A stretch of 64,000 nucleotides of DNA, taken from a virus. How positions within the stretch are numbered: position 1 is the first letter of the stretch; every line of letters starts with the position of its first letter. Position numbers and translations under genes: made by a program. Below the pieces are notes generated by a model. The model did not search any database and was not told the DNA's origin. It worked only from the letters and a program-made list of their open reading frames with translations. Positions 1-64,000 of the stretch are shown here, in pieces. The stretch spans positions 1-64,000 of IMG/VR virus record IMGVR_UViG_3300027782_006468; one strand, written 5' to 3'.

Positions 1-373
1 TATCGTCTGGCGAGATCGCACTGCAAATTCCCCCATATCCAAACAAAGCGGAGTAAGTCAACAAGCCAGTTGAAATGTTTCTATCGTAAATCCTTGTCTG
101 ACCTGTTCCAATTACATAAACATTTTTTCCGTCTTGAGAAATCAAAAGTTTGGAATAGCTTGAAACTGGGTTTGCTGGATCTACTGGAGTCGTGCTGTTT
201 AAAGTTAAAGTTCCAGTCAAAGTGTCACGATTGTAGATTAAAATCACAGAAGAATTGGAACTGTTGACATAGACATTTTTGCCGTCAGAAGAGATGCATC
301 CAGATGTGGGCGCATCTCCAGCCGATATCACTCCATTTTCAATCAGATACCCAAGACTCCATCTGTCTGCCAT
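1..373 (-). CDS. Beta-propeller (YVTN/lactonase-like) protein, N-terminal part, cut by window edge
   Basis: An uninterrupted frame runs from an ATG at 373 to the window edge. It starts MADRWSLGYLIENG and contains two copies of the blade motif SxDGKNVYV (around residues 28-36 and 73-81), each followed by a stretch like IYNRDTLTG or IYDRNISTG. That is the pattern of YVTN or lactonase-like seven-bladed propellers. There is no signal peptide. In a phage such a protein could be a fibre or surface-binding part, but that is inference. The C-terminal part lies outside the window. Confidence 0.7.
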   Translation of the reverse strand, partial: MADRWSLGYLIENGVISAGDAPTSGCISSDGKNVYVNSSNSSVILIYNRDTLTGTLTLNSTTPVDPANPVSSYSKLLISQDGKNVYVIGTGQTRIYDRNISTGLLTYSALFGYGGICSAISPDD

Positions 374-398
374 AACAATTGTTTCCTCTATATGAAAA

Positions 399-1124
399 TC
401 ATACCTTCTTTTCTATTTCTGAAAACTTTTCTAATATATCAGCAATAAGTGGATGGCGAACTATATTGCATGGCTTGAATTTTATAACTCCAATTTTGCC
501 AATTTCGCTCATTTTATTTACAACATCTGTTAACATAAAATTTCCATTTCTAATGTCTGATTGATCTGGATCTCCTGTGATAATCATTTTGCTATTCTTA
601 CCAAACCTTGTCATAAATAATTTAATTTGTGTTGTAGTTGCATTTTGAGCTTCATCGAAAATACATATAGCATCATTGAATGTTCTTCCCCTACAATATG
701 CTATTGGTGCTATCTCTATAGCTTTATTTATAATTTCTTTTTCTGGACTTTCCTTTCCAATGCATCTGTCCATACAATCATACATTGGCATCATGTATGG
801 ATTTAGCTTTTCTTCAAACGAGCCGGGAAGAAAACCAAGTGACTCACCAGATTCAACCACAGGTCTTGTAAGAACTATTTTTTCTCTCTTTTTCGCAAGA
901 ACTTCGCTAATAGCAAAGGCACAAGCTAATTGACTTTTCCCTGTTCCAGCTGGACCGATAAGAAATAAAACATCATATTGATCGAATGCAGCCCACGCAT
1001 CTCTTTGAGCAGTATTTAAAAATTCAAATTTAAATCCAGACTCTACCTTACTTGCGTGTTTTGGTATATGTGGTTCATATTGTTTAGGTTTTCTATCTGT
1101 CTTCTTTTTTTTATATCTTGGCAT
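399..1124 (-). CDS. phoH: PhoH-family ATPase
   Basis: A 241-residue P-loop protein. Walker A is GPAGTGKS, Walker B is CIFDEAQNA, and the downstream motif IITGDPDQSD is typical of PhoH; the C-terminal region ends in the usual NIVRHPLI segment. PhoH proteins are predicted RNA-associated ATPases and are very common in large phages, where their role is unsettled. The frame stays open upstream to 1178, but the ATG at 1124 (MPRYKKKKT) gives the basic start expected; the upstream start would add hydrophobic residues foreign to the family. The start is the only uncertain point. Confidence 0.9.
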   Translation of the reverse strand: MPRYKKKKTDRKPKQYEPHIPKHASKVESGFKFEFLNTAQRDAWAAFDQYDVLFLIGPAGTGKSQLACAFAISEVLAKKREKIVLTRPVVESGESLGFLPGSFEEKLNPYMMPMYDCMDRCIGKESPEKEIINKAIEIAPIAYCRGRTFNDAICIFDEAQNATTTQIKLFMTRFGKNSKMIITGDPDQSDIRNGNFMLTDVVNKMSEIGKIGVIKFKPCNIVRHPLIADILEKFSEIEKKV

Positions 1125-1183
1125 TGATGGTGTCCATAAAAGGTAACTTGATAATCTATATATATCGATAGACAACACAAATA

Positions 1184-1642
1184 ATGAAGCATAGGAAATT
1201 CATGATCAATTTAAATTTCAAAATGTTTTTTGAATCAGAAAAAAATGGTGATTTAAAAAAATTACTTAAAAAGATTCCTTCGAGCCACAAAGAACTGGTT
1301 AAAGATTTTAAGTTCAAATATACAAAAAATAACACCATAAATAGTAAGAATAAACATATAGGCGTGATTCACAAAGATAAAATTGAAGTTGCAGCACCAT
1401 GGAATTACGGAAGGGAATTCACTACTCTTCACGAAATAGCACATATGGTTTGGGCATATAAGATGACAAATAAACTAAAAAAAGAATGGTCTAATATTGT
1501 AAAAAAAACCAAAAATAAACCACAAGATACAGATGAAGAGCTTTTCTGTCATTCTTATGCACAATATTATGCGAAGAATAAGTTGTTGAAATTTGATATT
1601 CCAGAATGGAATAAATTTATCTCTAAAAAAATACCCGCTTAA
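1184..1642 (+). CDS. Small HExxH zinc metallopeptidase-like protein
   Basis: A 152-residue protein with the zincin motif TTLHEIAHMVW (about residues 84-94). A second acidic helix, DEELFCHSYAQYYA (about 118-131), could supply the third zinc ligand (Glu), as in gluzincins. The N-terminal third is lysine-rich. There is no signal peptide, so it probably acts in the cytoplasm. It lies alone on the plus strand; its last four bases overlap the end of the convergent glycosyltransferase gene. The substrate is unknown. Candidates are a host regulator (as with ImmA-type proteases) or a virion protein. Confidence 0.6.
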   Translation: MKHRKFMINLNFKMFFESEKNGDLKKLLKKIPSSHKELVKDFKFKYTKNNTINSKNKHIGVIHKDKIEVAAPWNYGREFTTLHEIAHMVWAYKMTNKLKKEWSNIVKKTKNKPQDTDEELFCHSYAQYYAKNKLLKFDIPEWNKFISKKIPA

Positions 1643-2364
1643 AGAGGTCTTGACTGCGTTTGACTTATCAATCTTGGTAATACAGAAACTGCCTCTTCTT
1701 GTAATTTTTCATATTCATTAATTCCAAGAGAGAAAATCTTATAGTGATGCAAGACTGGTGTACGCATAATTTGAGGTTTATGACCACGAGATTGTGCTTT
1801 CATAGTCATTACAAAACTTGTTCCAATTTGTGGCAATTCTTCTGGCCAAGGTCCAATATCGCTCCAACAATCCCTTGTCATCATGATGCAATGATCCATA
1901 ATGAATCCTACATCTTGACTTCCAACTGTATAGGTTTGCGTATCAAGACCTATAAATCCAGATGATGTAGATTCAGCTACATTCAACAAAAGATCTAACC
2001 AACTTGGATTTGTAATAACAATATCACAATGCATAAAGATAAGATATTTAGAATTTTTATCAGATGCATTGGCACCCTTATTACAAGCTGCCGACCAATA
2101 AAGATTCTTTTCATTACGAACTACCTTAACAGTTCCTTCGATTTCATCAAGAAACTGTTGAGATTCTTTTTCGCTTCCATTATCAACAACAATAATTTCA
2201 TAATTAGAATTAAAACTAGTCACACAAATGCTTTGCAAAAGCAAATTGAGATATTCTGGTCTGTCTTTATGAACAACAATAATAGAAATTTGTTCATCGC
2301 TATAATTTTTCAATGAAACTGTCAGATCTGATCTTGATGTGTCTAAAATGCTTCCAGAACTCAT
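1639..2364 (-). CDS. Family 2 glycosyltransferase
   Basis: A 241-residue GT-A fold enzyme. Residues 25-60 hold the nucleotide-sugar binding strand (SIIVVHKDRPEYLNLLL and EIIVVDNGS). The DxD-like motif is FMHCDIVI near residue 115. The C-terminal part (LHHYKIFSLG) may bind the acceptor. It transfers a sugar from a nucleotide donor; donor and acceptor are unknown. A GGAG ribosome site precedes the ATG at 2364. It is one of about eight glycosyltransferase-like genes in the window. Confidence 0.8.
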   Translation of the reverse strand: MSSGSILDTSRSDLTVSLKNYSDEQISIIVVHKDRPEYLNLLLQSICVTSFNSNYEIIVVDNGSEKESQQFLDEIEGTVKVVRNEKNLYWSAACNKGANASDKNSKYLIFMHCDIVITNPSWLDLLLNVAESTSSGFIGLDTQTYTVGSQDVGFIMDHCIMMTRDCWSDIGPWPEELPQIGTSFVMTMKAQSRGHKPQIMRTPVLHHYKIFSLGINEYEKLQEEAVSVLPRLISQTQSRPL

Positions 2365-2366
2365 AA

Positions 2367-2579
2367 TTAATTCTCCACTTCAATTTCAAACACCGCACGG
2401 ATACAGACACACTGAACTGGTCCTGTTGGAGTTTGAATTGTTTCTGCGTATTGTTTTGCTAATTTATTTACAGCCTCTTCTGCCTTATTTCTGGCACTAA
2501 AGGCTCTTTCTGGCTTTACAACAATGTATTCGCCTTCTACTTGTCTTGCGACACTGATAATTGCATAAAATTTTTCCAT
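2367..2579 (-). CDS. Hypothetical protein, 70 aa
   Basis: Not recognised. A small, probably soluble protein beginning MEKFYAIISVARQVEGEY with alternating strand and helix character and an Arg/Lys-rich middle helix. It sits two bases upstream of the glycosyltransferase gene on the same strand, so the two are probably co-translated. Confidence 0.6.
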   Translation of the reverse strand: MEKFYAIISVARQVEGEYIVVKPERAFSARNKAEEAVNKLAKQYAETIQTPTGPVQCVCIRAVFEIEVEN

Positions 2580-2599
2580 AAAATAATTGAGTATGTTAT

Positions 2600-3178
2600 T
2601 TAAAATTCATCATTTGAAATTTCTTTTAATCCATAAGGAATTTTAATTTCTTCTTTTTTTTGCACAATTTCTTCTTGTTTTTGATCTTTTAAAATTTCTT
2701 CTTGTTTCGGAAAAATTTCAATTTCTTCTTGTTTTGAAACAATTTCTTCTTGTTTTTGAGTTTTATTTATTTCTGGCATGTCCATTTCATCAAAATCATT
2801 TTTTATGCTTTTGATTGATGGCAAAGACATATTTTTTGGCTCTGGTTTTTTAAAATCGTCATTTAACGAATCTAATTTTTTGTAATTACTATCACCTAAT
2901 TCGCCAATAAATAAAGGACGACTTTTATGAGCAGCCTTCTGAGCAATTGCAAGATTATTTTGAAAGTTCTTCCCAAAATTAGAATAAGCACTGTGTGGAT
3001 ATTTGCTTACCATTTTTTTAAGTTCTTCTTTTACTGTTTCATCGTAACCTCTCTTATCAATCCAAGCAAATATTTTATCTAATGTTAAAATCCTAAAGTC
3101 ACGATTTGGCTGTGTATCTTGATCATTTTTTAATTGCGTTACCTTAAATTTCATTGATTCTGCTGAGTGATCTGGCAT
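2600..3178 (-). CDS. Hypothetical protein with KQEEI repeats
   Basis: A 192-residue protein of unknown role. The first 110 residues look globular and basic. The last 60 are a low-complexity tail with five copies of a KQEEI/KKEEI motif separated by short hydrophobic spacers (EIEIFP, ILKDQ). The tail is probably an extended or coiled-coil segment. Seven bases separate it from the upstream gene. Confidence 0.6.
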   Translation of the reverse strand: MPDHSAESMKFKVTQLKNDQDTQPNRDFRILTLDKIFAWIDKRGYDETVKEELKKMVSKYPHSAYSNFGKNFQNNLAIAQKAAHKSRPLFIGELGDSNYKKLDSLNDDFKKPEPKNMSLPSIKSIKNDFDEMDMPEINKTQKQEEIVSKQEEIEIFPKQEEILKDQKQEEIVQKKEEIKIPYGLKEISNDEF

Positions 3179-3184
3179 AATTTC

Positions 3185-3505
3185 CTACTTTTTTGTTTTT
3201 TCATTTTGAACTGAAATATTTTCCATATCAGGAGTAAGACCAAAAAACGATTTGTCTCCCTGTCTTGCATGACTCATATTTTCAAAAATATGTGCTGGAA
3301 TTGCAAAATCTAAACTTTCTATCGAATTAGAACAATGTTTTACAAGTTCATTTTCTATAAATTCTTTTTTTTGCTGATCCATGCTTCCGACAAAGAATAC
3401 TTTTTTAGAAGTGTGTTCAAAAAAAACCAACACAGATTCCGAAGAATCTTCTTCTTTTAATGTTATTTGGAATGGAGTCAACATATTTATTTCTGATATT
3501 TGCAT
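3185..3505 (-). CDS. Hypothetical protein, 106 aa
   Basis: Not recognised. The ATG at 3505 (MQISEINMLTPFQ) is preferred over the longer frame to 3619, because the longer version would run into the divergent gene starting at 3526. The protein is mixed alpha/beta, with a strand-rich centre (SVLVFFEHTSKKVFFVG). It forms a tight divergent pair with the plus-strand gene at 3526; only 20 bases separate the two starts. Confidence 0.55.
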   Translation of the reverse strand: MQISEINMLTPFQITLKEEDSSESVLVFFEHTSKKVFFVGSMDQQKKEFIENELVKHCSNSIESLDFAIPAHIFENMSHARQGDKSFFGLTPDMENISVQNEKTKK

Positions 3506-3525
3506 TGTAACTCGTAAATATAAAC

Positions 3526-3870
3526 ATGAAAAGTAATTTTTCCATGTACTGTAGATTACAAGAGTTATGTGAATCTCACTCTTTGTATATTCCAGAAAAT
3601 TTTGATTGGGTAAAACCATATTTGAGCTTACTGCCCAATTATGATTTGCAATTGCCCATTATAACCAGAAAGTCAAAGATTCACATGATTCAAAGAAATA
3701 AGAATCCAATAACAATACATTTCGAGAACGGAGGAAAAATGTATTGTAGTCACGATGAATTTCTTCGTTTGCCAAAAAATCTGGAGCTTGGGAAAACAAT
3801 TGAATACACTCTTTTTGATCGTGGTTTCGATAAGCCCATGATCATAAAATCTTTTAAAATTATTTCTTAA
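3526..3870 (+). CDS. Hypothetical protein, 114 aa
   Basis: Not recognised. It begins MKSNFSMYCRLQEL and ends in a beta-rich half (TIHFENGGKMYCSHDEF). It lies on the plus strand among minus-strand genes and its end overlaps the convergent membrane-protein gene by 11 bases. Support is frame length, an orderly composition and the absence of a competing gene on the other strand. Confidence 0.5.
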   Translation: MKSNFSMYCRLQELCESHSLYIPENFDWVKPYLSLLPNYDLQLPIITRKSKIHMIQRNKNPITIHFENGGKMYCSHDEFLRLPKNLELGKTIEYTLFDRGFDKPMIIKSFKIIS

Positions 3871-4063
3871 TCTTATTGATATCAATCTTATCTGGATCAA
3901 ATCCGGGAGAAAAAGGCGAAGGAGAGTATTCCCTTTGTAACTTTTGAATAACTCTATCCGCTACTTTATCTACAATGATTTTATTGCAAACCAATAAAAT
4001 AAAAATAAATGAAGCAATAATAACCACCGGAATAAACAATTTGTTTTCTGTAATGTCTTTCAT
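3860..4063 (-). CDS. Small membrane protein, 67 aa
   Basis: One transmembrane helix (about residues 9-27, FIPVVIIASFIFILLVCNK) is followed by a short amphipathic helix (VADRVIQKLQREY) and a proline-rich tail. The predicted topology is a single-pass inner-membrane protein. Function unknown. Confidence 0.55.
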   Translation of the reverse strand: MKDITENKLFIPVVIIASFIFILLVCNKIIVDKVADRVIQKLQREYSPSPFSPGFDPDKIDINKIKK

Positions 4064-4079
4064 AAGTCTCCTATATTAT

Positions 4080-5126
4080 CTATAAATATTTTTTTGTTTT
4101 TTCAATCCAATCTTGTCTTCTTTTGGAAACATGCTTTTCTTCAAATTCTGTAAGCTTTGCAACAATATCTTCATATTCTTGAGGCATATTTCTAGGAACA
4201 TCAAGCTTTGGTATTATAAACATATCGCCCAATACAGATTTGCCACCCGGCAACCCCTTTCCAGCAATTCTAATTTGAGAATTTGGATAAGTTCCAGATG
4301 GTATCTTTGCTACTATTTTTTCTTTATAAACAGTTGGAACCTCTACTTCAAATCCCTTATAAAGTTGAGGATATGTACATGGCATTTCAATAATTATATG
4401 ATTGTCATGTCTCTGAAAAATTTCATGCTTCAATACATTTACCAAAATGATAAGATCACCAGCAGAACCTCTCTTTTCTCGACAAGGCTCACCTTGTCCA
4501 GAAAATTTCATCATGCCATCAACAGCACCCGCTGCTATATTAATTTGTATTTCTGCAGATTCTTGTTCTTTTGAAAAACTAGATCCAGAACACACATCAC
4601 AAGATTCTGCACTTATTTTTCCAGAACCGGCACAAGTCGAACATTGAGTTTGCAAATTAAAATTTGGCTCTATTTTGACAAATTGCAGACCACTTCCATT
4701 ACATTTATTACATGTCTGAATAGATTTAGAACCACTACCAGAACATGTATTGCAAATCTTACTTTTTGTCACACTAATTGTTTTGGAACAACCAGATGCA
4801 ATTTCTTCTAAAGTTACATCAACTTTAGATTGTATATTTCTACCTTTAAATGTTGATCTTCCAAAAATATCATTCATGGTTTGTGAAAAACCATGCGACC
4901 ATTCATTATTTGATCCAGAAAAACCAAATTGATCAAAATGACCCTTTTTACGAGGATCATTTAAAATGTCATAGGCTTCTTGAACATCACGAAATTTTTT
5001 TTCGGCATCAAGAACGCCTATATTTCTATCTGGATGATATTGTTTTGCCAACTTTCTGTAGGCATTTTGAATATCATCAGAATTAGAATTTCTGGAGAGA
5101 CCCAGTATTTGATAAGGGTCATTCAT
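4080..5126 (-). CDS. dnaJ: DnaJ-type co-chaperone
   Basis: A 348-residue type I Hsp40. The J domain (residues 1-65) carries the HPD tripeptide in QYHPDRN. A short Gly/Ser/Phe linker follows. The zinc domain (about 110-170) has the paired cysteine motifs CNTCSGSG, CNKCNGSG, CSTCAGSG and CDVCSGSS. The C-terminal substrate-binding domains follow. DnaJ delivers clients to DnaK and stimulates its ATPase; no DnaK is encoded here, so it must work with the host Hsp70. It is slightly shorter than E. coli DnaJ (376 residues). The GroES-like gene lies just upstream in the same direction. Confidence 0.92.
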   Translation of the reverse strand: MNDPYQILGLSRNSNSDDIQNAYRKLAKQYHPDRNIGVLDAEKKFRDVQEAYDILNDPRKKGHFDQFGFSGSNNEWSHGFSQTMNDIFGRSTFKGRNIQSKVDVTLEEIASGCSKTISVTKSKICNTCSGSGSKSIQTCNKCNGSGLQFVKIEPNFNLQTQCSTCAGSGKISAESCDVCSGSSFSKEQESAEIQINIAAGAVDGMMKFSGQGEPCREKRGSAGDLIILVNVLKHEIFQRHDNHIIIEMPCTYPQLYKGFEVEVPTVYKEKIVAKIPSGTYPNSQIRIAGKGLPGGKSVLGDMFIIPKLDVPRNMPQEYEDIVAKLTEFEEKHVSKRRQDWIEKTKKYL

Positions 5127-5137
5127 ATAATAATTTC

Positions 5138-5476
5138 CTACTCAGACAAAACCGCCCTAATTGCCATAGGTTCCATCAAAAAAGTATCTCTATGTGTTCC
5201 GTTTACATTTGGAGATAAAACACCAGCACCACTAATAAGAACTCTATCACCAACCTTAAAGCCCCAAGATTCATCATAGGTTGGTCCTACAGCCTTTACA
5301 TAGCCTTGGAGTGGAACCTTAGGATCAGTTCCATCAGATAGCTTAAGAACAGTATTCATGAGTTCTTGTGCAGTTAAAACTTCAACAAGGATTTGAGATC
5401 CGCAAGGTTTAACTCCCTTGATAGAAGACGAACAAGATAAAGCCATTCCATCTGCTCCAACAATTTTCTTAGTCAT
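5138..5476 (-). CDS. GroES-like co-chaperonin
   Basis: A 112-residue Cpn10-fold protein. The core matches GroES: PCGSQILVEVL, a long insertion where the mobile loop would be (LMNTVLKLSDGTDPKVP), then GYVKAVGP, the FKVGDRVLIS strand and a C-terminal FLMEPMAIRAVL. No GroEL is encoded here, so it should cap the host chaperonin, as phage T4 gp31 does for capsid folding. The 20-residue N-terminal extension is unusual for the family. It forms a pair with dnaJ, 11 bases apart. Confidence 0.82.
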   Translation of the reverse strand: MTKKIVGADGMALSCSSSIKGVKPCGSQILVEVLTAQELMNTVLKLSDGTDPKVPLQGYVKAVGPTYDESWGFKVGDRVLISGAGVLSPNVNGTHRDTFLMEPMAIRAVLSE

Positions 5477-5528
5477 ATAAATGCCCTTTGTAAAAATTCC
5501 TGATTATTATTTGTTATAGTAACTTTTA

Positions 5529-5765
5529 TTATATTTCTTCGCTACTAAAATAATGAAAATTTGGCAATATTGGTGCTGTAGTCAAAGTTATTTTTCCAAC
5601 TGAATCAACAATATCTCCTGATGGGAGTTTTTTATAAAAGTCTTCCACTAAATTATCACAAAAATTATCAATTAGGTCTAAATGACCAAAACATCCTTCT
5701 TGATATACTGATTTCACAAAAGATAAAAGTTCTTCTTTGTTTATAAGTTTGCAATCCTTATTCAT
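5529..5765 (-). CDS. Hypothetical protein, 78 aa
   Basis: Not recognised. An acidic, mainly helical small protein (MNKDCKLINKEELLSFVKSV). It is preceded by a large unknown gene on the same strand, 7 bases away. Confidence 0.55.
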   Translation of the reverse strand: MNKDCKLINKEELLSFVKSVYQEGCFGHLDLIDNFCDNLVEDFYKKLPSGDIVDSVGKITLTTAPILPNFHYFSSEEI

Positions 5766-5772
5766 ATAATCC

Positions 5773-6981
5773 TCACAGCCAATAAGTAATAAAATAACAC
5801 TTGTGATCTTTTTCAGCCACTATGATTGGATAAAAAATATTATTTTGAATCATATAACGATCAAAATCAAGCTTGCAATCGTTATAATCTTTATGTCTTC
5901 TTTCACAACCATTCAAATCAACAAAACCATAATGAGACTCATATTCTGGAATCTTAACTGATGGAACAATTATTCCAAAAAAATCAAAAATAGGTTTATT
6001 TCCAACTTCTGGAAAATTATCTAATGTATTAAAAACGCCATTTACATTATCGGTTACAATAGATTTGAAATAAGATAAAGGATAAATAATTGGCTGATAT
6101 TCAAAGGCATCTAAATTTGAATCGCCAATAAATTTAACTCCCTGCAAATAATCATTTTTTATACTTATTTTTAAATTATCAGAAGAAAATTGATAATCTA
6201 TGTTTTCAACCTTCATTTCAAAGCCAATATTTCTTGCCAATATAATAGCAGATGAAGACATTGTTATTCTGTTGAATCCAAAGTATGTATTATATACATG
6301 ATCTTGAATATTTATAAGGTTTTTTCTAATCTCTTGAGCCAACATCAAACAACCCATTTGTTCGTATCTATCAGCCTTAATTTCCATGTCTTTTAATTCA
6401 GAAAACAAAGATTCATCGAAACGCAAGTGCTTATAAAAATCTTGCGAGTGACTTGTATAATAACTAATTCCTTTTTTATAAACTCCATGCAAATCAATAA
6501 ATTGCATCTTCTTTTGACATCTTATTTTTTCAATTTTATCTCTATCGTTGACAAAGCGAACATTACATCTATTTTTTTCTGGTTCATCTATTTTCATGAT
6601 AGAGTTATATTTTTTTTCAATATAATTTATTGAATGTTCCATCAAAATATTTTGAACATGTGCAAATTCTTTTTTTTTCAATAATTTATAAGATATAATT
6701 ATTTCATTTATAAAATGCGAAAGATCACTTTTATCTTTAAATGATCCATCATAGCAATTTGAAAGGTCTGGATGTTTTCTATCGATTGAAGAAAAAAAAG
6801 CATACATCTTCTTACCAATACTTCCAAACAATGATTCAATCAATTGCTCGTCACAAGACAAAATTTTATCTATAATCTTACAATCAGACTTTTTTAATTT
6901 TAAATTATTCTTTGTTCGATTGAGTCTTTTACAAAACTCTTCAAAAAAAGCTTTTGTATTATCTGACAAAATATTATTCAT
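5773..6981 (-). CDS. Hypothetical protein, 402 aa
   Basis: Not recognised. A large soluble protein. The helical N-terminal half (about 1-240) is rich in Lys and Ile. The C-terminal third is strand-rich and ends in aromatic segments (HYGFVDLNGCERRHKDY, CYFITYWL). No catalytic motif can be pointed out. It lies seven bases downstream of infC in the same direction, so it is probably translated from the same message. Confidence 0.65.
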   Translation of the reverse strand: MNNILSDNTKAFFEEFCKRLNRTKNNLKLKKSDCKIIDKILSCDEQLIESLFGSIGKKMYAFFSSIDRKHPDLSNCYDGSFKDKSDLSHFINEIIISYKLLKKKEFAHVQNILMEHSINYIEKKYNSIMKIDEPEKNRCNVRFVNDRDKIEKIRCQKKMQFIDLHGVYKKGISYYTSHSQDFYKHLRFDESLFSELKDMEIKADRYEQMGCLMLAQEIRKNLINIQDHVYNTYFGFNRITMSSSAIILARNIGFEMKVENIDYQFSSDNLKISIKNDYLQGVKFIGDSNLDAFEYQPIIYPLSYFKSIVTDNVNGVFNTLDNFPEVGNKPIFDFFGIIVPSVKIPEYESHYGFVDLNGCERRHKDYNDCKLDFDRYMIQNNIFYPIIVAEKDHKCYFITYWL

Positions 6982-6988
6982 TTGTGCC

Positions 6989-7546
6989 TCATGATTTGGA
7001 AAATATACTACAAATCATTTTTGAGCCATCAAATTTTGGTGCAATTTCCACTTGACTTTCTTTAGCTAAACCATCGATCAACTTTTGCATCAAAATAATT
7101 CCACCTTCACGATGATTCATTTCCCTGCCTTTGAATTTTATTACAAACTGCACCTTATAACCATCTTCAAGAAACTTTCTTGCCTGACTAAGCTTTGTTT
7201 CAATATCTCCACACGCAATTGCTGGACGCAATCTAATTTCTTTATACTGAACAGTTGCTTCTCTTTGCTTTTTTGCCGCCTCTTTTTCCTTCAGCTTCTT
7301 TTCATATTTAAATTTTCCATAATCCATTATTTTACATATAGGTGGAGATGTATTTGCAACTACTTCGACTAAATCTAAACCAGCTTCATCGGCAATTTTT
7401 CTGGCATAGTCTGTATTTACGATTCCAAGCTGTTCATCTCCATTTGAAAGTCTAACTTGTGGTACTTTTATTTGAAAATTTATTCTTAACTCACCGGGCT
7501 TTAAAAAATTGTTATTGTCTGGTCTTCGATAATTCGAATGATACAT
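6989..7546 (-). CDS. infC: Translation initiation factor IF-3
   Basis: A 185-residue protein with both IF-3 domains. The N-domain is around residues 15-85 (RINFQIKVPQVRL, LGIVNTDYARKIADEAGLDLVEV, PPICKIMDYGKFKYE). The lysine-rich linker helix follows. The C-domain is 95-185 (KEIRLRPAIACGDIETKLSQA, FLEDGYKVQFVIKFKGRE). IF-3 binds the 30S subunit, blocks premature 50S joining and checks the start codon and initiator tRNA. The length is close to that of bacterial IF-3 (about 180), with a short Asn/Pro extension at the N terminus. The start ATG shares a base with the stop of the upstream ThDP enzyme (TAATG), so the two are translationally coupled. Confidence 0.93.
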   Translation of the reverse strand: MYHSNYRRPDNNNFLKPGELRINFQIKVPQVRLSNGDEQLGIVNTDYARKIADEAGLDLVEVVANTSPPICKIMDYGKFKYEKKLKEKEAAKKQREATVQYKEIRLRPAIACGDIETKLSQARKFLEDGYKVQFVIKFKGREMNHREGGIILMQKLIDGLAKESQVEIAPKFDGSKMICSIFSKS

Positions 7547-9057
7547 TAATTTTTTCCTTCATTGAAATTCAAATTTATAATACTAAGCTCTTTAGATTTT
7601 AGGCACTGATTGATTATACTTTCTAAATCAGTCTCGGAATTGGCTGCATAGCCATTTCCAGATCCATAAAAATCTCTAAACATTTTGAAATTAAATCCAG
7701 TGTTTCCCAAAACGATAATGATTGGGTTTAACTTAAATTTCAATATGGTCGGTAACTCTAACATAGATATTTTAAATGAATTCTCATCAATAATAACTAT
7801 TGGTCTCAATTCTTGCTTTGCTAATTGAACTCCCAAACATCCGGGAATGGCAAATCCACTAGAATATTTGAATGCTGGACTGAAAAATCTACTTTGTCTA
7901 ACTTTAATCTTTGATGCATATATGAGATAATCGCCAGCATCAGATATTACAGTAAGATTCTTATCATTTGCCATAAGTTGATCTATAAATGAAAATAATT
8001 TTGAATATTTTTTACAATCATTTTCATTTAAAGTTTTATAATCAACAACTTTTTTGGCGAATGATTTTGCAAATAAAGAATTACAAAAATCTATAAATGT
8101 AACATTGTTATAAACATGATTTTTTATATACAATCCATCGGTAGAACAAAAAACAACTTGCCTTTTAGCAAATCTTGGAGATTCAAATCCTAAAGTCATA
8201 TCAGCAATACATTCTCCAAAAACCAACAAACAATCACTACTATCAATCATTTCAATTACTTTTGCATCAGAAGATTTCCCGCAATAAACTCCACAAAATA
8301 AAGGATGATTTTCATCAATCGATGATTTTCCCAATAGCGTTGTCATAAATGGAATATTATACTTTTCAGCAAAACGAACCAATCTATCACTTAATCCATA
8401 ACGAACAACTTGAACTCCAACTAAAATAACTGGTTTATTTGATGATTCAAGCCAAATAGAAGTCTCTTCTATGGCATCACTTAAAGTTTCCGCATCACTT
8501 AATTTTGTGCTTGGTGTGCCTTGACGATAAACATCGTATTTTATTGGTGTGTTTGCAATATCGACTGGTAATTCCAAATAAATTGGTTGTTTTTTATTTT
8601 GTAGATCTTCAATAGCAGAATCTATCGCAAATCCAGCTTTTGTTGCATCATCTAATATTATTGAATTACATGTTATATTTTTAAATATTTTTTGCTGGTT
8701 ATCAAAGCTTTTTACCAAATGATGAAGAATAAAATCTTTATTTCTATTTTTTATAGATGGAGAAATAGAAACAACTAAAATAGGAGATTTTTCTGCGTAG
8801 GCTCCAGCAATAGAATTACATAATTTTAATGCACCAGCATTGTAATTTGCACAAACACAACCGACTCCATTTATTCTTGCATATGTATCTGCAGAAAATC
8901 CAGAGCCTGTTTCATCAACATTATTTATGAATTGAATTTTATTGCTTAATTTTATATTTTCAATAAATGGATTGCCGTCTTGTCTAGAAACTCCAAATAT
9001 GTGTTTTACACCTAGATTTTCTAGTCTTTCAATAAGAAATTCAGAGACAGAAGGCAT
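7546..9057 (-). CDS. ThDP-dependent enzyme (acetolactate synthase / decarboxylase superfamily)
   Basis: A 503-residue protein with the three-domain layout of ThDP enzymes. The Pyr domain (about 1-170) keeps the activating glutamate in VDETGSGFSADTYAR. The central domain (about 190-330) follows. The PP domain has VISDAGDYLIYASK and a diphosphate-binding stretch in which the usual GDG is IDE, followed by IIIVLGNTGFNF. It probably acts on a 2-keto acid; the product cannot be predicted. It is shorter than acetolactate synthase (about 560-600) and the altered GDG motif raises the chance of changed activity. It is the first gene of a coupled pair with infC. Confidence 0.8.
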   Translation of the reverse strand: MPSVSEFLIERLENLGVKHIFGVSRQDGNPFIENIKLSNKIQFINNVDETGSGFSADTYARINGVGCVCANYNAGALKLCNSIAGAYAEKSPILVVSISPSIKNRNKDFILHHLVKSFDNQQKIFKNITCNSIILDDATKAGFAIDSAIEDLQNKKQPIYLELPVDIANTPIKYDVYRQGTPSTKLSDAETLSDAIEETSIWLESSNKPVILVGVQVVRYGLSDRLVRFAEKYNIPFMTTLLGKSSIDENHPLFCGVYCGKSSDAKVIEMIDSSDCLLVFGECIADMTLGFESPRFAKRQVVFCSTDGLYIKNHVYNNVTFIDFCNSLFAKSFAKKVVDYKTLNENDCKKYSKLFSFIDQLMANDKNLTVISDAGDYLIYASKIKVRQSRFFSPAFKYSSGFAIPGCLGVQLAKQELRPIVIIDENSFKISMLELPTILKFKLNPIIIVLGNTGFNFKMFRDFYGSGNGYAANSETDLESIINQCLKSKELSIINLNFNEGKN

Positions 9058-9076
9058 AGGCTATTCTCCTACACTA

Positions 9077-9832
9077 CTATGACAACTCATTACTTGGACT
9101 ATCATATATCTTAATTTTATATCCCTCTGTATCGACAGGGAACCTTCTGATCCACTCAACATTTTGAGGAAGGCTGCAATTATAGTCAACCAAACTAGGA
9201 TCAGTAAAACTTGGTGTCGCCATTGCAGCTACAGCTACAGGAGTTACCATTTTCATAAGTTTAAATTCTAAAAAATAACAACCCGGCAAACATGTGTCTG
9301 CTGGTTGCCAATTATAAACCAAGAAACTTTCTGTAAATACATCTTTTTTAGTTGTTCCGTCAATATTGATAATGTCTTCCATTGCCATTTCTGTGACTGC
9401 CGAAACATTTGTGAATTTTATAATCTTTAAAGATTGTCCTTTTTTCCAAGATTGTACCAAAGTTCCATGATAGCCTCTTTCGACTTGAACATAATAATTT
9501 GATTCATCGAAAGCAGTTACCAACAAATGTTCGGATTGTCTTGGTCTATCGATTACTATTACATCTCCAATCATGATTTGATTAAAGCCAATATTATCAG
9601 CCAAAGAAATGTAAGTATCTGAATCTGAAATAGATGACTTAATCTTTCCATTTGCCCACATACTGGCTTCTAACACCAAATCTGTGAGGTCCAAAGGTCC
9701 ATCACAATCTTCGACTTTAATTCGCAAGTCAGGCTTTGTGTCATTCCTGCGAATTTTAAAGTCTGGACAATCATTAGTGCCACAATTATATTGATCAATG
9801 CATCCAGTATTTGTATTTGATGTACATCCCAT
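9077..9832 (-). CDS. BppU-like baseplate or fibre-associated protein
   Basis: A 251-residue protein. After a Cys-rich start (MGCTSNTNTGCIDQYNCG), residues 26-70 match the BppU N-terminal pattern: RRNDTKPDLRIKVEDCDG, then a 'linear-in-strand' segment DLTDLVLEASMW. Further beta strands and a possible surface loop (VERGYHGTLVQSW) follow. BppU-type domains attach receptor-binding parts to the baseplate of phages. Assignment is by pattern only. This is one of few candidate virion structural genes in the window. Confidence 0.55.
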   Translation of the reverse strand: MGCTSNTNTGCIDQYNCGTNDCPDFKIRRNDTKPDLRIKVEDCDGPLDLTDLVLEASMWANGKIKSSISDSDTYISLADNIGFNQIMIGDVIVIDRPRQSEHLLVTAFDESNYYVQVERGYHGTLVQSWKKGQSLKIIKFTNVSAVTEMAMEDIINIDGTTKKDVFTESFLVYNWQPADTCLPGCYFLEFKLMKMVTPVAVAAMATPSFTDPSLVDYNCSLPQNVEWIRRFPVDTEGYKIKIYDSPSNELS

Positions 9833-9836
9833 AAAT

Positions 9837-10259
9837 CTATTTATGCGTGTTTGACAATATATCTTTTGAGCGCATGAAAAAAATATAATCTCTCATCCAA
9901 TTAAGATTGCCAACATAGGCAAAAATCTCAATTTCTAATGTCGAACACAAAGAAATAACTTCATCGTTAATTTTGAGCGTTTGGAAAAAAATTATTTTTT
10001 TTACATAGGAATTAGCCAGCATTTGAATTGATTTGTAATCTGGCGTATATGTAAAAAATACCTCTTTGCATTCTGGAATTCCAGTTGTTGAAGCCATGAA
10101 TAGCTCCGGATCTAATGAATCTTTTTCAGATTCTCCAGTACAAATATTGAAGTTGTCAAAATAATCAACAAATAAAATACACTTTCCATGAATTGTTCTA
10201 GATGCACTTAAAAGTGCTATTCCCATATAATAATCATTATCACGAACTTTTATGCTCAT
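9837..10259 (-). CDS. Deaminase-like protein without catalytic motifs
   Basis: A 140-residue protein whose order of elements follows the dCMP/cytidine deaminase fold: YYMGIALLSASRTIHGKCI at the N terminus, then EVFFTYTPDYKSIQMLANSYVKKIIFF in the place of the usual 'TxxPCxxC...GIxxVVY' strand-helix-strand. The zinc ligands are gone: there is no HAE and no PCxxC. A fold-only, non-enzymatic paralogue is likely. The intact enzyme at 63745 shows what is missing. Its ATG overlaps the stop of the upstream gene by one base (TAATG). Confidence 0.5.
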   Translation of the reverse strand: MSIKVRDNDYYMGIALLSASRTIHGKCILFVDYFDNFNICTGESEKDSLDPELFMASTTGIPECKEVFFTYTPDYKSIQMLANSYVKKIIFFQTLKINDEVISLCSTLEIEIFAYVGNLNWMRDYIFFMRSKDILSNTHK

Positions 10260-10666
10260 TAACTCGCCACCGTCTGTAAAAATTCGACTTCTAAATTTTT
10301 ATATCCCTTTTTCTTTACAAATGACTTAATGGCATTTCTCTGCTCTTCATTCATCAATTTGAAACAAAGTTGCTTGCAGATTGGAACTCTAATTACATAA
10401 TTTTCATGTAATTTCAAATAACAGCTATAACCAATATAACCAATACTGATAAAGTCAACACATTCACGCAAATAGGAATCTGATGTGCAATCATAAGGAT
10501 AACCACTTATAGCCGTTCCTTGATAACATGGAATATGCATAAGATTATTATTCTTTTGATTTTCATCTGTGAATACAGCAACCAAATATGTCTTCTTTGT
10601 GCAATCTAAACTTAGATTGATGGATTTTTTTTGACTCGACAACAATGTCTTTATGTTAAAACTCAT
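10259..10666 (-). CDS. Hypothetical protein, 135 aa
   Basis: Not recognised. It starts MSFNIKTLLSSQKKS and has seven cysteines (for example PCYQG, DCTSDSYLREC, PICKQLC), unusual for a cytoplasmic protein of this size. It is translationally coupled to the deaminase-like gene downstream through a TAATG junction. Confidence 0.6.
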   Translation of the reverse strand: MSFNIKTLLSSQKKSINLSLDCTKKTYLVAVFTDENQKNNNLMHIPCYQGTAISGYPYDCTSDSYLRECVDFISIGYIGYSCYLKLHENYVIRVPICKQLCFKLMNEEQRNAIKSFVKKKGYKNLEVEFLQTVAS

Positions 10667-10736
10667 AATATCATTGTATAGCTAGAACCACATTTCAGTC
10701 AATATGACACCATAAAAGTAAAGATTGTTGATCAAA

Positions 10737-11255
10737 TTAAGATGATCTTTTGTCTTTCTTGTCTACTTCTGTTTTTTTCTTTGTTTTATTTAATTCTATT
10801 TTTTTCTTAGGCTTATCTTGTTTCGATATTTTTGCCTTATTCTCTTTTTTGTCTTTTTTGTCTTCTTCTTTATCTTTGTCTTCTTCTTTATCTGTAACCT
10901 TAACGCCATGCTTCTTCATTATCTTTTTAATCTTTTCTTGAGATTCAGACTTTTTCTTGGCAAGTTGTAATTCCCAAAGATCTTTAGCCAAAGATTCTAC
11001 TGACTTTATAAATGCATCTATATTAGGATTAACTAACTTTGAAGCAGATGCCTCCCTAATATACCTTTTCTTTCTTTTCTTTTTTTTGTGGCTTCGCTTT
11101 AAAGCTTTGGTAAGCCTTTCGACTTGCCAAGGAGGTGGTGTTCCGTGGCTGAATATATCAGCAACAGGAGGAGCCAAACCTAATGAGGCTTGTGTTTTAA
11201 GCCTTGTTGCTGGACTTGATTCTCGTATTTTTACCCAATCAGAAAATTTAATCAT
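10737..11255 (-). CDS. Lysine-rich protein with T4-CTS-like leader
   Basis: A 172-residue protein. The leader MIKFSDWVKIRE resembles the T4 internal-protein capsid-targeting sequence (MKTYQEFIAE) and ends in Ile-x-Glu, the T4 prohead protease site pattern. A basic patch (KRSHKKKKRKKRYIRE) and a helical part follow. The last 60 residues are almost only Lys, Glu and Asp. A packaged, DNA-associated internal head protein is the suggested role. That function is inference; leader and composition are visible. Confidence 0.6.
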   Translation of the reverse strand: MIKFSDWVKIRESSPATRLKTQASLGLAPPVADIFSHGTPPPWQVERLTKALKRSHKKKKRKKRYIREASASKLVNPNIDAFIKSVESLAKDLWELQLAKKKSESQEKIKKIMKKHGVKVTDKEEDKDKEEDKKDKKENKAKISKQDKPKKKIELNKTKKKTEVDKKDKRSS

Positions 11256-11265
11256 AGTGAACTAG

Positions 11266-11583
11266 TTATACTTTTGGCAATGAAGTTATAGAAAATTTTC
11301 CATTTTCTATTTTTACCAAAAAGTCAAAATCTAATTCTTTTTTAGCTTTAGCATGAGCTTCCTGTAATTTAAGCAAAGCATTCCACATAATTTTCATATA
11401 TCGTTCTTGGCAATATATTCCAGTATGATCGACAAAGTTTCTATAATTCCCAAAGAGAAAAATGTATCTTAAAAAAGAAATCTGAATATTTGTTGTAAAA
11501 TATTTCAGCAGATACTTTTTTTCTCTTGGAAATTCATAGTTTTCAAAATCTCCAGCGATAAATATCGCATCTTCCTTAGACAT
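11266..11583 (-). CDS. Hypothetical protein, 105 aa
   Basis: Not recognised. Helical and aromatic-rich in the middle (FLRYIFLFGNYRNFVDHTG), ending in a basic segment. Its start overlaps the end of the upstream gene by 8 bases, so the two are probably translated together; their products may interact. Confidence 0.6.
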   Translation of the reverse strand: MSKEDAIFIAGDFENYEFPREKKYLLKYFTTNIQISFLRYIFLFGNYRNFVDHTGIYCQERYMKIMWNALLKLQEAHAKAKKELDFDFLVKIENGKFSITSLPKV

Positions 11584-11983
11584 TAATTTGAATGCCCTTT
11601 ACAAATTTCAAATACATTAGCATCATACCGCCAACAAATTGCTGTGGCACTCCTGCCTTACTTATAACAGATATTGATTCCGCAACCATTTTAATGTCAG
11701 GGGCGACATCTCCATTCATCTTGGTATCTTCTTCTGAAATATTACGCATACATTCGTAGGCTATATCGACACTATCGATCAACGATGTTGACAAAACCAT
11801 TGAAACTTTCTTTTCGTTTGTGACCATATACTTAGGAATCTTACCACCACAATGCATACTCTTATCTTCAAAGAATTTGTCTATACATTCTTTGACAAAT
11901 TTATGAATACTTTGAGTTATTGGGTCTGAAGATTGATCGCTATTGTCTTCGAAAAAATCGTCTTCAAAAAAATCGTCACGCAT
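11576..11983 (-). CDS. Hypothetical protein with DDFFED N-terminal repeat
   Basis: A 135-residue acidic protein. It opens with a doubled hexapeptide (DDFFEDDFFED) that may be a binding peptide, then a mostly helical domain with a hydrophobic C terminus (FVGGMMLMYLKFVKG). No family recognised. It is the first gene of the pair with 11266. Confidence 0.6.
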   Translation of the reverse strand: MRDDFFEDDFFEDNSDQSSDPITQSIHKFVKECIDKFFEDKSMHCGGKIPKYMVTNEKKVSMVLSTSLIDSVDIAYECMRNISEEDTKMNGDVAPDIKMVAESISVISKAGVPQQFVGGMMLMYLKFVKGIQINV

Positions 11984-12069
11984 GTGTGCTTACTCCTTGC
12001 AGCTAGGGTGATATTTGTTTGGTATTTAATCCTATATTTCAACCAAACAAAATTTATAGACTTGGTAAG

Positions 12070-12077
12070 TATAAATA
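12070..12077 (+). promoter_or_regulatory. TATAAATA element, possible late-type promoter
   Basis: The octamer TATAAATA, identical to the T4 late promoter core, lies 19 bases upstream of the lipoprotein ATG, with an AGAGGTG ribosome site between. Given the other T4-like traits a sigma-gp55-like late promoter is possible, but in AT-rich DNA the octamer also arises by chance. Confidence 0.3.
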
Positions 12078-12095
12078 ACAAAGAGGTGATGTCAA

Positions 12096-12584
12096 ATGAA
12101 AAATATTATTTTATCAATCATTTTATGTTTTAGCTTAGTTGGATGCTCCAATTTCAATCCACGCATGCAAAATAAAATTGATAATAAGAATGGTAAAATA
12201 GATGAAATAAAGAATAATCAAAATGGACTCATGCTTGAGCTTGGAAAACTTAGGCAAGATGCAGAAATTCAAAATAGTCAACTTAAAGAAGTTCAGCAAG
12301 GTATGCTAAATTTAAATGCCACAGGAATTCGCAATGAAAATAAAGGAGTTCAAATTTTACAAGGAGATGGAGCTTTGATACTAATATTTGCTTTAGGAAC
12401 TGTTGCTATGTTGCTCTTCTATAAGAGAAAGTCAGATAAAAATGAAAAAATTGCAAATATCATGGCTAAAGAAGTGATGTTGCTAAATGATCAAAAACTA
12501 AATGATAAAATTTTAAATTTATCCATAAAAACAAAACTAGAAAAAGATGTTTACAAGATGATGTTCAAACATATTAGGAAATAA
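12096..12584 (+). CDS. Lipoprotein with C-distal transmembrane helix (unimolecular spanin-like)
   Basis: A 162-residue protein. The type II signal peptide (MKNIILSIILCFSLVGC) has a clear lipobox, LVGC, with lipidation expected at Cys17. A polar, Asn/Lys/Gln-rich region predicted to be coiled coil runs to about residue 92. A transmembrane helix follows (ALILIFALGTVAMLLFY) and then a 50-residue basic tail. A lipid anchor for the outer membrane plus an inner-membrane helix is the layout of unimolecular spanins such as T1 gp11, which fuse the two membranes at lysis. The long cytoplasmic tail is not typical. No holin or endolysin was found beside it. Confidence 0.6.
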   Translation: MKNIILSIILCFSLVGCSNFNPRMQNKIDNKNGKIDEIKNNQNGLMLELGKLRQDAEIQNSQLKEVQQGMLNLNATGIRNENKGVQILQGDGALILIFALGTVAMLLFYKRKSDKNEKIANIMAKEVMLLNDQKLNDKILNLSIKTKLEKDVYKMMFKHIRK

Positions 12585-12866
12585 TTACTTAACATCAAAT
12601 CCCTGCAAAACTGTTTTTAGCTTTATAAATCCAGAACAATTATCTCCCAAAGGAACTCCATCAAGATAAGGATTATTTCCTTTTGATTTAGAATTTGCAA
12701 TAAAATCATCCACATCAGTATCAATCATATGCCTTTTCTGCTTTATCAATTTCAAACAATAGTATTTCGAATGATCCGAATCATCTTGTTCTAAGTATCT
12801 GCATTGATCTGATGGGTTAGAAAAATCTCCATAACAAACATGCTTTATTTGCTTTAGGCTCAACAT
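12585..12866 (-). CDS. Hypothetical Cys-containing protein, 93 aa
   Basis: Not recognised. The ATG at 12866 (MLSLKQIKHVCYGDF) is chosen because it lies four bases after the stop of the deformylase gene. Four cysteines and several histidines (CYGDF, QCRYL, YYCLKL, DNCSG) could form a metal site. Confidence 0.55.
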   Translation of the reverse strand: MLSLKQIKHVCYGDFSNPSDQCRYLEQDDSDHSKYYCLKLIKQKRHMIDTDVDDFIANSKSKGNNPYLDGVPLGDNCSGFIKLKTVLQGFDVK

Positions 12867-12870
12867 ATAA

Positions 12871-13371
12871 TCAACTCCTATGAATAGAAATTTGTTTTCC
12901 AATTTGTGAAATTAGAATTCCATTAGCATGATCTATTTCGTGCTGACATATAATGCATTTGAATCCAGAAACCTCTTCATCAACATCAATAAGATTCAAT
13001 GTCGGATCTGTGGGAGAAACCACTAGCTTCTTGCCTTTTAATTTTATCTTTGGAAACCTTAATACTTCATATTGCTTTAATGTTCCATCATCATTTCGAA
13101 GTGACAAACAACCTTCTAAATAATTTATTTTTTCGCCTATCCCATCATAACTGCAATTTACAAGATATTCAAAACCAATATCTTTGATGGCGATAAAAAA
13201 ATTATACGGCACATTGACTTGTGTTGCAGATAAGCCAACACCTCTATTTTTTACGCAAAGTTCCTCCATATGAATTGCCAATTTATAAATATCCATCAAA
13301 TCATCTAATGGAATATCTTTGCCAATTGGTATTTCTTCTGGAGGAATTAATTTAAGATTTTTAAAATCCAT
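12871..13371 (-). CDS. def: Peptide deformylase
   Basis: A 166-residue enzyme with all three deformylase motifs: GVGLSATQ (motif 1), EGCLS (motif 2, with the metal-binding Cys) and QHEIDH (motif 3, HExxH). It removes the formyl group from the N-terminal methionine of new proteins, using Fe2+ or a similar metal. The length matches bacterial enzymes; many viral ones are shorter. It is the second gene of a tight cluster with a ribbon-helix-helix protein and bS21, that is, next to another translation gene. Confidence 0.93.
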   Translation of the reverse strand: MDFKNLKLIPPEEIPIGKDIPLDDLMDIYKLAIHMEELCVKNRGVGLSATQVNVPYNFFIAIKDIGFEYLVNCSYDGIGEKINYLEGCLSLRNDDGTLKQYEVLRFPKIKLKGKKLVVSPTDPTLNLIDVDEEVSGFKCIICQHEIDHANGILISQIGKQISIHRS

Positions 13372-13373
13372 TA

Positions 13374-13637
13374 TTATTCTTTAATAGATGTTAATGTTCC
13401 TACAACAGCTTCCACTCTTTGAGATAGCCAATCCTTAAGTGCTACATCATTTTTGCGAAGATCCTTAGGAACTTTCAATATTACCATGTCAACATTATCT
13501 TCTTCATTTAAAAATTTGTCTGCCAAATCTCTTACCAATTTAGAAACAGATACATTTCTTTTCTTGGCAACCGATTTAAGCTTTTCTTGAATGTCCGTAT
13601 CCATGGACAAACTAAGAATATTTCCTTTTTTACTCAT
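13374..13637 (-). CDS. Ribbon-helix-helix DNA-binding protein
   Basis: An 87-residue protein. The N terminus (ILSLSMDTDIQEKLKSVAKK) is the beta strand and first helix of the CopG/Arc fold, followed by RNVSVSKLVRDLADKFL as the second helix. These proteins bind DNA as dimers, with the strand in the major groove. The C-terminal half may be an effector or oligomerisation part. It sits between bS21 and deformylase (5 and 2 bases away), and may regulate this operon. Confidence 0.7.
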   Translation of the reverse strand: MSKKGNILSLSMDTDIQEKLKSVAKKRNVSVSKLVRDLADKFLNEEDNVDMVILKVPKDLRKNDVALKDWLSQRVEAVVGTLTSIKE

Positions 13638-13642
13638 GTTAC

Positions 13643-13927
13643 CTACTTCTTTTTCTTGTTTGTGCGATTGTCTTTCTTTTCCGTTTTTCGATTCGGGAAA
13701 TTCTCACGCAATTTTACTTTCAAACGCTGAAGTTCTGCATCTCTCTTTTTCTTACGCTTCTTGCGTCTCTCGCTTTCATAGAACTCATGTTCTTTATAAT
13801 CATGTAAAATTCCAGCATCGGTAACAGCTTTTTTAAATGTAGCGAACATTCTTCTAAACGCTGTTTCTCTTTCATCTCTAGAACAATTAGGATGCAAGTC
13901 ACGCATCTCAACTCTAACAAGCCTCAT
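13643..13927 (-). CDS. rpsU: Ribosomal protein bS21 homologue
   Basis: A 94-residue basic protein. The central part (ETAFRRMFATFKKAVTDAG, then HEFYESERRKKRKK) follows the bS21 pattern: an aliphatic/Arg helix, 'AG[IV]L', then 'xxYYE' and a long basic helix. The frame extends upstream with a TTG, but the ATG at 13927 has a GAGG ribosome site 5 bases away. bS21 sits near the anti-Shine-Dalgarno end of 16S rRNA and affects initiation; phage-encoded copies are known from metagenomic huge phages. It is longer than the usual 65-71 residues because of a Lys-rich tail. Confidence 0.85.
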   Translation of the reverse strand: MRLVRVEMRDLHPNCSRDERETAFRRMFATFKKAVTDAGILHDYKEHEFYESERRKKRKKKRDAELQRLKVKLRENFPNRKTEKKDNRTNKKKK

Positions 13928-13935
13928 AAAACACC

Positions 13936-15072
13936 TCAATCTCTGTTAATTTTCAACAATTTAATGCCTAATTTCAAAGGCTCTATCTCACGAACCACTT
14001 CCTCGTATGAAACCTTTTCATATATTTCGGATGTCATCGGCCAGTTATCACGATCCAACTCTGGTAAAAATAGATTTAATCTACTAACGATGCATTGCAG
14101 AATGTCCTGATTCCACATTTCTATAGTTCCATCAGTTATAATAGTGCTAAATGTAAAAATATGCTGCTTTGGAAGTTCCAAAGAAGATAAATCTTCCACT
14201 TCATAATCTTTAAGATTGTTATATCTAGATCTTTCATCTATACAAAGAAATGGAGTTCTAGCCATCATAGCGAAACGAGAAATCCCATTAAATACATCAA
14301 GTACACAACCAGATGTACGCATGGCGGATAAAACCTTAGTGATATCCTTATCATTAAAAAACAAACAATCATCTATAAATTCTGGCGATATATCATATGA
14401 AAAATTGCTTTGCCATATGACTGGCACAAATCCATTAGCGATGAGCTTTTTGGTAAGTGCTATCCAGAAATCTTTTTTAGACCTAACATTTGTAGACTTT
14501 CCATTGTGCCATAATTTGCAAAATATAGTTGGAGAAAACAAAACCTTAAATCCAGCCCTATTGTTGATTTGCCTTACAAATTCTTTTCCAAGAATTGAAC
14601 TTGAAGGAACAAAAGGAAGAAAAACTTCTATATCTTTTTCTGTAAACTCTTTTTTCAATCCATTAAAATAATTGACAGAAATCTCTTTTATATCAATGAC
14701 ATTTCTGAAAAACTCATTCAAATTTCTTTTATATACAGTTATAATATCGCATGTATTTTCGAAGCCAATGGCTTTTTCATATATGCGACTTATTTGACCT
14801 TCATCTGAAAATCCCCAATACTCATCAACATATGGGAACAAACCAGCCATTCCCGGATAAGAACAAAGAATAAAATATTTTGATGTTTTGTTCTTTTTTC
14901 TAAATACATGCAGAAACAAAGAAGATAAAATAAACAAAGTGCAAAAATCGCCAAAAAATGGAATAATGCAAACATCACCAAAATCAGTTGGAATGTTTTT
15001 CTCTTCATATCTTTCACGAACAAATCCATTTCGTTGCGATGCTCTTTTAAGAAAATCTGATACATTATTCAA
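13936..15072 (-). CDS. GT-B-like glycosyltransferase (heptosyltransferase/GT9-like), first of a related pair
   Basis: A 378-residue protein. The N-terminal Rossmann-like half (GDVCIIPFFGDFCTLFILSS and YVDEYWGFSDEG) and the C-terminal half (GFVPVIWQSN, then ISRFAMMARTPFLCIDERSRY) follow the order seen in GT9-type enzymes and match the neighbouring gene at 15074. The start is a TTG at 15072 preceded by GGAGG, one base after the neighbour's stop. The reaction is unknown. Confidence 0.55.
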   Translation of the reverse strand: MNNVSDFLKRASQRNGFVRERYEEKNIPTDFGDVCIIPFFGDFCTLFILSSLFLHVFRKKNKTSKYFILCSYPGMAGLFPYVDEYWGFSDEGQISRIYEKAIGFENTCDIITVYKRNLNEFFRNVIDIKEISVNYFNGLKKEFTEKDIEVFLPFVPSSSILGKEFVRQINNRAGFKVLFSPTIFCKLWHNGKSTNVRSKKDFWIALTKKLIANGFVPVIWQSNFSYDISPEFIDDCLFFNDKDITKVLSAMRTSGCVLDVFNGISRFAMMARTPFLCIDERSRYNNLKDYEVEDLSSLELPKQHIFTFSTIITDGTIEMWNQDILQCIVSRLNLFLPELDRDNWPMTSEIYEKVSYEEVVREIEPLKLGIKLLKINRD

Positions 15073-15073
15073 T

Positions 15074-16288
15074 TTATACTTTCCTCCACCAATAATCTAG
15101 TTTTTCTGTGTTCATTCTCACCATGTCGGGATTGTCTATCATTGCTATTTTTGTTTCAAAATTTCCAGATGTAATTTCTTGAATTGCTTCTTTGGCAACT
15201 TTAATTCCTTGATCTTCGTCATTTGTCAATTTGAAAAAATTTGCAATAACTATCTTCTTTTTGTCATAGTCAGTAGTCAAAATAACACGCATTCCTTCCT
15301 GACCATGACCAACTAATTGATCTGCACTCTCGAAAAGTATCCATGGTGTTTTTACCATTGATGCAAGGCGAGTTGATGCTGTGTAAAACTGTATAGTAAA
15401 TTTACATTGAGATAATATTGCCAAAGTAAACTCTAAATCTCTTGCCTCTTGCCTATTTGTAAAATCAACTATTGAATCATCTGGACATGGATATACACTT
15501 TGTTTTTCACCCATCCAAATTGGGTTATATCCCATCGATTTAAGCAAATTGATAAGGCTCTTATAAAATTCAATACTTAAATTTCTTCCATATCGCTTTC
15601 TGTTTCTAGCAAAAATAGCAACAGAATTTTCTCGCATGATAAGTTTCGCTTGTTCCTTCTTGCCTTCGCTTGGTTTTGGCGTTGAAACAAATCTTTTTTT
15701 ACTTACACCCAAATCACCAAACAAAGGCTTCACCAAATTGGTGCTTGAACATTTATCACACTTTGTATCAATGTGATTGTGCGATACAAAATAATTCTTA
15801 CATTCAGTGCAAAAATATTGCACACACAATTGAGCCATAGAACTGCCAGTAACCACACGACCAAATTGACTTAACTTAATTTCAAACTTACTTATATTTC
15901 TTGAATCATTACGAAAAGCATCAGAATATTCACGCAACCATTGGTGGTCTTCATCTAACTCCCAATACTCATCAGCTATCTTACTATAAAGAAATTGTCT
16001 TCCATACCAACCGACCACTATCACATAACAATCTGGATTTGCATGAATTATTTGAGGCAAACAAAAGCATATTCCTATAGTCTCGACTCCAAATTCGTAA
16101 AAAGATGGAACCAACAATATCTTCCTGTTGTCGGTTGGTTTAACTCTATTGGTAAATTTATGAATGTGAAAGTTAAGAGATTCTAACTTTCTTTCTGGTA
16201 TCATTTTAATTCTACTACCAGAAGCATAATCATAAGCTGGTAGTAATTTTAATTTTTTATTGGGAGTTGTTTTGCTATTTGACCACAT
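15074..16288 (-). CDS. GT-B-like glycosyltransferase with zinc-ribbon insertion
   Basis: A 404-residue protein related to its neighbour at 13936. Shared elements are ILLVPSFYEFGVETIG, the 'DEYWELDE' segment, GYNPIWMGEKQS and 'TRLASMVKTPWILFES'. It differs by a four-cysteine insertion, CTECKNYF and CDKCSSTN (about residues 160-190), probably a zinc ribbon between the two Rossmann halves. An AGGTG site supports the ATG at 16288, although it overlaps the small zinc-ribbon gene by 40 bases. Substrates unknown. Confidence 0.55.
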   Translation of the reverse strand: MWSNSKTTPNKKLKLLPAYDYASGSRIKMIPERKLESLNFHIHKFTNRVKPTDNRKILLVPSFYEFGVETIGICFCLPQIIHANPDCYVIVVGWYGRQFLYSKIADEYWELDEDHQWLREYSDAFRNDSRNISKFEIKLSQFGRVVTGSSMAQLCVQYFCTECKNYFVSHNHIDTKCDKCSSTNLVKPLFGDLGVSKKRFVSTPKPSEGKKEQAKLIMRENSVAIFARNRKRYGRNLSIEFYKSLINLLKSMGYNPIWMGEKQSVYPCPDDSIVDFTNRQEARDLEFTLAILSQCKFTIQFYTASTRLASMVKTPWILFESADQLVGHGQEGMRVILTTDYDKKKIVIANFFKLTNDEDQGIKVAKEAIQEITSGNFETKIAMIDNPDMVRMNTEKLDYWWRKV

Positions 16289-16428
16289 TTAGGACACCTA
16301 AATCTTCTGAATTGCTTGCATTTAGTACAAGACTTATATTCAAACAAATCCTTAACTTGTTCTGGCTCATTGTCTACGACTCTTGACCAGCTACATTTGA
16401 CGCATTTTATAATATGTCTGTTAGCCAT
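16249..16428 (-). CDS. Small zinc-ribbon protein, 59 aa
   Basis: A short gene starting MANRHIIKCVKC. It carries three CxxC pairs: CVKC, CTKC and CPKC. Six cysteines in 59 residues strongly suggest zinc binding. The end overlaps the start of the glycosyltransferase that itself has a zinc-ribbon insertion, so the two may be functionally linked. Function unknown. Confidence 0.6.
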   Translation of the reverse strand: MANRHIIKCVKCSWSRVVDNEPEQVKDLFEYKSCTKCKQFRRFRCPKCGQIAKQLPIKN

Positions 16429-16822
16429 ATGTAAACCTATTAGACTTAAGCCAATCTGAAAATTTTATATCTTCTCCATTTTGAGCGAAAATAAAATCAA
16501 TAATGTAAAAGTCAGATGACTTCGAAATGATTATCATCCGAGGTTTTTCTACTTTATTTAAGAAATTAATGATTTTATTTTTCGCAGAAGATTTTATCTT
16601 TAGCGGTGTTTTTCCATAAATACATGATAATTCTCCATTTGAAGTGAAAGAAACTTCAAATGCATCATCGACAATTCTAATGCTTTTAACTTTGTATGAT
16701 TTTCCAAAATTTTCAATAATAGAAGATTTTTTATAATAACCAATACCATTTACAGCACAATAAAGATGAGCAGATATGAGAACAAATAGAATTATCAATA
16801 AAAAATTTCTTTTACTCATCAT
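16421..16822 (-). CDS. Secreted or membrane-anchored protein, 133 aa
   Basis: An N-terminal hydrophobic stretch (NFLLIILFVLISAHLYCAV) forms a signal peptide or anchor, so the rest is probably periplasmic. The C-terminal part is strand-rich and ends KFSDWLKSNRFTYG, slightly like the end of a thermonuclease fold, but without recognisable catalytic residues. Function unknown. The end overlaps the small zinc-ribbon gene by 8 bases. Confidence 0.55.
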   Translation of the reverse strand: MMSKRNFLLIILFVLISAHLYCAVNGIGYYKKSSIIENFGKSYKVKSIRIVDDAFEVSFTSNGELSCIYGKTPLKIKSSAKNKIINFLNKVEKPRMIIISKSSDFYIIDFIFAQNGEDIKFSDWLKSNRFTYG

Positions 16823-16836
16823 ATCCGCATAAGTTT

Positions 16837-17439
16837 TTACTTTTTGGTGTCTATAGTGCTGCCGTTGAGAGAATCGCTCAACTTATCAATTTCTTTAAAC
16901 ATCTTGTCAATTGCAGATTGTGCGCTCTTAGAATCTTTTCCAAGAGTTTCATTTTTCTGCATTTCTGACAACATGGAATGAAGTTTTGATTTGAGTTCAA
17001 TCAAATCATCTAAAAGCTTTCCATTTGTGAAATTGTTTTCTGGCTTAATCTTGTTGTCTTTTCCAATAGTATTTGGATAAACAGGATTGTTTGTATTAGC
17101 CATTTTTTTGCTATAACTCTTGATCTTTTTTTTGCTTGGAGTTTTCTCCTCAGTCAAAAAAACATCAGATTCATCAGATTGATCGGAATAAGAATTATCA
17201 GAATAAGATTCCTTATTAGAAAAAGATGAATCGCCAAGCGTTACCATAACATCTTTCCAATTAGAAATATCTGAATCTGTAATTTCAGTATCTTTTCCTG
17301 TCATCTGACCAAAAAAGTCAACTTCTTTATTGTTGTTATTTGTTTGTTGTTTTGGCTTTACATCATCAAAGATGCCAGCAGCCAAAGCTTTATCCCATTG
17401 TGCGCTTAATTTATCAATATCATCTTTAAAACTAGACAT
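16837..17439 (-). CDS. Hypothetical acidic/Ser-rich protein, 200 aa
   Basis: Begins MSSFKDDIDKLSAQWDKALA. A Ser/Asp-rich centre (SYSDNSYSDQSDESD) probably is unstructured; the C-terminal 60 residues form a predicted coiled coil (LIELKSKLHSMLSEMQKNE). The ATG at 17439 overlaps the stop of the small membrane-protein gene, so the two are coupled. A structural or scaffold-like role is possible; nothing specific is recognised. Confidence 0.55.
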   Translation of the reverse strand: MSSFKDDIDKLSAQWDKALAAGIFDDVKPKQQTNNNNKEVDFFGQMTGKDTEITDSDISNWKDVMVTLGDSSFSNKESYSDNSYSDQSDESDVFLTEEKTPSKKKIKSYSKKMANTNNPVYPNTIGKDNKIKPENNFTNGKLLDDLIELKSKLHSMLSEMQKNETLGKDSKSAQSAIDKMFKEIDKLSDSLNGSTIDTKK

Positions 17440-17560
17440 TCTTTTCACCATTCTTTCTTCCAAGCAGTTTGTCAACCAATTGTTTAACCCAGTCTGGTTG
17501 AGGTAAAAAATTCCATCCTATTATCAATCCAGCCACAAAACACAATATGTAAGTAACCAT
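17432..17560 (-). CDS. Small membrane protein, 42 aa
   Basis: A short frame, MVTYILCFVAGLIIGWNFLP onward, with an AAGGAG ribosome site four bases before the ATG. One transmembrane helix (residues 3-17) and a basic tail. Overlaps the next gene by 8 bases. Holin-like by size and layout, but so are many small membrane proteins. Confidence 0.55.
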   Translation of the reverse strand: MVTYILCFVAGLIIGWNFLPQPDWVKQLVDKLLGRKNGEKNV

Positions 17561-17637
17561 ATGACTCCTTCATGTTTAATTTATATATTGTTTGTTTTTT
17601 GATATTCCCTTACAATTAAATAATAAAGGAGAAAAAA

Positions 17638-18588
17638 ATGCCTCACGATCATATGATTTTTTCTGTAGAAGAATGCGAAAACGCAACACTAATTCCCGAA
17701 AAAAATACAGCAATAATAGCCACATATCAAGGTCCGATAAAACTTCTCATGCTGACACTATTCAGCCTCCTTCTTAGGAGTAATCAAAAATATCTTGAAC
17801 ACATCATAGTTTGCATCAATGGTCCAGACACAAGATGTGGAGACCCATCACTTCAAGACAAAAAACAGAAATTCCTTGAAGAACTAAGAAATATGAAGTG
17901 GGAAAACAAAGACATGCCATTGACCGTCATAAGGGCATGGAGCAGAGTTGGACATAGCCAAGCACTAGAAATGGCAATTCCTTGGGTTCATACAGAATAC
18001 TACACAATCATGCATGATGACATCGTTGTGTTGGAAAATGATTGGTGCGAAGAAGCTAATGAAATATTTAAAGATCCCAAGGTTGCCATTGTACAAAATG
18101 GAGTTCCATATTTTGGAGCATGTGCTGAAATAGTCATGGATAAAACCATGAATTGGATTGAAACGGCACATATGAACTCCACATTCATCATGTGTAAAAA
18201 ATCAATTCTCACAGAATTAGGATGCAGATGGTATGGATATTATATTAAAAAAGATTACAGTATGAAGAATATAAATTATAAAGAATATAAAAACAAAAAT
18301 ATACAGTACAAATCAAATATTGAATTTCCGAAAGAAAATAGCGACTACAATGGTATAAGTTTTGACATAGGATCTTGGGTAATGTACAAAATAAAAAACA
18401 ATAATTACAAAATTGAAATTTTTTCAAATAAAAAAATAGAACATTTTTGGAGTGCCAGTTGGACTCCAGATAAAAATTATCTTGAGAACACGGAAATCCA
18501 ATACAAAAATGTGTTCGAAAGTATTGAAAAAGAAATAAACAACCATCCTCAGTTCGCAGAACTTTACAAAAAATACAATAATTCTTAA
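17638..18588 (+). CDS. Glycosyltransferase-like protein (GT-A, family 2 type)
   Basis: A 316-residue protein. Residues 20-60 form the nucleotide-binding strand-helix (NTAIIATYQGPIKLLMLTL, EHIIVCINGP). The acidic motif is TIMHDDIVVLENDW (about 122-135). The C-terminal 90 residues are Lys/Asn/Tyr-rich. AAAGGAG precedes the ATG. It begins a two-gene plus-strand operon with 18599, whose C-terminal half is a diverged copy of this protein. Confidence 0.7.
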   Translation: MPHDHMIFSVEECENATLIPEKNTAIIATYQGPIKLLMLTLFSLLLRSNQKYLEHIIVCINGPDTRCGDPSLQDKKQKFLEELRNMKWENKDMPLTVIRAWSRVGHSQALEMAIPWVHTEYYTIMHDDIVVLENDWCEEANEIFKDPKVAIVQNGVPYFGACAEIVMDKTMNWIETAHMNSTFIMCKKSILTELGCRWYGYYIKKDYSMKNINYKEYKNKNIQYKSNIEFPKENSDYNGISFDIGSWVMYKIKNNNYKIEIFSNKKIEHFWSASWTPDKNYLENTEIQYKNVFESIEKEINNHPQFAELYKKYNNS

Positions 18589-18598
18589 GGAGTTAAAT

Positions 18599-20254
18599 AT
18601 GCTTACATACATCAAAGAACTTGCCATAATACCACAAGATACATGTGAAAAACTTGCTGTTGTTGTCACATACAACCGTAAAGAATTTGTATCTAAATGG
18701 TTGAAAGCTTGGAACAATGCAGAGCATTATGGCGTTAAACTAGCTGTAATTCATACATTTGAAGGCGATAAACCAAAACAAGATGAAATGGAAAATATAC
18801 TTCAATATAAACCAACCTATTATATTCCAGTACATAATAGCATATTAAGAGATTTTGGACCACTTATGATGGTTCTGAAAAATCTCACAGAACTTCCAAA
18901 TTGGGAATATCTCTTCTGGTTCACAGACGATATGCTTCCGATGAGAAGAACATTCCTTCGTCCTTTTGTTGAAAAAATAATCTCACCAGATGTTGGACTT
19001 GTAGCTCAATGTTATGAACCAAAAACTACATCTGGTGGCGGTGGACACATAAGAACCATAGCCTATGCGACAAAAAGAGAAGTAACCGACAAGCTTAAAC
19101 TTCCAGATCCAAAAATACAAGGTGGAAATTGCGGATTTGCATTTGAATACCACGCAGGAAGCCACATACTAGAACAAGTGACTAATCTAGGATATAGATT
19201 CGAATTAGCACATGGTGGTCTTCCCGATTCTTTAGGCTATCAGCATTGGACTTCATTCCTTGATTGGATGTGGGATTGTCATCTTCTTGGTTCTTGGACA
19301 GAATATTTGGATGTTTATGAAGAACAATTCAAATCAATTCAAAGGATTGAACATGCCTCTGGTAAAATTGAAACTTTACTTTCTATTGGCGAATGCGAAA
19401 AAAGAACTTTAAGTCAAAAAAAATTATCATTTTTGATCGAATCCTCTTATTTTTCATCTTCGTGTGATTTTGTCACTTGTATTGCTTCTATTTTAAACAA
19501 TTTCCCAAACAAATATCTAGAAGAAATAATCATCGGAATTCATGGAAATGATGAAGATGTATTAGATCAAAAACAAATAATTTTACAAGAAATTAAAAAA
19601 AATTGTTCAACCATACCAATCTCTTTTATTCGAACATCTAATGGAACTAAATCATCAATAATAAAAGATCAACTTGTATTGATGTGTAAAAGTGAATCTT
19701 ATGCACTTCTAGATGACACGGTAAAAATTGAAAAAGGAGATTGGGAAAAGCATATGGATAATTTTTTCTCAAATGATAATTTAGCAATTATTTGTTGGCA
19801 AAGAAATAATGCCACGAAACTTAAATGCGAAAATGAAAAAATGCAAATGCCAAGTATATCCGATAAATTCATTATATGTAAAAAACATATAATGAAAGAA
19901 ATTAATGCAAGTTGGGAAGATTATGAAATTGAATTTAAATTTGGAATAAGCAATTTTGTCAGTTATAATAAATTTATACAATGGCATGAAAAAAATAAAA
20001 GTATAATTAGCAGACGACCAGAAGAAGACAAGTATTTTGAAAAAATTGTATTAAAAAGCGGTTCATTTGTAATTGATAAAATTATAAATAACAATTACAC
20101 AATTGATAAAATTGATGCAGAAATGATTGTTGAAATAAAAGAATCAGATTGTGGAATTTTTAGAAACACAGAAATAAACAATAATTTTTTTGTTAATATT
20201 AAAAACATCATTGAGATAGAAAAGTTAAATTCTCAGGAACAAGTAATTTCTTAA
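18599..20254 (+). CDS. Two-domain glycosyltransferase-like protein
   Basis: A 551-residue protein. The first domain (about 1-255) has an intact-looking GT-A layout with WFTDDMLPMRR as the acidic motif. The second (about 265-551) aligns with the neighbouring 316-residue protein: LEEIIIGIHGN corresponds to LEHIIVCINGP, and YALLDDTVKIEKGDW to TIMHDDIVVLENDW. A fusion of a glycosyltransferase with a diverged copy of its neighbour is the simplest reading. AAGGAG precedes the ATG; the end overlaps the convergent gene by 47 bases. Confidence 0.65.
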   Translation: MLTYIKELAIIPQDTCEKLAVVVTYNRKEFVSKWLKAWNNAEHYGVKLAVIHTFEGDKPKQDEMENILQYKPTYYIPVHNSILRDFGPLMMVLKNLTELPNWEYLFWFTDDMLPMRRTFLRPFVEKIISPDVGLVAQCYEPKTTSGGGGHIRTIAYATKREVTDKLKLPDPKIQGGNCGFAFEYHAGSHILEQVTNLGYRFELAHGGLPDSLGYQHWTSFLDWMWDCHLLGSWTEYLDVYEEQFKSIQRIEHASGKIETLLSIGECEKRTLSQKKLSFLIESSYFSSSCDFVTCIASILNNFPNKYLEEIIIGIHGNDEDVLDQKQIILQEIKKNCSTIPISFIRTSNGTKSSIIKDQLVLMCKSESYALLDDTVKIEKGDWEKHMDNFFSNDNLAIICWQRNNATKLKCENEKMQMPSISDKFIICKKHIMKEINASWEDYEIEFKFGISNFVSYNKFIQWHEKNKSIISRRPEEDKYFEKIVLKSGSFVIDKIINNNYTIDKIDAEMIVEIKESDCGIFRNTEINNNFFVNIKNIIEIEKLNSQEQVIS

Positions 20255-20798
20255 GGCTTTCTTCAGTTACAATTACTTCTCCAAATTGTCTGTGCCATCC
20301 TCGTCTCTTGCCCTTATATACAGTATTTCCTTCAAGGAAATACTGTATAGCCTTACGAGTTCTTTCAGCATAAAAGTTGCTATAAAGAGCCTCTTCAAAA
20401 TTATCTAAAGAAATATCATAGGAACTAGAAGATCTCAATAAAATTGTAAATAAGGATCTTCTCATCGTGTATTTCAGCCACCACTTACTTGGCTTTACAT
20501 ACATAATATGTTTTTTTTGAGTAGGACCAAAAATACTTTTTTCTTGAACATTTAAAATCGTTTCTATTTTTTCAAAAAAAGCATTTAGTGATTTATTTCT
20601 TGAGACTGGATGAGCATAAAAAAATAGTTTGGCATTATACATTTGATTGTGCCAAATCTCTCTGCAATGATACCAATTCTTGACAACATATCTTTCGTTT
20701 TTTATTCCATTCGGTTTCCCGAAAGAACCAATAGAAGGACGATATACAGTATCGATTAAAATCATATCACCAATATTATTCGCTTTTTTCTTTGTCAT
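20208..20798 (-). CDS. Hypothetical protein, 196 aa
   Basis: Not recognised. A basic, aromatic-rich protein (KWWLKYTMRRSLFTILLRSSS). The ATG at 20798 is preferred to the TTG just upstream. It overlaps the end of the upstream gene by 23 bases. A perfect 33-bp palindrome lies inside the coding region (see 20317). Confidence 0.55.
   Translation of the reverse strand: MTKKKANNIGDMILIDTVYRPSIGSFGKPNGIKNERYVVKNWYHCREIWHNQMYNAKLFFYAHPVSRNKSLNAFFEKIETILNVQEKSIFGPTQKKHIMYVKPSKWWLKYTMRRSLFTILLRSSSSYDISLDNFEEALYSNFYAERTRKAIQYFLEGNTVYKGKRRGWHRQFGEVIVTEESLKKLLVPENLTFLSQ
20317..20349. repeat. Perfect 33-bp inverted repeat inside a coding region
   Basis: Two 16-base arms, TATACAGTATTTCCTT and its exact reverse complement, are separated by one base. 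The sequence codes for a normal-looking part of the host gene (KAIQYFLEGNTVYKG). The shared core ATATACAGTAT recurs near the start of the same gene at about 20747. No T-run follows on either strand, so it is not a classical terminator. It could be a protein-binding site, an RNA-processing hairpin or chance. Confidence 0.6.
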
Positions 20799-21255
20799 CA
20801 ATGCTATCTACGATTTTTGCTGTTATTTTACACTTTTTATTCGATGCGTCTAAAAACTCATCCATGTTTTTTACATTTATCAATACCCAATGAGGATCAT
20901 TTGAAGGAAAATTTTCTTTTTGTGTATAATAAAAAGATTCCAAAGTATATTTGTAAACCTTTTTTTCAACATCTTCTTTAGTCATTCCATAAACAAGATC
21001 ATCACAAACTTCTCTTACTATACGAATAGATTCCTTTTCTGTGGCACAACCAAGATTCCTCATTACAGAAACAGCTGCTTCTGCTTTGTCTTTATGCAAC
21101 AAATCAATTATATTTTTCTTCATAAGACCATCAATAAATTCAGCAATTGCGGTATACTTTACCATAATCTGACCTTTTTGTGGCTTATGTCTTCTGACAT
21201 CAAAAAAATACTGCTCAAAGTTATTCTCATCAATAATCAATTCTGAATCGCTCAT
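20776..21255 (-). CDS. Hypothetical protein, 159 aa
   Basis: Not recognised. Acidic, mostly helical. It lies one base downstream of the DNA polymerase III alpha C-terminal gene in the same direction, so it is probably co-expressed; a replication accessory role would fit but is inference. Confidence 0.6.
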   Translation of the reverse strand: MSDSELIIDENNFEQYFFDVRRHKPQKGQIMVKYTAIAEFIDGLMKKNIIDLLHKDKAEAAVSVMRNLGCATEKESIRIVREVCDDLVYGMTKEDVEKKVYKYTLESFYYTQKENFPSNDPHWVLINVKNMDEFLDASNKKCKITAKIVDSIDDKEKSE

Positions 21256-21256
21256 A

Positions 21257-23974
21257 TTATTCCTCTAAACACTTTTCAAATTGTTTCAAAACTTCATCAT
21301 CCGTTTGATATTTTTCATCATCAGAGGCAGGGTTTTTCAACACAATAACCCTAAAATCTAACTCCTTAGTTGGATATTTCTGTTGCCATCTTTTGTTTGG
21401 ATCTCTCAGATTCCTTTCTAATGAATACCCATTAAATCCTCCAGATGGCGGAGAAAGCCTCACTCTAAGTAAGTTATCTTTCTTTAATTCTTCTTCCCAT
21501 CTAAAAACATCTTCTTCCCAAAAGAATATTCTGTTTTTTTCTCCCATAGCATCTTCGGCTTCTATAGAGATATAATCTTTTCCATTTTTGGTTTTGTTTT
21601 TTTTTGTAGACAAAACTTTAATCTCGACAGGAACAATGCAATTTTCATGTTCCCGCAAAATTTGAAATGTATACCCCTTAAAATCAGAGCTTTTCTCCAA
21701 GTCATGTTCCCATGCAAATCCATAATATTTCAACTCACAAGATGAAACGCTTCTCAATTCTTTGGCAAATGTTTTATCTATCTGATGATCATCGGAATTG
21801 AAATCAACAAGTTTTGGCAAATCAAAAACCTTAGATTCATCAAACTTTTTAATCGCCCTTTGTCTTCTTGCCCATATTTTTTTCAATTCTTTTAACTTAT
21901 TGTAAGTTTTCTTGACCAACATTTTTTTATAAAATCTTTCAGTCTGAACTTCTACAAAGTCATCAGTGCCTTTGACCTTAATATATTCAACCTCAATTCT
22001 TCTTTCTCCAGTAGTACTTTCGACAATTTTTTCAGTTTCTATGATTTCATCAATATCATATTTTTTCCATTCTGGATCATCGAAAACATTATCGCCAACC
22101 AAATCAGTTAACTTTCTAGATTCTCCAACACAAATTTTAGAAAAATCTTCTTCGTAATTTTCCATGCCGTCTATAAATCTTTTTCTCTTGTCCTCTATTT
22201 TTTTAACAGCAGATTTATAATGTTCGTAAAATTTCCAAAGCGTAATTGGATCAGCATCTTTGAAGCAACGCAATCCAACAAGTGCTTTTAATATGCTAGC
22301 ATCTGTTCCAAACTTAAAAAGAAAATCTTCAAAATTTGCATATGGCTGATTATCAACAATTTTTTTCGCTGGTATTTCTCCTACGCCTTTAATGTTTGAC
22401 AATCCATAATAGATAACATCATCAACAAGAGAAAAGGTTTCTTTAGACTTATTTATATCGACCTTTTCCATCTCAACATCATGCCGTCTTGCCTCTATCT
22501 TGTAGTCCTTTATTTTATCGCTCAATGTTTCGCAGCTAAGAACAGCAGCGTAAAATTCTTGAGGATGATGAGCCTTTAGATATAATAATCGAGAAGAAAC
22601 ATAGGTATAAGCAACGGAATGACTCATATTGAAGCCATATTCTGCGAAAGATTTTATCTGTTCCCACAAGCTCTGAACTTCTTCCTGAGTAGCATCTAGA
22701 TTTTTTTGTCCATTTTCAATAAACATAATTTCATATTTCTTAAAAGCTTCTGCCTTCTTTTTAGAAATAGCTTTTCTTACAACTTCACAATCTCTTAAAG
22801 GAATTTCACCAACAATATTTAAAATTTTCATAATCTGTTCTTGAAAAACCATAACTCCATATGTGTTTCCAAGAATAGGCTCAATCAATGGATGTAAGGT
22901 GTATTCTTCTTCTTCTTTTTTTCTTTTCGTATATCTTTCATGCATTAACATGCCAAGAGGACCGGGGCGATACAAAGCCGTATATGCAACTAAATCTTCA
23001 AATCTATCAACACCACCAGCTTTTACCAATCTTCTTATGCCTTCTGAATCAAATTGAAATATGCATTTCAAATCACCTTCATTTGCCATAGCCAAAGATT
23101 TTTGATCATTTCTCCAAGAAGAAACATCTGTCCAATCAGAGTCATCATTGTTAGCACATATGCTTTTTATATTTTTTCTTTTTTTGACCAATTCGCAACA
23201 TGTAGATATTTGTTTTAAATTAGAAATTACAAGCAAATCAAATTTAACCAAACCTACTGGTTGTAAGTCTTGACCATTAAGACCTTCCACCCAAGCAGAT
23301 GCTTGCGGATTATCTTTTCTTTTTACTAATGGAACCATATCGGACAAAGGAACTGAACTTATAATCAAACCTCCAGCATGTTGACCCATACCTCTATTTC
23401 TATTGATTAACTTGTGTGCTGCCGCAGTTGCTTCGGGATGATCTTCACAATATTTTTTCAATTTTGGATACAATTCCATGGCAGATTCCCATGTCATAAC
23501 ATTCCCATCTTCATCTTTTGAATCAAGATTCTTGGTAAGTTCAAGTATTTCTTCTCTAGGATTGTCATGAACCCGTGCCATATCAATCAAGGCACTCTTC
23601 ATTCCAAAAGTTGTATAGTTGCTAATATTACAAACATATTCTTCACCAAAAGTTTCTAAAGCCCACTTGTTTTTTAAATAATCACGAACTTCAGACAAAT
23701 AATCCACATCAATATCTGGCATATCGCCTTGGACAAATTTTGGATCAACATCGACATTAAAATCATCACATATACCAAGAAGCCAAGGAACAATGATATT
23801 GTTTGTATTTTTAAATTTATTTTTCTCGCTAAATAATTTCAAAAAATATTCAGCTTTTCCTTGAACATCTATTTCTCGAAGCTCCCACTCAAGCCTTTTG
23901 CGATATTTTTCTCCAAGATTTCTTTTGTCGAAAACATGCCACAAACCTTTTTCTAATTTTTGAAAAGCATTCAT
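21257..23974 (-). CDS. dnaE: DNA polymerase III alpha, C-terminal (catalytic aspartate) half
   Basis: A 905-residue protein covering most of C-family polymerase. Residues 20-90 are a degenerate version of the start of the palm (RLEWELREI, AEYFL), lacking GPGRGS. MPDIDVDY carries the first two catalytic Asp; VKFDLL carries the third. QHAGGLII, the fingers (ALYRPGPLG, VFQEQIMKI, FNMSHSVAYTYVSS), a helix-hairpin-helix (NIKGVGEIPAKKI) and an OB-like domain (about 790-850) follow. The PHP domain and GPGRGS are on a separate gene at 37076. GGAG before the ATG at 23974 fixes the start. Overall length with the other half is near a normal DnaE. Confidence 0.9.
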   Translation of the reverse strand: MNAFQKLEKGLWHVFDKRNLGEKYRKRLEWELREIDVQGKAEYFLKLFSEKNKFKNTNNIIVPWLLGICDDFNVDVDPKFVQGDMPDIDVDYLSEVRDYLKNKWALETFGEEYVCNISNYTTFGMKSALIDMARVHDNPREEILELTKNLDSKDEDGNVMTWESAMELYPKLKKYCEDHPEATAAAHKLINRNRGMGQHAGGLIISSVPLSDMVPLVKRKDNPQASAWVEGLNGQDLQPVGLVKFDLLVISNLKQISTCCELVKKRKNIKSICANNDDSDWTDVSSWRNDQKSLAMANEGDLKCIFQFDSEGIRRLVKAGGVDRFEDLVAYTALYRPGPLGMLMHERYTKRKKEEEEYTLHPLIEPILGNTYGVMVFQEQIMKILNIVGEIPLRDCEVVRKAISKKKAEAFKKYEIMFIENGQKNLDATQEEVQSLWEQIKSFAEYGFNMSHSVAYTYVSSRLLYLKAHHPQEFYAAVLSCETLSDKIKDYKIEARRHDVEMEKVDINKSKETFSLVDDVIYYGLSNIKGVGEIPAKKIVDNQPYANFEDFLFKFGTDASILKALVGLRCFKDADPITLWKFYEHYKSAVKKIEDKRKRFIDGMENYEEDFSKICVGESRKLTDLVGDNVFDDPEWKKYDIDEIIETEKIVESTTGERRIEVEYIKVKGTDDFVEVQTERFYKKMLVKKTYNKLKELKKIWARRQRAIKKFDESKVFDLPKLVDFNSDDHQIDKTFAKELRSVSSCELKYYGFAWEHDLEKSSDFKGYTFQILREHENCIVPVEIKVLSTKKNKTKNGKDYISIEAEDAMGEKNRIFFWEEDVFRWEEELKKDNLLRVRLSPPSGGFNGYSLERNLRDPNKRWQQKYPTKELDFRVIVLKNPASDDEKYQTDDEVLKQFEKCLEE

Positions 23975-24048
23975 AAGTAACTCCAAATAAAATGAATTAA
24001 TATTGTATCACGAAATCTAAATAAATCTAGTCAACAAAAGGAGCATAT

Positions 24049-24420
24049 ATGAATTCATCAAAAGAACAGATATTAAAACTTTCTGGTTTGATAAACGAAC
24101 AACAAGCAGAATTGTCAATTGAAGAATTTGCAGAAAAAAGACATGCTGGTGCAGAAAAAATTGCAAATGCCGCAAAAGAAAAAGGTGGCGTTGCATTACT
24201 TACCTATGATCATTTTCATGTCAAATTACCTTATTACAAAAAAACATCAGAAGGAAAATTCAATCGTAAAAAACTTCAAGAAGAATATAAAGAGTTATGC
24301 TCTGAGCTTCATTCCTATATGGATGATATCGCAAGTATAGACCAATCTAAATTTCAAAAATTAGTTGGCAAAATAGAAGTTGTAGGAGAATTGCTTATAA
24401 AAAACAAAAAGAGCCTCTAG
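24049..24420 (+). CDS. Hypothetical protein, 123 aa
   Basis: Not recognised. Begins MNSSKEQILKLSGLINEQQAE, a predominantly helical protein with a histidine-containing middle (LTYDHFHVKLPYYKKTS). AAAGGAG lies 7 bases before the ATG. Its last codons and TAG stop lie in the arm of a terminator hairpin. Confidence 0.65.
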   Translation: MNSSKEQILKLSGLINEQQAELSIEEFAEKRHAGAEKIANAAKEKGGVALLTYDHFHVKLPYYKKTSEGKFNRKKLQEEYKELCSELHSYMDDIASIDQSKFQKLVGKIEVVGELLIKNKKSL

Positions 24421-24444
24421 AAAACTAGAGACTCTTTTTTTTTT
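24404..24444 (+). terminator. Rho-independent terminator
   Basis: A hairpin with AGAG and CTCTAG on the left and CTAGAG and CTCT on the right, an AAAA loop, one mismatch and a run of ten T. The stop codon of the 24049 gene lies inside the stem. The A-rich left flank makes it work in both directions in principle. Confidence 0.8.
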
Positions 24445-24662
24445 GACTTCGATTTAAAGTTGCTCAAGATCCGATCCCGATCTCGATTAATTTTGGCGAG
24501 TTACTAAGGAATGTGTGGAAAACTAAAACCCACACTTGAAAGTCAACACAACTTTATTCTTTCAGTCTATCTCTGTGCCAGAGTCTCAAATTTGCCAAAT
24601 TTAAGAATAAGAGTTTTGCACTTTAGTTTATTTAAAGAACACGAAGTCGTGGCTAAGATTGA
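24445..24662. other. Gene-free stretch of about 220 bases
   Basis: No convincing coding frame or tRNA on either strand. The only long frame on the plus strand (24511-24780) overlaps the neighbouring gene antisense and has no ribosome site. The stretch has repeated GATC/CGAT words near 24468-24487 and short hairpins (for example CACGA...TCGTG near 24641). A small RNA or replication/packaging signal cannot be excluded. Confidence 0.35.
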
Positions 24663-25169
24663 TTACTTATTTTCTGGTAATGGTTTAAATTCAATAATAG
24701 GCTTTGAATCTTTTATAGGATCAACTTGTGGCTTCGAAGAGTCTGTAGCCTTGCTTGGCATCGTCTTTTTTGGATTTTGACTAGCTCCGCTAACAGCAGG
24801 ACAATTCATATCATCACAAGCTTTGTGATAACCTTCTTCATAGGAAATGGTTCGAACATAGTCAACTTGATCCATTCCACGATAATATCCACTATGCCAA
24901 ATTGAAGAAATTTCATTTTCTTCTGGTTTTACATTATTGACAATAGATAATATTCCTTCAATCTTTCCTTGTCCTTTTGCATTTTCCATCATGCCATCAC
25001 GATGACTATTTATTTGACTGTATAATAACTCTGTGTAACCGCTTTGTTGCAAACGATCTTTTTGATCCATCAAGTTAGTAATATCCTTATATGTGTCAAT
25101 TCGATAAATTTGATACGCATTGACAATCAAAGAAAATCCCAAAACAGTACACAAAACATAATTGCTCAT
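24663..25169 (-). CDS. Membrane-anchored protein, 168 aa
   Basis: An N-terminal transmembrane helix (YVLCTVLGFSLIVNAYQIY) with the rest probably periplasmic. The soluble part contains a helical region and a Pro/Lys/Ser-rich tail (ASQNPKKTMPSKATDSSKPQ). GGAG precedes the ATG. Could be a lysis or injection-related protein; no motif supports a choice. Confidence 0.6.
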   Translation of the reverse strand: MSNYVLCTVLGFSLIVNAYQIYRIDTYKDITNLMDQKDRLQQSGYTELLYSQINSHRDGMMENAKGQGKIEGILSIVNNVKPEENEISSIWHSGYYRGMDQVDYVRTISYEEGYHKACDDMNCPAVSGASQNPKKTMPSKATDSSKPQVDPIKDSKPIIEFKPLPENK

Positions 25170-25273
25170 CCCACTCTCCTCAAATTAAATAGTCCTTAAA
25201 TTCAGTAACGAAAAGTAAAATATCACATTTTTTTTTTAAAATCAAGTCATTGAGACAATTATTTTCATATTTC

Positions 25274-25291
25274 TTCCTTATATATAAGGAA
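25274..25291. promoter_or_regulatory. 18-bp perfect palindrome upstream of acidic-repeat gene
   Basis: TTCCTTATATATAAGGAA, perfectly self-complementary, lies 25 bases before the ATG at 25317 and just ahead of the AGAGGAG ribosome site. It contains a TATA-rich centre that could be a -10 element, so an operator over a promoter is plausible. Not seen elsewhere in the window. Confidence 0.4.
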
Positions 25292-25316
25292 AGACATTCC
25301 GTAAGAGGAGATTACC

Positions 25317-26285
25317 ATGGCGTTTAAGAAATTTAGAGAATATTTAAAAGACGAAAAAAATATCGTTGAAAAACCAGAAGTGCAAAAAGTTCCCGACTAT
25401 AAAGGACCTTCTAGCTCTGCTCCACCACAAGCAAAAATGGATAAAAATGCTGGTGGTCATGGTTACAAGGGTTCTGCAAAGCCTTACAGTGCAGGGAAAA
25501 ATGCTGCCAATCCAAACAAATCAGAAAAAGGATTTGCACACGAAGGCGACAAAGATCTGAAATATGAACCTAAAGTCGATGTCGATACTAAAGATCCAGC
25601 AAAAGGCGAAGAACTTAAATCTTGGCATAAATCCAAAAGTGTATCTGAATGGCTCCAAAAAACACGCAAATTAAGCAATGCTGGCTTTATAAAAGGAATG
25701 CAAAATGAAGGTATTGCCTATGGAGTTATAAAAGAAACTATAACCGAATGTGCAAAATCAAATAGAAATGTCGCTCAACTTGTCATGGAAATGAAACGAA
25801 ATAAATTGCTTAAATCTTTGATTTCTGAGATTTGCAGTCACGAATCTGCAATTCCTGCGATTCTTTCAGAAATCAAAAAAAATAGTTTGTTCTTAAAGTA
25901 CTTAAATGAATTTCATGATATGGACCATGATGAAAATAATAGTGATGATGAAGAACCTATGGAAATGGATGATGAAGAACCTATGGAAATGGATGATGAT
26001 GAATCCATGGGTGATGACGATGAATCCATGGGTGATGACGATGAATCCATGGGTGATGATGATGAATCCATGGGCGATGACGATGAATCCATGGATGATG
26101 ACGATGAATCCATGGGTGATGATGATGAATCCATGGGTGATGATGATGAATCCATGGGTGATGACGATGAATCCATGGGCGATGATGATGACGAATCTGC
26201 TCTTTCCAACCCAATTGGAAAACACCATGCAAGAAAAGCATTGAAAAAAATGGGACCACCACCCGGTCCTTCTAGTGAATTCTAA
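25317..26285 (+). CDS. Acidic-repeat protein with T4-CTS-like leader
   Basis: A 322-residue protein. The leader MAFKKFREYLKDE resembles the capsid-targeting leaders of T4 internal proteins. A Pro/Lys/Gly-rich disordered part follows, then a helical domain (about 105-200) and a long acidic tract with two MEMDDEEP units and nine DDDESM[GD] heptads (about 226-288). The end is basic and Pro-rich. Strongly acidic, leader-bearing proteins form the scaffold core in T4 (gp67, gp68); a scaffold or internal head protein is proposed. AGAGGAG precedes the ATG, with an 18-bp palindrome upstream. Confidence 0.6.
   Translation: MAFKKFREYLKDEKNIVEKPEVQKVPDYKGPSSSAPPQAKMDKNAGGHGYKGSAKPYSAGKNAANPNKSEKGFAHEGDKDLKYEPKVDVDTKDPAKGEELKSWHKSKSVSEWLQKTRKLSNAGFIKGMQNEGIAYGVIKETITECAKSNRNVAQLVMEMKRNKLLKSLISEICSHESAIPAILSEIKKNSLFLKYLNEFHDMDHDENNSDDEEPMEMDDEEPMEMDDDESMGDDDESMGDDDESMGDDDESMGDDDESMDDDDESMGDDDESMGDDDESMGDDDESMGDDDDESALSNPIGKHHARKALKKMGPPPGPSSEF
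25992..26180 (+). repeat. 21-bp tandem repeat, nine copies (DDDESMG)
   Basis: Nine in-frame copies of a 21-base unit coding for DDDESMG (one copy ends in Asp). Units differ only at synonymous third positions (GAT/GAC, GGT/GGC) and the one Gly/Asp change. The near identity means recent expansion or homogenisation, and copy number probably varies between relatives. Confidence 0.9.
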
Positions 26286-26290
26286 AAAAA

Positions 26291-26319
26291 GCAAGCTCCG
26301 AAAGGGGCTTACTTTTTTA
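26291..26319 (+). terminator. Rho-independent terminator
   Basis: A seven-pair stem AAGCTCC/GGGGCTT with a GAAA tetraloop, followed by ACTTTTTT. It ends the acidic-repeat gene and separates it from the glycosyltransferase operon. Confidence 0.75.
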
Positions 26320-26349
26320 TAGCAGGAGGCTTTATCATAGCAGGAGGCT
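26319..26349 (+). repeat. Direct duplication of a ribosome-site segment
   Basis: ATAGCAGGAGGCT occurs at 26319-26331 and again at 26337-26349 (period 18). Both contain the strong AGGAGG. The second lies directly ahead of the ATG at 26351. The first may be a standby ribosome site or a leftover of a local duplication. Confidence 0.7.
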
Positions 26350-26350
26350 A

Positions 26351-27043
26351 ATGATTTTACATGGAAGTAAAGAAAAAATCTTAATTTGTATGCCCACCTA
26401 TCACTCTAAAATGGAGTGGCTTGTTCGATCTGTAGATTCATTGCACTTTCAAACATATAAGAATTTTGATTGCTATGTTGTAAAAGATGGATGCTCAGAA
26501 TCATGCACATTTACCAATTTTGAAAAAACATGTATTGAATGTGCAGATTGCAAAAAAACAAGAATATTTTTTGAAAAAGTTTGCAAGGCAGATTCTAGAT
26601 TTAAATTTTTTACATTGCCAATACATCATAGCGGTGCAGGTTGGGGTCCAAGAAATTTTGCCATCATGAATACACATCACAATTACATTGGATATCTTGA
26701 TGATGATAATTGGTATGAAAAAGATCATATAGAATTACTTTATAAAACAATAACTGAAACCAAAAGCGACATGTGCTACACAGGAACCAGACTTTACGAT
26801 CACAACAAAAAAGTTGTCGGAGAAAGAATTCATAATGATATTCCAAAAGCTGGTTATATAGATACTTCTGAGATTATGCACACTAGATACCTTATAGAAA
26901 AACACGGAGGTTGGCGCTATGTAAAAAAGTGCAATGATTGGGATATAGTTTCAAGATGGGTTCCCGATGTGAAATGGAGTCACACCAACAAGGTAACACT
27001 TAATTTCTTTCTGAGGGATGGATGCGGAATACACAGGAAATAA
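26351..27043 (+). CDS. Family 2 glycosyltransferase
   Basis: A 230-residue GT-A enzyme. The nucleotide-binding strand is ILICMPTYHSKMEWLVRSV (residues 10-28). The metal-binding motif is GYLDDDNWYEKDHI (about 115-128). A four-cysteine insertion (CTFTNFEKTC, CADCKK) between them may bind zinc. It transfers a sugar to an unknown acceptor. AGGAGG lies just before the ATG. Its end overlaps the adenylate-forming enzyme gene by 22 bases, and that gene is followed directly by the giant cysteine-rich protein, the obvious acceptor candidate (inference). Confidence 0.8.
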   Translation: MILHGSKEKILICMPTYHSKMEWLVRSVDSLHFQTYKNFDCYVVKDGCSESCTFTNFEKTCIECADCKKTRIFFEKVCKADSRFKFFTLPIHHSGAGWGPRNFAIMNTHHNYIGYLDDDNWYEKDHIELLYKTITETKSDMCYTGTRLYDHNKKVVGERIHNDIPKAGYIDTSEIMHTRYLIEKHGGWRYVKKCNDWDIVSRWVPDVKWSHTNKVTLNFFLRDGCGIHRK

Positions 27044-28302
27044 AACAGTTCATCCAGAAGTGGAAAAACTTCACCGATCCTTCCACGCAAATTCCTTACG
27101 ACTACAAACCAATATGCAAAGATTTACTTCTACACGATGAAGAACTTGTTGTCGAAACAATAGACATACTGAAAAGAAACATATCGTCTTGGGCAGAAAA
27201 AAATTCCGAAATTTATGAAAGTAAAAAAGCCTTTACTTTTTTGGAAAAAAAAGATCTCAACGATAAAAGCAAATGGTATGTAAAATCCTTGGAAAAGGAA
27301 TCCATGCCAATGAAAAGTAGCGGAAGCACCACTGGCGAGGGATTTGAATACTTGCGATGGGAACCTTTCCTTTATTTCATCGAAGGAGAAAACCACTACG
27401 ACCTTATTCTGGATGAGTACGAAATACCACAGAACCCACACATCATGTACTTTTTTAATTCCTCGTTCGGAAGTGGTCCAAGACACATAAACAACACATC
27501 GAAAAGCAAGAACTTCATGGAACACCACGGAACGAAAAGAACCGCAATGGTTCATTATGCAAACACAAAACTCCAAAAAGAAAAAGAAGAAGTATTCCAA
27601 AAATATCTACTCAAGTATTTAAATGCAAAAAAAATGGATGTAATATTCGCTCCCGGTCCACAAATAAAAAAAATATGCTCTTATATAAAAAAGGAAAACT
27701 ATAAGGGTAAACTGTGCAACTTGTTAAGTAATAGCAATGAGAAACTTCTAGATGAGGATGCTAAGTTCCTTCTGGAAAACAAATATGTATCACATATATG
27801 CGACCACATGCGGTGTTGGGATGGTGGTGCTTCATTCTTCACATGCAAAGACAAGAACTATCACTTGATGGACAACCTTTCTTGGTGTGTCGAAAACGAA
27901 GAAAGACTTATATCAACCGATTACTTCTCCTTGGCTTGTCCTTTCGTAAAATTCTGGAATGGCGATAGGTGCAAGATAGGCGAGAAATACCAGAGATGTT
28001 CTTGCGGAAGGTTGTACAGAGATTTTAAATTCTTAGAGAATCGACCCTTCGCCATAAAAGGGCATTCGATCAACGAGTATAAGAAAAAGCTCATGGAAAC
28101 TGGTCTTACAGAGATAAAACAGGTGAATTGCGGAAATGATTTCATAGAGATCGTATCTAATAAGGAAATAGATCCATCCAAGAAAGATGAAGTTGCCAAA
28201 ATATTTAAGTCTCACAAGTTGAGATTCAAGGTTATTCCAGACCAAATATTGGCATCGCAAAAAGTACAGAACAGAAATCCATCTGGAAAGGATGGAGACT
28301 AA
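27022..28302 (+). CDS. ANL-superfamily adenylate-forming enzyme (PaaK/CapK-like)
   Basis: A 426-residue protein. Residues 98-108 (SSGSTTGEGFE) form the phosphate-binding loop of ANL enzymes. FNSSFGSGPRH and the later IGEKYQRCSCGRLYRDF segment match the layout of phenylacetate-CoA ligase and CapK proteins, where a Cys/Gly-rich loop comes before the hinge. The C-terminal 100 residues form the small lid domain. Such enzymes activate a carboxylate as an adenylate and pass it to CoA or another acceptor. The substrate cannot be read from sequence. The start overlaps the glycosyltransferase; the TAA is followed at once by the ATG of the giant protein. Confidence 0.75.
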   Translation: MRNTQEIKQFIQKWKNFTDPSTQIPYDYKPICKDLLLHDEELVVETIDILKRNISSWAEKNSEIYESKKAFTFLEKKDLNDKSKWYVKSLEKESMPMKSSGSTTGEGFEYLRWEPFLYFIEGENHYDLILDEYEIPQNPHIMYFFNSSFGSGPRHINNTSKSKNFMEHHGTKRTAMVHYANTKLQKEKEEVFQKYLLKYLNAKKMDVIFAPGPQIKKICSYIKKENYKGKLCNLLSNSNEKLLDEDAKFLLENKYVSHICDHMRCWDGGASFFTCKDKNYHLMDNLSWCVENEERLISTDYFSLACPFVKFWNGDRCKIGEKYQRCSCGRLYRDFKFLENRPFAIKGHSINEYKKKLMETGLTEIKQVNCGNDFIEIVSNKEIDPSKKDEVAKIFKSHKLRFKVIPDQILASQKVQNRNPSGKDGD

Positions 28303-31300
28303 ATGATAGATCCAAAACTGGTAGAAAATTGGAATATAATTTTCGCACTTGCCGACAAAGCTTGTGGGCATTTCGCAACATATGAAGCAATAGTCCTTGT
28401 GCCACGACCTTGTACCGGAGGGTCAAGTGCTTATTGGACTCTTGGTACTTCTTGTCCAGATGGTTGCACATCTTCTCCTCCTTCTGAATTGCCAACAAAT
28501 CCTCCATGCGATCCTAATTACCCTGATAATGGAACGGAAAATGACATAATCGGGTGCTGCGGAGGGATAGTTGAAGTCGAATGCACTGGAACCTGCTGTA
28601 ACTGTGGTGGAGTTCAATGCGAACCATCAGAGACATGCTGCGACAATGTTTGCGTGGACTTGCAAACGGATCATGACCATTGTGGCGGTTGCCCTATAGT
28701 TTGCGAACCTTCAGAAAGCTGCAAGAATGGTGTTTGCAAAGGCGCTTGTGCTTCGAGCAACTGCTCATGGACTTGGAGCGAAGGCTGTCAGGCTGATTGT
28801 GCTTATGTCCTCCTTGATGGTGTGTATGTGCAGAATCAATTTTGCACAGAAGGATCAAATTGCATTTGTCCTGCCGCTCCTGCCGTAACCGAATCATCAC
28901 CACTTTATGTATACATTTCTTGTGTTGGAAATCCAAGACCATCGGGTGTTTGGTCACAGACTTCGACATGCCCACAGGGATGCACCTGTCCAGAAGAAGC
29001 ACCAACGACAAATGGAACGACAAATGGTCAAGTTATAACCCATGAATGCGTCAGTTGCTCCCCTCCATGCGGAGAAGGACAAGACTGCTGCGGTGGCGAA
29101 TGCAAAAACATATATGAAGACAGCAATAATTGTGATGGTTGCGGAAATGTTTGCCCTGAAGCAACACCAACTTGCTGCAATGGCGAGTGCTGTGTGTCAA
29201 ACAATTGTTGTTCGGTTGATGGAACAAATACTTGTATTGATGTTATGAATGATCCAAATCATTGTGGTGATTGCATAACATTTTGCAGCGGTCCAGAAAC
29301 TACAACGCCACAAAAGTGTTGCCATGGCGAATGCAAATTCACAGAAACAGATAATGAAAATTGCGGATCTTGTGACTTTCCTTGTCCTGTCGGATACACA
29401 TGCTGTTTTGGTGTATGCAAAGAACTATATGGTGATGATCGCTTGAACTGTGGCGATTGTGGTAAAACTTGCCCTGTCGGAGAGTTTTGTAAAGATGGCA
29501 ATTGCGTAGACCCTTGTACGCTGGAGGAATGCTCATACACATGGGATGCACAAACATGCACATTCATGTACAATAACCCAAATGGGTATAAAATATGTTC
29601 TGGAACTGCGGTCATGAAATGGGTTCCAACTGGACCTCCTAGCGACCCTGATTCAATAACTGGTACATGTCCGGGTCGTTGGGATACAGTAGTTCCATGC
29701 GAATATTCAGATAACTGCGGTTGTATAAATGGGTATGGGTTTGAACAAACTATTGGACCATGCTGGGAATATACACAAGAATGCTATTGTGGTCAGAGAA
29801 ATGATGTAATCACTCCATGTGGCGCAATTTTCCCTGTTCTAGATCCAGTTATAGGTTGGGCAGGAGGAACATGGGAACAGTTAACCGACTGCGATGGTTG
29901 TCCAAAACCAGTAGATCCTCCTGCAATACCAGCCTGTATGGGACAAACTTACAGTTTCAACTGTGCAGGATCTTGGATCTACAGACCATGCCCAAGCTGC
30001 GTATGCCCAATAAACGAGCCACTTCGAGAAGGAACACCAAATGAAAAAGTTTCTTCTCCCTGTAAAAACTGTGATCCAGCTTGTGGTGCCAATCAAAAGT
30101 GTTGCAATCATGTTTGTAAAAACATACTTACAGATGTTCGTAATTGCGGAGATTGCGGAAGAGATTGCGGATCTGCTGCGGGAACCGCTTGCTGTAGGGG
30201 AACATGCGTAAACACACTTACAGAAGAACTTTACTGCGGAGGTTGCAATACCGTTTGTGCATGGTCAGAAACTTGTTGCAATGGTTTTTGCAAAGATACT
30301 CACACAGACCCTGCTAACTGTGGTAGTTGCGGACATCCTTGTGCTGCTGGCGAAGTTTGCTGTAATAGTTTTTGCGTAAACACAAATACCGACAGAAATA
30401 ACTGTGGAAGTTGCCCATTTGTATGTCCCAACGCAGATAAGTGCATTGACGGAAGATGCGTTCCATGCGACCCCCCATGTCTAGAAGCTGGAACCGCTTG
30501 CTGCAACAATTCATGCATCGACATATTGTCTGACGAGAACAACTGCGGTGGTTGCAACATACCCTGTGCTGGCAAATGCTGCAATGGGTCTTGCGTATTA
30601 GATTTGAACACCATGTACAACTGTGGTGATTGCGGAATAGCGTGTCCGCAAATGATCAACCAGATCAATCTGTGGCAGTGCTGCAATGGTCAGTGCAAGA
30701 ATCTAAAAACTGATCCAGAAAACTGCGGTTTTTGCGGAAGAGTATGTCAAGAGCCTCCGGGTGACACATTTAAAGTTCCAAAATGTTTCTTGGGAAACTG
30801 TGCAGAACCAGAATGTGTATGTTTGGGAGGGGAAACCCCCGGACCTGACGATGTTGTTTTCGTATCCACATGCCTTGGGAACACGATAAGCTGTGAGGGG
30901 TCTTGTTATTTTGAGAATGTGGGCGGAAGTTGGGTTCTTCATGAAGAGCCGGGCGGAACTGGATTTTCTGGATCTTGCGGAAAAGAACCAGACTACACAT
31001 ATTGTGTTGATGACAAATATGCCTGTGTTGGAGATATATATTATTGCGTAAAACCCATAGAAGGACAAGATATGCCAACTTATTGTATACCAAAACCATC
31101 ATTTGACCCATTAGCACAAGCACTAATCGGATCGTATATCGGAGCAGAAAACTGTGCTGCTGGTTGCAGCGGGGATGGAAGCTGTCCAGACGGTTGTGCA
31201 AACGGATTGACCTGTTGTAATACGGAATGCGTGGACACGCAAACGGACAGTGCCAATTGCGGTGGTTGTGGTGGCGGTCCTTGTGCCTCTGATGAGACTT

Positions 31301-34300
31301 GCAAAGACGGAGCTTGCACGGGTTGCCCTTCTCCATGTGCCGAAGACGAATCGTGCTGCGAAGGAGGAACGACATGCTGCAAGGTCTGCTGTAATGATGG
31401 GTGTTGTGCGGATACCGATCATTGCGGAGAAGGTGGTGCATGCACTCCATGCGAATGTACCGCTGGACAAACCTGCTGCGGTCCTAATTGTTGCGATCCG
31501 GGAAAAGAATGCTGTGGTTCTGGAAGTAGTGCAACATGTTGCACCGGAGATCAATACTGCGATGGAACTGGACACTGCGCATCATGCAACCCAGTATGCT
31601 ACCCGAACGAAACATGCTGCGGTGCGTCTGGATGTATAGCAAACAAGTGTGGCGACTGTCCTAATTCGTGTCCAGAAGGAATAGTTTGCTGCGGTCTTCC
31701 TCACCACGAGGTGTGTTGCGGCGAAGGTCAAACTTGTGTCGATAATAAATGTTACGGATGTACGCCTCCTTGTTCGGAAAGTCAAGATTGCTGCGATGAG
31801 GTGTGTACCGAACTTGGAACCGACACAGATTGTACTGGTTGCGGTGCAGCTTGCGGAGAAGGAACAAAATGTTGCGGTGGCTCATGCATAGATGTGATGG
31901 ATGATGTGAACAATTGTGGTGGTTGCGGTGTCGTGTGCGAGGAAGATGGTGCAACTCCTCTTTGCTGCGATGGAACTCCGACAGCAAATGGAACGAATGA
32001 AAATTGCTTGAGTTGCGGAGACACAGCCGATCCAGACAATGCGACAAACCCTACATCATGCTGTCCTAAAGCAGTTGTTGTTGCTGGCGCTCCAGACACC
32101 TCGACTTTCTTTGTTACCGCTACAAACAGTGACGACAAGAATTGCGGTGGTTGCGGAAATGTTGCTGACACATCGCCACAAGTGCAAGAAAAATGCTGTG
32201 CGGGTGAAATCGTTAGCCTTTTGACTGATCCAGACAACTGTGGAGGGTGTGGCGTTAGGGTTGTTGATCCTATGAGTTGCTGTCCAAGTTGGGGTCCGCC
32301 AAATCAGTTTGGCGATCTACCAACACCAACCTCTGGTCCAGTAAACACACAAACAGACAACGACCATTGCGGCGGTTGCAACATCCCATGCAATCCAATA
32401 GAAACTGGTGATGACTGCCCACCTCCCGGCGCTCCACCAACGACAAAATGCAAGGATGGCACATGTGTGCCATGCGGAACATGCAAGCTTCCGACAGAAC
32501 AACAACAAGCACAATTGTTGGGATCTCAACCAACTGTATGGGGGTCACACACGACCATACCATGCACCTATGACGGATGTCCTATGCCGGTAACCGATCC
32601 GCCAACTCCTGCCCCTCCGGGGAAAACATGCTTCGGTGGCTGTGACTACAAAGCGGTAGGAAATGTTGGAAACCTGTCATGGGAACTGGTTGGTTGCGAA
32701 TGCTACGACTCTTGCACACTTCCAGAATGCAACGCCTCAAATCCACATGCCACTCCATGTCCAAGTGTTGGAACCTGTTCTGGAGAAGGACCTTGCGGCG
32801 GATGCCTTTATGACGACTATGACCATCCTTCTGCATACAAATGCTTCGCGCCATGGGGTCATGATACTGTTAGCTGCGGGAGTCTCTATAACTATAGTAG
32901 TACATTTGGCTATTGCTGTACGAAAGACGCAAATCATCCAAATGGCGGAGTTCTATGTCTTAGTGGCAGTTGTTCAGGTGCTGCGGGAGACTGCGAACCT
33001 TGCGGCGGATCATGTGCCGCAGGACTTACATGTTGCGGGGTTTTTCCGAATGATGTGTGTTTGAACCTGAAAACGGATGAAAGTCATTGCGGATCATGTA
33101 CGAATGTTTGTGCCGCAGGAGAGACATGCTGTAATAGCTCATGTAAAAATACCAACACAGACAATAACAATTGTGGCGGTTGCGGTATAAAATGCAGTGG
33201 AGTTTCGGAATGTTGCAATGGCAGCTGCAAAGTTCTAAACACTCCAACTAATTGTGGTGCTTGCGGAATAGTATGTACTGTCCTTGAACCACTCTGTTGC
33301 AACAATAACTGCACACCGTCTGATGAATTCAACTGCGGAGGGTGCGGAAGAACATGTGATGCTGGTGAAAAATGTTGTGATGGTGAATGCACAGAGGTGA
33401 TGGGCGATGACGAATCTAACTGCGGTGATTGTGGCTTTACTTGTGCTTCTAGTGGAACTTGCTGCTCTGGCGAATGTATCGAAAACCAATGCGGAACATG
33501 TCCTACTGCATGTACCGAAGGTCAGGGATGTTGTGGTACGCCTCCAAATCTAACTTGCACCGATCTTGGAACAGACGAAAACTGTATCAGTTGTGGCAAT
33601 GCTTGCGCTGCAGGAACGAAATGTTGCTTTGATGGAGTTGAAAACTTATGCATATCAGTAATGGGTGCTGATAAAAATAACTGTGGCGATTGTAACATAA
33701 TTTGTGAAAATAATGAACGATGTGAAGACGGTGTATGCATAAATTTAAGTGAAGGGTGTGATCCGGAATGTGTTGAGGGAGAAGAATGTTGCGAAGGAAC
33801 TGCCTGTTGTAGTCTGCCAGAATTTCAATGTTGCTCTGGCTCATGTACTGCCGTTTTCTCTTTCCAAACAGATAGTTCCAACTGCGGAAGTTGTGGAAAC
33901 GCTTGTGCTGCTGGCGAGCAATGTTGCAATGGCGATTGTATTGCCACTAGCTCTTTCCAAACAGATGAATCTAATTGCGGAACTTGTGGTAACGCTTGTT
34001 CCGGAAGCCAAACTTGTTGCTCTGGCTCATGTATCGCCACTAGCTCTCTCCAAACAGATGAAGCAAACTGCGGAACTTGCGGAAACGCTTGTGGTGCTGG
34101 TGAAACATGTTGCTCTGGTGTTTGTAAAGCACTTCAAACAGATGAAGCTAATTGCGGAACTTGCGGAAACGCTTGTGGTGCTGGTCAAGAATGTTGTAGT
34201 GGTGTTTGCAAAGCCGTACAAACTGATAGTTCCAACTGCGGAACTTGCGGAAACGCTTGTTCCGGAAGCCAAACATGTTGCTCTGGATCATGTATCGCCA

Positions 34301-36267
34301 CTAGCTCTCTCCAAACAGATGAAGCAAACTGCGGAACTTGCGGAAACACTTGTTCCGGAAGCCAAACATGTTGCTCTGGATCATGTATCGCCACTAGCTC
34401 TCTCCAAACAGATGAAGCAAACTGCGGAACTTGCGGAAACGCTTGTGCTGCTGGTGAACTATGTTGTTCTGGTGTTTGCAAAGCCGTACAAACAGATGAA
34501 GCTAATTGCGGAACTTGCGGAAACGCTTGTGCTGCTGGCGAACTATGTTGTTCTGGTGTTTGCAAAGCCGTACAAACAGATGAAGCTAATTGCGGAACTT
34601 GCGGAAACGCTTGTTCCGGAAGCCAAACTTGCTGCTCTGGATCATGTATCGCCACTATCTCTCTCCAAACAGATGAAGCAAACTGCGGAACTTGCGGAAA
34701 CACTTGTTCCGGAAGCCAAACATGTTGCTCTGGCTCATGTATCGCCACTAGCTCTCTCCAAACAGATGAAGCAAACTGCGGAACTTGTGGTAACGCCTGT
34801 AGTGCTGGCGAACTATGTTGTGGTGGTGTTTGTAAAATCGTACAAATAGATGAAGCTAACTGCGGAACTTGTGGTAACACTTGTGGTCTTGGTCAAGAAT
34901 GTTGTAGTGGTGTTTGTAAATCATTACAAACAGATGAATTTAATTGCGGAACTTGCGGAAACACTTGTGGTGCTGGCGAACTATGTTGTTCTGGTGTTTG
35001 CAAAACCGTACAAACAGATGTAATAAACTGCGGAACTTGTGGTAACACTTGTGGTCTTGGTCAAGAATGTTGTAGTGGTGTTTGCACAGTATTTCAAATA
35101 GATGAAGACAATTGCGGAAGTTGTGGAAACGCTTGTGCTGCTGGAGAAACTTGTTGTAATAGCGTTTGCACAGTATTACAAACAGATGAAGGTAATTGCG
35201 GAATTTGCGGAAACATGTGTGGTGCTGGTCAAGAATGTTGCTCTGGTGTTTGTAAATCAGTACAAACAGATGAAGCTAATTGCGGAACTTGTGGAACTGT
35301 ATGTGGTGCTGGTCAAGAATGTTGCTCTGGTGTTTGCAAATCAATACAAACAGATGAAGAAAATTGTGGAACATGTGGAACTGCATGTGCTTCTGGCTAC
35401 ACATGTTGCTCTGGTGTTTGTAGAAACACAGCAACCGATCTCAGCAATTGTGGAACATGCGGAAGCTCTTGTAGCGGAACATGTTGCAACGGCTTTTGCA
35501 AAGCGACATATGAGGATGAATTAAATTGTGGTGATTGCGGAATAGAATGTGCTGTTGGCGAAACATGTTGCTATAGCATCCTTTTGAACACTGGAGTTTG
35601 CAAAGCCGTACTAACAGATGAAGCTAATTGTGGAACTTGTGGAAACACTTGTGCTGCTGGTTACACATGTTGCTCTGGTGTCTGCAAAGCACTTCAAACA
35701 GATGAAGCTAATTGCGGAACTTGCGGAAGTGTATGTTCTGCTGGCTACACATGTTGTGATGGTGTCTGCAAAGCACTTCAAACAGATGAAGCAAACTGTG
35801 GAACTTGCGGAAACGCTTGTGCTGCTGGAGAAACTTGTTGCTCTGGTGTTTGTGCAAATACAGAAACAAGTTCATCTAATTGTGGATCTTGCGGACACGC
35901 TTGTGCTGCTGGAGAAACTTGCGAAGAAGGAATTTGCTCTCTGCCTCCACTAACAATAAAATTAGTTTTCCGTGCTTTCGCATGTGCAAGTAATTTTTCA
36001 AATCTTTCAAGTGAGCTTTCTGCTGGATCTAGAAGTGTTAGCTTCACAATCACTGTCAGTGGAACTACTTTTGCCAGTGGTTCTGTTTCAAACATTGGAC
36101 CCGGAGGAGTTGCAGCAACCTTAGCATCAATTACGATTCCAACAGGAACATCATTTAATATAAATATAAGTGGATATGCTGGATCTGCAATTATTGGTAG
36201 TACTAGAGCATCTGGTCAACTGACTTATACTGGTGCTGTTAAAACTGCAGATAATAATGCATGTTAA
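28303..36267 (+). CDS. Giant cysteine-rich repeat protein, 2654 aa
   Basis: About fifty copies of a 30-40 residue module run from residue ~70 to ~2540. Consensus: CC.G.C....TD..NCG.CG..C..G..CC, six or more cysteines per module. The first two thirds hold diverged modules broken by other Cys-rich domains (for example around 400-530 and 1390-1520); the last third has almost identical copies with EANCGTCGNAC. The final 100 residues (TIKLVFRAFACASNFSNLS onward) are a Ser/Thr-rich beta domain ending in Cys. No signal peptide or membrane helix. Similar repeats occur in proteins of myxobacteria and other environmental bacteria. A disulfide-stabilised long fibre or adhesin on the virion is the favoured guess. 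Base composition is richer in G+C than its surroundings. Confidence 0.85.
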   Translation: MIDPKLVENWNIIFALADKACGHFATYEAIVLVPRPCTGGSSAYWTLGTSCPDGCTSSPPSELPTNPPCDPNYPDNGTENDIIGCCGGIVEVECTGTCCNCGGVQCEPSETCCDNVCVDLQTDHDHCGGCPIVCEPSESCKNGVCKGACASSNCSWTWSEGCQADCAYVLLDGVYVQNQFCTEGSNCICPAAPAVTESSPLYVYISCVGNPRPSGVWSQTSTCPQGCTCPEEAPTTNGTTNGQVITHECVSCSPPCGEGQDCCGGECKNIYEDSNNCDGCGNVCPEATPTCCNGECCVSNNCCSVDGTNTCIDVMNDPNHCGDCITFCSGPETTTPQKCCHGECKFTETDNENCGSCDFPCPVGYTCCFGVCKELYGDDRLNCGDCGKTCPVGEFCKDGNCVDPCTLEECSYTWDAQTCTFMYNNPNGYKICSGTAVMKWVPTGPPSDPDSITGTCPGRWDTVVPCEYSDNCGCINGYGFEQTIGPCWEYTQECYCGQRNDVITPCGAIFPVLDPVIGWAGGTWEQLTDCDGCPKPVDPPAIPACMGQTYSFNCAGSWIYRPCPSCVCPINEPLREGTPNEKVSSPCKNCDPACGANQKCCNHVCKNILTDVRNCGDCGRDCGSAAGTACCRGTCVNTLTEELYCGGCNTVCAWSETCCNGFCKDTHTDPANCGSCGHPCAAGEVCCNSFCVNTNTDRNNCGSCPFVCPNADKCIDGRCVPCDPPCLEAGTACCNNSCIDILSDENNCGGCNIPCAGKCCNGSCVLDLNTMYNCGDCGIACPQMINQINLWQCCNGQCKNLKTDPENCGFCGRVCQEPPGDTFKVPKCFLGNCAEPECVCLGGETPGPDDVVFVSTCLGNTISCEGSCYFENVGGSWVLHEEPGGTGFSGSCGKEPDYTYCVDDKYACVGDIYYCVKPIEGQDMPTYCIPKPSFDPLAQALIGSYIGAENCAAGCSGDGSCPDGCANGLTCCNTECVDTQTDSANCGGCGGGPCASDETCKDGACTGCPSPCAEDESCCEGGTTCCKVCCNDGCCADTDHCGEGGACTPCECTAGQTCCGPNCCDPGKECCGSGSSATCCTGDQYCDGTGHCASCNPVCYPNETCCGASGCIANKCGDCPNSCPEGIVCCGLPHHEVCCGEGQTCVDNKCYGCTPPCSESQDCCDEVCTELGTDTDCTGCGAACGEGTKCCGGSCIDVMDDVNNCGGCGVVCEEDGATPLCCDGTPTANGTNENCLSCGDTADPDNATNPTSCCPKAVVVAGAPDTSTFFVTATNSDDKNCGGCGNVADTSPQVQEKCCAGEIVSLLTDPDNCGGCGVRVVDPMSCCPSWGPPNQFGDLPTPTSGPVNTQTDNDHCGGCNIPCNPIETGDDCPPPGAPPTTKCKDGTCVPCGTCKLPTEQQQAQLLGSQPTVWGSHTTIPCTYDGCPMPVTDPPTPAPPGKTCFGGCDYKAVGNVGNLSWELVGCECYDSCTLPECNASNPHATPCPSVGTCSGEGPCGGCLYDDYDHPSAYKCFAPWGHDTVSCGSLYNYSSTFGYCCTKDANHPNGGVLCLSGSCSGAAGDCEPCGGSCAAGLTCCGVFPNDVCLNLKTDESHCGSCTNVCAAGETCCNSSCKNTNTDNNNCGGCGIKCSGVSECCNGSCKVLNTPTNCGACGIVCTVLEPLCCNNNCTPSDEFNCGGCGRTCDAGEKCCDGECTEVMGDDESNCGDCGFTCASSGTCCSGECIENQCGTCPTACTEGQGCCGTPPNLTCTDLGTDENCISCGNACAAGTKCCFDGVENLCISVMGADKNNCGDCNIICENNERCEDGVCINLSEGCDPECVEGEECCEGTACCSLPEFQCCSGSCTAVFSFQTDSSNCGSCGNACAAGEQCCNGDCIATSSFQTDESNCGTCGNACSGSQTCCSGSCIATSSLQTDEANCGTCGNACGAGETCCSGVCKALQTDEANCGTCGNACGAGQECCSGVCKAVQTDSSNCGTCGNACSGSQTCCSGSCIATSSLQTDEANCGTCGNTCSGSQTCCSGSCIATSSLQTDEANCGTCGNACAAGELCCSGVCKAVQTDEANCGTCGNACAAGELCCSGVCKAVQTDEANCGTCGNACSGSQTCCSGSCIATISLQTDEANCGTCGNTCSGSQTCCSGSCIATSSLQTDEANCGTCGNACSAGELCCGGVCKIVQIDEANCGTCGNTCGLGQECCSGVCKSLQTDEFNCGTCGNTCGAGELCCSGVCKTVQTDVINCGTCGNTCGLGQECCSGVCTVFQIDEDNCGSCGNACAAGETCCNSVCTVLQTDEGNCGICGNMCGAGQECCSGVCKSVQTDEANCGTCGTVCGAGQECCSGVCKSIQTDEENCGTCGTACASGYTCCSGVCRNTATDLSNCGTCGSSCSGTCCNGFCKATYEDELNCGDCGIECAVGETCCYSILLNTGVCKAVLTDEANCGTCGNTCAAGYTCCSGVCKALQTDEANCGTCGSVCSAGYTCCDGVCKALQTDEANCGTCGNACAAGETCCSGVCANTETSSSNCGSCGHACAAGETCEEGICSLPPLTIKLVFRAFACASNFSNLSSELSAGSRSVSFTITVSGTTFASGSVSNIGPGGVAATLASITIPTGTSFNINISGYAGSAIIGSTRASGQLTYTGAVKTADNNAC
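33841..35890 (+). repeat. Near-identical tandem DNA repeats in the giant gene
   Basis: About 90-120-base units coding for the QTDEANCGTCGNAC module are almost identical at DNA level, in two interleaved types: SGSQTCCSGSCIATSS and AAGELCCSGVCKAV. Words such as GATGAAGC and TGCGGAACTTG recur dozens of times. The upstream modules of the same gene are far more diverged, so this part expanded or was homogenised recently. Confidence 0.85.
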
Positions 36268-36302
36268 AAAAACAGGCTTGAAAATCAAGCCTGTTTTTTT
36301 TC
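36266..36302. terminator. Strong bidirectional terminator
   Basis: A perfect ten-pair stem AACAGGCTTG/CAAGCCTGTT with a five-base loop, flanked by A's on the left and T's on the right. It ends the giant gene on the plus strand and, read the other way, the minus-strand operon ending at 36321. Confidence 0.9.
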
Positions 36303-36320
36303 TTTAATTTATAATTTTTT

Positions 36321-36608
36321 CTATTCTTTGTAGGCTACCCATCGGTTACGAACAAATAAAAGATTTGCAAAAAACCCGCAAAAGGCAGAAATGAGATTTC
36401 CCGCAAACGGAACATATAGTTCGCCTACTGGATTAAGCACGAATGAAATTCCCAATGAAAACCAAAAACTGCTGCATTCATGGCAGAGCATTGGAACATT
36501 AACATACGGTATCTTGGCTACCAAGTTTCTAAAAGGTCGTGCAACATCGGTATCAGACCAAGCGTAAGCGACACCAAGACATGTGACCAAATAAATCAAA
36601 AACATCAT
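36321..36608 (-). CDS. Small membrane protein with CxxC, 95 aa
   Basis: Three hydrophobic segments (MMFLIYLVTCLGVAYAW, CSSFWFSLGISFVLN, LISAFCGFFANLLFV) and a CHEC motif before the second. The layout recalls the DUF1360 family of small membrane proteins, of unknown role. The ATG at 36608 overlaps the stop of the upstream gene; the GTG at 36623 is an alternative. Confidence 0.5.
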   Translation of the reverse strand: MMFLIYLVTCLGVAYAWSDTDVARPFRNLVAKIPYVNVPMLCHECSSFWFSLGISFVLNPVGELYVPFAGNLISAFCGFFANLLFVRNRWVAYKE

Positions 36609-37024
36609 AGGAAATATACCCACATATAGTCAAATTCTCGAACAACAGAGAAACTTCTGAATGTTTTTCCAACAATAGTCTTGTTGAAATTAGCCCAAGC
36701 TTCATCACCAAGCTGAACCTTGAATACTTTGCCACCAATAGCATTGTTTACTCTTTTTAGCCTAATAGCTTCGAGTTCTTTGACTATCGCAGCCTTGTCC
36801 TTGTAATACTTTTCCAAGATATTCGGATCAGTAGTCACTTTATCTGAAAAGAACTTGCCAACCTTACCTCTGCATGAGCAGTTTGGGTTGGTCTTTAATG
36901 TTGTTAGGTCGGCAAGAATATCTGGAAATTCCGCCTTTAGTTCAGCGAATGAACTTTCGTCCTTGATGATCATATAGATGAGATCTGGCATCGTGCCAAG
37001 ATCTACAGTGATTGTAGTTTCCAT
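36605..37024 (-). CDS. Hypothetical protein, 139 aa
   Basis: Not recognised. Begins METTITVDLGTMPDLIYMII. Mixed alpha/beta, with a CSC pair near residue 50 and a conserved-looking basic helix (ELEAIRLKRVNNAIGG). It lies between the polymerase N-terminal gene and the small membrane protein, in the same operon. Its relation to replication is unknown. Confidence 0.55.
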   Translation of the reverse strand: METTITVDLGTMPDLIYMIIKDESSFAELKAEFPDILADLTTLKTNPNCSCRGKVGKFFSDKVTTDPNILEKYYKDKAAIVKELEAIRLKRVNNAIGGKVFKVQLGDEAWANFNKTIVGKTFRSFSVVREFDYMWVYFL

Positions 37025-37075
37025 AAAATTAATATAGTTTTATTGTTTTATTTTTTTGATTTTTAAAAATATTTT

Positions 37076-38438
37076 TTACAAATCAAAACAAATAGATCTA
37101 CCGCCTCTAGCCTCAGACATGAATCGACTAAACAAAAGACCTTCATATACTGGATCTACATCAGTAATTCCAAGACAATAGCAAATTAAAGAACCACAAG
37201 CACTTCCCCTTCCGGGTCCAACAGCTTGAGTTCCATCGCCACCTATATTTTCTCTGCACCACCTTCTTGCTTCATCAGTCATCATCTTTTGAATAAGAAA
37301 ATATGTACTAAAACCTTTACGAGTTATAAGGCTCAACTCTTCAATTATTCTATTTTTATACTCTGTAGTCATTGGCAAATTACGATGTTTAAATCCTCTC
37401 AAGACTTCATCCTTAAGCCTTTGGTCACAATCTGGAAATATAGGTAGTTTCAGACTTCTATCTAATTCGACACCTTTTGCTTTACGACAAATCTCTACTG
37501 TATTTTTTTTAGCTTCGCAAAAAATTTCATAAGGAATAATATCTTTATAATCACTCAGCCACTTTTCATTAAGTTCTTCCTCAGATTTCATCCATAAATT
37601 AGCATCCTGCAATTCGAAGAAATCCTGCATTGAATCTTCTTTCATTGCCCTTTGAATTTCTTTTAATGTTCTGTTGGTCTGAACCATCAACATAAGTCTT
37701 TGCAAGTGACTATCTTCTTTACGGCAATAATGACAATCTTGCGTAAGAATAATCTTCAATCCAAATTTCTGCTTTGCTTTAACAATAAAAGCGTCATAAG
37801 GTTTTTGTTTAACAAAATCTAAAAGCATAATTTCAAGCAGATAATTTTCTTTACCAAACATCTGAATGTATCGTTCTATCATTTGAAATCCAGCTTCTTC
37901 TCCGCCAGCATCAAATGCTCTGCCAACTTCGCTGTTATAGCAACAACTTGTAAAAAATAAGCCTTCTTTATGCTTCTCAAGTTGTTCGTAATTTACTCTT
38001 GGCTTTCTATAAAATCCTTTCGTCCAACCCCAAGATGTCAAACGAACAAGATTTTTATATCCAGTTTCATTGTATGCTATGGCTAATAAGTGTGGACTTG
38101 CTCTCAGTTCCAATAATTCACTTGGAGAGAGAGATTCAGAAAATTTTTGCATGTCTGACAAAGAAGAGGATTGCGGTTGCAATCTATTTACATAAAGTTC
38201 CGCAGCGAATATGGGAGAAAGTTTATTTTTCCCATATTTATCACATATCTTTTCGCATGCTTTAATTTGTCTGGGAACTGCTCCCAACATGCCATGATCA
38301 CTAATTGTAAGAAAATTTTGATTTATTTCTGTAGCACGAACCGAATATTCTTCGCATGTTCCAAGCCCATCGAGGACGGAAAAATCGGAGTAACTAATGA
38401 AGGTGGAGATGTTCAAAACCAACAATCTCCACCTTCAT
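37076..38438 (-). CDS. dnaE: DNA polymerase III alpha, N-terminal (PHP + palm start) half, frame broken near the 5' end
   Basis: From about 38395 an open frame of some 440 residues covers the PHP domain (SVLDGLGTCEEYSVRA, FLTISDHGMLGAV, ILTQDCHYC) and the start of the palm with AVGPGRGSACGSL and ITDVDP, stopping after RGGRSICFDL, just where MPDIDVD should follow. The only good ribosome site (AAAGGAG) serves an ATG at 38438 in another frame: MKVEIVGFEHLHLH, then TAG. HLHLH is the first PHP metal motif and joins correctly to SDFSVLDG if the seven bases at 38390-38396 are removed. Otherwise a +1 shift or the TTG at 38425 would be needed. The matching half is at 21257. Confidence 0.85.
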
Positions 38439-38447
38439 TGTTACTCC
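38387..38447 (-). promoter_or_regulatory. Large hairpin enclosing ribosome site and start of dnaE N-terminal half
   Basis: On the minus strand GGAGTAACAATGAAG...GGAGAT (38447-38425) is followed, after a 14-base loop, by its reverse complement (38410-38387), with one extra A as the only irregularity. The arm includes the Shine-Dalgarno GGAG and the ATG; the other arm codes for the PHP motif HLHLH. Fold-back would hide the start signals from ribosomes. Part of the pairing depends on the seven-base insertion at 38390-38396. Confidence 0.75.
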
Positions 38448-38458
38448 TTTCGTAAATG

Positions 38459-39253
38459 TCATTGTTCAATCTCTTGTTTAGTTTGAAGCCAAATTAAAAA
38501 TTCTTGCTTATCGTACTTTGCATTTTTACGACAATTCTCAGAAGCTGAAATTGGTCGTAAATTCTCCAGACAATTAATCAAAGACAAATCGTAAATCTTA
38601 TGATCTGAAAACGCCTTTATTGGGAAAATATGGTCAATATGCCACTTTCCATTTTTTACCTTTTCATAATTCTCATGATTGATTATATGATTTTGCAATT
38701 CTTTATAATCATAGCCAAGTAAAGCTGAAGTTTTAGACTTTTTTACTCTGCCAGTAACAGCCAAACTCATACTCAACAACTTATACGATCTCTGTCGAAA
38801 TATCAAGTCCATTTTAAATTTCTCTCGATCATCAACCCATTCATAATGATTTTCTCCAGATCGTTTGGCAATTCCGCAATCCCAACATCTTTTACCTGTT
38901 CTGAAATTATTCCAAGAGATCTTTGCTTCTTTGCCACAAGAACAAATATATCGCATATTCTTGGAAGACTTTTCGTATTGATCCAAAAGCATACAACCAA
39001 CGGCTGCGAATTCAGATTTTATTTTTTCATGAGAATAAGAGAATCGTTCGCTTATTTTGCGAGAACCGCAATTTTTACATCTATTGCCAGATTTGAAACT
39101 ATAAAAAACAATTTTAGATTCGTTTCCACAAGAACAACGATACCTCATTGGTGTGCGAGCATTGATATAAGTATCTTCTAATAATTTGCAACCATTTTTT
39201 AAGAAGAAACTTTGAACGAATTGATAGGTAAGTCTTTGACTTGAATATTTCAT
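38459..39253 (-). CDS. HNH endonuclease with two zinc-ribbon repeats
   Basis: A 264-residue protein. Two similar N-terminal modules each hold a CSCG...CxxCG zinc ribbon (about residues 38-65 and 102-130). The HNH nuclease domain follows: WHIDHIFPI, an Asn in NCLENLRPIS and ENCRKNAKY. It is a free-standing homing-endonuclease-type gene and could have moved itself into the polymerase region. The ATG at 39253 has GGAGG inside a small hairpin (39258-39280). It is located just upstream of the polymerase N-terminal half, 20 bases from its start. Confidence 0.85.
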   Translation of the reverse strand: MKYSSQRLTYQFVQSFFLKNGCKLLEDTYINARTPMRYRCSCGNESKIVFYSFKSGNRCKNCGSRKISERFSYSHEKIKSEFAAVGCMLLDQYEKSSKNMRYICSCGKEAKISWNNFRTGKRCWDCGIAKRSGENHYEWVDDREKFKMDLIFRQRSYKLLSMSLAVTGRVKKSKTSALLGYDYKELQNHIINHENYEKVKNGKWHIDHIFPIKAFSDHKIYDLSLINCLENLRPISASENCRKNAKYDKQEFLIWLQTKQEIEQ

Positions 39254-39257
39254 AAAA

Positions 39258-39280
39258 CCTCCAATATATTTAGTTGGAGG
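39258..39280 (-). promoter_or_regulatory. Hairpin hiding the ribosome site of the HNH gene
   Basis: CCTCCAA and TTGGAGG (seven pairs, nine-base loop) flank the start region; the GGAGG is the Shine-Dalgarno of the HNH endonuclease, four bases before its ATG. Stem-loops that block translation early in infection are known for T4 homing endonucleases such as I-TevI. Confidence 0.65.
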
Positions 39281-39326
39281 CTTCACAATTATTTCAATCT
39301 TTTAGACGGTTCTGCAGAATTAAAAG

Positions 39327-39548
39327 TTATTTCTTAATTGATGCCTTTGTAGGTTCTTCAGACTGTATTTTTTTCCATTTTTCAAATTCATCAGATAAAG
39401 CTTGAGCTTGAGCTTCAAGTTCTTTTAATTTTACCTGTGTTTTTTCATAATACTCTTTTAATTGTTGTTTAATCTGTTTTTTCTCATTGTGAATTTCAGA
39501 AACTCGCTGAGAAAAAGTGACAAATTCATCTGATAATAGCCAATCCAT
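39327..39548 (-). CDS. Small coiled-coil protein, 73 aa
   Basis: Starts MDWLLSDEFVTFSQRVSEI. Residues 18-58 (HNEKKQIKQQLKEYYEKTQ, then LKELEAQAQALSDEFEKW) form a clear coiled coil. It sits 11 bases downstream of the SpoVR gene and is part of the PrkA-YhbH-SpoVR operon, so it may be an accessory of that module. No family recognised. Confidence 0.6.
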   Translation of the reverse strand: MDWLLSDEFVTFSQRVSEIHNEKKQIKQQLKEYYEKTQVKLKELEAQAQALSDEFEKWKKIQSEEPTKASIKK

Positions 39549-39559
39549 AATTTTTTCCT

Positions 39560-41137
39560 TTATTTCTTTTCTCGAATTCTTACATTAGCAGGATCATTAT
39601 CGAAACATTCGAATACGACATCAGTACCATCATGACCTTTGGTGGAAAGAAAAACATCATTTCCCCAAATGAATCTTAGACCAACCAATACATCTCGGAC
39701 ATAAGGCTCATGAAGCGGTCTGCCTTCAAATGTATGCTCAAGCATCAGATAGCCCTTACCACGATAATTAGGCTCTGTTAAACGAATATCTGGCAGTCCT
39801 CCATTTACATGGCGAGCCATCAACAATTTTTTTATCTTATTGTAATCATGACTTTCAAGAATCGTCTCTCCGCTTGGATAACGCTTATGTTCAAAGTATT
39901 CTTGTTCTCGACAGAAATCCTCAGTAAAAAATTCATGTATTAAAGTTAGATCATCGTAATACTTTCTAACTTCAAAAATCTTTTCCTTACCAAGCATTGC
40001 CTTGGTATCCCATTTTTCTTTCTTACTAGAATTTGTGCAATCATCCCATTCATTGCCGAATTGACCTTTATCCCAACGATTGCGAATATCGGACAAAAGA
40101 TTATATCCTAGCTTATAAGGATTGGTGCTATATTTTCCACCAAGAACACCCATCTTGTGTGCAGCGTATTCAATGATTCCAGAATCATGAGTCTTTTGAC
40201 CCAAGCCGACATAACCCTGTTCTGCCATGATAACATGGTCAGTCATAGAAGCCCAGCCCTCGTTTAATACTTTGGTTTGTCTCTGTGGGAAAAAATAAAT
40301 TGATTCTTCATAGATCATAGACATGATATCTTGTTGCCAAGGCTTAAGTGGAGCATTATCACGCAAAAATCCAAATATATCTTTAACTGGTTCTATAAAA
40401 AATCCAAGTTCCTCTGCAAGATCTTTATCTTTTACCTTTTCATTTTCTCTTTCTTTGAACTCTTTTGTGTTGATGTAATTATCCATATAGAAGCGATCAC
40501 TATCAACTTTAAGTCTTTTTGGAAATCTATAATTTCTTTTATCAATAATATTTCTATCTTTGATAACTTTTTGATGCCAAGCCGATGCTCCATCAACCAA
40601 AGTATCGATGCGAAGTAAATAATCAAGAAATTCAGTAACCTTTTCCTTGCCCCATCTAGCCATATATTTTTTAATACGGCTACTATGATTTGCCATGTTG
40701 TTCAACATGTTTGTATCAGTAGCAGAAAAGTGAATATTATTTTTAAAGAAATCATTATGACCAGTGGCGTGAGCGATAACAGTCAGATGATCCAATAATG
40801 TGTTGCTATCTAAGCAATAGATGTAACATGGCGATGTATTGATTACCATCTCATATATTTTATGCATTTGATTTTCATATCCACGCTGCAATTCTTCATA
40901 TTGCATGCCAAATGACCAATGTGGATATCGTACTGGAAAACCACCATACGCTGCTACTTCGGATATTTCATCGTAGGTAAGAAGCTGCACTACGGTTGGA
41001 TAAAAGTCCAAACCCCAATCTTTACAAACATTCAAAATTATTTGAGCATATTCTTTTAATTGTTTTGGAAGCTGAACTCCGGGAATTGTGTTATCGCCAA
41101 TAAGAAGTGAAGAACCATGCATGAACTTATTAGACAT
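39560..41137 (-). CDS. spoVR: SpoVR-family protein
   Basis: A 525-residue protein matching SpoVR/YcgB over its length (usually 470-510): YPHWSFGMQYEEL, NTSPCYIYCLDSNTLLDHL, IAHATGHNDFFKNN, WAEEGYVGLGQ-type segment EQGYVGLGQKTHDSG, RNRWDKGQFG and the C-terminal RGKGYLMLEHTFEGRPLH. In Bacillus SpoVR is needed for spore cortex; in enterobacteria YcgB goes with YeaG-YeaH in starvation response. The biochemical role is unknown. It is the third gene of a set with PrkA and YhbH. Confidence 0.92.
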   Translation of the reverse strand: MSNKFMHGSSLLIGDNTIPGVQLPKQLKEYAQIILNVCKDWGLDFYPTVVQLLTYDEISEVAAYGGFPVRYPHWSFGMQYEELQRGYENQMHKIYEMVINTSPCYIYCLDSNTLLDHLTVIAHATGHNDFFKNNIHFSATDTNMLNNMANHSSRIKKYMARWGKEKVTEFLDYLLRIDTLVDGASAWHQKVIKDRNIIDKRNYRFPKRLKVDSDRFYMDNYINTKEFKERENEKVKDKDLAEELGFFIEPVKDIFGFLRDNAPLKPWQQDIMSMIYEESIYFFPQRQTKVLNEGWASMTDHVIMAEQGYVGLGQKTHDSGIIEYAAHKMGVLGGKYSTNPYKLGYNLLSDIRNRWDKGQFGNEWDDCTNSSKKEKWDTKAMLGKEKIFEVRKYYDDLTLIHEFFTEDFCREQEYFEHKRYPSGETILESHDYNKIKKLLMARHVNGGLPDIRLTEPNYRGKGYLMLEHTFEGRPLHEPYVRDVLVGLRFIWGNDVFLSTKGHDGTDVVFECFDNDPANVRIREKK

Positions 41138-41155
41138 CTTATAAATCCTTAAATT

Positions 41156-42352
41156 TTACTTTGATTTTTGATTACCCATCAAACTTTTAATTGCATCTAA
41201 AATTTGATTATTTCTAATTTCATCATCACGCATATTCGGATCATTAGGATTTCCATTTCCAAAGTTAATTTCGGTGGTACGAATATTATTCTTATCAAGC
41301 TCTCCACTTTCCAACGCCTTATCGACATGATACTTAACACTATTGGTATAGTTGTAAGGCAAAATTTGTGTGATCCCGACTAAATTAATATCCTTTTCTG
41401 GAAATGATTCTTTTAATGTGTTGATAAATACTTGATTATCATCGCCCCAATTATCTCCATCCGTAAAGTAAAAAACATAAATGTTCCACTTTTGCGGAGG
41501 GTATCTATTCTCAAATTGCTTTTGAATAAATTTCAAAGCAGAAGAACAAGTTGTTCCTCCACCATATCGGTAGTTATAAAACTTTTCTTCATCTACTTCC
41601 ATGGCAAGAGAATCGTGCCACACAAAAAGTCGATCAACTCTTTTGTAAAATTGTCTAATCCAAACATCAATCCACCAAGCCATATCTGAGACGATCTCGC
41701 ATTTAGCTTGATCCATCGATCCAGATCCATCACGGGCATAAATGATCAAAGCATTGCTAGAAGGAACTTTAACTTCTTTATATTGCCTATAACGCTTGTC
41801 ACGCTTAATTGGCTTGATTGTCTTCATGGGCATGCTAAGACCCGGAACTATTTCAAAATTATTAGCAGTTCCATCTGCACATTGCCTTTTTAAAGCTTCG
41901 ATAAAAGTTCTTCTATTATGACGCAAAGATTCGGGACCAACCAAAGATATATTATTATATTTGATTTTTACTTCATCGAATGTATCATTTACTTTTGGCT
42001 TTAAATTTGGCAATTCCAGTTCATCTTGCATGAACTTCAATACAGTTTCCAAATCAAGACTTACGGTGATTCCTTCACCTTCATCCTGAGTTGCTCCATT
42101 GCCCTTTCCTTTTTTACCCTTATCAATGACATCGCCATCCTTGCCTTTACCTCTGCCGATGCCATTGCCGTTATCACCATAAAGAATTTGAGGAATATCA
42201 ATTTTTGGAATTGTGATAGAAATTTTACCTCGTTTGCCACGAGATTTTACTATCTGTCCAGATTTGATAAACTTTTTAAGTGCTTTACGAAGTTTGCCTG
42301 AGACAACATCTATAAAGTCTTTATGATCTTCTTCAATTCTGCGTGGACACAT
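41156..42352 (-). CDS. yhbH: YhbH/YeaH-family (DUF444) protein
   Basis: A 398-residue protein. The N-terminal part (RRIEEDHKDFIDVVSGKL, LPRI-like IPKIDIPQILYG), a Gly/Lys-rich linker (GNGIGRGKGKDGD) and a C-terminal von Willebrand A-like domain are visible. The latter has the metal site DGSGSMDQAKC and FYFTDGDNWGDD. The family is always linked to PrkA kinase and often SpoVR; it may be a partner or target of the kinase. It lies between the two, 6 and 18 bases away. Confidence 0.9.
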   Translation of the reverse strand: MCPRRIEEDHKDFIDVVSGKLRKALKKFIKSGQIVKSRGKRGKISITIPKIDIPQILYGDNGNGIGRGKGKDGDVIDKGKKGKGNGATQDEGEGITVSLDLETVLKFMQDELELPNLKPKVNDTFDEVKIKYNNISLVGPESLRHNRRTFIEALKRQCADGTANNFEIVPGLSMPMKTIKPIKRDKRYRQYKEVKVPSSNALIIYARDGSGSMDQAKCEIVSDMAWWIDVWIRQFYKRVDRLFVWHDSLAMEVDEEKFYNYRYGGGTTCSSALKFIQKQFENRYPPQKWNIYVFYFTDGDNWGDDNQVFINTLKESFPEKDINLVGITQILPYNYTNSVKYHVDKALESGELDKNNIRTTEINFGNGNPNDPNMRDDEIRNNQILDAIKSLMGNQKSK

Positions 42353-42358
42353 GTTCTA

Positions 42359-44431
42359 TTATTCCTCGGCTAGATCGCCTCTTGCAAATATAGATCCAAC
42401 AAAATCCAGAACATCAGTTGCAGATCTTTCGTTATAACCATACTGTTTGATAAGGCGAGTTTTAATCGCATCTATTTTTTCTTGAATATCCTTATCAACC
42501 ACAGTTGCTCCGCTAACATTAAGTGCGGACAACTTAATGGTATCTTTTACATCTTCAAAAAGCTTTGCTTCTAAAGCTTTTCTCAATTTTGGATTAGAAT
42601 CCCAACTAAATTGCTTGTGCTTGATTGCAAGGTCGCCAATAAAAGCAGCTATCTGCCTACGGAAATCATCAGCACCCGGTTCTGGTATATCGATCTTAGA
42701 TTCAATGGCTCGCATCAATCTTTCGTCAGGCTTTCTATCTTGCCCTGTGATTGGGTCTTTAATCTTACTTTTGTTGATATACGCCATGATATTATCAATG
42801 TAATTGGCACAAAGTCGAATGATCGCATCTTCGTCACCAACAAGAGCCTTCTGAACTTCGGCTTTTAAAATTTCAGTCAACTTCTTAACCACCAAATCAA
42901 TGCATGTGATATATCGACCAACATCATCCTTATTGTTCAACAAAGAACTTCCTTCTAAACCTTCACGAAGCTCATTCAGAACCATGAACATATTTACATA
43001 GTCATGATTATTGGCTAAACAATTTGAAAGCTTATCTTGAACATAACGAACTGAAACACCACGGGTCATACCCTCATCAGGATACCTATCCTTCAATTCC
43101 TTGACTTGCTCTTCTGTCCATCCAGAAAGAAGCTTGCCGTCATAAAGCTCTGCTTTTTCGACTAAGGAAATTTTACCATCCTTATCATCATGAAGTCTGG
43201 TTAGAACTGCCCATAGAGCAGCAACTTCAAGTGTGTGTGGTGCGATATGTTGTTTGACCCTATCTACACCATAATCTTTTTCCAAGATTTTAAGTTCTTC
43301 GCCCCATCGAAGAGTATAAGGAACATCGATCTTTACAGTCCTATCACGCAACGCTTCCATATATTGGTTGCTTCGAAGCCTTTCGTATTCAGGACTATTG
43401 GTATGACAAAATATTGCCTCATCAATAGAAACTTGTGCAAACTTCTTTGGCTTAATACTTTGTTCTTGGCTTGCACCCAATAGATCATATAAAAATGCTT
43501 GATCTAACTTCAAAGCTTCTATAAACTCTATCATTCCCCTGTTTCCGACACAAAATTCTCCGTCAAAATTAAAGCTTCTTGGGTCAGAGTCAGAACCAAA
43601 AGTGCTGATGCGACTAAAATTAATATCGCCTGTGAGTTCTGTAGAGTCTTGATTTTTTTCATCTTTAGGTTGGAATGTGGCGATACCAACACGATCTGCT
43701 TCGCTATATGTTTTTCGAATTACTCGAATATGTTTTTCAAGAACTTTTTCGAGATCTCCATCATACCTAATCAAAAGTTCTTTCATGAAGAACTTGCATC
43801 TTGGATCAAGCTCTCCCTCACACTTCAATACATATAGTTCATTTCTTTCTTCTGCAGATACAGACTCAGAAAGAACTCGATTCAAATCATCCATAATGGG
43901 TTTACGAATTTCTGGCGGGAGCAACTTAAGTGGCTGCTCATGCATTGGGCATTCATCTTCTTCTTTGACATAAATTCCATCTTGTCCAGTCGGAAGATTT
44001 ATCCATTTGAAAGTATACCAAGCACCGGCATCGGTTGTAGAATAGTTTTCCAATTCTCGCTTGAACAATCTACAGATTGTAGATTTAGAGCTACCTACAG
44101 GTCCGTGCAAAAGAAGAATTCTTTTTTCAGTACCAAAATATCCAGCTGCACCTTTGATGAACTTAACCAAAGAATCCTTAGTTGGTGTCAGACCAATGAT
44201 TGGACATTCCTGATTATCAAAGAAATTATAATGTTTGTATGTCTTTCTATATTCTTCAACGGCATGACAGCCCTTTTCCATAATCATGTCGTAAATCATT
44301 TGCCAAGAATTACGGACAAGTCTTGGCTGCTGATAGCACAGATCAATGTATTCGGAAAATGACATTTCTCCGTTAAGAATTTTAAATTTGCTTTGATTGA
44401 ATCTACCTATAAATCTTTTAAGTTCGTCCAT
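42359..44431 (-). CDS. prkA: PrkA-family serine protein kinase (YeaG-like)
   Basis: A 690-residue protein (family usually about 630-645). The N-terminal AAA+ ATPase domain has Walker A LLHGPVGSSKSTICR (about residue 103-117), a lid segment and the motif ATFQPKDEKNQDSTELTGD. A C-terminal kinase-related part follows (from about 420). RFNFDGEFCVGNRGMIEF and 'ANCDEAIFCHTNSPE'-type segment are conserved. PrkA phosphorylates proteins in stationary phase or sporulation, and is also described as a Lon-like protease in Bacillus. It is the first gene of the operon; a TATAAT box lies at about 44474-44479 on the minus strand. Confidence 0.92.
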   Translation of the reverse strand: MDELKRFIGRFNQSKFKILNGEMSFSEYIDLCYQQPRLVRNSWQMIYDMIMEKGCHAVEEYRKTYKHYNFFDNQECPIIGLTPTKDSLVKFIKGAAGYFGTEKRILLLHGPVGSSKSTICRLFKRELENYSTTDAGAWYTFKWINLPTGQDGIYVKEEDECPMHEQPLKLLPPEIRKPIMDDLNRVLSESVSAEERNELYVLKCEGELDPRCKFFMKELLIRYDGDLEKVLEKHIRVIRKTYSEADRVGIATFQPKDEKNQDSTELTGDINFSRISTFGSDSDPRSFNFDGEFCVGNRGMIEFIEALKLDQAFLYDLLGASQEQSIKPKKFAQVSIDEAIFCHTNSPEYERLRSNQYMEALRDRTVKIDVPYTLRWGEELKILEKDYGVDRVKQHIAPHTLEVAALWAVLTRLHDDKDGKISLVEKAELYDGKLLSGWTEEQVKELKDRYPDEGMTRGVSVRYVQDKLSNCLANNHDYVNMFMVLNELREGLEGSSLLNNKDDVGRYITCIDLVVKKLTEILKAEVQKALVGDEDAIIRLCANYIDNIMAYINKSKIKDPITGQDRKPDERLMRAIESKIDIPEPGADDFRRQIAAFIGDLAIKHKQFSWDSNPKLRKALEAKLFEDVKDTIKLSALNVSGATVVDKDIQEKIDAIKTRLIKQYGYNERSATDVLDFVGSIFARGDLAEE

Positions 44432-44514
44432 TTAAGTCTCCAATAAAAATCTAGTTAATTAGATCTGCATTATTATAAGGTGAGTTTACAAAATTAAAAA
44501 AGACATATAAATGA

Positions 44515-44862
44515 TTATTTTACTTCGCCCCATGAAGAATCACTATCAATATCATTTATTGGACTATATGGTTCTGATCCCATATGACTATTTTCTTTTG
44601 CATTTTTTCTTTGATCTCGGACACCGCCCGGACGATCAACATTGAAATTATGTCGATAATCATGCCCTTTTGAATCACTATTCCAGACATCTGTTCCTAC
44701 TGGATTTGTGAAACTAAAGCGACAAGTCGTCAATAATTTATTCTTCAATTTTGATTTACATTTAGGGCAGGAAACTTTTGAATATTTTCCAGTTTTATCG
44801 TATTCCGCTACTTCTTCCCATACTTTTGTACATTTCTTGCATTCGAACGCATATGTTGGCAT
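44515..44862 (-). CDS. FmdB-type zinc-ribbon protein
   Basis: A 115-residue protein. MPTYAFECKKCTKVWEE and SCPKCKSKL form a CxxC...CxxC zinc ribbon with the spacing of FmdB-like regulators. After residue 55 it is polar and Asp/Asn-rich, with no known domain. Function of such phage copies is unknown. Confidence 0.7.
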   Translation of the reverse strand: MPTYAFECKKCTKVWEEVAEYDKTGKYSKVSCPKCKSKLKNKLLTTCRFSFTNPVGTDVWNSDSKGHDYRHNFNVDRPGGVRDQRKNAKENSHMGSEPYSPINDIDSDSSWGEVK

Positions 44863-44872
44863 AAATATATTC

Positions 44873-45148
44873 CTAAATTTCTTGTAGATCTCGCAACTGA
44901 AAATATACCTTCGAGATCATGCTTAATTGAGTTTGCAAACTATAAAACTTCCAAAAGAAAGATTTTTCGCAGACTTTTATAGATTTGGCAATTAACTTTT
45001 GATTTAAAGCCAAATATGTAAGCTCAACACCTTCTTGCTGTAAGGCTTGGTCTTCTGCTATCAGTTCTTTATATTCTTGTGGTGAGATTGGAGGTTCATT
45101 TGGTTCATCTTCATTCTCTTCATCATCATAATAATCAAATCGTTTCAT
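44873..45148 (-). CDS. Hypothetical protein, 91 aa
   Basis: Not recognised. An acidic N terminus (YDDEENEDEPNEPP) and a helical rest. It is 10 bases upstream of the FmdB-like gene, in a run of small minus-strand genes. Confidence 0.55.
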   Translation of the reverse strand: MKRFDYYDDEENEDEPNEPPISPQEYKELIAEDQALQQEGVELTYLALNQKLIAKSIKVCEKSFFWKFYSLQTQLSMISKVYFQLRDLQEI

Positions 45149-45157
45149 TTTTTCTCC

Positions 45158-45775
45158 TCAACAAACACTATGGAAAACATTACATGCATCTTTCCATATA
45201 TTTGAAAATCGTCTTTCATTAATAGTAAGCATCACATTGTCATGTTTGGAATAGACACTCAATGGATTCCCAAGTTTATTTATCCATGAATCTGTATTAA
45301 AGTTCCCCCACCCAGAAGAATATGAAACAAATCTAGAAAATTTATTTTCTTTGACATTAGCAAATAAATTTTCATTTTTTACAACATCATCAACTTCGTT
45401 ATACAAAATATAACAATTTTCTTTTTTATAATTTTGCTTCGAACTGATGATGTTTTCTTCGGCATCTAATTCTTTCAAGCAAATTATGTCTGGTGATATA
45501 ACAAGCACGGGATATTTAACATAAGATTTTTTAAGAGCATAGTTCAAGCAAGAAATTGGATTATCATTTTTTGTTATTTCGAATGTAACGCCAAGACGCT
45601 TAGTCCAATTAAATAAATTGAATTTCATATCTTTTCGATTACACAATATTGAAATTTTTGCATCTGGAAGATTTTGCTGGAAAGAATACCAACTAAGAAA
45701 TGTCATCCAATCATGATGCAAAAGATGCGAACAACAAATCAAAACGCTTAGATTTTCACCTGTATAACTTATCAT
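45158..45775 (-). CDS. Glycosyltransferase-like protein, short
   Basis: A 205-residue protein. The opening (LSVLICCSHLLHHDWMTFL, then DAKISILCNRKDMKF) looks like the nucleotide-binding part of a GT-A enzyme, but no clear DxD is present; VLVISPDIICL is the nearest candidate. It may be inactive or a relative with other function. Confidence 0.4.
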   Translation of the reverse strand: MISYTGENLSVLICCSHLLHHDWMTFLSWYSFQQNLPDAKISILCNRKDMKFNLFNWTKRLGVTFEITKNDNPISCLNYALKKSYVKYPVLVISPDIICLKELDAEENIISSKQNYKKENCYILYNEVDDVVKNENLFANVKENKFSRFVSYSSGWGNFNTDSWINKLGNPLSVYSKHDNVMLTINERRFSNIWKDACNVFHSVC

Positions 45776-45787
45776 GATCTAATGGAG

Positions 45788-45943
45788 TTATTTTTTCTTT
45801 TTATTCAAGTGCAAAGGAGAAAAGAGGCTGAAAATTGGCTTTGCTGGCTTTACACTTTTAGACATTAATTGTGTAGGAGAATTTGAACCTCTAGAATTGA
45901 AGCCATACATCTTCTCATTTAAAAACTGCTGAAAAGTTTTCAT
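45788..45943 (-). CDS. 51-aa protein with T4-CTS-like leader
   Basis: A short gene read from the ATG at 45943. The first ten residues, MKTFQQFLNE, are close to the T4 internal-protein capsid-targeting sequence MKTYQEFIAE, with the cleavage pattern Leu-x-Glu at the same place. A basic tail follows (residues 11-51), ending HLNKKKK. It lies three bases downstream of another leader-bearing gene. Proposed: a small head protein injected with DNA. Confidence 0.6.
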   Translation of the reverse strand: MKTFQQFLNEKMYGFNSRGSNSPTQLMSKSVKPAKPIFSLFSPLHLNKKKK

Positions 45944-45946
45944 TTA

Positions 45947-46237
45947 TTACTTTGGAACTCCAGTCGTAGCTTTAGCCTGATCTTTTTGAGCAGCATCCAA
46001 TTGATTTTTAATTGTTTTTTGTAATGCTGCTGGATTAAGTGCGACTGGACTTTTAGATTTCAACATCAGATTTTTAACTTCTGTATCTTTTGTGATCTTG
46101 TCGGCAATTGCACTTGGATTTTTTCCAATCTTTGGGTCTGCAGATAGCATCGCTGATTTTCCTTGAATGGCTCCAGAAAGTTGTGCATCAAAATCACCAT
46201 CTTCTGTAATTTTCAACCAATTTTTGAATGAATTCAT
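45947..46237 (-). CDS. 96-aa protein with T4-CTS-like leader
   Basis: Begins MNSFKNWLKITEDGDF: aromatic and hydrophobic residues at the positions of the T4 leader, then Ile-Thr-Glu as a protease site. The remainder is Ala/Lys-rich and helical (VALNPAALQKTIKNQLDAA). AAGGAG lies before the ATG. Suggested as a packaged head protein together with 45788. Confidence 0.6.
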   Translation of the reverse strand: MNSFKNWLKITEDGDFDAQLSGAIQGKSAMLSADPKIGKNPSAIADKITKDTEVKNLMLKSKSPVALNPAALQKTIKNQLDAAQKDQAKATTGVPK

Positions 46238-46278
46238 ATTTACTCCTTATAAACATATATATAGAAGAAAGGAATAAA

Positions 46279-46482
46279 ATGAAAAAATGTTGTTTAACTA
46301 GAGTTTTGTTTGGTATGATTTTTGGTTTTTTTCTAAGTATTTTCGTAATGTATTCACAACTTTCTGGTGTCAAAAATCAACTTAAACATGATCATAAAAC
46401 ATGTAGCATGTGTGTATGTGAAAAAAAATGCAATTGTCCTCACGAAAATGACAAATGTAAAAACAAATGCTTGTGTGATTAA
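46279..46482 (+). CDS. Small membrane protein with Cys-rich tail, 67 aa
   Basis: The ATG at 46279 follows an AGAAAGGA site. A transmembrane helix (RVLFGMIFGFFLSIFVMYS) is followed by a tail with nine cysteines (CSMCVCEKKCNCPH, CKNKCLC), a likely metal or disulfide cluster, probably in the periplasm. Function unknown. Confidence 0.55.
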   Translation: MKKCCLTRVLFGMIFGFFLSIFVMYSQLSGVKNQLKHDHKTCSMCVCEKKCNCPHENDKCKNKCLCD

Positions 46483-47867
46483 ATTATTTTATTGATAATT
46501 GAATCGATTATATTTGTTGTTGACAATCCATCAACAAATGGAGCAAAAACAACCTTTCCAGCATGATCTCTGCCAACTACTTCCTTGTCAATATAATCAT
46601 GACCTTTTACCAAAACCTCTGGATTTAAATGCTTGATGATTTCAATTGGTGTGTCTTCTTCAAAACAAGCAACATAATCAACACATTCCAATGCAGCGAG
46701 CATTTGCATTCGATGTTGAATTTTATTCACAGGGCGACCCGGCTTTAACTTTCCAACCGACTCATCACTATTGACAGCAACAAGAAGTTTATCACCTTGC
46801 TTTTTAGCAAATTCTAAACTCTCTATATGCCCTGCATGTAAAATATCAAAACATCCATTTGTAACGACCAGCTTAAAATCTCTTTTTTTAAATATCTTGT
46901 AATCAACAATTTTGGAAGAACTTCCAATAACTGTTTTTTTAATTGTGTCGATATCTAATGGCTTGTTGTGTTTTTCTGTAACATAAATTAAACCCATAGA
47001 AAATGCGAATTCAGCAGCTTCTTTGAGTGGTATGTTGTTGCCCAAGCATAATCCCAAAAATGCAATAAAACAGTCTCCTGCACCAATAACACTATTGGCT
47101 TGTTTGTCTGATTTTGGATTCTTATATTCAAAGTAATTTTCATTAAATCCAAAAAAACCACTTCCTTCTGAAGTTATAATTACAGACTTGCAATTAGTTT
47201 GTTTTATTATTGAATCAATTTGCTTAGGCTTTTCTTTTTCATTGGTAATCGCACAAGCTTCTTGTGTGTTTGGTTTTATTAGTGTGCATCCTTTCCACTT
47301 TGTAATATCTTTTTTTGGATCAACAATCCTTATGGAGCATGGATGTTTTTCTGCCAAAGAAGAAACAATTGAATTAGCAAATAATCCTTTGTCATAATCA
47401 GAAAATATCAAAACATCAAAATCTTTTGACATAATTTTTTTGCAAAGATTTTCAGAAACTTCCTGCAATTCATCTTTGTTCATGCCATAATTATTTTTCT
47501 CGACATCCCAACGATATGTCGGAAAATCCGAACTATAAAATCTCTTTTTTCTTGGAACCAAATAAGGGCTTATACTCACCGATAATGATGTATCAATTTT
47601 ATTTTTTTGTAAAATTTCATTCGCAGAATCATCTAAGAAAGAACATAGAAATGTATTTTTATTTATATTTTTAAGCTGATATGCAACATTAGCGGCTCCG
47701 CCCGGAAGAATTGCACTTGGCATGCATTCCTCTGAATGCATTACTGGAATTGGAAATTCTGGAGATATTTTTCGAACATTTACATTGAAATATTCGTCTA
47801 GCATAGAATCTCCAACGATTCCAATTTTTAAATTGCTAGAATTAATTGATTCTATAATATTCTTCAT
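46479..47867 (-). CDS. hldE: Bifunctional sugar kinase / nucleotidyltransferase, HldE (RfaE)-like
   Basis: A 462-residue protein with two domains. The N-terminal ribokinase-type (PfkB) kinase (1-300) has GGAANVAYQL and the signature IGAGDCFIAFLG. The C-terminal cytidylyltransferase-like domain (335-462) has NGCFDILHAGH with the HxGH motif and DDYVACFEEDTP-like segment. HldE makes ADP-heptose in two steps for lipopolysaccharide. E. coli HldE is 477 residues. The ATG at 47867 is chosen because the upstream frame starts with TTG close to thyX. With the glycosyltransferases it suggests a phage glycan pathway. Confidence 0.88.
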   Translation of the reverse strand: MKNIIESINSSNLKIGIVGDSMLDEYFNVNVRKISPEFPIPVMHSEECMPSAILPGGAANVAYQLKNINKNTFLCSFLDDSANEILQKNKIDTSLSVSISPYLVPRKKRFYSSDFPTYRWDVEKNNYGMNKDELQEVSENLCKKIMSKDFDVLIFSDYDKGLFANSIVSSLAEKHPCSIRIVDPKKDITKWKGCTLIKPNTQEACAITNEKEKPKQIDSIIKQTNCKSVIITSEGSGFFGFNENYFEYKNPKSDKQANSVIGAGDCFIAFLGLCLGNNIPLKEAAEFAFSMGLIYVTEKHNKPLDIDTIKKTVIGSSSKIVDYKIFKKRDFKLVVTNGCFDILHAGHIESLEFAKKQGDKLLVAVNSDESVGKLKPGRPVNKIQHRMQMLAALECVDYVACFEEDTPIEIIKHLNPEVLVKGHDYIDKEVVGRDHAGKVVFAPFVDGLSTTNIIDSIINKII

Positions 47868-47913
47868 ATGTGCAGCCCAATAATAGATGTTGCTATTATT
47901 TGAGTTACACAAT

Positions 47914-48798
47914 TTATTTTTCTATATTTTTAACAGACAAGCCAAGCATTGCAGCTTTAGTTTTCCATTCTTCCTGTTCTCTTTTATTGTCTGTTTTTAA
48001 AGAATTTACAGATATTCCTCCCAAGGATGAGACCATTGCATCTACTTCCAATTTGGTCAATCTAATCGCTCCACGATGCTCATGATAATCTTCCCAAGCT
48101 TCAACAGCCCAAGGAACAATAGGCTTGATAAGTTCTAGCATAGCATTTGCAAACACTCTAATCTCCCATTGAGCATGAGCATCGCAACGCAAGGCTAAAA
48201 AATGCAAAAGATTATGCAGATCCACTTTCCAATACCACTCTGTATACAAATTGACTGGTAGGAGCATTCTGGCTTGTTCTCTAGCAACACCATTTTGAAT
48301 TGCTTTTTCGTATTCCTCATATGATTGATTGCAGATAAAATCTATTTTTTCAATAAATCCATAGGCATCAGTTTCATTTATTGATCCACTACCTCCTTGT
48401 TTGTTTACTGACGATTGTTGTCTCACATTTTCAATTTCTGGTTTATAGAATTCATCCTTCATCATTGAATATCTTCCACTGTATTCATTCAAATTTGCAG
48501 TTCTGTGGCGCACCATTTGTCTGGCGATGAATATCGGTAATTTAACAGAAAATTTGAATTCAATCATCTCGAATGGAGTTGTGTGCTTGTGACGAAGTAA
48601 ATAACGAATTAATCCTCTATCTTCATTAACAGTTTTAGTTCCATCTCCATAAGAAACTCTAGCAGCTTGGACTATTGCGTAATCTGCGGTCTTCCTATCA
48701 TCTGGAACAAGTCTTGGCATAACATCAAGAATCGTCACATGACCCTTGTCCAAGCATTTAATTGTTTTTTCAGAAACATTTGTCAAAACATCATGCAT
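47914..48798 (-). CDS. thyX: Flavin-dependent thymidylate synthase
   Basis: A 294-residue enzyme. The ThyX signature is RHRTANLNEYSGRY (RHRxxSxxxxSxR-type, with N for the first S). Other conserved parts are FEMIEFKFSVKLPIF and the C-terminal active region (EWYWKVDLHNLLHFLALRCD). It makes dTMP from dUMP using FAD, NADPH and methylenetetrahydrofolate. Slightly longer than common ThyX (220-250). Belongs with dNMP kinase and dCMP deaminase in the phage nucleotide supply. Confidence 0.93.
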   Translation of the reverse strand: MHDVLTNVSEKTIKCLDKGHVTILDVMPRLVPDDRKTADYAIVQAARVSYGDGTKTVNEDRGLIRYLLRHKHTTPFEMIEFKFSVKLPIFIARQMVRHRTANLNEYSGRYSMMKDEFYKPEIENVRQQSSVNKQGGSGSINETDAYGFIEKIDFICNQSYEEYEKAIQNGVAREQARMLLPVNLYTEWYWKVDLHNLLHFLALRCDAHAQWEIRVFANAMLELIKPIVPWAVEAWEDYHEHRGAIRLTKLEVDAMVSSLGGISVNSLKTDNKREQEEWKTKAAMLGLSVKNIEK

Positions 48799-48928
48799 GA
48801 GATAACTCCAAAATAGTTAAATCTTATTCTATGAATTTATATTATAAAAAAAATAAAGGGAAATGAGAATAGCAATTAGAACCAACCTATGTCTCCCATG
48901 ACAACATCTGGCAGATTAGGAAACATTT

Positions 48929-49132
48929 TTAAAATTTTACTTTTTTTCTTTTTTTTTTCTCAAGATCATCAACAGTTATCAAACTTGGCGATTGTCTAGT
49001 CACTGTTCCAATGCCAATAGGTCTAGCAAATTTCGCAACATCACCAGTCGATGTCATTCCGCCACCACCCGCAGCTGGTGCTGCTGCTGTTGCGACTTCA
49101 TTTTGTTTCAACCATTCTTTGAACGATATCAT
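48929..49132 (-). CDS. 67-aa protein with T4-CTS-like leader
   Basis: Read from the ATG at 49132, which overlaps the stop of the upstream leader-bearing gene (ATGA). Starts MISFKEWLKQNEVATAAAPA: the aromatic/hydrophobic pattern of the T4 leader, with Glu at residue 12. An Ala/Gly-rich segment and a basic C terminus (KKKRKKVKF) follow. Suggested packaged head protein. Confidence 0.6.
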   Translation of the reverse strand: MISFKEWLKQNEVATAAAPAAGGGGMTSTGDVAKFARPIGIGTVTRQSPSLITVDDLEKKKRKKVKF

Positions 49133-49605
49133 GTCATTCCTCCCATACCTGCATCTGGAGGCATACCACCTGCATCTGCCGGTGGTGGTGCAGGAACCCA
49201 TGCAGTTGTCAAAAATTTTACAAGTTCATCACGACTTAAATAATATTTATCTTTATCTGGTGTAGCCCTATTAAGGCTTCCATTTTTGAGAAAGCTTCTC
49301 ATTCCCTTGTTTGGCTTTAAACGAATATATGCTCCATTTTTAGAAATCGAGTCTGGATCGATTTCCCAAGAAGATGCTTTATATGACATTTCGTGATTTG
49401 GCTTGCCCATCATGAAATGAGTTGAAACCCAAGGCTCTGAAGCCAAAAGTGAAGATAAATCTTTCCATTTAATTCCAAACTCATCTTCGAGTGTATCAAT
49501 ATAATCATTTCCAACTGGCGTAGATTCGCTGCCTTCATCTTCTGATTTTTTCTCAGATGAGGGGTCCATTTCTTCAATATATTTTTTGAATCCTGCGAAG
49601 CTCAT
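49129..49605 (-). CDS. 158-aa protein with T4-CTS-like leader
   Basis: The ATG at 49605 opens MSFAGFKKYIEEMDPSSE, with Ile-Glu-Glu at residues 10-12 as in T4-type cleavage sites. An acidic linker (SEKKSEDEGSES), a folded middle (DEFGIKWKDLSSLLASEPWV) and a Pro/Gly/Met-rich tail (GGMPPDAGMGGMT) follow. Longer starts exist to 49632 (TTG). Coupled to the 67-residue gene downstream by ATGA. Confidence 0.55.
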   Translation of the reverse strand: MSFAGFKKYIEEMDPSSEKKSEDEGSESTPVGNDYIDTLEDEFGIKWKDLSSLLASEPWVSTHFMMGKPNHEMSYKASSWEIDPDSISKNGAYIRLKPNKGMRSFLKNGSLNRATPDKDKYYLSRDELVKFLTTAWVPAPPPADAGGMPPDAGMGGMT

Positions 49606-49694
49606 ATTTCTATATATAATATTACCTGCCAACTTATGAAGAACAATTAATTAAAATAAACTCTTGTACTGTTCCATAGGAATTTTGTTTTAGG

Positions 49695-50066
49695 ATGGCG
49701 TGGATATATAAATATATGATGAACGATATAGAAAATTTCAAAAACACCATGGCAACTTGGAATACATATCTTCTTAAGGAAGATAAGATTCAAAATTTTT
49801 TTGATGAAAATGAATTAATTTTCTTTTTTCAAAAAGGTGACAATATCTATGGAGCAAACGAAGATGGCAGATTGACATTTGCCACAATGAATGACAAAAA
49901 AGAAGATAAAAGAGTTCGAGACGAAATTAGAGTCCTTGCAATAAATCTCGTCAAAAGTATCAATGACGAAAAATCAGAATCAATGTTCAATATGAAAGAA
50001 ATGAAAAAAATTAAAATTTTAGACAGAGATGAAGCAGAAAAAATTCTGCACAAAAAAATTAAATGA
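49695..50066 (+). CDS. Hypothetical protein, 123 aa
   Basis: Not recognised. The ATG at 49695 is the longest choice; two more (49719, 49722) are possible and no ribosome site decides. The first part (FKNTMATWNTYLLKED) is faintly like the leader pattern of its neighbours. The rest is charged and helical. It ends over the start of the nuclease gene (ATGA overlap). Confidence 0.55.
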   Translation: MAWIYKYMMNDIENFKNTMATWNTYLLKEDKIQNFFDENELIFFFQKGDNIYGANEDGRLTFATMNDKKEDKRVRDEIRVLAINLVKSINDEKSESMFNMKEMKKIKILDRDEAEKILHKKIK

Positions 50067-50734
50067 CATTGCCATTTCAAAAAAATAATCATGTTCGCAA
50101 ATATCAATGTTTCGTATGTGGCAGAGCCTATTACGAATATGACGAGTATAGCAAACACATAAAGGATACTCACGAACTTGGTCGTGATTATGTTGTATGC
50201 CCACTACAAAGATGTGGTTGTCCAGTCAGAGATTTAAGGCTACATTTCAAATCAAAGCATCCACATGAAAAAGATATTCCAAAGATAGGACAAATGCGAG
50301 CAACAATCTGGAAAGATATTGATAAAAAAAGTGGAAAATTAAAGCAGCAAAAGCCAAAATTTCGTGAAGGTTATTTCATGTCAGGAAAAAATAGAAAAGA
50401 AATGCATTATCGAAGTGGCTACGAAGTAGAAGTATATGAACAATTAGAATATTTGCCAGAAGTTATAAAATACGATGTTGAACCATTCAAAGTTGATTAT
50501 ATTTTTGAAGGAGAAAAGCATGAATACAATCCCGATCTTAGTATTTACTTTATGGATGGACATGTAGAAATATGGGAAATAAAGCCAGCTAATCAAACGC
50601 AATTGCCAAAAAATCACGCTAAGTGGGCTGCGTGTCAACATCACTGCCAAGCAAGAGGTTGGCAGTTTGTAGTTATGACGGAAGTTGGTATAGGAAAACT
50701 CAAAAGAAGAGTTGACGAAATAACAAGATCTTAA
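50063..50734 (+). CDS. Zinc-finger PD-(D/E)XK nuclease (TnsA-like)
   Basis: A 223-residue protein. The N-terminal part has a C2H2 finger (CFVCGRAYYEYDEYSKHIKDTH) and a second Cys/His cluster (CPLQRCGCPVRDLRLHFKSKH). The nuclease core (about 110-215) has RSGYEVEVYEQLE, then YNPDLSIYF and VEIWEIKP, that is the E...D...ExK order of TnsA N-terminal-like endonucleases. A DNA-cutting or packaging-related role in large phages is likely. It is coupled to 49695. Confidence 0.75.
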   Translation: MTLPFQKNNHVRKYQCFVCGRAYYEYDEYSKHIKDTHELGRDYVVCPLQRCGCPVRDLRLHFKSKHPHEKDIPKIGQMRATIWKDIDKKSGKLKQQKPKFREGYFMSGKNRKEMHYRSGYEVEVYEQLEYLPEVIKYDVEPFKVDYIFEGEKHEYNPDLSIYFMDGHVEIWEIKPANQTQLPKNHAKWAACQHHCQARGWQFVVMTEVGIGKLKRRVDEITRS

Positions 50735-50737
50735 AGA

Positions 50738-51106
50738 CTAATCTCCTTTTTCCAATCTAATCGAATCGCTATCTTCATGATGCGTAGAAAATTCTATAAT
50801 TTTAGCTCCATTTTCTCCAGCTATCATTTGATGTCTTAATCCAGTAGGAATATGAAAAGACATTCCTTCTTTTAAAATAATTGATTTTAATTCTTCTCCA
50901 CCCCATCCATATAACATCTCTATATCATTTTCCAAAATAAATAAAACCTCATCCTTTATAGCATGATAATGGATAGAACATTTCTTTTTTGGATTAAAAA
51001 AAAGAATCTTACCACAATATTTTTCATTATTACATATCCATTGTTCATGTCCCCAACCCTTTTCGACAATAATATTTGGATGTAATGTATAGTTATTTAG
51101 TGACAT
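50738..51106 (-). CDS. Cupin, mannose-6-phosphate isomerase type II-like
   Basis: A 122-residue single cupin. VEKGWGHEQWICNNEKY, KCSIHYHAIKDEVLFI (HxH...E metal motif) and GLRHQMIAGENGA are those of the C-terminal domain of mannose-1-phosphate guanylyltransferase/isomerase proteins. GAGGG lies before the ATG at 51106, inside the end of the dNMP kinase gene. It may isomerise a sugar phosphate or bind a sugar nucleotide. Confidence 0.75.
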   Translation of the reverse strand: MSLNNYTLHPNIIVEKGWGHEQWICNNEKYCGKILFFNPKKKCSIHYHAIKDEVLFILENDIEMLYGWGGEELKSIILKEGMSFHIPTGLRHQMIAGENGAKIIEFSTHHEDSDSIRLEKGD

Positions 51107-51725
51107 TGTACGCCCTCTCAATAAAAGGAATTAATGAATCTCTTATTTTATAATGCAAATCAACTATTTCTTTGTCATTTATAAGAAAATAATCATAAAG
51201 TTCGCTTCCCTCTGGTGCGTTTGGATCATTATGCATGATTTCGCCTTCTTTTTGAGTTTTTAAACACCATTCAATGATTGGTTTTATTTGAGACTCTGAA
51301 GGATTGGTGTCATTGTTGAAATAATTAGTGCGATACATGATAACATTGATACCTTCTCGCCCACGAATGTTTTTTGCCTCATTGATATATCGACAATCAG
51401 AAACAATGAGTTGCTTGCCATCATCTCTTAAGGCTATATCAATCCATATATCGCTTACAATTTGGCGAAATCCATCGCCAACGAATTGTAACGCCTTGCG
51501 GATATTCATTTTCATTCCGGGCGGTGCTTCATCAATTCTTTTCCATTTTTCTAGAAAATCTCTATCGACATTGAATGCCCTACAAAATGTGTCTTTTACA
51601 GCGTTTGCAAATGCTCCTCTTTCCCATGTTCCGGTAGTTTGAACACGATTAAGTTCGATAGCCAAATAATCGGCTGCGGTATCTTTTCCCATAGCCAATT
51701 GCGATGCAAAACCAATAATTTTCAT
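51093..51725 (-). CDS. Deoxynucleoside monophosphate kinase
   Basis: A 210-residue P-loop kinase like T4 gp1. P-loop GFASQLAMGKDTAADYL; KRIDEAPPGMKMNIRKALQFVG and VSDCRYINEAKNI are typical of phage dNMP kinases. It makes dNDPs from dTMP, dGMP and modified dCMP. It lies near ThyX and the cupin. Confidence 0.85.
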   Translation of the reverse strand: MKIIGFASQLAMGKDTAADYLAIELNRVQTTGTWERGAFANAVKDTFCRAFNVDRDFLEKWKRIDEAPPGMKMNIRKALQFVGDGFRQIVSDIWIDIALRDDGKQLIVSDCRYINEAKNIRGREGINVIMYRTNYFNNDTNPSESQIKPIIEWCLKTQKEGEIMHNDPNAPEGSELYDYFLINDKEIVDLHYKIRDSLIPFIERAYNVTK

Positions 51726-51823
51726 AATAAAATCCTCGTTGTTTTAGTAATCATAAATGATTTATAAATTTTTATCAACAGCCAAGTCTGTTTTTTATAA
51801 CCAATTGTCACTTATAATTTCTT

Positions 51824-52096
51824 ATGATACCTATGAAAAAAATAGAACCAATATGTAAAAATTGTTTGCTTTACAATCATGAAAAAAAAGAATGTAAAGT
51901 TGCAGTTCTAATTAATGGCACTGAACACCATCTGCCAGTAGATAAAAATGATAGATGTCATATGGATGAACTTGGAATTGAAGTTCAGCAAGTCAGATGG
52001 TGGACAGAAGACAAGGATGGCAATCCAACAAAAGAAAACGGCATTGTTAAGATTGAATATCCACAGAATTTCTTCGGAAAACAAGAGAATCAATAA
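51824..52096 (+). CDS. Hypothetical Cys-containing protein, 90 aa
   Basis: Four cysteines (ICKNCLLYNHEKKECKV, DRCHMD) may bind a metal. Small and acidic-basic mixed; function unknown. The second ATG at 51833 is an alternative start. Three bases upstream of the Cys-rich gene 52100. Confidence 0.55.
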   Translation: MIPMKKIEPICKNCLLYNHEKKECKVAVLINGTEHHLPVDKNDRCHMDELGIEVQQVRWWTEDKDGNPTKENGIVKIEYPQNFFGKQENQ

Positions 52097-52099
52097 GTA

Positions 52100-52870
52100 A
52101 TGGCTTGTGAAGGTCCTTTTAAAAATGGCGTTGCAGGAGATCCAGTCTGTGGTTGCTCATGCTCAGATTCTAAATGTTGTCCACCACCATGCTGCAGTAG
52201 TGTTAGTCTTTTTTTTGAATTAGGACCAGCTTATGACGAAATAGATTATCCCGAAGGATGTAAATGCGAAGATCCAACTCCGCCAGAAGAACCCGCACCA
52301 TTACTAAGAGAATTATCTGAAAAAGAAAATTGGGAAACTATAAACATTGGATCTCATCTCATACCTTTTCCAAAATTTAAAAAAAAATCAAATAAAAATT
52401 CAGATAATTATGTTTTTGCTCTTGGGGGAAGCTGTTCAGTGCCATGCGAAGTGGTAGAAATTCAATTAACTGTTGATAGCTGTTGCATAGAAATAGTAGA
52501 TGGAACAGAAGGGCAAACAAACTTTGATCCAGATGTGTCGTTAAGAATGGTTGGTGATGGCTTTGTATTTGCCACATATGATGCTGGTGATTGCGAATTT
52601 GATTTAAAAATAAATGGCACAACAATAACCGCAGAAGAAGATAGTGTATTTGTTGCTGATGGAGATCCAATTGATGTTTCGCTTGAACCAAAAGGAATAA
52701 ATGCAGATTGTTGTACACCCTGCTGGATTGACACCCAATGCACACCATCGAGCATTCTTGCTACAAAGGTCTTCTTTAGAGCTAGATCTGTGAAAAAGGG
52801 TGCAAAGGGCTATTTGAACATAGCAAAGCTAATTGAAAGAGTAAACAGGCTAAAGCGCAGAAAGTCTTGA
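52100..52870 (+). CDS. Hypothetical Cys-rich beta protein, 256 aa
   Basis: The first 60 residues have 11 cysteines (CGCSCSDSKCCPPPCC, CKCEDPTPPEEP). A beta-rich middle (VEIQLTVDSCCIEIVDG, FDPDVSLRMVGDGFVF) recalls structural or fibre domains. It ends in a basic helix (IERVNRLKRRKS). Possibly virion-associated. Its end overlaps the convergent helicase gene by 21 bases. Confidence 0.6.
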   Translation: MACEGPFKNGVAGDPVCGCSCSDSKCCPPPCCSSVSLFFELGPAYDEIDYPEGCKCEDPTPPEEPAPLLRELSEKENWETINIGSHLIPFPKFKKKSNKNSDNYVFALGGSCSVPCEVVEIQLTVDSCCIEIVDGTEGQTNFDPDVSLRMVGDGFVFATYDAGDCEFDLKINGTTITAEEDSVFVADGDPIDVSLEPKGINADCCTPCWIDTQCTPSSILATKVFFRARSVKKGAKGYLNIAKLIERVNRLKRRKS

Positions 52871-54874
52871 TGCAACGCTTTTAATTTCTTTGACCAAATC
52901 TTCTTTAAGATTCAATATTTTTTTCAATTTAGCATCATCTAATTCGGCAACAGAATCAACATCTTTATATCCCAAATCGTATAACTTTGTTGCTCTAACT
53001 TTACCTACATTTGGCAACTGGCACAAATTTATAAGATGTGCTGGTACTCCATGTCTAATGCGACTTCCCAAATCCTTTAAAAATGACTCTTGACCCCATT
53101 TCCCACTCATAGAATCAAGTGCGACCAATATCTGCTGTATTCTTTCAAATTCGCTTTGCAAACTTCTTTGATATCCAGCCAAAGCTGTTACATACGATCC
53201 ATTCAACAAATTAAAATAACAAAAGGCAGATTTCTTGATTCCTTCTGTGAAAAATTTATATTCTGAGTAAAAATCTTTTTGTAGCCTCTTGTCGAACAAG
53301 CTCATTTCTTGTTTTTCTGCGTTGTTGACTATATTTGCTCTATTGGTATCAATTTTTGCCAAAGCCAAAGCAACATGCAAATCAGAGTTTTGTTTTTTTT
53401 CCTTAAATAAAAAATAAAAATTTCTACTGTAGTCAGCGATGTCAAACGGAGAGTAATAAAAAATGCTTGCTATTTTTCCAACACTAGAAACTTCCAAATT
53501 ACCATTATCATTATGAACAATTTTTCTATCGATCATTTCGACAAGCAATTCGCTGATATAGGTCTGATTAAGATTCCTTGCTTGAAAACTAGCCAATGAT
53601 CTTTCATACCACTTCTTAATGTCTGCAACATTTTCAATTGATCTGTGATGAATTTCACTAACCAAATGAAATGCGAGATTTCTTGGCTTCTCTAAGAGTT
53701 TAGAAGTAATGTTTTGTGGAGTATTCAATCTGTCACGATGTCTTTTTGCATTAGAGTTTGGCAATAAGATATAAGCATCGCCACGAGGATCGATTCCTAA
53801 TCGTCCTGATCTACCGACCATTTGAGTCACATTATAAGTTTCTACTTCATCCTTGCCACGATGAACTCCAAGTATAATCACACGCCTAGCAGGTGTATTA
53901 ACTCCCCAAGCCAAAGTTGGAGTTGCAACAATAATTCTCAAGCCATCTTTTTTCTTAAATCTTCTTTCTAAATCAATTCTTTTCTCTTTGTCCAAATCTG
54001 CATTATGGAACTCTGAATCAATTGAATTGGCTTTCAATGTCCGAGTTATCAAATCACCAGTTCTTTTTGTGTGTGCAAAAACCAAAAATTTATCATCGGG
54101 ATAATCGTTTATAATATCCAAAGCTTTGTCGATCTTTGCCTTTTCTTCAATGTCATAAGAATAACAATGCTCATCATCGTAGTTTTCATAGTGAATTCCC
54201 AAAGGCACTGGTCTATACTCAGAATTCAAAATATAAGTTTTCTTTTTATTGAGTTCACATAACCATTCTGCGATTTGACTCACATTTGGCATAGTTGCAG
54301 ACAAAAGAACAATCCGACAATTTGGATTAATTTGAGTAAATTTCATTAATCCAACCTCAAGATGTTCGCCTCTTCCGGGAACTGTCAAAAGATGAGATTC
54401 GTCAATTACTAAAGTTCCTATTTCTTTCAGATAGGCACTTTTTTCAGAATTGATATTTCTTGCTCTATGGTTGAGCATTTCCGAAGTCATGATGATTAGA
54501 TTTGATTTCAACAATTCTTCTTGTCTTTTTTCGGTGATCCTATAATCACCTGTGCATATTGAAATATTCAAATCATGAAAATGATATGACGAGTCTGTCC
54601 ATTGGTCTATTTTTTCTTGAGCCAAAGCTTTTAATGGGGCAAGAAACATTCCTTTGCCACCACGCTTACGAATTTCTTGAGCCAAAAACATTTCAGCAAT
54701 AACAGTTTTTCCAGCACTAGTTCTTGCGGAAACCAAAAAGTTAGCATCATTTTCAAAAACTTCAAAAATTCTACTTTGAACTGGATTGAAATTTTCATAT
54801 TCCCATTTTGCGTATGGATATTTCGAACAAGGAACAAGATCCGTCTGATCTATTATTTGGATCAATTCGCTCAT
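52850..54874 (-). CDS. Superfamily 2 helicase, Ski2/Hel308-like
   Basis: A 674-residue helicase. The Q-like motif FNPVQSRIF, motif I VSARTSAGKT, motif II VIDESHLL, motif III LLSATMPN, motif V GVNTPARRVI and motif VI QMVGRSGRLG are all present. Near the C terminus a helix-hairpin-helix (NVGKVRATKLYDLGYKDVD) resembles the ends of Hel308/PolQ-type helicases. It unwinds DNA or RNA with ATP; a role in fork repair or RNA handling is possible. The start at 54874 (MSELIQIIDQ) is preferred. Confidence 0.88.
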   Translation of the reverse strand: MSELIQIIDQTDLVPCSKYPYAKWEYENFNPVQSRIFEVFENDANFLVSARTSAGKTVIAEMFLAQEIRKRGGKGMFLAPLKALAQEKIDQWTDSSYHFHDLNISICTGDYRITEKRQEELLKSNLIIMTSEMLNHRARNINSEKSAYLKEIGTLVIDESHLLTVPGRGEHLEVGLMKFTQINPNCRIVLLSATMPNVSQIAEWLCELNKKKTYILNSEYRPVPLGIHYENYDDEHCYSYDIEEKAKIDKALDIINDYPDDKFLVFAHTKRTGDLITRTLKANSIDSEFHNADLDKEKRIDLERRFKKKDGLRIIVATPTLAWGVNTPARRVIILGVHRGKDEVETYNVTQMVGRSGRLGIDPRGDAYILLPNSNAKRHRDRLNTPQNITSKLLEKPRNLAFHLVSEIHHRSIENVADIKKWYERSLASFQARNLNQTYISELLVEMIDRKIVHNDNGNLEVSSVGKIASIFYYSPFDIADYSRNFYFLFKEKKQNSDLHVALALAKIDTNRANIVNNAEKQEMSLFDKRLQKDFYSEYKFFTEGIKKSAFCYFNLLNGSYVTALAGYQRSLQSEFERIQQILVALDSMSGKWGQESFLKDLGSRIRHGVPAHLINLCQLPNVGKVRATKLYDLGYKDVDSVAELDDAKLKKILNLKEDLVKEIKSVASRLSAL

Positions 54875-54941
54875 AACATTATTTCTCTTAAGGTTGAATT
54901 GCACATGATAGCAAAAGCAGCTTTGTTGGGAAAGATAACAT

Positions 54942-55400
54942 TTAAAAATTGGTTTTATTTTCTTTTCTAATTTGCCAGATTTGCGAAATGGTTTTGCCCA
55001 AAGATCCCATTTCCTCTTGGCTAAAGCTATTGCTCTTTACTTTATTACATGCCAAACAACAAAGAACAATATTATCAAGTGTGTAATCCTTATCACTATC
55101 AATGCGATCTACACCTAATGATTCAACCAACAATCCAATTTGTGAATATATTGATAAATTTAAAATTTCTGCTTCTGTGACACCACAATAAAAACATTTT
55201 CTCACATGAGATTTTATCCATGTAAGAAATTCTTCTTGGGTGATAGCGACTTGAGGAGTTTTTTTTCTTTTTCTTTTGACGGAACAATTTGCTTGAATAT
55301 TTTTATATTTCTGACAATCTTTGCATGTACGCATTTTTCCAGAACTATATCTCAATGTCAAATCATCGGTTTTACAAATAGGACAAGTCCAAATAATCAT
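54942..55400 (-). CDS. HNH endonuclease
   Basis: A 152-residue protein. An N-terminal zinc ribbon (CPICKTDD and CKDC) comes before an HNH nuclease with CFYCG, VDRIDSDKDYTLDNIVLCC and ACNKVKSNS. Mobile, free-standing type. It has a different zinc-ribbon layout from the HNH protein at 38459. It lies just upstream of the helicase gene, which is a potential target. Confidence 0.85.
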   Translation of the reverse strand: MIIWTCPICKTDDLTLRYSSGKMRTCKDCQKYKNIQANCSVKRKRKKTPQVAITQEEFLTWIKSHVRKCFYCGVTEAEILNLSIYSQIGLLVESLGVDRIDSDKDYTLDNIVLCCLACNKVKSNSFSQEEMGSLGKTISQIWQIRKENKTNF

Positions 55401-55452
55401 TTATCTCCATCGTCTGGATATGATTATTTAGACTTGTCTGCTATTAAATTTA

Positions 55453-55707
55453 TTAGCGGTGAATATCAAATCTTTTTTGATATTCACGATTTACAGCTTC
55501 ATGCATAGTGTCAACCATGCCATAAAAATCAAAGCATCCAGATGCTCCACCAAGCCATCTGTCGAGATCTTTGTTGTTTCCAACAAAATTCAAGACTTCT
55601 GGAATGTCGCCTTGATACCTAAAATGAAGTCTACTATGAAGCACTTTTAGATTCTCATCAGAAAGCCTATAAAAGTATTCTTTTAAAAAATGATCGATAT
55701 TTTTCAT
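55453..55707 (-). CDS. Hypothetical protein, 84 aa
   Basis: Not recognised. A helical start (MKNIDHFLKEYFYRLSDENL) and a Gly-rich middle (RWLGGASGCFDFYG). It is divergent from the plus-strand gene at 55722, with 14 bases between starts. Confidence 0.55.
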   Translation of the reverse strand: MKNIDHFLKEYFYRLSDENLKVLHSRLHFRYQGDIPEVLNFVGNNKDLDRWLGGASGCFDFYGMVDTMHEAVNREYQKRFDIHR

Positions 55708-55721
55708 ACTATACCTCAGAT

Positions 55722-56060
55722 ATGGAAAAGATTTTTAACCAAAAAAAGTTTGAAGAACTACTAGTCTCCAAATGGGCTGAGTTCTTAGATGCTCCAAAAT
55801 TATTGAAAACAATCAATGATTTAGTCCAAGAACATAAAAATAATTTCGACATTGTTCCCAATACATCATATAAACAAAAAGGAACACAAATAATGATATC
55901 CAGATTCCAACTTACAAATAATGGATTCATTATATGGGTAGACTTTTTGGTTCCACTCGCAGAAAACAAAGTTGCCGTAGGAACTACCGAGTTGTTCCTA
56001 CTATCTACAGGAATTCTAAGTCATTCCAAAACTTTAGGCAATATATACGATTGTATTTAA
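55722..56060 (+). CDS. Hypothetical protein, 112 aa
   Basis: Not recognised. A helical N-terminal part and a strand-rich C-terminal half (FIIWVDFLVPLAENKVAVG). Its end overlaps the convergent gene by four bases. Confidence 0.5.
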   Translation: MEKIFNQKKFEELLVSKWAEFLDAPKLLKTINDLVQEHKNNFDIVPNTSYKQKGTQIMISRFQLTNNGFIIWVDFLVPLAENKVAVGTTELFLLSTGILSHSKTLGNIYDCI

Positions 56061-56356
56061 ACTACATCCAATCTTCTTACATGGTCTCCATCTTGATTGA
56101 TAAAGCTGTCTTCTAGTATTAAAGATTTTTTATCATCTGCAAAACGAAGCCCTAAATTGAATGCATCAATACATGCTGTTCGATCATTTTGTGATGCCAT
56201 AACCCAACAATAGTCATTTTTCTTTATAAATTTTCCTCTTTGGTTTTCTTGTGTTATTCCTATTTCTAATGTAACATTGTCCGGCAAAAGTAATTCAATT
56301 TTCCCATGCCTCATAAGATGCTCTACAATCATAGATTGTATTTTATTTTGGCTCAT
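56057..56356 (-). CDS. Hypothetical protein, 99 aa
   Basis: Not recognised. Begins MSQNKIQSMIVEHLMRHG; beta-rich middle (KIELLLPDNVTLEIGITQ). Probably co-transcribed with 56377 upstream. Confidence 0.55.
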   Translation of the reverse strand: MSQNKIQSMIVEHLMRHGKIELLLPDNVTLEIGITQENQRGKFIKKNDYCWVMASQNDRTACIDAFNLGLRFADDKKSLILEDSFINQDGDHVRRLDVV

Positions 56357-56376
56357 GATTACACCTCGTAAAATTT

Positions 56377-56847
56377 TTAAATGAAAAAAACTTTGCTAGG
56401 AGGAATATAAAAGTATTTGAACCCATCATAGAAACGATGTGTATAGTCACCATCTTTACGAATTGGAGATTCAATCACCCTCTCCTCCTTGTTCAAACAA
56501 ACTGTCCAACAATATATCTTTTTTTGTTGTTTATAGGTTTCTATGAGAAACAATTCATCATTTCCTAAAAACAACTTTGCAATCTTACAATTAACAGAAA
56601 TCGGCAAAAAGGTGCTATAGTCACCATAAAGCTGTAAAACATCCATATAATAATGTTCATAATCACATCTTTGGTAGTGAGCTACTACAGAATATCCATC
56701 AACGACATATTTTCTACTTTTAAAAATAAGTAGATCTTCTTCGTAAGCTTCTGAATTTTTAATGGGATAATTGTATGGAATCAAAATCTTTGAGAGATTT
56801 TTTAATTCTTGAATCGAACTTTTTATCTTTGTGATGTTGTCCGACAT
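56377..56847 (-). CDS. Hypothetical protein, 156 aa
   Basis: Not recognised. Aromatic-rich, with a Tyr cluster (HYQRCDYEHYYMDVLQLYGDY) in the middle. It lies 28 bases downstream of the amidoligase gene on the same strand. Confidence 0.55.
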   Translation of the reverse strand: MSDNITKIKSSIQELKNLSKILIPYNYPIKNSEAYEEDLLIFKSRKYVVDGYSVVAHYQRCDYEHYYMDVLQLYGDYSTFLPISVNCKIAKLFLGNDELFLIETYKQQKKIYCWTVCLNKEERVIESPIRKDGDYTHRFYDGFKYFYIPPSKVFFI

Positions 56848-56875
56848 ATATTCACCTTCTATGAAGGTATATATC

Positions 56876-57871
56876 CTAATCCAAGAACTTATCTTCTATA
56901 AATTTATTATTCAATAATGAATTTGAATCTTTTTCGAATTGAAAAACATCATGCTGTTGATGAAATTTGAAATCATTGCCAAACACTCCATCAATCTCAC
57001 ATAATATATTCTGCTTCATACGCATAAAAAGCCATTCTTTTACCTCTTTTAGACCAGACGATAAGTTAGAATCATCATCAAATCTAAGCAATTCCATGAC
57101 TTTATTGAAATCTAACCAAGCATAGCCAGTCATTTGGTTATTTTTTTCATAATTTTTCAATAATGGTAATTTGGAAGTAATATTTACAAAATGAAGAAGA
57201 AATAAAATGTAATTTTTTGCATCAAAATAATTTAAACAAGCAGATGCATCCATTATTCTAAATTCAATAGTCTGTCTTTTATTGTTTACGAAATGATATG
57301 TATTAATCGAATAATATTTATGCATCCCAATTGAATTTATAAGTTTATTAGAACTAATAAGTGGGTGTTCAACTTCATCAACAATGTCGGAAAAAGACAA
57401 TAACTGGCAATATCTATTTCTTTTTCTTTTAATTGGAACCATGTTTGCGAACACATATTCGCATTTAATCCACCAACTAATTACAGAAGCAACTTGATCA
57501 ACAGAAAGATCGTGAACATCAACATGAACATGAAACGAACATCTTTCATCTGCTTTTATATTGCTGTCATTGCTAAAAGCATTGACAACAGTAGATACTT
57601 TTCTCACTCCATCAATTCCCTTTAAAACTGGTGTGCATACTTCGATACCACAACTACTATCTGGCTTTAAAATCCAAGAATCATTATTGTGATTATTTCC
57701 CCACTTTTGAATAAACACCTTATCTTTGGCAACTTTTTGAACCAGCCAAGAAACATAAAAAATTCCTTTTGGCAAATTTCCCAATTCATAATCAAATGGA
57801 CGACTTCTGCCATCGAAGGCATTAATTTCTAACTCAACTCCAAAACGCCTTTTATTATTACAATTATTCAT
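56876..57871 (-). CDS. Amidoligase-family (COOH-NH2 ligase) enzyme
   Basis: A 331-residue protein of glutamine-synthetase fold type. RRFGVELEINAF near the N terminus gives the first metal-binding Glu pair. Next come SWILKPDSSCGIEVCTPVLKG (about 68-88), CSFHVHVDVHDLSVDQ (about 115-130) and TIEFRIMDASACL (about 210-222). This order matches the Amidoligase_2 family, proposed to join carboxyl and amino groups with ATP. Targets in phage infection are unknown; peptide tags or cell-wall pieces are options. GAGG before the ATG at 57871 fixes the start. Confidence 0.8.
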   Translation of the reverse strand: MNNCNNKRRFGVELEINAFDGRSRPFDYELGNLPKGIFYVSWLVQKVAKDKVFIQKWGNNHNNDSWILKPDSSCGIEVCTPVLKGIDGVRKVSTVVNAFSNDSNIKADERCSFHVHVDVHDLSVDQVASVISWWIKCEYVFANMVPIKRKRNRYCQLLSFSDIVDEVEHPLISSNKLINSIGMHKYYSINTYHFVNNKRQTIEFRIMDASACLNYFDAKNYILFLLHFVNITSKLPLLKNYEKNNQMTGYAWLDFNKVMELLRFDDDSNLSSGLKEVKEWLFMRMKQNILCEIDGVFGNDFKFHQQHDVFQFEKDSNSLLNNKFIEDKFLD

Positions 57872-57881
57872 GTTCACCTCA

Positions 57882-57911
57882 TTGCCAAGTCAACGACATC
57901 TCTTTTATAAT
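57882..57911 (+). promoter_or_regulatory. Sigma-70-like promoter
   Basis: TTGCCA, an 18-base spacer and TATAAT, ending 27 bases upstream of the ATG at 57939 and placed in the divergent gap between the amidoligase and the 57939 gene. The fit to the consensus -35 and -10 is good. Confidence 0.6.
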
Positions 57912-57938
57912 ACAGTAACACCAAATCAAGGAGTTTCT

Positions 57939-58421
57939 ATGAATTATTTGATGATTGAATTGAAGGACAAAAGAAAATTTATTACAAATAAAAAAAATTT
58001 GAGTAATTTAATCGAATTTTCCAAGACATTTAACGCAGATCTTTCAATAATAAGCACTGAGAGTAAAAATTCTCTATCACTAGAACAATTGGCAAATGAA
58101 ATTTGCGACACAAATCGCAAACAAGAAGAATTTGAATATAAAACAATTGAAACTTTGAACAAAAAAGAAACAAACCAAAGTAATTTAATATTTTCACATA
58201 TAATAAAAACACTTCAAAGCAAAAAAGAAATAGATACAAATAAACTAATTGCAAAATTCAAAAAAAAAGGAATAGATGAAAAAAACATCTATTCCCAAAT
58301 AACAAAAGCAAAAAACTACATCAAAAATATAGGAAAAACTTTAAAGAGGCTTGGAAAAACCAAATATAAAATTGATTATTCTTCTATCTCTGAATCAATT
58401 TCATCATCTATTCCTTCTTGA
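57939..58421 (+). CDS. Hypothetical protein, 160 aa
   Basis: Not recognised. The ATG at 57939 follows AAGGAG; a TTGCCA/TATAAT promoter lies upstream. Lysine-rich and helical; the C-terminal region (IAKFKKKGIDEKNIYSQITK) may bind nucleic acid. Its end overlaps the 3' end of the UvsX/RecA gene by 46 bases, antisense. Confidence 0.6.
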   Translation: MNYLMIELKDKRKFITNKKNLSNLIEFSKTFNADLSIISTESKNSLSLEQLANEICDTNRKQEEFEYKTIETLNKKETNQSNLIFSHIIKTLQSKKEIDTNKLIAKFKKKGIDEKNIYSQITKAKNYIKNIGKTLKRLGKTKYKIDYSSISESISSSIPS

Positions 58422-59584
58422 TTGGTTATGTCTGTTTCTATGACATCACCACCAATCTGGAATTCCATAGCTGCTTTAAATGGCTCCAAATAATCAATTA
58501 TATCTTGTTCAGATGCTGCATCAATAATCGATGGGCATTTGAGCAAGATTTCAAGAGGAATTTCATTCTTGTCTAAGGAGGCTTTGAATTTAATTTCCTC
58601 ACCATTGCTATAAGGCTCTGCAACGATGAAATTTCCAGCACTCTTGGCAATAATCCTATTTGCATCAAGCAAACAAGATAATAAGCCACTAACAGGATTT
58701 ATTCCGTGTTCAAAAAGCAATTGAATGTTTTCTGTTGAAATAAATGGTGTATGAGTCTTATTTTTAACATTTTTAACACGAATGTTAATGCCAAGAATCT
58801 TGGTTTTTTTTGCACTAATTTTATATTCTATCTTCTTCATTGTCGATGTTTCTAATCGACACGAAGCATAAAACGGTAAAGCATTACCACCACCAGCAGT
58901 TGTGGTTGGATTTCCATAAAGAACACCAATTTTTGAACGAGTCTGATTCAAAATGACAACAGTAGCATCATTCTTTTCCATAACTGTGTTCAATTTTCGG
59001 AATTCTCTAGAACAAATCTTAGCTCTTTCTCCGGGTTGCTCATGCCCACCAACAATGCGTTTGAAATCAGCTTTCGAAGCGTTCTCTGGAAGATTAACCT
59101 CTCTAAGCTCTCTAGCCGATGGACTTACGCCAATGGAGTCATAAACAATAGCAATCGGACATTCTTTTCTTTTTGATCGAACAAATTCAATAGATTTATA
59201 CATCTTCAAAAAGACATCTTCCAATGCTTGTGGAGTATGTCTGACGATTTTATTCAAATCGCAATGTGATGCTCGTTGAATAAATTCTTTATTAGCAGAA
59301 TTCTCACAATCTTCCAAAATAGCAATTCCACCAGAACGCTGGCAACCGAACAAAACATTTGTTCCAATCAAAGATTTTGAACTAGATGAAGGACCATAAA
59401 TTTCCGTAAGCTTACCGCCCGGAACTCCACCGCCCATAAACTTTCCACTACAAATATAATTGATTGCCAAATTTCCACTATCTACAAAATATTTAACGCT
59501 ATCAATTTCAGCCACAATATCGCCACCAGTTTCATTTGCTAAATCTTGGAAGAAATTATCTTCATCGACTTTTTTACGAGCCAT
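58376..59584 (-). CDS. uvsX: RecA/UvsX-type recombinase
   Basis: A 402-residue strand-exchange protein. Walker A is GPSSSSKS, with Ser replacing the Gly before Lys, as in T4 UvsX (GPSKSFKS) rather than bacterial RecA (GPESSGKT). The catalytic Glu stretch LEDCENSANKEF, Walker B IAIVYDSIG, NQTRSKIGVLYGNP (loop 1/2 area) and an acidic tail are present. It promotes recombination-dependent replication with the SSB encoded next to it. AAAGGAG fixes the ATG at 59584. A hairpin lies between the two genes. Confidence 0.9.
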   Translation of the reverse strand: MARKKVDEDNFFQDLANETGGDIVAEIDSVKYFVDSGNLAINYICSGKFMGGGVPGGKLTEIYGPSSSSKSLIGTNVLFGCQRSGGIAILEDCENSANKEFIQRASHCDLNKIVRHTPQALEDVFLKMYKSIEFVRSKRKECPIAIVYDSIGVSPSARELREVNLPENASKADFKRIVGGHEQPGERAKICSREFRKLNTVMEKNDATVVILNQTRSKIGVLYGNPTTTAGGGNALPFYASCRLETSTMKKIEYKISAKKTKILGINIRVKNVKNKTHTPFISTENIQLLFEHGINPVSGLLSCLLDANRIIAKSAGNFIVAEPYSNGEEIKFKASLDKNEIPLEILLKCPSIIDAASEQDIIDYLEPFKAAMEFQIGGDVIETDITNQEGIDDEIDSEIEE

Positions 59585-59618
59585 AGTATCTCCTTTGTAT
59601 ATTATTTGAATATGATAA

Positions 59619-59650
59619 AGCGTGAACACACCCATAGATGCGTTCACGCT
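59619..59650 (-). promoter_or_regulatory. Hairpin between ssb and uvsX
   Basis: A nine-pair stem AGCGTGAAC/GTTCACGCT with a 14-base loop, 13 bases after the ssb stop and 35 bases before the uvsX ATG. There is no clear T-run on the minus strand, so it may be a partial terminator or an mRNA-stabilising structure that sets SSB above UvsX. Confidence 0.55.
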
Positions 59651-59662
59651 AAAAGTGATTGT

Positions 59663-60667
59663 TTAGATTCCGTCAAGTTGCTTCAAGAAATCATCATCAG
59701 CAAGAGATTCATCTTCGCTAATAACACTCTTTGAAACCTTCTTGGATACAAGAACTTCTTCTCTGATGACATCAGAGCCAGTTATTACAGATTCTGCAGA
59801 TTTTGCAGCAGCTTGAACTGGTGATTTGCTATAAAACTCATCGAGTTCTCCAGCCGAGTCACCTTCAACAACCATACCTGTATGAACACGAAGACCATGC
59901 TTGATTTCTTCGGAAGTCTTCAGTTTTCTCAACGCAGACAAATCGTTAAGATTACCGAACCAATTTTCCAATTCTTCTGGTGTTCCAGCAATAGACGCTT
60001 CCTCAAACTTTGAAAAATCATAGTTTGGATACTCTCTATTCCCACTTTTAACAACCTTCTTTACAAGCCTAAAATCACGACCAGTTGTTGGATGTGTGAT
60101 ATCGCCTAGTTCTTTTTCTCCAGCAGCCTCATCACCAGAAATTGCTCTCATAATCTTGCTATGAACTTGCTTGCCACAAGAATAAATCTTAGGTCCAACA
60201 TTAGCTGCTGTAGCTTTATTCTTCGGATCAACCTCTGAACGCACAATTACATTGTAATAATAGCGTTCTATAGGCTTGAGTTCTCGTGCTTTGTTCTGAA
60301 GATTTTCCTGTTCTTTTCCAGAAAGACCTTCGGACTTCTGCCACAAGTCAGAATAGTACTTGCAAATAATACATTCGCCACGCCAAGCTTCTGCACCTTT
60401 GTCGTTTGGTGAAAGCTCTCTAGGGCAATGATAGGTTTTCTTTTGATTGGTCGTAGGATTTGTCAGCGTGTGAATTCTGGTCGCACAGTAGAGTCGATGA
60501 CCTTTTTTCTTTGGAAGAAATCGCATCATTACGAATCCATCCCTATCTGGCATCTTAACAAACTTTTGAAGGTACTCGTTGTCAAGACCTCCACCGTTTT
60601 CTGAGCTAACTCGTTTAGCTTCTGCTTTAATTTCGTTAATGTCTAGTGGTTCGTAGTCAATTCCCAT
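59663..60667 (-). CDS. Single-stranded DNA-binding protein, T4 gp32-like
   Basis: A 334-residue protein. The OB-fold core is around FVMMRFLPKKKGHRLYC and YYYNVIVRSEVD. The zinc-binding part has THTLTNPTT..., CPREL and GECIICKYYSD, equivalent to the His/Cys ligands of gp32. The end is acidic (SEDESLADDDFLKQLDGI), typical for SSB tails that recruit partners. gp32 is 301 residues. It coats single strands during replication and loads recombination proteins. GAGG precedes the ATG at 60667. Confidence 0.85.
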   Translation of the reverse strand: MGIDYEPLDINEIKAEAKRVSSENGGGLDNEYLQKFVKMPDRDGFVMMRFLPKKKGHRLYCATRIHTLTNPTTNQKKTYHCPRELSPNDKGAEAWRGECIICKYYSDLWQKSEGLSGKEQENLQNKARELKPIERYYYNVIVRSEVDPKNKATAANVGPKIYSCGKQVHSKIMRAISGDEAAGEKELGDITHPTTGRDFRLVKKVVKSGNREYPNYDFSKFEEASIAGTPEELENWFGNLNDLSALRKLKTSEEIKHGLRVHTGMVVEGDSAGELDEFYSKSPVQAAAKSAESVITGSDVIREEVLVSKKVSKSVISEDESLADDDFLKQLDGI

Positions 60668-60699
60668 AGTTCGCCTCGTAGTTAAAAGTTAAGTAGTTT

Positions 60700-60722
60700 A
60701 GACAACGAACAACTCGTTGTCT
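60700..60722 (-). promoter_or_regulatory. Hairpin in the ssb leader
   Basis: AGACAACGA and TCGTTGTCT (nine pairs, five-base loop) between the proposed promoter and the ssb start, 33 bases ahead of the ATG. Gene 32 of T4 is regulated by a leader structure that its own protein binds; an equivalent is possible. Confidence 0.5.
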
Positions 60723-60733
60723 GACTTCGTTTA

Positions 60734-60762
60734 TTAGTATCATTATCTAGAATTCATTGCAA
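60734..60762 (-). promoter_or_regulatory. Sigma-70-like promoter for ssb
   Basis: On the minus strand TTGCAA, a 17-base spacer and TACTAA, followed about 12 bases later by the leader hairpin. A reasonable match to the consensus; the strand and position fit an ssb-uvsX operon. Confidence 0.4.
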
Positions 60763-60796
60763 GATTAATTTATAAAAAAAACTATTCTTTTAAAAA

Positions 60797-61210
60797 TTAA
60801 ATATTGATGGGTGAATCTGGATTCTGCAATTTCTCTTCCGACTCAACAACTTCCTTGTGCATTGCTGCGAGTTTATCTTGCAAGTTTCCATGTCCTTTGG
60901 ATTCCAAATCTCCATTGAGATCATCTCTGCTTTGTCGTTCTTTTGAAAATTCTTCCTCTAATGCTTTCAATATTTGTTGATTTTTCAAAAGCTGCTCTTT
61001 GATTTTTGCGTCTCTATCTTCCATGGATTCATCTTTCTTTTTCATGTTGATAATGGGATTTTGTTTTGGCTGAACTAATTTTTCGAGCATATATTTCTTG
61101 GATTCTTCTTTACGCTCTTTGCGTACAGCCTCACGCCTTAGTAAAACTTTTACTTTAGACTTCTTTTCTCGCTCTTTACGCTTTTTTGCAATCTTTTCTT
61201 CTTTCTTCAT
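60797..61210 (-). CDS. Charged coiled-coil protein, 137 aa
   Basis: Lys/Glu-rich, helical throughout (EKIAKKRKEREKKSKVKVLL and later EEEFSKERQSRDDLNGD). GTAGG suits the ATG at 61210 better than the one at 61216. No family recognised; scaffold-like or nucleic-acid-associated are possible. Confidence 0.55.
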   Translation of the reverse strand: MKKEEKIAKKRKEREKKSKVKVLLRREAVRKERKEESKKYMLEKLVQPKQNPIINMKKKDESMEDRDAKIKEQLLKNQQILKALEEEFSKERQSRDDLNGDLESKGHGNLQDKLAAMHKEVVESEEKLQNPDSPINI

Positions 61211-61217
61211 GATCATC

Positions 61218-61949
61218 CTACTTTCTTAGGTTAGGCACATTATCAGCAACTGCTCCGCCCCAATAAAGGTTGCCATGTTCCCTTTGTTTTTGGGTTTCAG
61301 AAAAATTCAACTCACTATCTGCCAAAAGATTCACATTGCCGGGAACAAAAAACTTATCGCTTATTTTTATTTCCCGATTAGTGTCATCAATAATTGTAAG
61401 TATCTCGCCATGTATAGAACCAGTCTTTCCATAAACTGCATACTTTTTATCCACCGTAAGTCTATATCCCTTGTTCCTTACTTCGGTAATCATTTGTGGT
61501 TCTGGAAAAAACACCACATTGTCTACAATTCTTTTTCCTGACTGCCCACTTGCAGTTAATTCTTTTTTTGAATTTGCCAATTGTTCGTGGGGATAAAGAG
61601 TATTCTGCCCCTGCAATGGAACTACTGCGGTGCTTTTCTCTGGCTCTACTTCTTGTGTTATAAAATTTCCAGAAGTCTGATCAAATAAGAATTTTTTGTT
61701 CTTTATGACCACACCATTATCAGCTTCTCTAAAAGTAATTTTCTTTTTAGCGAGTTCAAATATTTCAACGCCAATAACAAAAATATCTCTTCTTGCCAAT
61801 TGACCCATGACACTACTCGCCAATGTTTCTAGAGAAACATCTTCAAATGGATCTCCGACCTTTTTCTTTAAGGTTTTTGTTTCTTCTTTGTTGTAATTCC
61901 CATCCTGTTTTTCATGATAGGAATAAATAATTTCGTAGCCCACACGCAC
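61218..61949 (-). CDS. Hypothetical protein, 243 aa
   Basis: Not recognised. Likely start is the GTG at 61949 (or 61943), after GGGGG; the frame stays open to 62009. The middle holds strands like IFVIGVEIFELAKKKITFRE. The C-terminal half contains YAVYGKTGSIHGEILTI and ends GNLYWGGAVADNVPNLRK. Possibly a virion or tail-associated protein because of beta content. It shares its operon with 61972. Confidence 0.55.
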   Translation of the reverse strand: MRVGYEIIYSYHEKQDGNYNKEETKTLKKKVGDPFEDVSLETLASSVMGQLARRDIFVIGVEIFELAKKKITFREADNGVVIKNKKFLFDQTSGNFITQEVEPEKSTAVVPLQGQNTLYPHEQLANSKKELTASGQSGKRIVDNVVFFPEPQMITEVRNKGYRLTVDKKYAVYGKTGSIHGEILTIIDDTNREIKISDKFFVPGNVNLLADSELNFSETQKQREHGNLYWGGAVADNVPNLRK

Positions 61950-61971
61950 CCCCAGTGAACTAAATAAGTAA

Positions 61972-62598
61972 CTACTTAAACAAAATACCAGTTCCATATC
62001 TTGTTTCAAAAAAATTTGGCTTTACACCAACACTATCAGCAAAAGCCAAATACGCTTGTTTCACAGGTTTTAGATCCAAAGCATTGTCAATAATAATACA
62101 GCCATCATCTGATAAATATTCCCATGATACTTCAAGCATATAGAGAATATAATCATAATTTTTTTCTTCATTTATAAAAATTGCATCCCATTTTCTCTTC
62201 CCGATTCTATCGTGAAAATCATCATTTTTCATATCGCCTGTGAAAAAATCAAAATCTTTTTTGTAAGATTTTCTAATATTGTAAAAGCCCATACGATTAG
62301 AAAAGTAAACATTTTTATCAGTTTGATGGAAAGCAAGAAAATACTCTGTTTCTAAACAAGACATAAAAAAACACTTCTCTAATAATCCTAAATTGAAACT
62401 CAAAGATAATACACTCTTTGGCTTTATAAATTTACCTAAATGGTAATAAAAAGGAACATAAAGCGGGTCGCTATATGAAGGACTTCTTCTAGAATTTTCA
62501 TCAATTAATTTGCAATCTTGAAGGAGTATCTTGCCGTTTACAAGTTTCTTTCTCAATAACTCTTTAATTTCTTTTTGAATGATATCAAAATTAGGCAT
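61972..62598 (-). CDS. Possible class I methyltransferase-like protein, 208 aa
   Basis: The order of elements recalls Methyltransf_24-type enzymes: KPKSVLSLSFNLGLLEKCF in place of the SAM-binding loop, WDAIFINEEKNYDYILYML, and LSDDGCIIIDNAL. The Gly-rich SAM loop is not intact, so activity is doubtful. It is divergent from the UDP-galactopyranose mutase gene at 62630, 31 bases apart. Confidence 0.4.
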   Translation of the reverse strand: MPNFDIIQKEIKELLRKKLVNGKILLQDCKLIDENSRRSPSYSDPLYVPFYYHLGKFIKPKSVLSLSFNLGLLEKCFFMSCLETEYFLAFHQTDKNVYFSNRMGFYNIRKSYKKDFDFFTGDMKNDDFHDRIGKRKWDAIFINEEKNYDYILYMLEVSWEYLSDDGCIIIDNALDLKPVKQAYLAFADSVGVKPNFFETRYGTGILFK

Positions 62599-62629
62599 AT
62601 AATATTATAGCTTTAACTACGGATATATT

Positions 62630-63742
62630 ATGTACGACTTTATTATTGTTGGATCAGGATTTTTTGGATCAACATTTGCAAGGCGAGTTACCGACCTTGG
62701 AAAAAAATGTTTAGTTCTAGATAAAAAGCCACACATTGCAGGGGCAGCACACGATATGCCTCAAGATGATTACTATGTTTCATCTTATGGCGCACATGTA
62801 TTTCACACACACAGCGAAGAGGTTTGGGAATTTGCCAATAACTTTTCTGAATTTATTCCATTTATAAATAGACCAAAAGTTCTATCGAATGAAAAAATAT
62901 ATTCATTTCCAATAAATTTGATGACACTTCAACAACTTTGGGGAATAAAAACTCCAGCTGAAGCAAAAAAAATATTAGAAGAAAAAAAAATTCCATGCGA
63001 AAATCCAAGTAATTTTGAAGAATGGGCATTATCCATGGTTGGAGAAGAAATATATAAAAAATTCTTCTATGGATATACAAAAAAACAATATATGCGAGAA
63101 CCAAAAGAACTTCCAACATCAATAATTCAAAGACTTCCTATTCGACTTACATATGACGAAAATTATTTTACTACGAAATTTCAAGGGATTCCAAAAAATG
63201 GATATACAAATCTAATTTATAATATGCTTGATGGTATTGATGTTGAGGTTGGTGTAGATTTTATAAAACAAAAAGACAAACTAATGCGTCTCGCAAAACA
63301 GATTGTCTATACAGGTCGAATAGATGAATTTTTTGATTTTGAATTTGGGAAACTTGAATACAACACCATGAAATTTGAGAAAAAAGAATTTATTGGAGAT
63401 CAACAAGGAAATGCAGTTATAAATCATGTTGATGAATCGGTTCGATATCTTCGAAGCATAGAGCATCGTCATTTCTACAAACACGGAGAGTCTATCAAAC
63501 ATTATGCTGGTAAAAAAGAAGATTTCACTAGCGTAATAACCTACGACATTCCAGCAACATATGAAGAAAATCCAGACCCATTATACCCAATTAGAAATAA
63601 AATAAATTCTGAAATTTATCAAAAATATTCATCAATCAAACCAAGTAATGTAACATTTGGCGGAAGATTGGGAGAATATAAATATTTGGACATGGATCAA
63701 AGTATGGCTTCTGCTCTTCAAAAGGCTAAATCCTTTGAATGA
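62630..63742 (+). CDS. glf: UDP-galactopyranose mutase
   Basis: A 370-residue flavoenzyme. The FAD-binding GxGxxG is IIVGSGFFGSTFARRV; PHIAGAAHD and YGAHVFHTHSEEVW are the conserved flavin and substrate loops. KFFYGYTKKQ, MREPKELPTSIIQRLPIR and GRLGEYKYLDMD also match. It turns UDP-galactopyranose into UDP-galactofuranose. Length is typical (about 370-390). It supplies a galactofuranose donor to glycosyltransferases. Confidence 0.95.
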   Translation: MYDFIIVGSGFFGSTFARRVTDLGKKCLVLDKKPHIAGAAHDMPQDDYYVSSYGAHVFHTHSEEVWEFANNFSEFIPFINRPKVLSNEKIYSFPINLMTLQQLWGIKTPAEAKKILEEKKIPCENPSNFEEWALSMVGEEIYKKFFYGYTKKQYMREPKELPTSIIQRLPIRLTYDENYFTTKFQGIPKNGYTNLIYNMLDGIDVEVGVDFIKQKDKLMRLAKQIVYTGRIDEFFDFEFGKLEYNTMKFEKKEFIGDQQGNAVINHVDESVRYLRSIEHRHFYKHGESIKHYAGKKEDFTSVITYDIPATYEENPDPLYPIRNKINSEIYQKYSSIKPSNVTFGGRLGEYKYLDMDQSMASALQKAKSFE

Positions 63743-63744
63743 AA

Positions 63745-64000
63745 TTATTCATGATCATATAGACACAACTCAACACCAGCCTCTTTGAACATTGTTCTGG
63801 AAATGTCACAGGAATCTTTCCATCTTTTTGCCAATTCTTCTGATAAGTTTGGTGCTATGCATCTTTTAATTCCACTTTGAATGATTAGAGAGGCACAACC
63901 AGAACATGGCATGAATGGATATGTAACTATAGAACATCCATTCAAATTCCTTTGGGCAAATAAAATAGCATTAGCCTCTGCGTGGACTACCATTTTATAC
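63745..64000 (-). CDS. dCMP deaminase, C-terminal part, cut by window edge
   Basis: The frame continues past the window edge. The zinc-ligand motif HAEANAIL and the PCSGC motif are intact, with GIKRCIAPN following. It deaminates dCMP to dUMP for ThyX. The N terminus lies outside. Confidence 0.85.
   Translation of the reverse strand, partial: YKMVVHAEANAILFAQRNLNGCSIVTYPFMPCSGCASLIIQSGIKRCIAPNLSEELAKRWKDSCDISRTMFKEAGVELCLYDHE

Follow-up and report, generated by a model that had tools for sequence, protein, structure and literature searches.

The window analyzed here, which covers the first 64 kb of a virus record 76,939 bases long, encodes a DnaE-type polymerase in two minus-strand genes (ORFs) that lie 13 kb apart (Table 1). 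The features that identify a C-family (DnaE) polymerase are distributed over the pair: PHP followed by a palm with GPGRGS in the product of one gene (the N-half), and three catalytic Asp residues, fingers and HhH in that of the other (the C-half); the single polypeptide expected of a DnaE is missing. The division runs through PF07733, positions 3–98 of which are matched at 37106–37417 and positions 100–259 at 23231–23725, both far above the cut-off. The OB fold of the C-half was identified by structure comparison. The initial annotation had described a DnaE split into genes 13 kb apart, with an N-half that carries PHP and GPGRGS and stops at RGGRSICFDL without MPDIDVD, and a C-half that holds the three catalytic Asp (MPDIDVDY, VKFDLL). 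The ORFs, the clean division of PF07733 and the alignment to E. coli D401, D403 and D555 bear this out, and inspection of all frames in the window finds MPDIDVD in none of them after the end of the N-half (ARGGRSICFDL). The C-half likely starts at the ATG at 23974, which has a Shine-Dalgarno (SD) sequence; the N-half likely starts at the ATG at 38438, although a TAG closes that frame after 14 codons and PHP resumes 7 nt further on in another frame.

Table 1. Features of the split DnaE locus, in window coordinates.
Feature	Position	Strand	Evidence
C-half: palm-entry-like head, catalytic palm, fingers, HhH, OB	21257..23974	-	PF17657 (2.8e-39); PF07733 positions 100-259; PF14579; OB matches
Third catalytic Asp (VKFDLL)	23237..23239	-	Aligns with E. 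coli D555
MPDIDVD, first two catalytic Asp	23702..23722	-	Aligns with E. coli D401/D403; invariant in C-half alignment
C-half head: worn palm entry without GPGRGS	23723..23974	-	Profile comparison
N-half main frame: PHP, palm entry with GPGRGS, degenerate catalytic strand	37076..38389	-	ORF; PHP 7.1e-30; PF07733 positions 3-98; PDB matches
RSICFDL end of N-half at the catalytic-strand position; hydrophobic at both catalytic Asp sites	37079..37099	-	39 sequences
GPGRGS (GS motif, expected nucleotide-triphosphate grip), N-half only	37202..37219	-	ORF translation; conserved in N-half alignment
RNA hairpin that spans SD, start codon, leader and gap	38387..38447	-	-39.4 kcal/mol, z -8.4; covariation in relatives
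Gap of 7 nt (TAGTTAC) that separates leader from main frame; absent in uninterrupted relatives	38390..38396	-	Alignment
Leader: ATG after SD AAAGGAG, codes MKVEIVGFEHLHLH (HxH motif of PHP), then in-frame stop	38397..38438	-	Sequence
HNH homing-endonuclease-like ORF directly upstream of N-half	38459..39286	-	PHROG 559 HNH (1.8e-17)

How widespread is this arrangement? Protein scans of IMG/VR identified 61 loci with an N-half and 61 with a C-half, which yield at least 42 distinct N–C pairs in huge-phage contigs. The two genes are always on the same strand with the C-half downstream, at a spacing of 0.9–9.6 kb in the fetched loci, 13 kb in the window and approximately 15 kb in a 527-kb record. 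Among 38 relative records, 32 have both parts with the same division; five have only the N-half, and in these the sequence ends within approximately 10 kb downstream; one has a fragmented N-half alone (G038). The halves co-occur wherever enough sequence is present. Large records of 245, 343, 381, 458 and 527 kb contain exactly two pieces each and no whole DnaE. The initial annotation named a second intact polymerase gene as evidence against its reading; an intact DnaE elsewhere was found in none of the split-type records searched. Since all relatives have the same ends, the palm break does not result from a frameshift or a sequencing error.

Both halves are under purifying selection. In comparison with one relative (L006), the dN/dS ratio is 0.083 for the N-half (dS 1.0) and 0.164 for the C-half (dS 1.5), with 0.156 for the C-half head alone. 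The N-half is the more conserved of the two, GPGRGS included. The frames of both halves stay open in relatives, where the initial annotation had looked to a lost frame as a sign against it.

The halves overlap in the palm entry. The head of the C-half is approximately 85 residues long; its first 46 or so match residues 331–377 of the N-half in a profile–profile comparison (hhalign E-value 1.3e-6), while the next 40 or so form a conserved NxNNLL..YLLG segment in place of the GPGRGS region. An HMM of the head, run against all window ORFs and the fused proteins described below, matches only its own gene, the N-half and fused DnaEs. The comparison covered alignments of 39 N-halves and 22 C-half heads. 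GPGRGS is retained by all 39 N-halves, in a few of them as a variant (e.g., GPARGS). They end in RGG(R/K) and then a short hydrophobic strand, with a hydrophobic residue at each of the two catalytic Asp sites. None of the aligned C-halves has lost any of the three Asp residues, and none has GPGRGS. The same palm-entry segment is therefore present in both halves, each copy decayed where the other is intact, just as had been proposed for the window. The proposal that the C-half begins with a worn version of the N-half palm entry has statistical backing only in the helical first part of the head. Duplication followed by complementary loss, the interpretation first offered for this pattern, gains support from its presence in all relatives examined, from the open frames and from purifying selection. 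The overlap could have come from duplication of the whole gene or from partial duplication during fission; the matching stretch of about 46 residues is too short for a tree of the duplicated head.

A search for relatives with a fused gene identified four phages of the same clade, including LR756511 (595 kb), that encode a single fused DnaE of 1183–1195 amino acids. As in phage genes broken into pieces by homing endonucleases, the intact relatives are contiguous at the break. In the N tree these four phages are nested inside the split clade, and the AU test gives a p-value of 0.014 against a split clade, for a group that was chosen after viewing that tree; in the C tree the split clade is favored, in 72% of bootstraps. 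The disagreement between the trees leaves the fused form either ancestral or a product of re-fusion. Since every split lineage examined has the same C-half head, a single origin of the split would be the simplest reading.

We propose that the two genes encode one C-family DnaE as two chains, whose palm entry was duplicated when the gene was divided, then lost in complementary parts, and whose chains assemble non-covalently; we would put the probability of this reading at about three in four. C-family polymerases have a Pol beta-like palm, where the GS loop grips the triphosphate of the nucleotide and the Asp triad binds two metal ions. The N-chain would contribute PHP and the GPGRGS loop, the expected site of contact with the incoming nucleotide's triphosphate; the C-chain would contribute the catalytic Asp triad together with thumb, fingers, HhH and OB. 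Division of the gene would have duplicated the palm-entry segment, after which the catalytic Asp strand was presumably lost from the N-copy and the GPGRGS loop from the C-copy; the two chains would now form a non-covalent, and probably active, assembly. The ancestral event that we infer behind the overlap may plausibly have involved a mobile element at the catalytic motif.

A different order of events is conceivable but unlikely: clean fission at the catalytic motif by a homing endonuclease or intron, with the C-half head regained secondarily, e.g., by recombination with another DnaE. Phage genes split by homing endonucleases are described (PMC2988022), and the DnaE of a Staphylococcus phage SPbeta-like genome is broken at the same motif (..ELPKM, then DIDID) by approximately 460 nt with a GIY-YIG-like remnant. 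The SPbeta-like gene, however, has no overlapping head, and the window has no endonuclease at its palm break; the HNH gene adjoins the 5' end of the N-half instead.

Single-chain AlphaFold models of the halves match the corresponding Pol III alpha structures (Z-score 29.7 for the N-half, 21.7 for the C-half). Confidence is lowest mainly in the palm (residues 82–94 and 193–249 of the C-half, 434–449 of the N-half) and at the extreme N-terminus of the N-half. The palm stretches are those expected to need the partner chain, and their low confidence may also reflect the shallow alignments behind the models (21 and 39 sequences).

Are the halves parts of one enzyme at all? Most of these phages also encode a family A polymerase-like (PolA-like) protein of approximately 420–478 amino acids, in which the Asp residues of motifs A and C are both conserved, and because of this gene DnaE may not be the sole replicase. 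No family B polymerase (PF00136) was found in 15 records searched, and no sliding clamp (PF02767) in ten. One could imagine that the PolA-like protein is the replicase and that the N-half has another role, with the C-half either inactive or active by itself; the C-half head does bear a conserved motif of its own, NxNNLL. We regard this as improbable, given the stronger conservation of the N-half and the co-occurrence of the halves noted above. Moreover, the same PolA-like protein accompanies the single whole DnaE of the fused-type phages, so the split pair takes the place of the fused DnaE.

The two-chain reading also has to be set against rejoining of the halves. Relatives have full inteins at three sites of the N-half (residues 74 and 231, and between GRG and S) and split inteins in the C-half (between RPGPLN and C, and between YGFN and S), so some relatives need three gene products per polymerase. 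These true inteins are easily recognized, and nothing similar is seen at the palm break. A split intein there is ruled out by the absence of both N-intein and C-intein at the break. Despite the split inteins elsewhere in the C-half, protein or RNA trans-splicing is hardly credible, as no pair has intein residues at the palm break, the N tails extend only about 5–40 amino acids past RGG, the C-half head is a conserved protein domain rather than an intron, and no group I or II intron match to Rfam was found in the window. Because neither an intein nor a recognized intron is present at the palm break, an active site built from two chains seems likely.

The start of the N-half gene raises a separate question. 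Among aligned relatives, approximately 30 are uninterrupted and about 25 have gaps similar to that of the window. The gaps fall into classes: (i) 5–8 nt, opening with a stop codon after HLHLH; (ii) 40–47 nt, located after HLHLH[TS]D and containing a perfect hairpin; (iii) 6 nt, with an in-frame stop before LDG. Some relatives have group I introns at the LDG site. The short gaps, the 40–47 nt gaps and the introns lie at or near the same site, several of them beside an HNH gene. Homologues of the window's HNH gene are directly upstream of the same gene in eight loci (L034, L036, L048, L055, L057, L108, L125 and L128). Homologous HNH genes occupy this upstream position in several gap classes, and in two uninterrupted genes as well. 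The leader pairs with the HLHLH codons: wherever a gap of 5–8 nt follows HLHLH directly, 12 or more of 14 pairs form, compared with a mean of 7.4 in uninterrupted genes. Six pairs have changed on both sides, and none of 500 shuffles was as good. Consistent +1 or -1 frameshifting is ruled out by gap lengths in all three frames.

These gaps combine a stop after the last codon with a stem-loop, and in this they resemble the translational-bypass element of T4 gene 60 and others of its type. It is tempting to suggest that the N-half gene carries mobile, hairpin-coupled gaps which ribosomes skip at the HLHLH site of PHP, and that these show the decay of introns into bypass elements; we hold this tentatively, at a little short of even odds. 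A quite possible alternative is that the gap is not translated through and that translation starts downstream at a non-standard codon, giving a protein that lacks the HxH motif. The hairpin does span both the SD sequence and the ATG, and matched take-off and landing codons are not found in all variants (CAY versus TAY in the 7-nt class only; the other classes vary). On the other hand, the HLHLH codons show only synonymous changes across 17 interrupted sequences, and in the unpaired loop the codons for G and E likewise vary only synonymously. This pattern suggests selection on the leader at the protein level; the protein is also the same in relatives whose gene is uninterrupted or contains a group I intron. 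With its leader interrupted, the N-half may be made inefficiently or without the HxH motif.

If the polymerase is active, the grip on the nucleotide and the catalytic metals would be on separate chains in dozens of huge phages. Natural sequences are enough to show at what point a replicative polymerase can be divided and in what way gene fission with overlap is tolerated, and the fused sister proteins permit a direct comparison with the split form. Bypass at the leader would add a rare and naturally diverse set of candidate ribosome-bypass signals.

Several known systems share parts of this organization. The bypass element of T4 gene 60 has possibly derived from a group I intron (PMC5009743) and resembles the leader gap in the stop directly after the last codon, the stem-loop at the site, the nearby homing endonuclease and the possible group I link. 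The candidate element in the leader differs in the length of its gap (5–8 or 40–47 nt), in its DnaE host gene and in having no consistent matched landing codon. Cyanobacterial and phage DnaEs with split inteins are likewise encoded by two genes, but there is no intein at the window's break. In the SPbeta-like phage (dnaE_2/dnaE_1, NC_029119), which shares the broken catalytic motif, the insert is intron-like by eye and has no Rfam match. Other essential phage enzymes in pieces, associated with homing endonucleases, include the split family B polymerase gp43A/gp43B of Aeromonas phages, whose parts copurify and are active, NrdA of Aeh1 and T4 topoisomerase 39/60 (PMC2988022). These belong to other enzyme families, the relevant passages of that source describe no overlap between pieces, and the pieces in the window are 13 kb apart. 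A split Pol III alpha as such has precedent in the minimal form of group 2.2 jumbo phages (Iyer et al. 2021, PMC7824862), and beyond that form we found no description of a full-length split DnaE in the literature searched; the PHP-bearing full-length split with overlapping degenerate palm entries, its spread among huge phages and the interrupted leader appear to be new in that literature. The group 2.2 enzyme is also made of two proteins from distant genes, one with the NTP-binding part and the other with the Mg- and template-binding part, but it has no other Pol III domains and occurs beside a family B polymerase (PMC7824862), whereas the polymerase described here is full-length, with PHP, fingers, HhH and OB, is accompanied by a PolA-like protein and no family B enzyme, and has an overlapping, degenerate palm entry in its two halves.

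A hairpin-coupled coding gap lies at HLHLH, the HxH motif of the PHP domain, in the gene for the N-terminal half of DnaE (N-half), and such gaps are found at the same motif in relatives of this phage (L006, L010, L011, L012, L015, L017, L024, L025, L036, L039, L044, L047, L048, L049, L053, L054, L056, L062, L108 and L128). Many of the gaps, in the window and in the relatives, contain stop codons. We regard these gaps as candidate mobile translational-bypass elements. Homologues of the HNH gene immediately upstream of the N-half occupy the equivalent position in eight other lineages.

Group I introns of approximately 225 nt are found at the DFSL/LDG site in the 5' part of the N-half gene (L040, L057, L133), and in L036 a full intein interrupts the GRG/S motif of the N-half. 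The C-half, which encodes the catalytic Asp residues, is divided again by split inteins in L012, L019, L026, L028 and L036, so that three gene products are needed per DnaE.

Several relatives have tmRNA genes between the two halves; none was found within the 64-kb window, where a cysteine-rich repetitive protein is encoded between the halves, on the opposite strand to both. Most relatives keep the small family A polymerase-like gene that lies just outside the window in its own record (L070).

Features of the window and its relatives
Feature	Sequence	Positions	Strand
Hairpin-coupled coding gap, HLHLH of N-half	window	38387-38447	-
HNH homing-endonuclease-like gene	window	38459-39286	-
Cysteine-rich repetitive protein, 2654 aa	window	28303-36267	+
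tmRNA gene between halves	L012	11959-12302	
tmRNA gene between halves	L040	13703-14061	
tmRNA gene between halves	L052	12769-13120	
tmRNA gene between halves	L057	16721-17096	
tmRNA gene between halves	L133	6739-7073	
Full intein within GRG/S motif of N-half	L036	9932-12535	
Small family A DNA polymerase-like gene	L070	4255-5649	
Broken dnaE, Staphylococcus SPbeta-like phage	L083 (NC_029119)	3962-8359	

In a Staphylococcus SPbeta-like phage (NC_029119), dnaE is interrupted at the catalytic motif where the DnaE of the window is also divided; the interruption spans approximately 460 nt and contains a GIY-YIG-like remnant.

Follow-up and report, generated by a model that had tools for sequence, protein, structure and literature searches.

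Phage structural proteins assemble in the reducing cytoplasm of the host and rarely rely on disulfides within a chain. What, then, could a phage do with a single protein of 455 cysteines that carries no apparent export signal? This question is raised by the window analysed here, 64,000 nucleotides of a linear, 76.9-kb viral record in IMG/VR, in which an open reading frame on the plus strand (28303-36267) runs for 2654 codons without an internal stop. An earlier note, made from the sequence alone, had read the product as a possible giant fibre and had counted hundreds of cysteines in it, and this count is borne out: 17.1% of the 2654 residues are cysteine, all in one open frame.

The cysteine-rich modules are of a known type. 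The Pfam profile Stig1 (PF04885) matches the giant protein in 33 stretches with 508.5 bits (E 3.8e-156), far above its gathering cut-off of 24.1 bits, and the NCBIfam model NF041328 (MXAN_6577-like) matches it in 16 stretches with 218.5 bits, exceeding the curated cut-off of 100 bits. A strict pattern finds 33 module copies, compared to a mean of 0.09 in shuffled-residue controls, and a looser pattern finds 41, with 41-44 starts of the NCGxC type. Across five orthologues the most frequent spacing, C-x2-C-x3-C-x5-CC-x3-C, accounts for 61 of 89 modules, with six cysteines each. The earlier note was thus right about six cysteines per unit, but its figure of about fifty modules was slightly high, as 33 are clear and about 44 are reached when degenerate copies are included.

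The giant protein is not filled with these modules throughout. Residues ~1-100, several stretches before residue 1600 and the final ~105 residues are other sequence, and the first 1600 residues are less regular and hold other cysteine-rich segments. A regular Stig1 array with a period of 28 or 31 residues (TRF periods 84, 93 and 354) spans residues 1857-2549 (33871-35949, plus strand). A second module type, seen at residues 217-249 (28951-29049, plus strand; starting with WSQTSTCPQGCTCPEEAP) and again at residues 562-587 (29986-30063, plus strand), is recognised by an HMM of three modules from tail gene clusters of other phages (iE 5.8e-6 and 5e-4). The protein ends in a beta-rich domain of ~105 aa (35950-36264, plus strand), which is also present in L003, L006 and L131 and absent from L005 and L007. 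AF2 modelled the core of this domain with a pLDDT of ~80-88 and the modules in the same model with low to medium confidence; its model of the N-terminal region is poor and unusable (pLDDT 46). We found no PHROG match for the giant protein and no significant fold match for the C-terminal domain with Foldseek against PDB and viral libraries, hence nothing that ties it to known tail-fibre families or folds of phages. A sequence search found no relative of solved structure. Likewise, no trimerisation motif, collagen repeat or tail-collar domain was recognised in it.

Comparison with related viruses indicates which parts of the protein are maintained. The giant reading frame recurs at 100% identity in a 136-kb viral contig and as diverged orthologues in viral contigs of 68, 165, 189 and 41 kb; a further member of the family is partial (L131). 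Orthologue length ranges from 1438 to 2654 aa, with 2577 aa as the longest of the diverged copies, and the number of modules is strongly variable. Residues 1-146 (28303-28740, plus strand), a candidate anchor without a signal peptide, are 66-74% identical to those of four orthologues, so that a conserved N-terminal region is followed by a variable distal part, as in tail fibres. At the level of sequence, this constant N-terminus with a variable array and tip is a fibre-like pattern. Aligned cysteines are kept at 93-97%, versus 54-69% for other residues, and dN/dS among the orthologues is 0.25-0.37, which together show that the giant protein is under selection for its cysteines and is not decaying. 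The window is moreover collinear over ~25 genes with the 595-kb uncultured phage record LR756511, and its phage is therefore probably of huge-phage size, although no Stig1 match was found in LR756511 itself.

The earlier note had taken the higher G+C of the gene as support for a horizontal origin. The difference is real (0.461 in the giant reading frame, 0.337 in the other window genes), but most of it is a composition effect: recoding the giant protein with codons as they are used in 34 other genes of the window predicts a G+C of 0.438, and amino-acid content thus explains about four fifths of the excess. We therefore rejected G+C as a sign of recent transfer. GC3 is somewhat higher across the first 1600 residues (up to 0.38), with which an older mixing of sequence may be compatible, and the distribution of the modules would make their exchange with bacteria plausible.

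Related modules in environmental bacteria, which the earlier note had also announced, do exist: among the best 80 matches to a consensus query, in which other phyla may be under-sampled, cellular modules come almost entirely from Myxococcota or unclassified 'Deltaproteobacteria'. These MXAN_6577-like proteins carry tandem modules as the giant protein does and reach comparable sizes, as in the lipoprotein-like L062 with 2614 aa, 459 cysteines and 53 module starts. They differ in their N-termini. By a lenient heuristic test, which accepts any possible start codon and is positive for 31% of other cellular reading frames, signal-like starts of export or lipoprotein type were found in 50 of 59 cellular Stig1 proteins and in none of 20 phage Stig1 proteins. 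The giant protein itself has no signal-peptide-like start and hence lacks the secretion signal typical of cellular members, in agreement with the earlier note, which had regarded such a signal as speaking against a fibre. Plant STIG1 proteins, which belong to the matched Pfam family, are small and secreted, whereas the giant phage protein combines dozens of modules and no signal.

An indication of a role comes from Stig1 proteins of other phages. A search of 50,697 annotated phage records with tblastn, which masked low-complexity sequence, found no relative of the giant protein, and an HMM search of three huge-phage records found no Stig1. A codon-pattern scan of viral contigs, in contrast, revealed many further Stig1 genes, and contigs that looked cellular (with lipoprotein-type Stig1 genes) were left out of the phage evidence. 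Those of phage-like contigs are of three kinds: large cysteine-rich proteins with Stig1 modules, several of them with Thr/Pro/Ser-rich linkers; RCC1-repeat proteins with a single Stig1 module; and short proteins that start with MSDSNLELSP and have a single module. The first kind was found in several large uncultured phages. In the second kind, encoded on large phage contigs (L014:11583-13073, L008:1-819, L112, L126, L129), an RCC1-repeat beta-propeller protein ends in the single Stig1 module.

The large proteins of the first kind are encoded in virion modules. On G007 a single strand carries, in this order, genes for a terminase, portal-like and capsid-like proteins, collagen-like fibres, three tail-collar proteins, cysteine-rich proteins, tail proteins and a tape measure; terminase (phrog_2, 2e-20), collagen, tail-collar (PF07484, 5e-28) and tape measure (PF10145, 1e-24) are clear matches, and the PHROG matches behind portal and capsid are weak. 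Here a 1202-aa cysteine-rich Stig1 protein (L169) follows the tail-collar genes and precedes the tail genes, and the last cysteine-rich protein of the row has ten Stig1 stretches. The same order of fibre, collar and cysteine-rich genes recurs in L117, L146, L171, L108, L116, L120 and L164, and the more distant relatives of the giant protein in L117, L146, L171, L169 and L161 lie in tail-fibre clusters. The HMM of three tail-cluster copies of the second module (W...CPxGCxCP...C) matches four of the five proteins of the window group (1.6e-6 to 5.8e-5) and was not found in myxobacterial or other cellular Stig1 proteins (best 0.023). As the motif was first spotted by eye in both sets, we treat this shared module as supporting, not blind, evidence. 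The tape-measure-like protein of G007 (L202:2442-16526, 57120-71204 of G007; PF10145) is itself of unusual length, and its 4694 aa suggest an extremely long tail.

The location of the giant gene is different. It lies in a cassette of ~13.1 kb (23987-37075) that divides a gene for DNA polymerase III alpha in two; the C-terminal part of this gene (21257-23986) and its N-terminal part (37076-38425) are both on the minus strand and 13 kb apart. The break falls inside the NTPase domain, with positions 3-98 of PF07733 on one reading frame and 100-259 on the other; the C-terminal part has an N-terminal extension of ~85 aa, and no intein was recognised. The polymerase gene is intact in LR756511 and split in L004-L007 as in the window, and the arrangement of the cassette is repeated in those relatives with loci long enough to cover it (L005-L007, and identically L004). 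A further locus, L209:25757-29296, was recorded alongside the split gene. Within the cassette, a set of conserved plus-strand genes precedes the giant one in an operon-like arrangement: a 322-aa acidic repeat protein with the N-terminus MAFKKFREYL (25317-26285), a family 2 glycosyltransferase (26351-27043; PF00535, E 3.6e-13; 77-82% identity in relatives), apparently in the same transcription unit as the giant gene, and a 426-aa protein (27022-28302; 90-91% identity in relatives) whose SGST-type motif recalls adenylate-forming enzymes and which appears ligase-like by eye and has no family match. The stop codon of the latter abuts the start of the giant reading frame (TAAATG; an ATGA overlap in relatives). 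The giant gene runs opposite to the surrounding replication genes and ends at a strong intrinsic-terminator-like hairpin (36266-36300, plus strand; 16 pairs and a T run), which fits a separate timing of its expression. No terminase or tail-collar genes were found in the contigs of the window group, and most of the virion module thus appears to be missing from them.

Taken together, these observations lead us to propose, with about an even chance of being right, that the giant protein is an adhesin or fibre of great length, built of modules, carried on the phage particle and hardened by disulfides after lysis. It would be synthesised signal-free in the reducing cytoplasm, where its ~400 cysteines would stay reduced, and its conserved N-terminal region would attach it to the virion. 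After lysis, in oxygenated water, each Stig1 module of ~28 residues could close its own disulfides, and the outcome would be a hardened beaded rod, in some members with the small beta domain as a putative tip. With modules of 28 residues and the array extended, we infer a chain length in the region of 100 nm. Unequal recombination between repeats would alter the length of the array, and the neighbouring glycosyltransferase and ligase-like genes may serve to modify the protein. The proposal is based on the homology and gene order that place cysteine-rich Stig1 proteins in the virion modules of other large phages, on the second module, which is common to tail-cluster proteins and not to myxobacterial ones, and on the signal counts, the conservation of the cysteines and the constant N-terminus with its variable array. 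For the giant fibre of the earlier note this means that relatives in the tail-fibre and virion modules of other phages argue for it, while the position between polymerase halves, outside any virion cluster, argues against it, as do the lack of a trimerisation or collagen motif, the absence of the C-terminal domain from two orthologues and the want of any significant fold match for that domain.

The same position would suit a protein that never belongs to the particle and is released by lysis, or sits on the host surface, as an adhesive or barrier coat on debris or cells, comparable to the lipoproteins with Stig1 arrays that Myxococcota export, except that lysis would set it free. Cellular relatives do look like surface proteins, including the large L062, and the neighbouring glycosyltransferase could serve surface modification. 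We nevertheless consider such a coat unlikely, since the relatives in other phages are located in the virion module, share the second module with the giant protein, and the giant protein has no signal. The missing signal could in turn point to a protein that stays reduced in the cytoplasm: 455 cysteines with CC and CxxC motifs would be consistent with a metallothionein-like metal or thiol buffer that binds zinc, copper or iron during infection. Stig1 families are, however, mostly exported in cells, the phage relatives are located among tail-fibre genes, and the spacing and the six-cysteine unit have been preserved amid drift at the remaining residues, which goes beyond the needs of a sink and makes this reading improbable. 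Finally, the protein might be packaged inside the head and ejected with the DNA, to oxidise in or beyond the host periplasm. This idea draws on the upstream gene at 25317-26285, whose product starts with a short peptide that is common in the phage group and presumably resembles the capsid-targeting peptide of T4. No such peptide begins the giant protein, which is also larger than known internal phage proteins, and we regard an internal location as very improbable.

A fibre of the proposed kind would have a partial precedent. In Agrobacterium phage Milano, disulfides stabilise the whole virion, and stability is lost with DTT (PMC10491603). Milano thus shows that a phage particle can depend on disulfides. 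The bonds listed for Milano mostly join subunits of capsid, neck, collar and sheath (PMC10491603), unlike those of the giant protein, which would sit within small repeated modules of one chain. Our literature search for disulfide-bonded or cysteine-rich phage fibres found only precedents of the Milano type. In large tailed phages, fibres of the collagen-like and tail-collar kinds adjoin relatives of the giant protein in one gene cluster, but the giant protein has neither of their domains and its gene lies away from such a cluster. Taken singly, Stig1 arrays, fibres of phages and virions hardened by disulfides have all been described before; the databases and literature searched contained no giant phage protein that combines them and lacks a signal.

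More tentatively, and with somewhat less than an even chance, this huge-phage lineage as a whole could carry beaded disulfide fibres of variable length, which are not secreted, oxidise outside the cell, are resized by recombination and share their modules with exported Myxococcota proteins. This would be a structural solution distinct from collagen-like or coiled-coil phage fibres. If virion-borne, a phage protein of 455 cysteines would be a virion appendage of a new type and would allow a direct test of oxidative maturation after release. The giant protein also provides a signal-free comparison for the exported myxobacterial Stig1 arrays, for which our literature search found no functional study.

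Further features of these genomes concern the host and its surface. A DUF1559 pseudopilin-like gene (E 9e-40) lies between phage genes of the relative G004 (L015:11582-12670); the family is abundant in Planctomycetes, a hint at a Planctomycetota or planctomycete-type host. The window itself has a row of PrkA-like kinase, DUF444 and SpoVR genes (39560-44431, minus strand), a combination familiar from the stress and sporulation genes of bacteria, which is also present in LR756511 (53-68% identity); SpoVR occurs in Thermus phages as well. Many sugar genes are found in the window (46479-47912, 62630-63742, 1639-2364, 17638-20254 and the glycosyltransferase of the cassette), among them an HldE-like kinase/cytidylyltransferase, a UDP-galactopyranose-mutase-like gene (by eye) and several glycosyltransferases.

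The short N-terminal peptide of the 25317-26285 product, F-x-E/D/N/K-W/Y/F-L near residues 3-8, also occurs in the window at 10737-11255, in L016 (4680-13185) and at loci of G003, G004 and G008. In these three the motif is ~10x commoner at N-terminal than at internal positions, and none was found in G007; the proteins that bear it, including a tandem family in G004, are candidate internal head proteins. Another cysteine-rich protein of the window (52100-52870, plus strand; 19 cysteines in 256 aa, N-terminal CGCSCSDSKCCPPPCC) is conserved in G004 and has no family match. A thioredoxin-like protein of the window phage (L002:8153-8599, minus strand, 71153-71599 of the record; PF13098, 2e-12), which has a hydrophobic segment at its N-terminus and a WCVWC site, is kept in two relatives, G002 and G004, and might, speculatively, act on envelope disulfides at lysis.

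Follow-up and report, generated by a model that had tools for sequence, protein, structure and literature searches.

Otherwise unrelated proteins of a huge-phage lineage begin with the same kind of short N terminus, and we consider it quite likely that this common start is a capsid-targeting sequence of the T4 type, greatly expanded into a modular system. In phage T4, the internal proteins IPI-III and Alt carry a capsid-targeting sequence that is cut by gp21. In the mechanism we propose, a tag of 10-15 residues, M-x(0-4)-F-K/x-x-[WFY]-[LIVF]...[hydrophobic]-x-E, would guide the protein bearing it into the scaffold core as the prohead grows. A gp21-type (S77) protease would then remove the tag after the Glu, and the body would stay in the head with the DNA and be ejected into the next host. 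In this lineage the tag has spread to dozens of unrelated bodies, among them many enzymes as well as basic or acidic proteins that look structural, and it would thus work as a general loading code.

The window analysed here, bases 1-64000 of a 76,939-base (76.9-kb) virus contig, is a piece of a huge T4-type phage genome. A nucleotide search of the window against known phages gave no match. The nearest near-complete relative fetched was LR756511.1, a 595-kb uncultured phage whose PrkA-like protein is 68% identical. The other relatives compared were the viral contigs G001 (381 kb), G002 (341 kb), G003 (165 kb) and G004 (136 kb); the ThyX of G004 is identical to that of the window and its leader genes are near-identical. 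A further contig, L002 (metagenome 3300009183), is near-identical to the window, with an identical ThyX. Several other features of the window were also recorded. Genes for SpoVR, DUF444 and the PrkA serine kinase lie side by side at 39560-44431 (-), a phage-borne bacterial stress operon, and a cluster at 4080-9057 (-) encodes DnaJ, translation initiation factor IF-3, a thiamine-pyrophosphate enzyme and a small protein that resembles GroES but has no Pfam match. The 2654-aa protein at 28303-36267 (+), Cys-rich close to its N terminus, is probably a tail or surface protein.

Leader-bearing genes of the window and contig

Gene starts were called with a simple purpose-written gene caller. The preliminary description had quoted the first residues of six proteins sharing a T4-like leader, and all six open reading frames begin with these residues at the ATGs assigned to them. 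Four of the genes adjoin thyX. They encode a 51-aa basic protein (45788-45943 (-); leader MKTFQQFLNE, codons 45914-45943; predicted cut LNE/K), a 96-aa Ala/Lys-rich protein (45947-46237 (-); leader MNSFKNWLKITE; predicted cut ITE/D), a 67-aa protein (48929-49132 (-); leader MISFKEWLKQNE; predicted cut E/VATAA) and a 158-aa protein (49129-49605 (-); leader MSFAGFKKYIEE; predicted cut IEE/M). The other two are a strongly basic protein of 172 aa (10737-11255 (-); body net charge +25; leader MIKFSDWVKIRE; predicted cut IRE/S) and a strongly acidic one of 322 aa (25317-26285 (+); body net charge -43, with DDDESMG repeats; leader MAFKKFREYLKDE). As had been reported, [IL]-x-E occurs at residues 8-12 in four of the six (LNE, ITE, IEE and IRE), whereas MISFKEWLKQNE and MAFKKFREYLKDE lack it. 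The set is larger than the six quoted: a seventh gene in the window, encoding a 146-aa protein with the leader MINLNFKMFFESE (1202-1642 (+)), had been overlooked, and two more tagged proteins are encoded on the remaining contig beyond the window, at 71607-72407 (-) (leader MYSFKKFISLKE) and 72438-72710 (+) (leader MKRFKVWIEAKQE). Also beyond the window, G000 72704-73468 (-) encodes an AstE/AspA or M14-like zinc hydrolase; its second ATG would give MQFKEFFKSD, making it a possible further tagged enzyme.

The bodies behind the leaders of the window do differ, being small and basic, acidic or Ala/Lys-rich, with one HExxH protein in addition. Searches of PHROGs and Pfam with the six window proteins returned no significant match. 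In the 1202-1642 body the zinc metallopeptidase signature HExxH is invariant (HEIAH); fold comparison gave a weak zincin likeness that was not significant (E 0.035 or worse). In the structure models the leader is of low confidence and the adjoining body is better ordered, as in the 1202-1642 protein (pLDDT ~31 for residues 1-10, body ordered); for the 71607 protein the model was modest and no fold match was found. At the thyX locus, the leaders are conserved among relatives down to the Glu, and it is the bodies that have diverged. The 45788 family retains F-Q-Q-F-L-x-E with a variable x (LNE, LIE, LVE), the 48929 family keeps the E preceding [VI]-[AG]-T in the relatives listed with a variable leader length, and the 49129 family reads [IF]EE or IED. 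Likewise, the 10737-11255 orthologue G003_82261 retains its leader (MITFSNFLKVKE).

Enrichment, modularity and tagged enzymes

The preliminary description had made its reading depend on an excess of its pattern, M-x(1,4)-F-x-x-[FWY]-[ILV]-x(0,3)-[ILQ]-x-E, over shuffled N termini, and this excess is present: 4 of 89 contig genes match, against 0.01 after shuffling. A looser pattern, M-x(0,4)-F-x-x-[FWY]-[ILVF]-x(1,5)-E, gave 8 matches on the contig (0.21 shuffled, 0.05 at internal positions) and 31 among the 1079 genes of LR756511.1 (2.2 expected). The corresponding observed and expected numbers were 32 and 1.5 in G001, 12 and 1.5 in G002, and 16 and 0.8 in G003. With a weight matrix at a threshold of at least 8 bits, 157 N termini were found in five related genomes or fragments (9, 49, 46, 27 and 26 by record), compared with 5.1-5.8 by chance. 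The set is far larger than the window could show, with dozens of tagged proteins per genome and 25-49 per large record. Matrices trained on half of the records and applied to the other half retrieved 58 N termini where 3.0 were expected and 76 where 3.2 were expected. With their first 20 residues trimmed off, the tagged proteins sort into 121 unrelated body groups, indicating that the tag is modular; it is absent from some relatives of tagged enzymes, for example NUDIX proteins. Chance, gene-start bias or descent from a single gene family could be invoked for a short motif whose gene starts come from a home-made caller. We give this explanation almost no credence, given the roughly 25-30-fold excess over shuffled and internal controls, the enrichment out of sample, the number of body groups, and the retention of the leader among relatives as the bodies diverge.

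Pfam searches of the tagged bodies in relatives identified PolyA_pol, phosphoribosyltransferase, AAA_33 kinases, HAD_SAK_1 (RNA repair) and tRNA_lig_CPD; NADAR, NUDIX, cytidylyltransferase-like and C39 peptidase domains; and AstE/AspA-like hydrolase, methyltransferase, GP88 and DUF5661. The tagged NADAR protein of LR756511 starts at 521964 with MLTWTEFLE, and a second protein that looks similar, at 240511 of the same genome, is untagged. These enzymes bear on the reading that the tag docks assembly or structural parts on the prohead scaffold or capsid, the tagged proteins being head components and not injected cargo. Several bodies are indeed small, basic or acidic and free of enzyme signatures, like T4 core proteins, and the 25317-26285 family has the leader in all five of its members. 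We nevertheless regard this reading as unlikely, since many of the bodies are enzymes for which a part in assembly is not apparent, among them NADAR, NUDIX, PolyA_pol, AAA_33 kinase, tRNA_lig_CPD and C39 peptidase. If the tagged enzymes are cargo, they may form a preloaded kit for counter-defence or host takeover. This is a fair inference because RNA-repair and NAD-centred enzymes are counted as counter-defence functions in a jumbo-phage review (PMC7824862) and the T4 internal proteins have been described as protecting against host enzymes (PMC3012670).

Head genes, cleavage site and virion proteins

The window had been described as free of a head protease gene, and this holds for the whole 76.9-kb contig, on which neither an S77 nor an S78 protease was found; nor was a capsid gene found there. 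The absence of the protease is uninformative because the contig is a fragment. A gp21- or S78-type prohead protease had been proposed as the enzyme to look for in the complete genome. The gp21 alternative stood, with S77 proteases found in the relatives LR756511 and G002, and the S78 alternative did not, this type being absent from the contig and its relatives. Both LR756511 and G002 encode S77 (E ~1e-27) and gp23 (E ~1e-87), and the order of protease, coiled-coil scaffold and gp23 is that of T4. Neither S77 nor gp23 was found in G001 (381 kb), probably because it is a fragment. A second, diverged S77 copy lies at LR756511.1 242240-243133 (-) (locus L040), besides the capsid-adjacent one; a comparable diverged protease paralogue has been reported in SPN3US. 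A capsid-protein search yielded 36 loci, with S77 directly upstream in most. The 7.7-kb locus L230 carries an S77-scaffold-gp23 module and is probably from the window's phage or a close sibling, an assignment drawn solely from the metagenome it has in common with L002 (3300009183), a similar GC (0.355, against 0.346 in the window) and synteny.

The gp23 proteins of the clade keep L-[FIMY]-N-E followed by [VIT] near the site where T4 reads FLTE/A, so that hydrophobic-x-Glu is likely to be the clade's protease cut site, as judged from these sequences. Among the tagged proteins, [ILVF]-x-E occurs beyond the tag core in 59, compared with 38.5 +/- 5.0 after shuffling, and this enriched site agrees with that of gp23 in the clade. 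Two positions ahead of the first Glu, most tags have W, L, F, I, Y, V or M; the Glu itself is commonest at F+5 and F+8, and in many relatives P3 is W (WLE). An exact I/L-x-E site is not universal in the leaders.

Calibration on other phages gave four matches in T4, namely IPI, IPII, IPIII and an ORF of 54 aa located where gene 61.1 is annotated. Among cyanophages, S-CRM01 has 5-6 and P-SSM2 4-6; phiKZ has 0-1, which is at chance level, and phiYS40 0-2. A second huge phage, LR745206 (634 kb), has a weak S77 match. Separately, bases 100001-500000 of LR745206.1 show a Tyr-form leader, MIKKYxxFIxE, and 13 proteins there fit the T4 form where 0.25 were expected.

Virion proteomes are available for T4-like cyanophages. 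Published mass spectrometry of S-CREM2 (PMC10665884, Table 3) detects in virions 5 of the 8 proteins that score at least 6 bits with the huge-phage matrix. Of the 211 remaining proteins 47 were detected, and with structural proteins set aside the enrichment remains (p = 0.002). By the regular expression fixed earlier, the same data give 4 of 5 in virions (p = 0.003) and, when proteins shorter than 75 aa are left out, p = 0.014 on small counts; for non-structural proteins overall, p is 0.002-0.004, again on small counts. The leader proteins that this table places in virions are an SAM hydrolase (MKDFDSFLEE), an APH-like kinase (MKRFDAFLTEE), a cytidylyltransferase (MKNFSSFLTEA) and two that begin MQTFSMFFSED and MNFSEFNE. 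Similar N termini that score below the threshold are MKDLHSFLTE and, at residues 18-26 of a Cas9-like nuclease, RFASFMAEA. Two high-scoring proteins, one of them MNFKKWFKEW, were not detected in the virions. S-SM1 virions contain the cytidylyltransferase cluster T4-GC190 (PMC3037559); the P-SSM2 member of this cluster starts MKSFSQFLTE. The S-SZBM1 data (PMC9146016), with only 30 proteins detected, are shallower and weaker than those for S-CREM2: for the 50-kb stretch examined, one of three leader proteins, the cytidylyltransferase MRFRQFIIEA, was detected in virions, and two short ones were not. The text consulted on the S-CREM2 and S-SM1 virion proteins (PMC10665884, PMC3037559) makes no mention of a tag.

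The distribution of the tag and these virion data bear on the reading that it targets some other place, as a membrane-binding amphipathic helix or an import signal for the infection compartment, with no packaging involved. The core F-x-x-[WFY]-[LIVF] and its flanking charges could make a short amphipathic helix, to judge from the residues. We consider such targeting quite improbable, because the tag follows phages with S77 (T4, cyanophages, LR756511 and G002) and because phiKZ builds a compartment yet has no S77 match and a tag that is rare or absent. Moreover, leader proteins occur in S-CREM2 virions, and those T4 proteins that carry the leader are established internal proteins of the head (PMC3012670). 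Capsid targeting is the reading we retain, supported by the enrichment, the linkage to the protease and virion data from a related type of phage; packaging in this phage, removal of the tag and injection are inferred.

Upstream box and comparison with known systems

A box, [AC]TA[TA]ATA (TAWATA), scoring at least 6 bits, lies upstream of 86 of the 157 tagged genes (55%) and of 182 of 2329 other genes (8%; p = 1e-46). The box is similar to TAAATA in the late promoter of T4; the exact T4 late promoter, TATAAATA, was not enriched upstream of tagged genes. In tagged genes the box most often ends 4-5 nt before the ATG, and a Shine-Dalgarno-like motif is present in 7% of the tagged genes with such a near box, compared with 55-59% elsewhere. 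If the box is read as a -10 element, the transcript would start approximately at the ATG, and the tagged genes would yield near-leaderless late mRNAs. In the window, the near form occurs only at 49605, where a TATATA box (49611-49618 (-)) lies 5-7 nt before the ATG of 49129-49605 with no Shine-Dalgarno, an arrangement of the near-leaderless type. At the three other sites the box is 18-39 nt upstream and a Shine-Dalgarno is present: 18-20 nt before the ATG of 45947-46237 (46256-46263 (-), with the Shine-Dalgarno in between), 30-32 nt before that of 25317-26285 (25279-25286 (+)) and 37-39 nt before that of 1202-1642 (1157-1164 (+)). In LR756511 and G001-G003, 57 untagged genes also have TAWATA 4-5 nt before the ATG; the near box therefore marks a gene class and not the tag alone, and late genes of the near-leaderless kind may form a broader class.

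Taken together, a head tag and a late promoter that runs directly into the start codon could act as a plug-in cassette. It would load dozens of unrelated enzymes (RNA repair, ADP-ribose and NAD handling, peptidases), expressed from near-leaderless late mRNAs, into the head as a preassembled counter-defence and takeover kit. We offer this combined proposal tentatively, rating its chances at slightly below even. The tag suggests a natural protein-loading code, and the sequence rule would predict, among the uncharacterised proteins of huge phages, those that are carried in the head and are the first to act on the host. Hundreds of unknown genes would thereby be reduced to a testable list with many candidate enzymes of counter-defence. 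In the literature searched, which covers few subscription journals, we found no description of such a tagged set in huge phages, and a search for the leader strings returned no paper.

Other phages also load proteins into their heads. In phage P1, an N-terminal signal of DarB is sufficient for head entry; this is a different protein system and signal, and P1 apparently has no separate scaffold (PMC9024508). Phages phiKZ and SPN3US package many ejection proteins, some cut by a gp21-related protease, which is of the S80 type, cuts at S/A/G-x-E and removes propeptides mostly longer than 100 residues (PMC5694885). An identity with phiKZ-type ejection proteins was rejected, as the relatives match S77 and the leaders span 10-15 residues. 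Closer are the T4-like cyanophages (S-CREM2, T4-GC190), which have the same form of tag on proteins found in virions by mass spectrometry (PMC10665884, PMC3037559); unlike the huge-phage lineage, they have only ~4-6 tagged proteins per genome.

The likeness to T4 itself extends to the pattern of the short tag, which heads unrelated bodies in both and has Glu at the expected cut, and, in relatives of the window phage, to the shared order of S77 protease, scaffold and gp23. Where T4 has ~4 tagged proteins, the huge-phage lineage has 25-49 per large record. Furthermore, this lineage favours Trp at the second aromatic position, often places the E at F+5 or F+8, and has many enzyme bodies and a late-like box fused to the start codon. 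What is new relative to T4 is the scale, the enzyme content and an apparent coupling to a late-like promoter.
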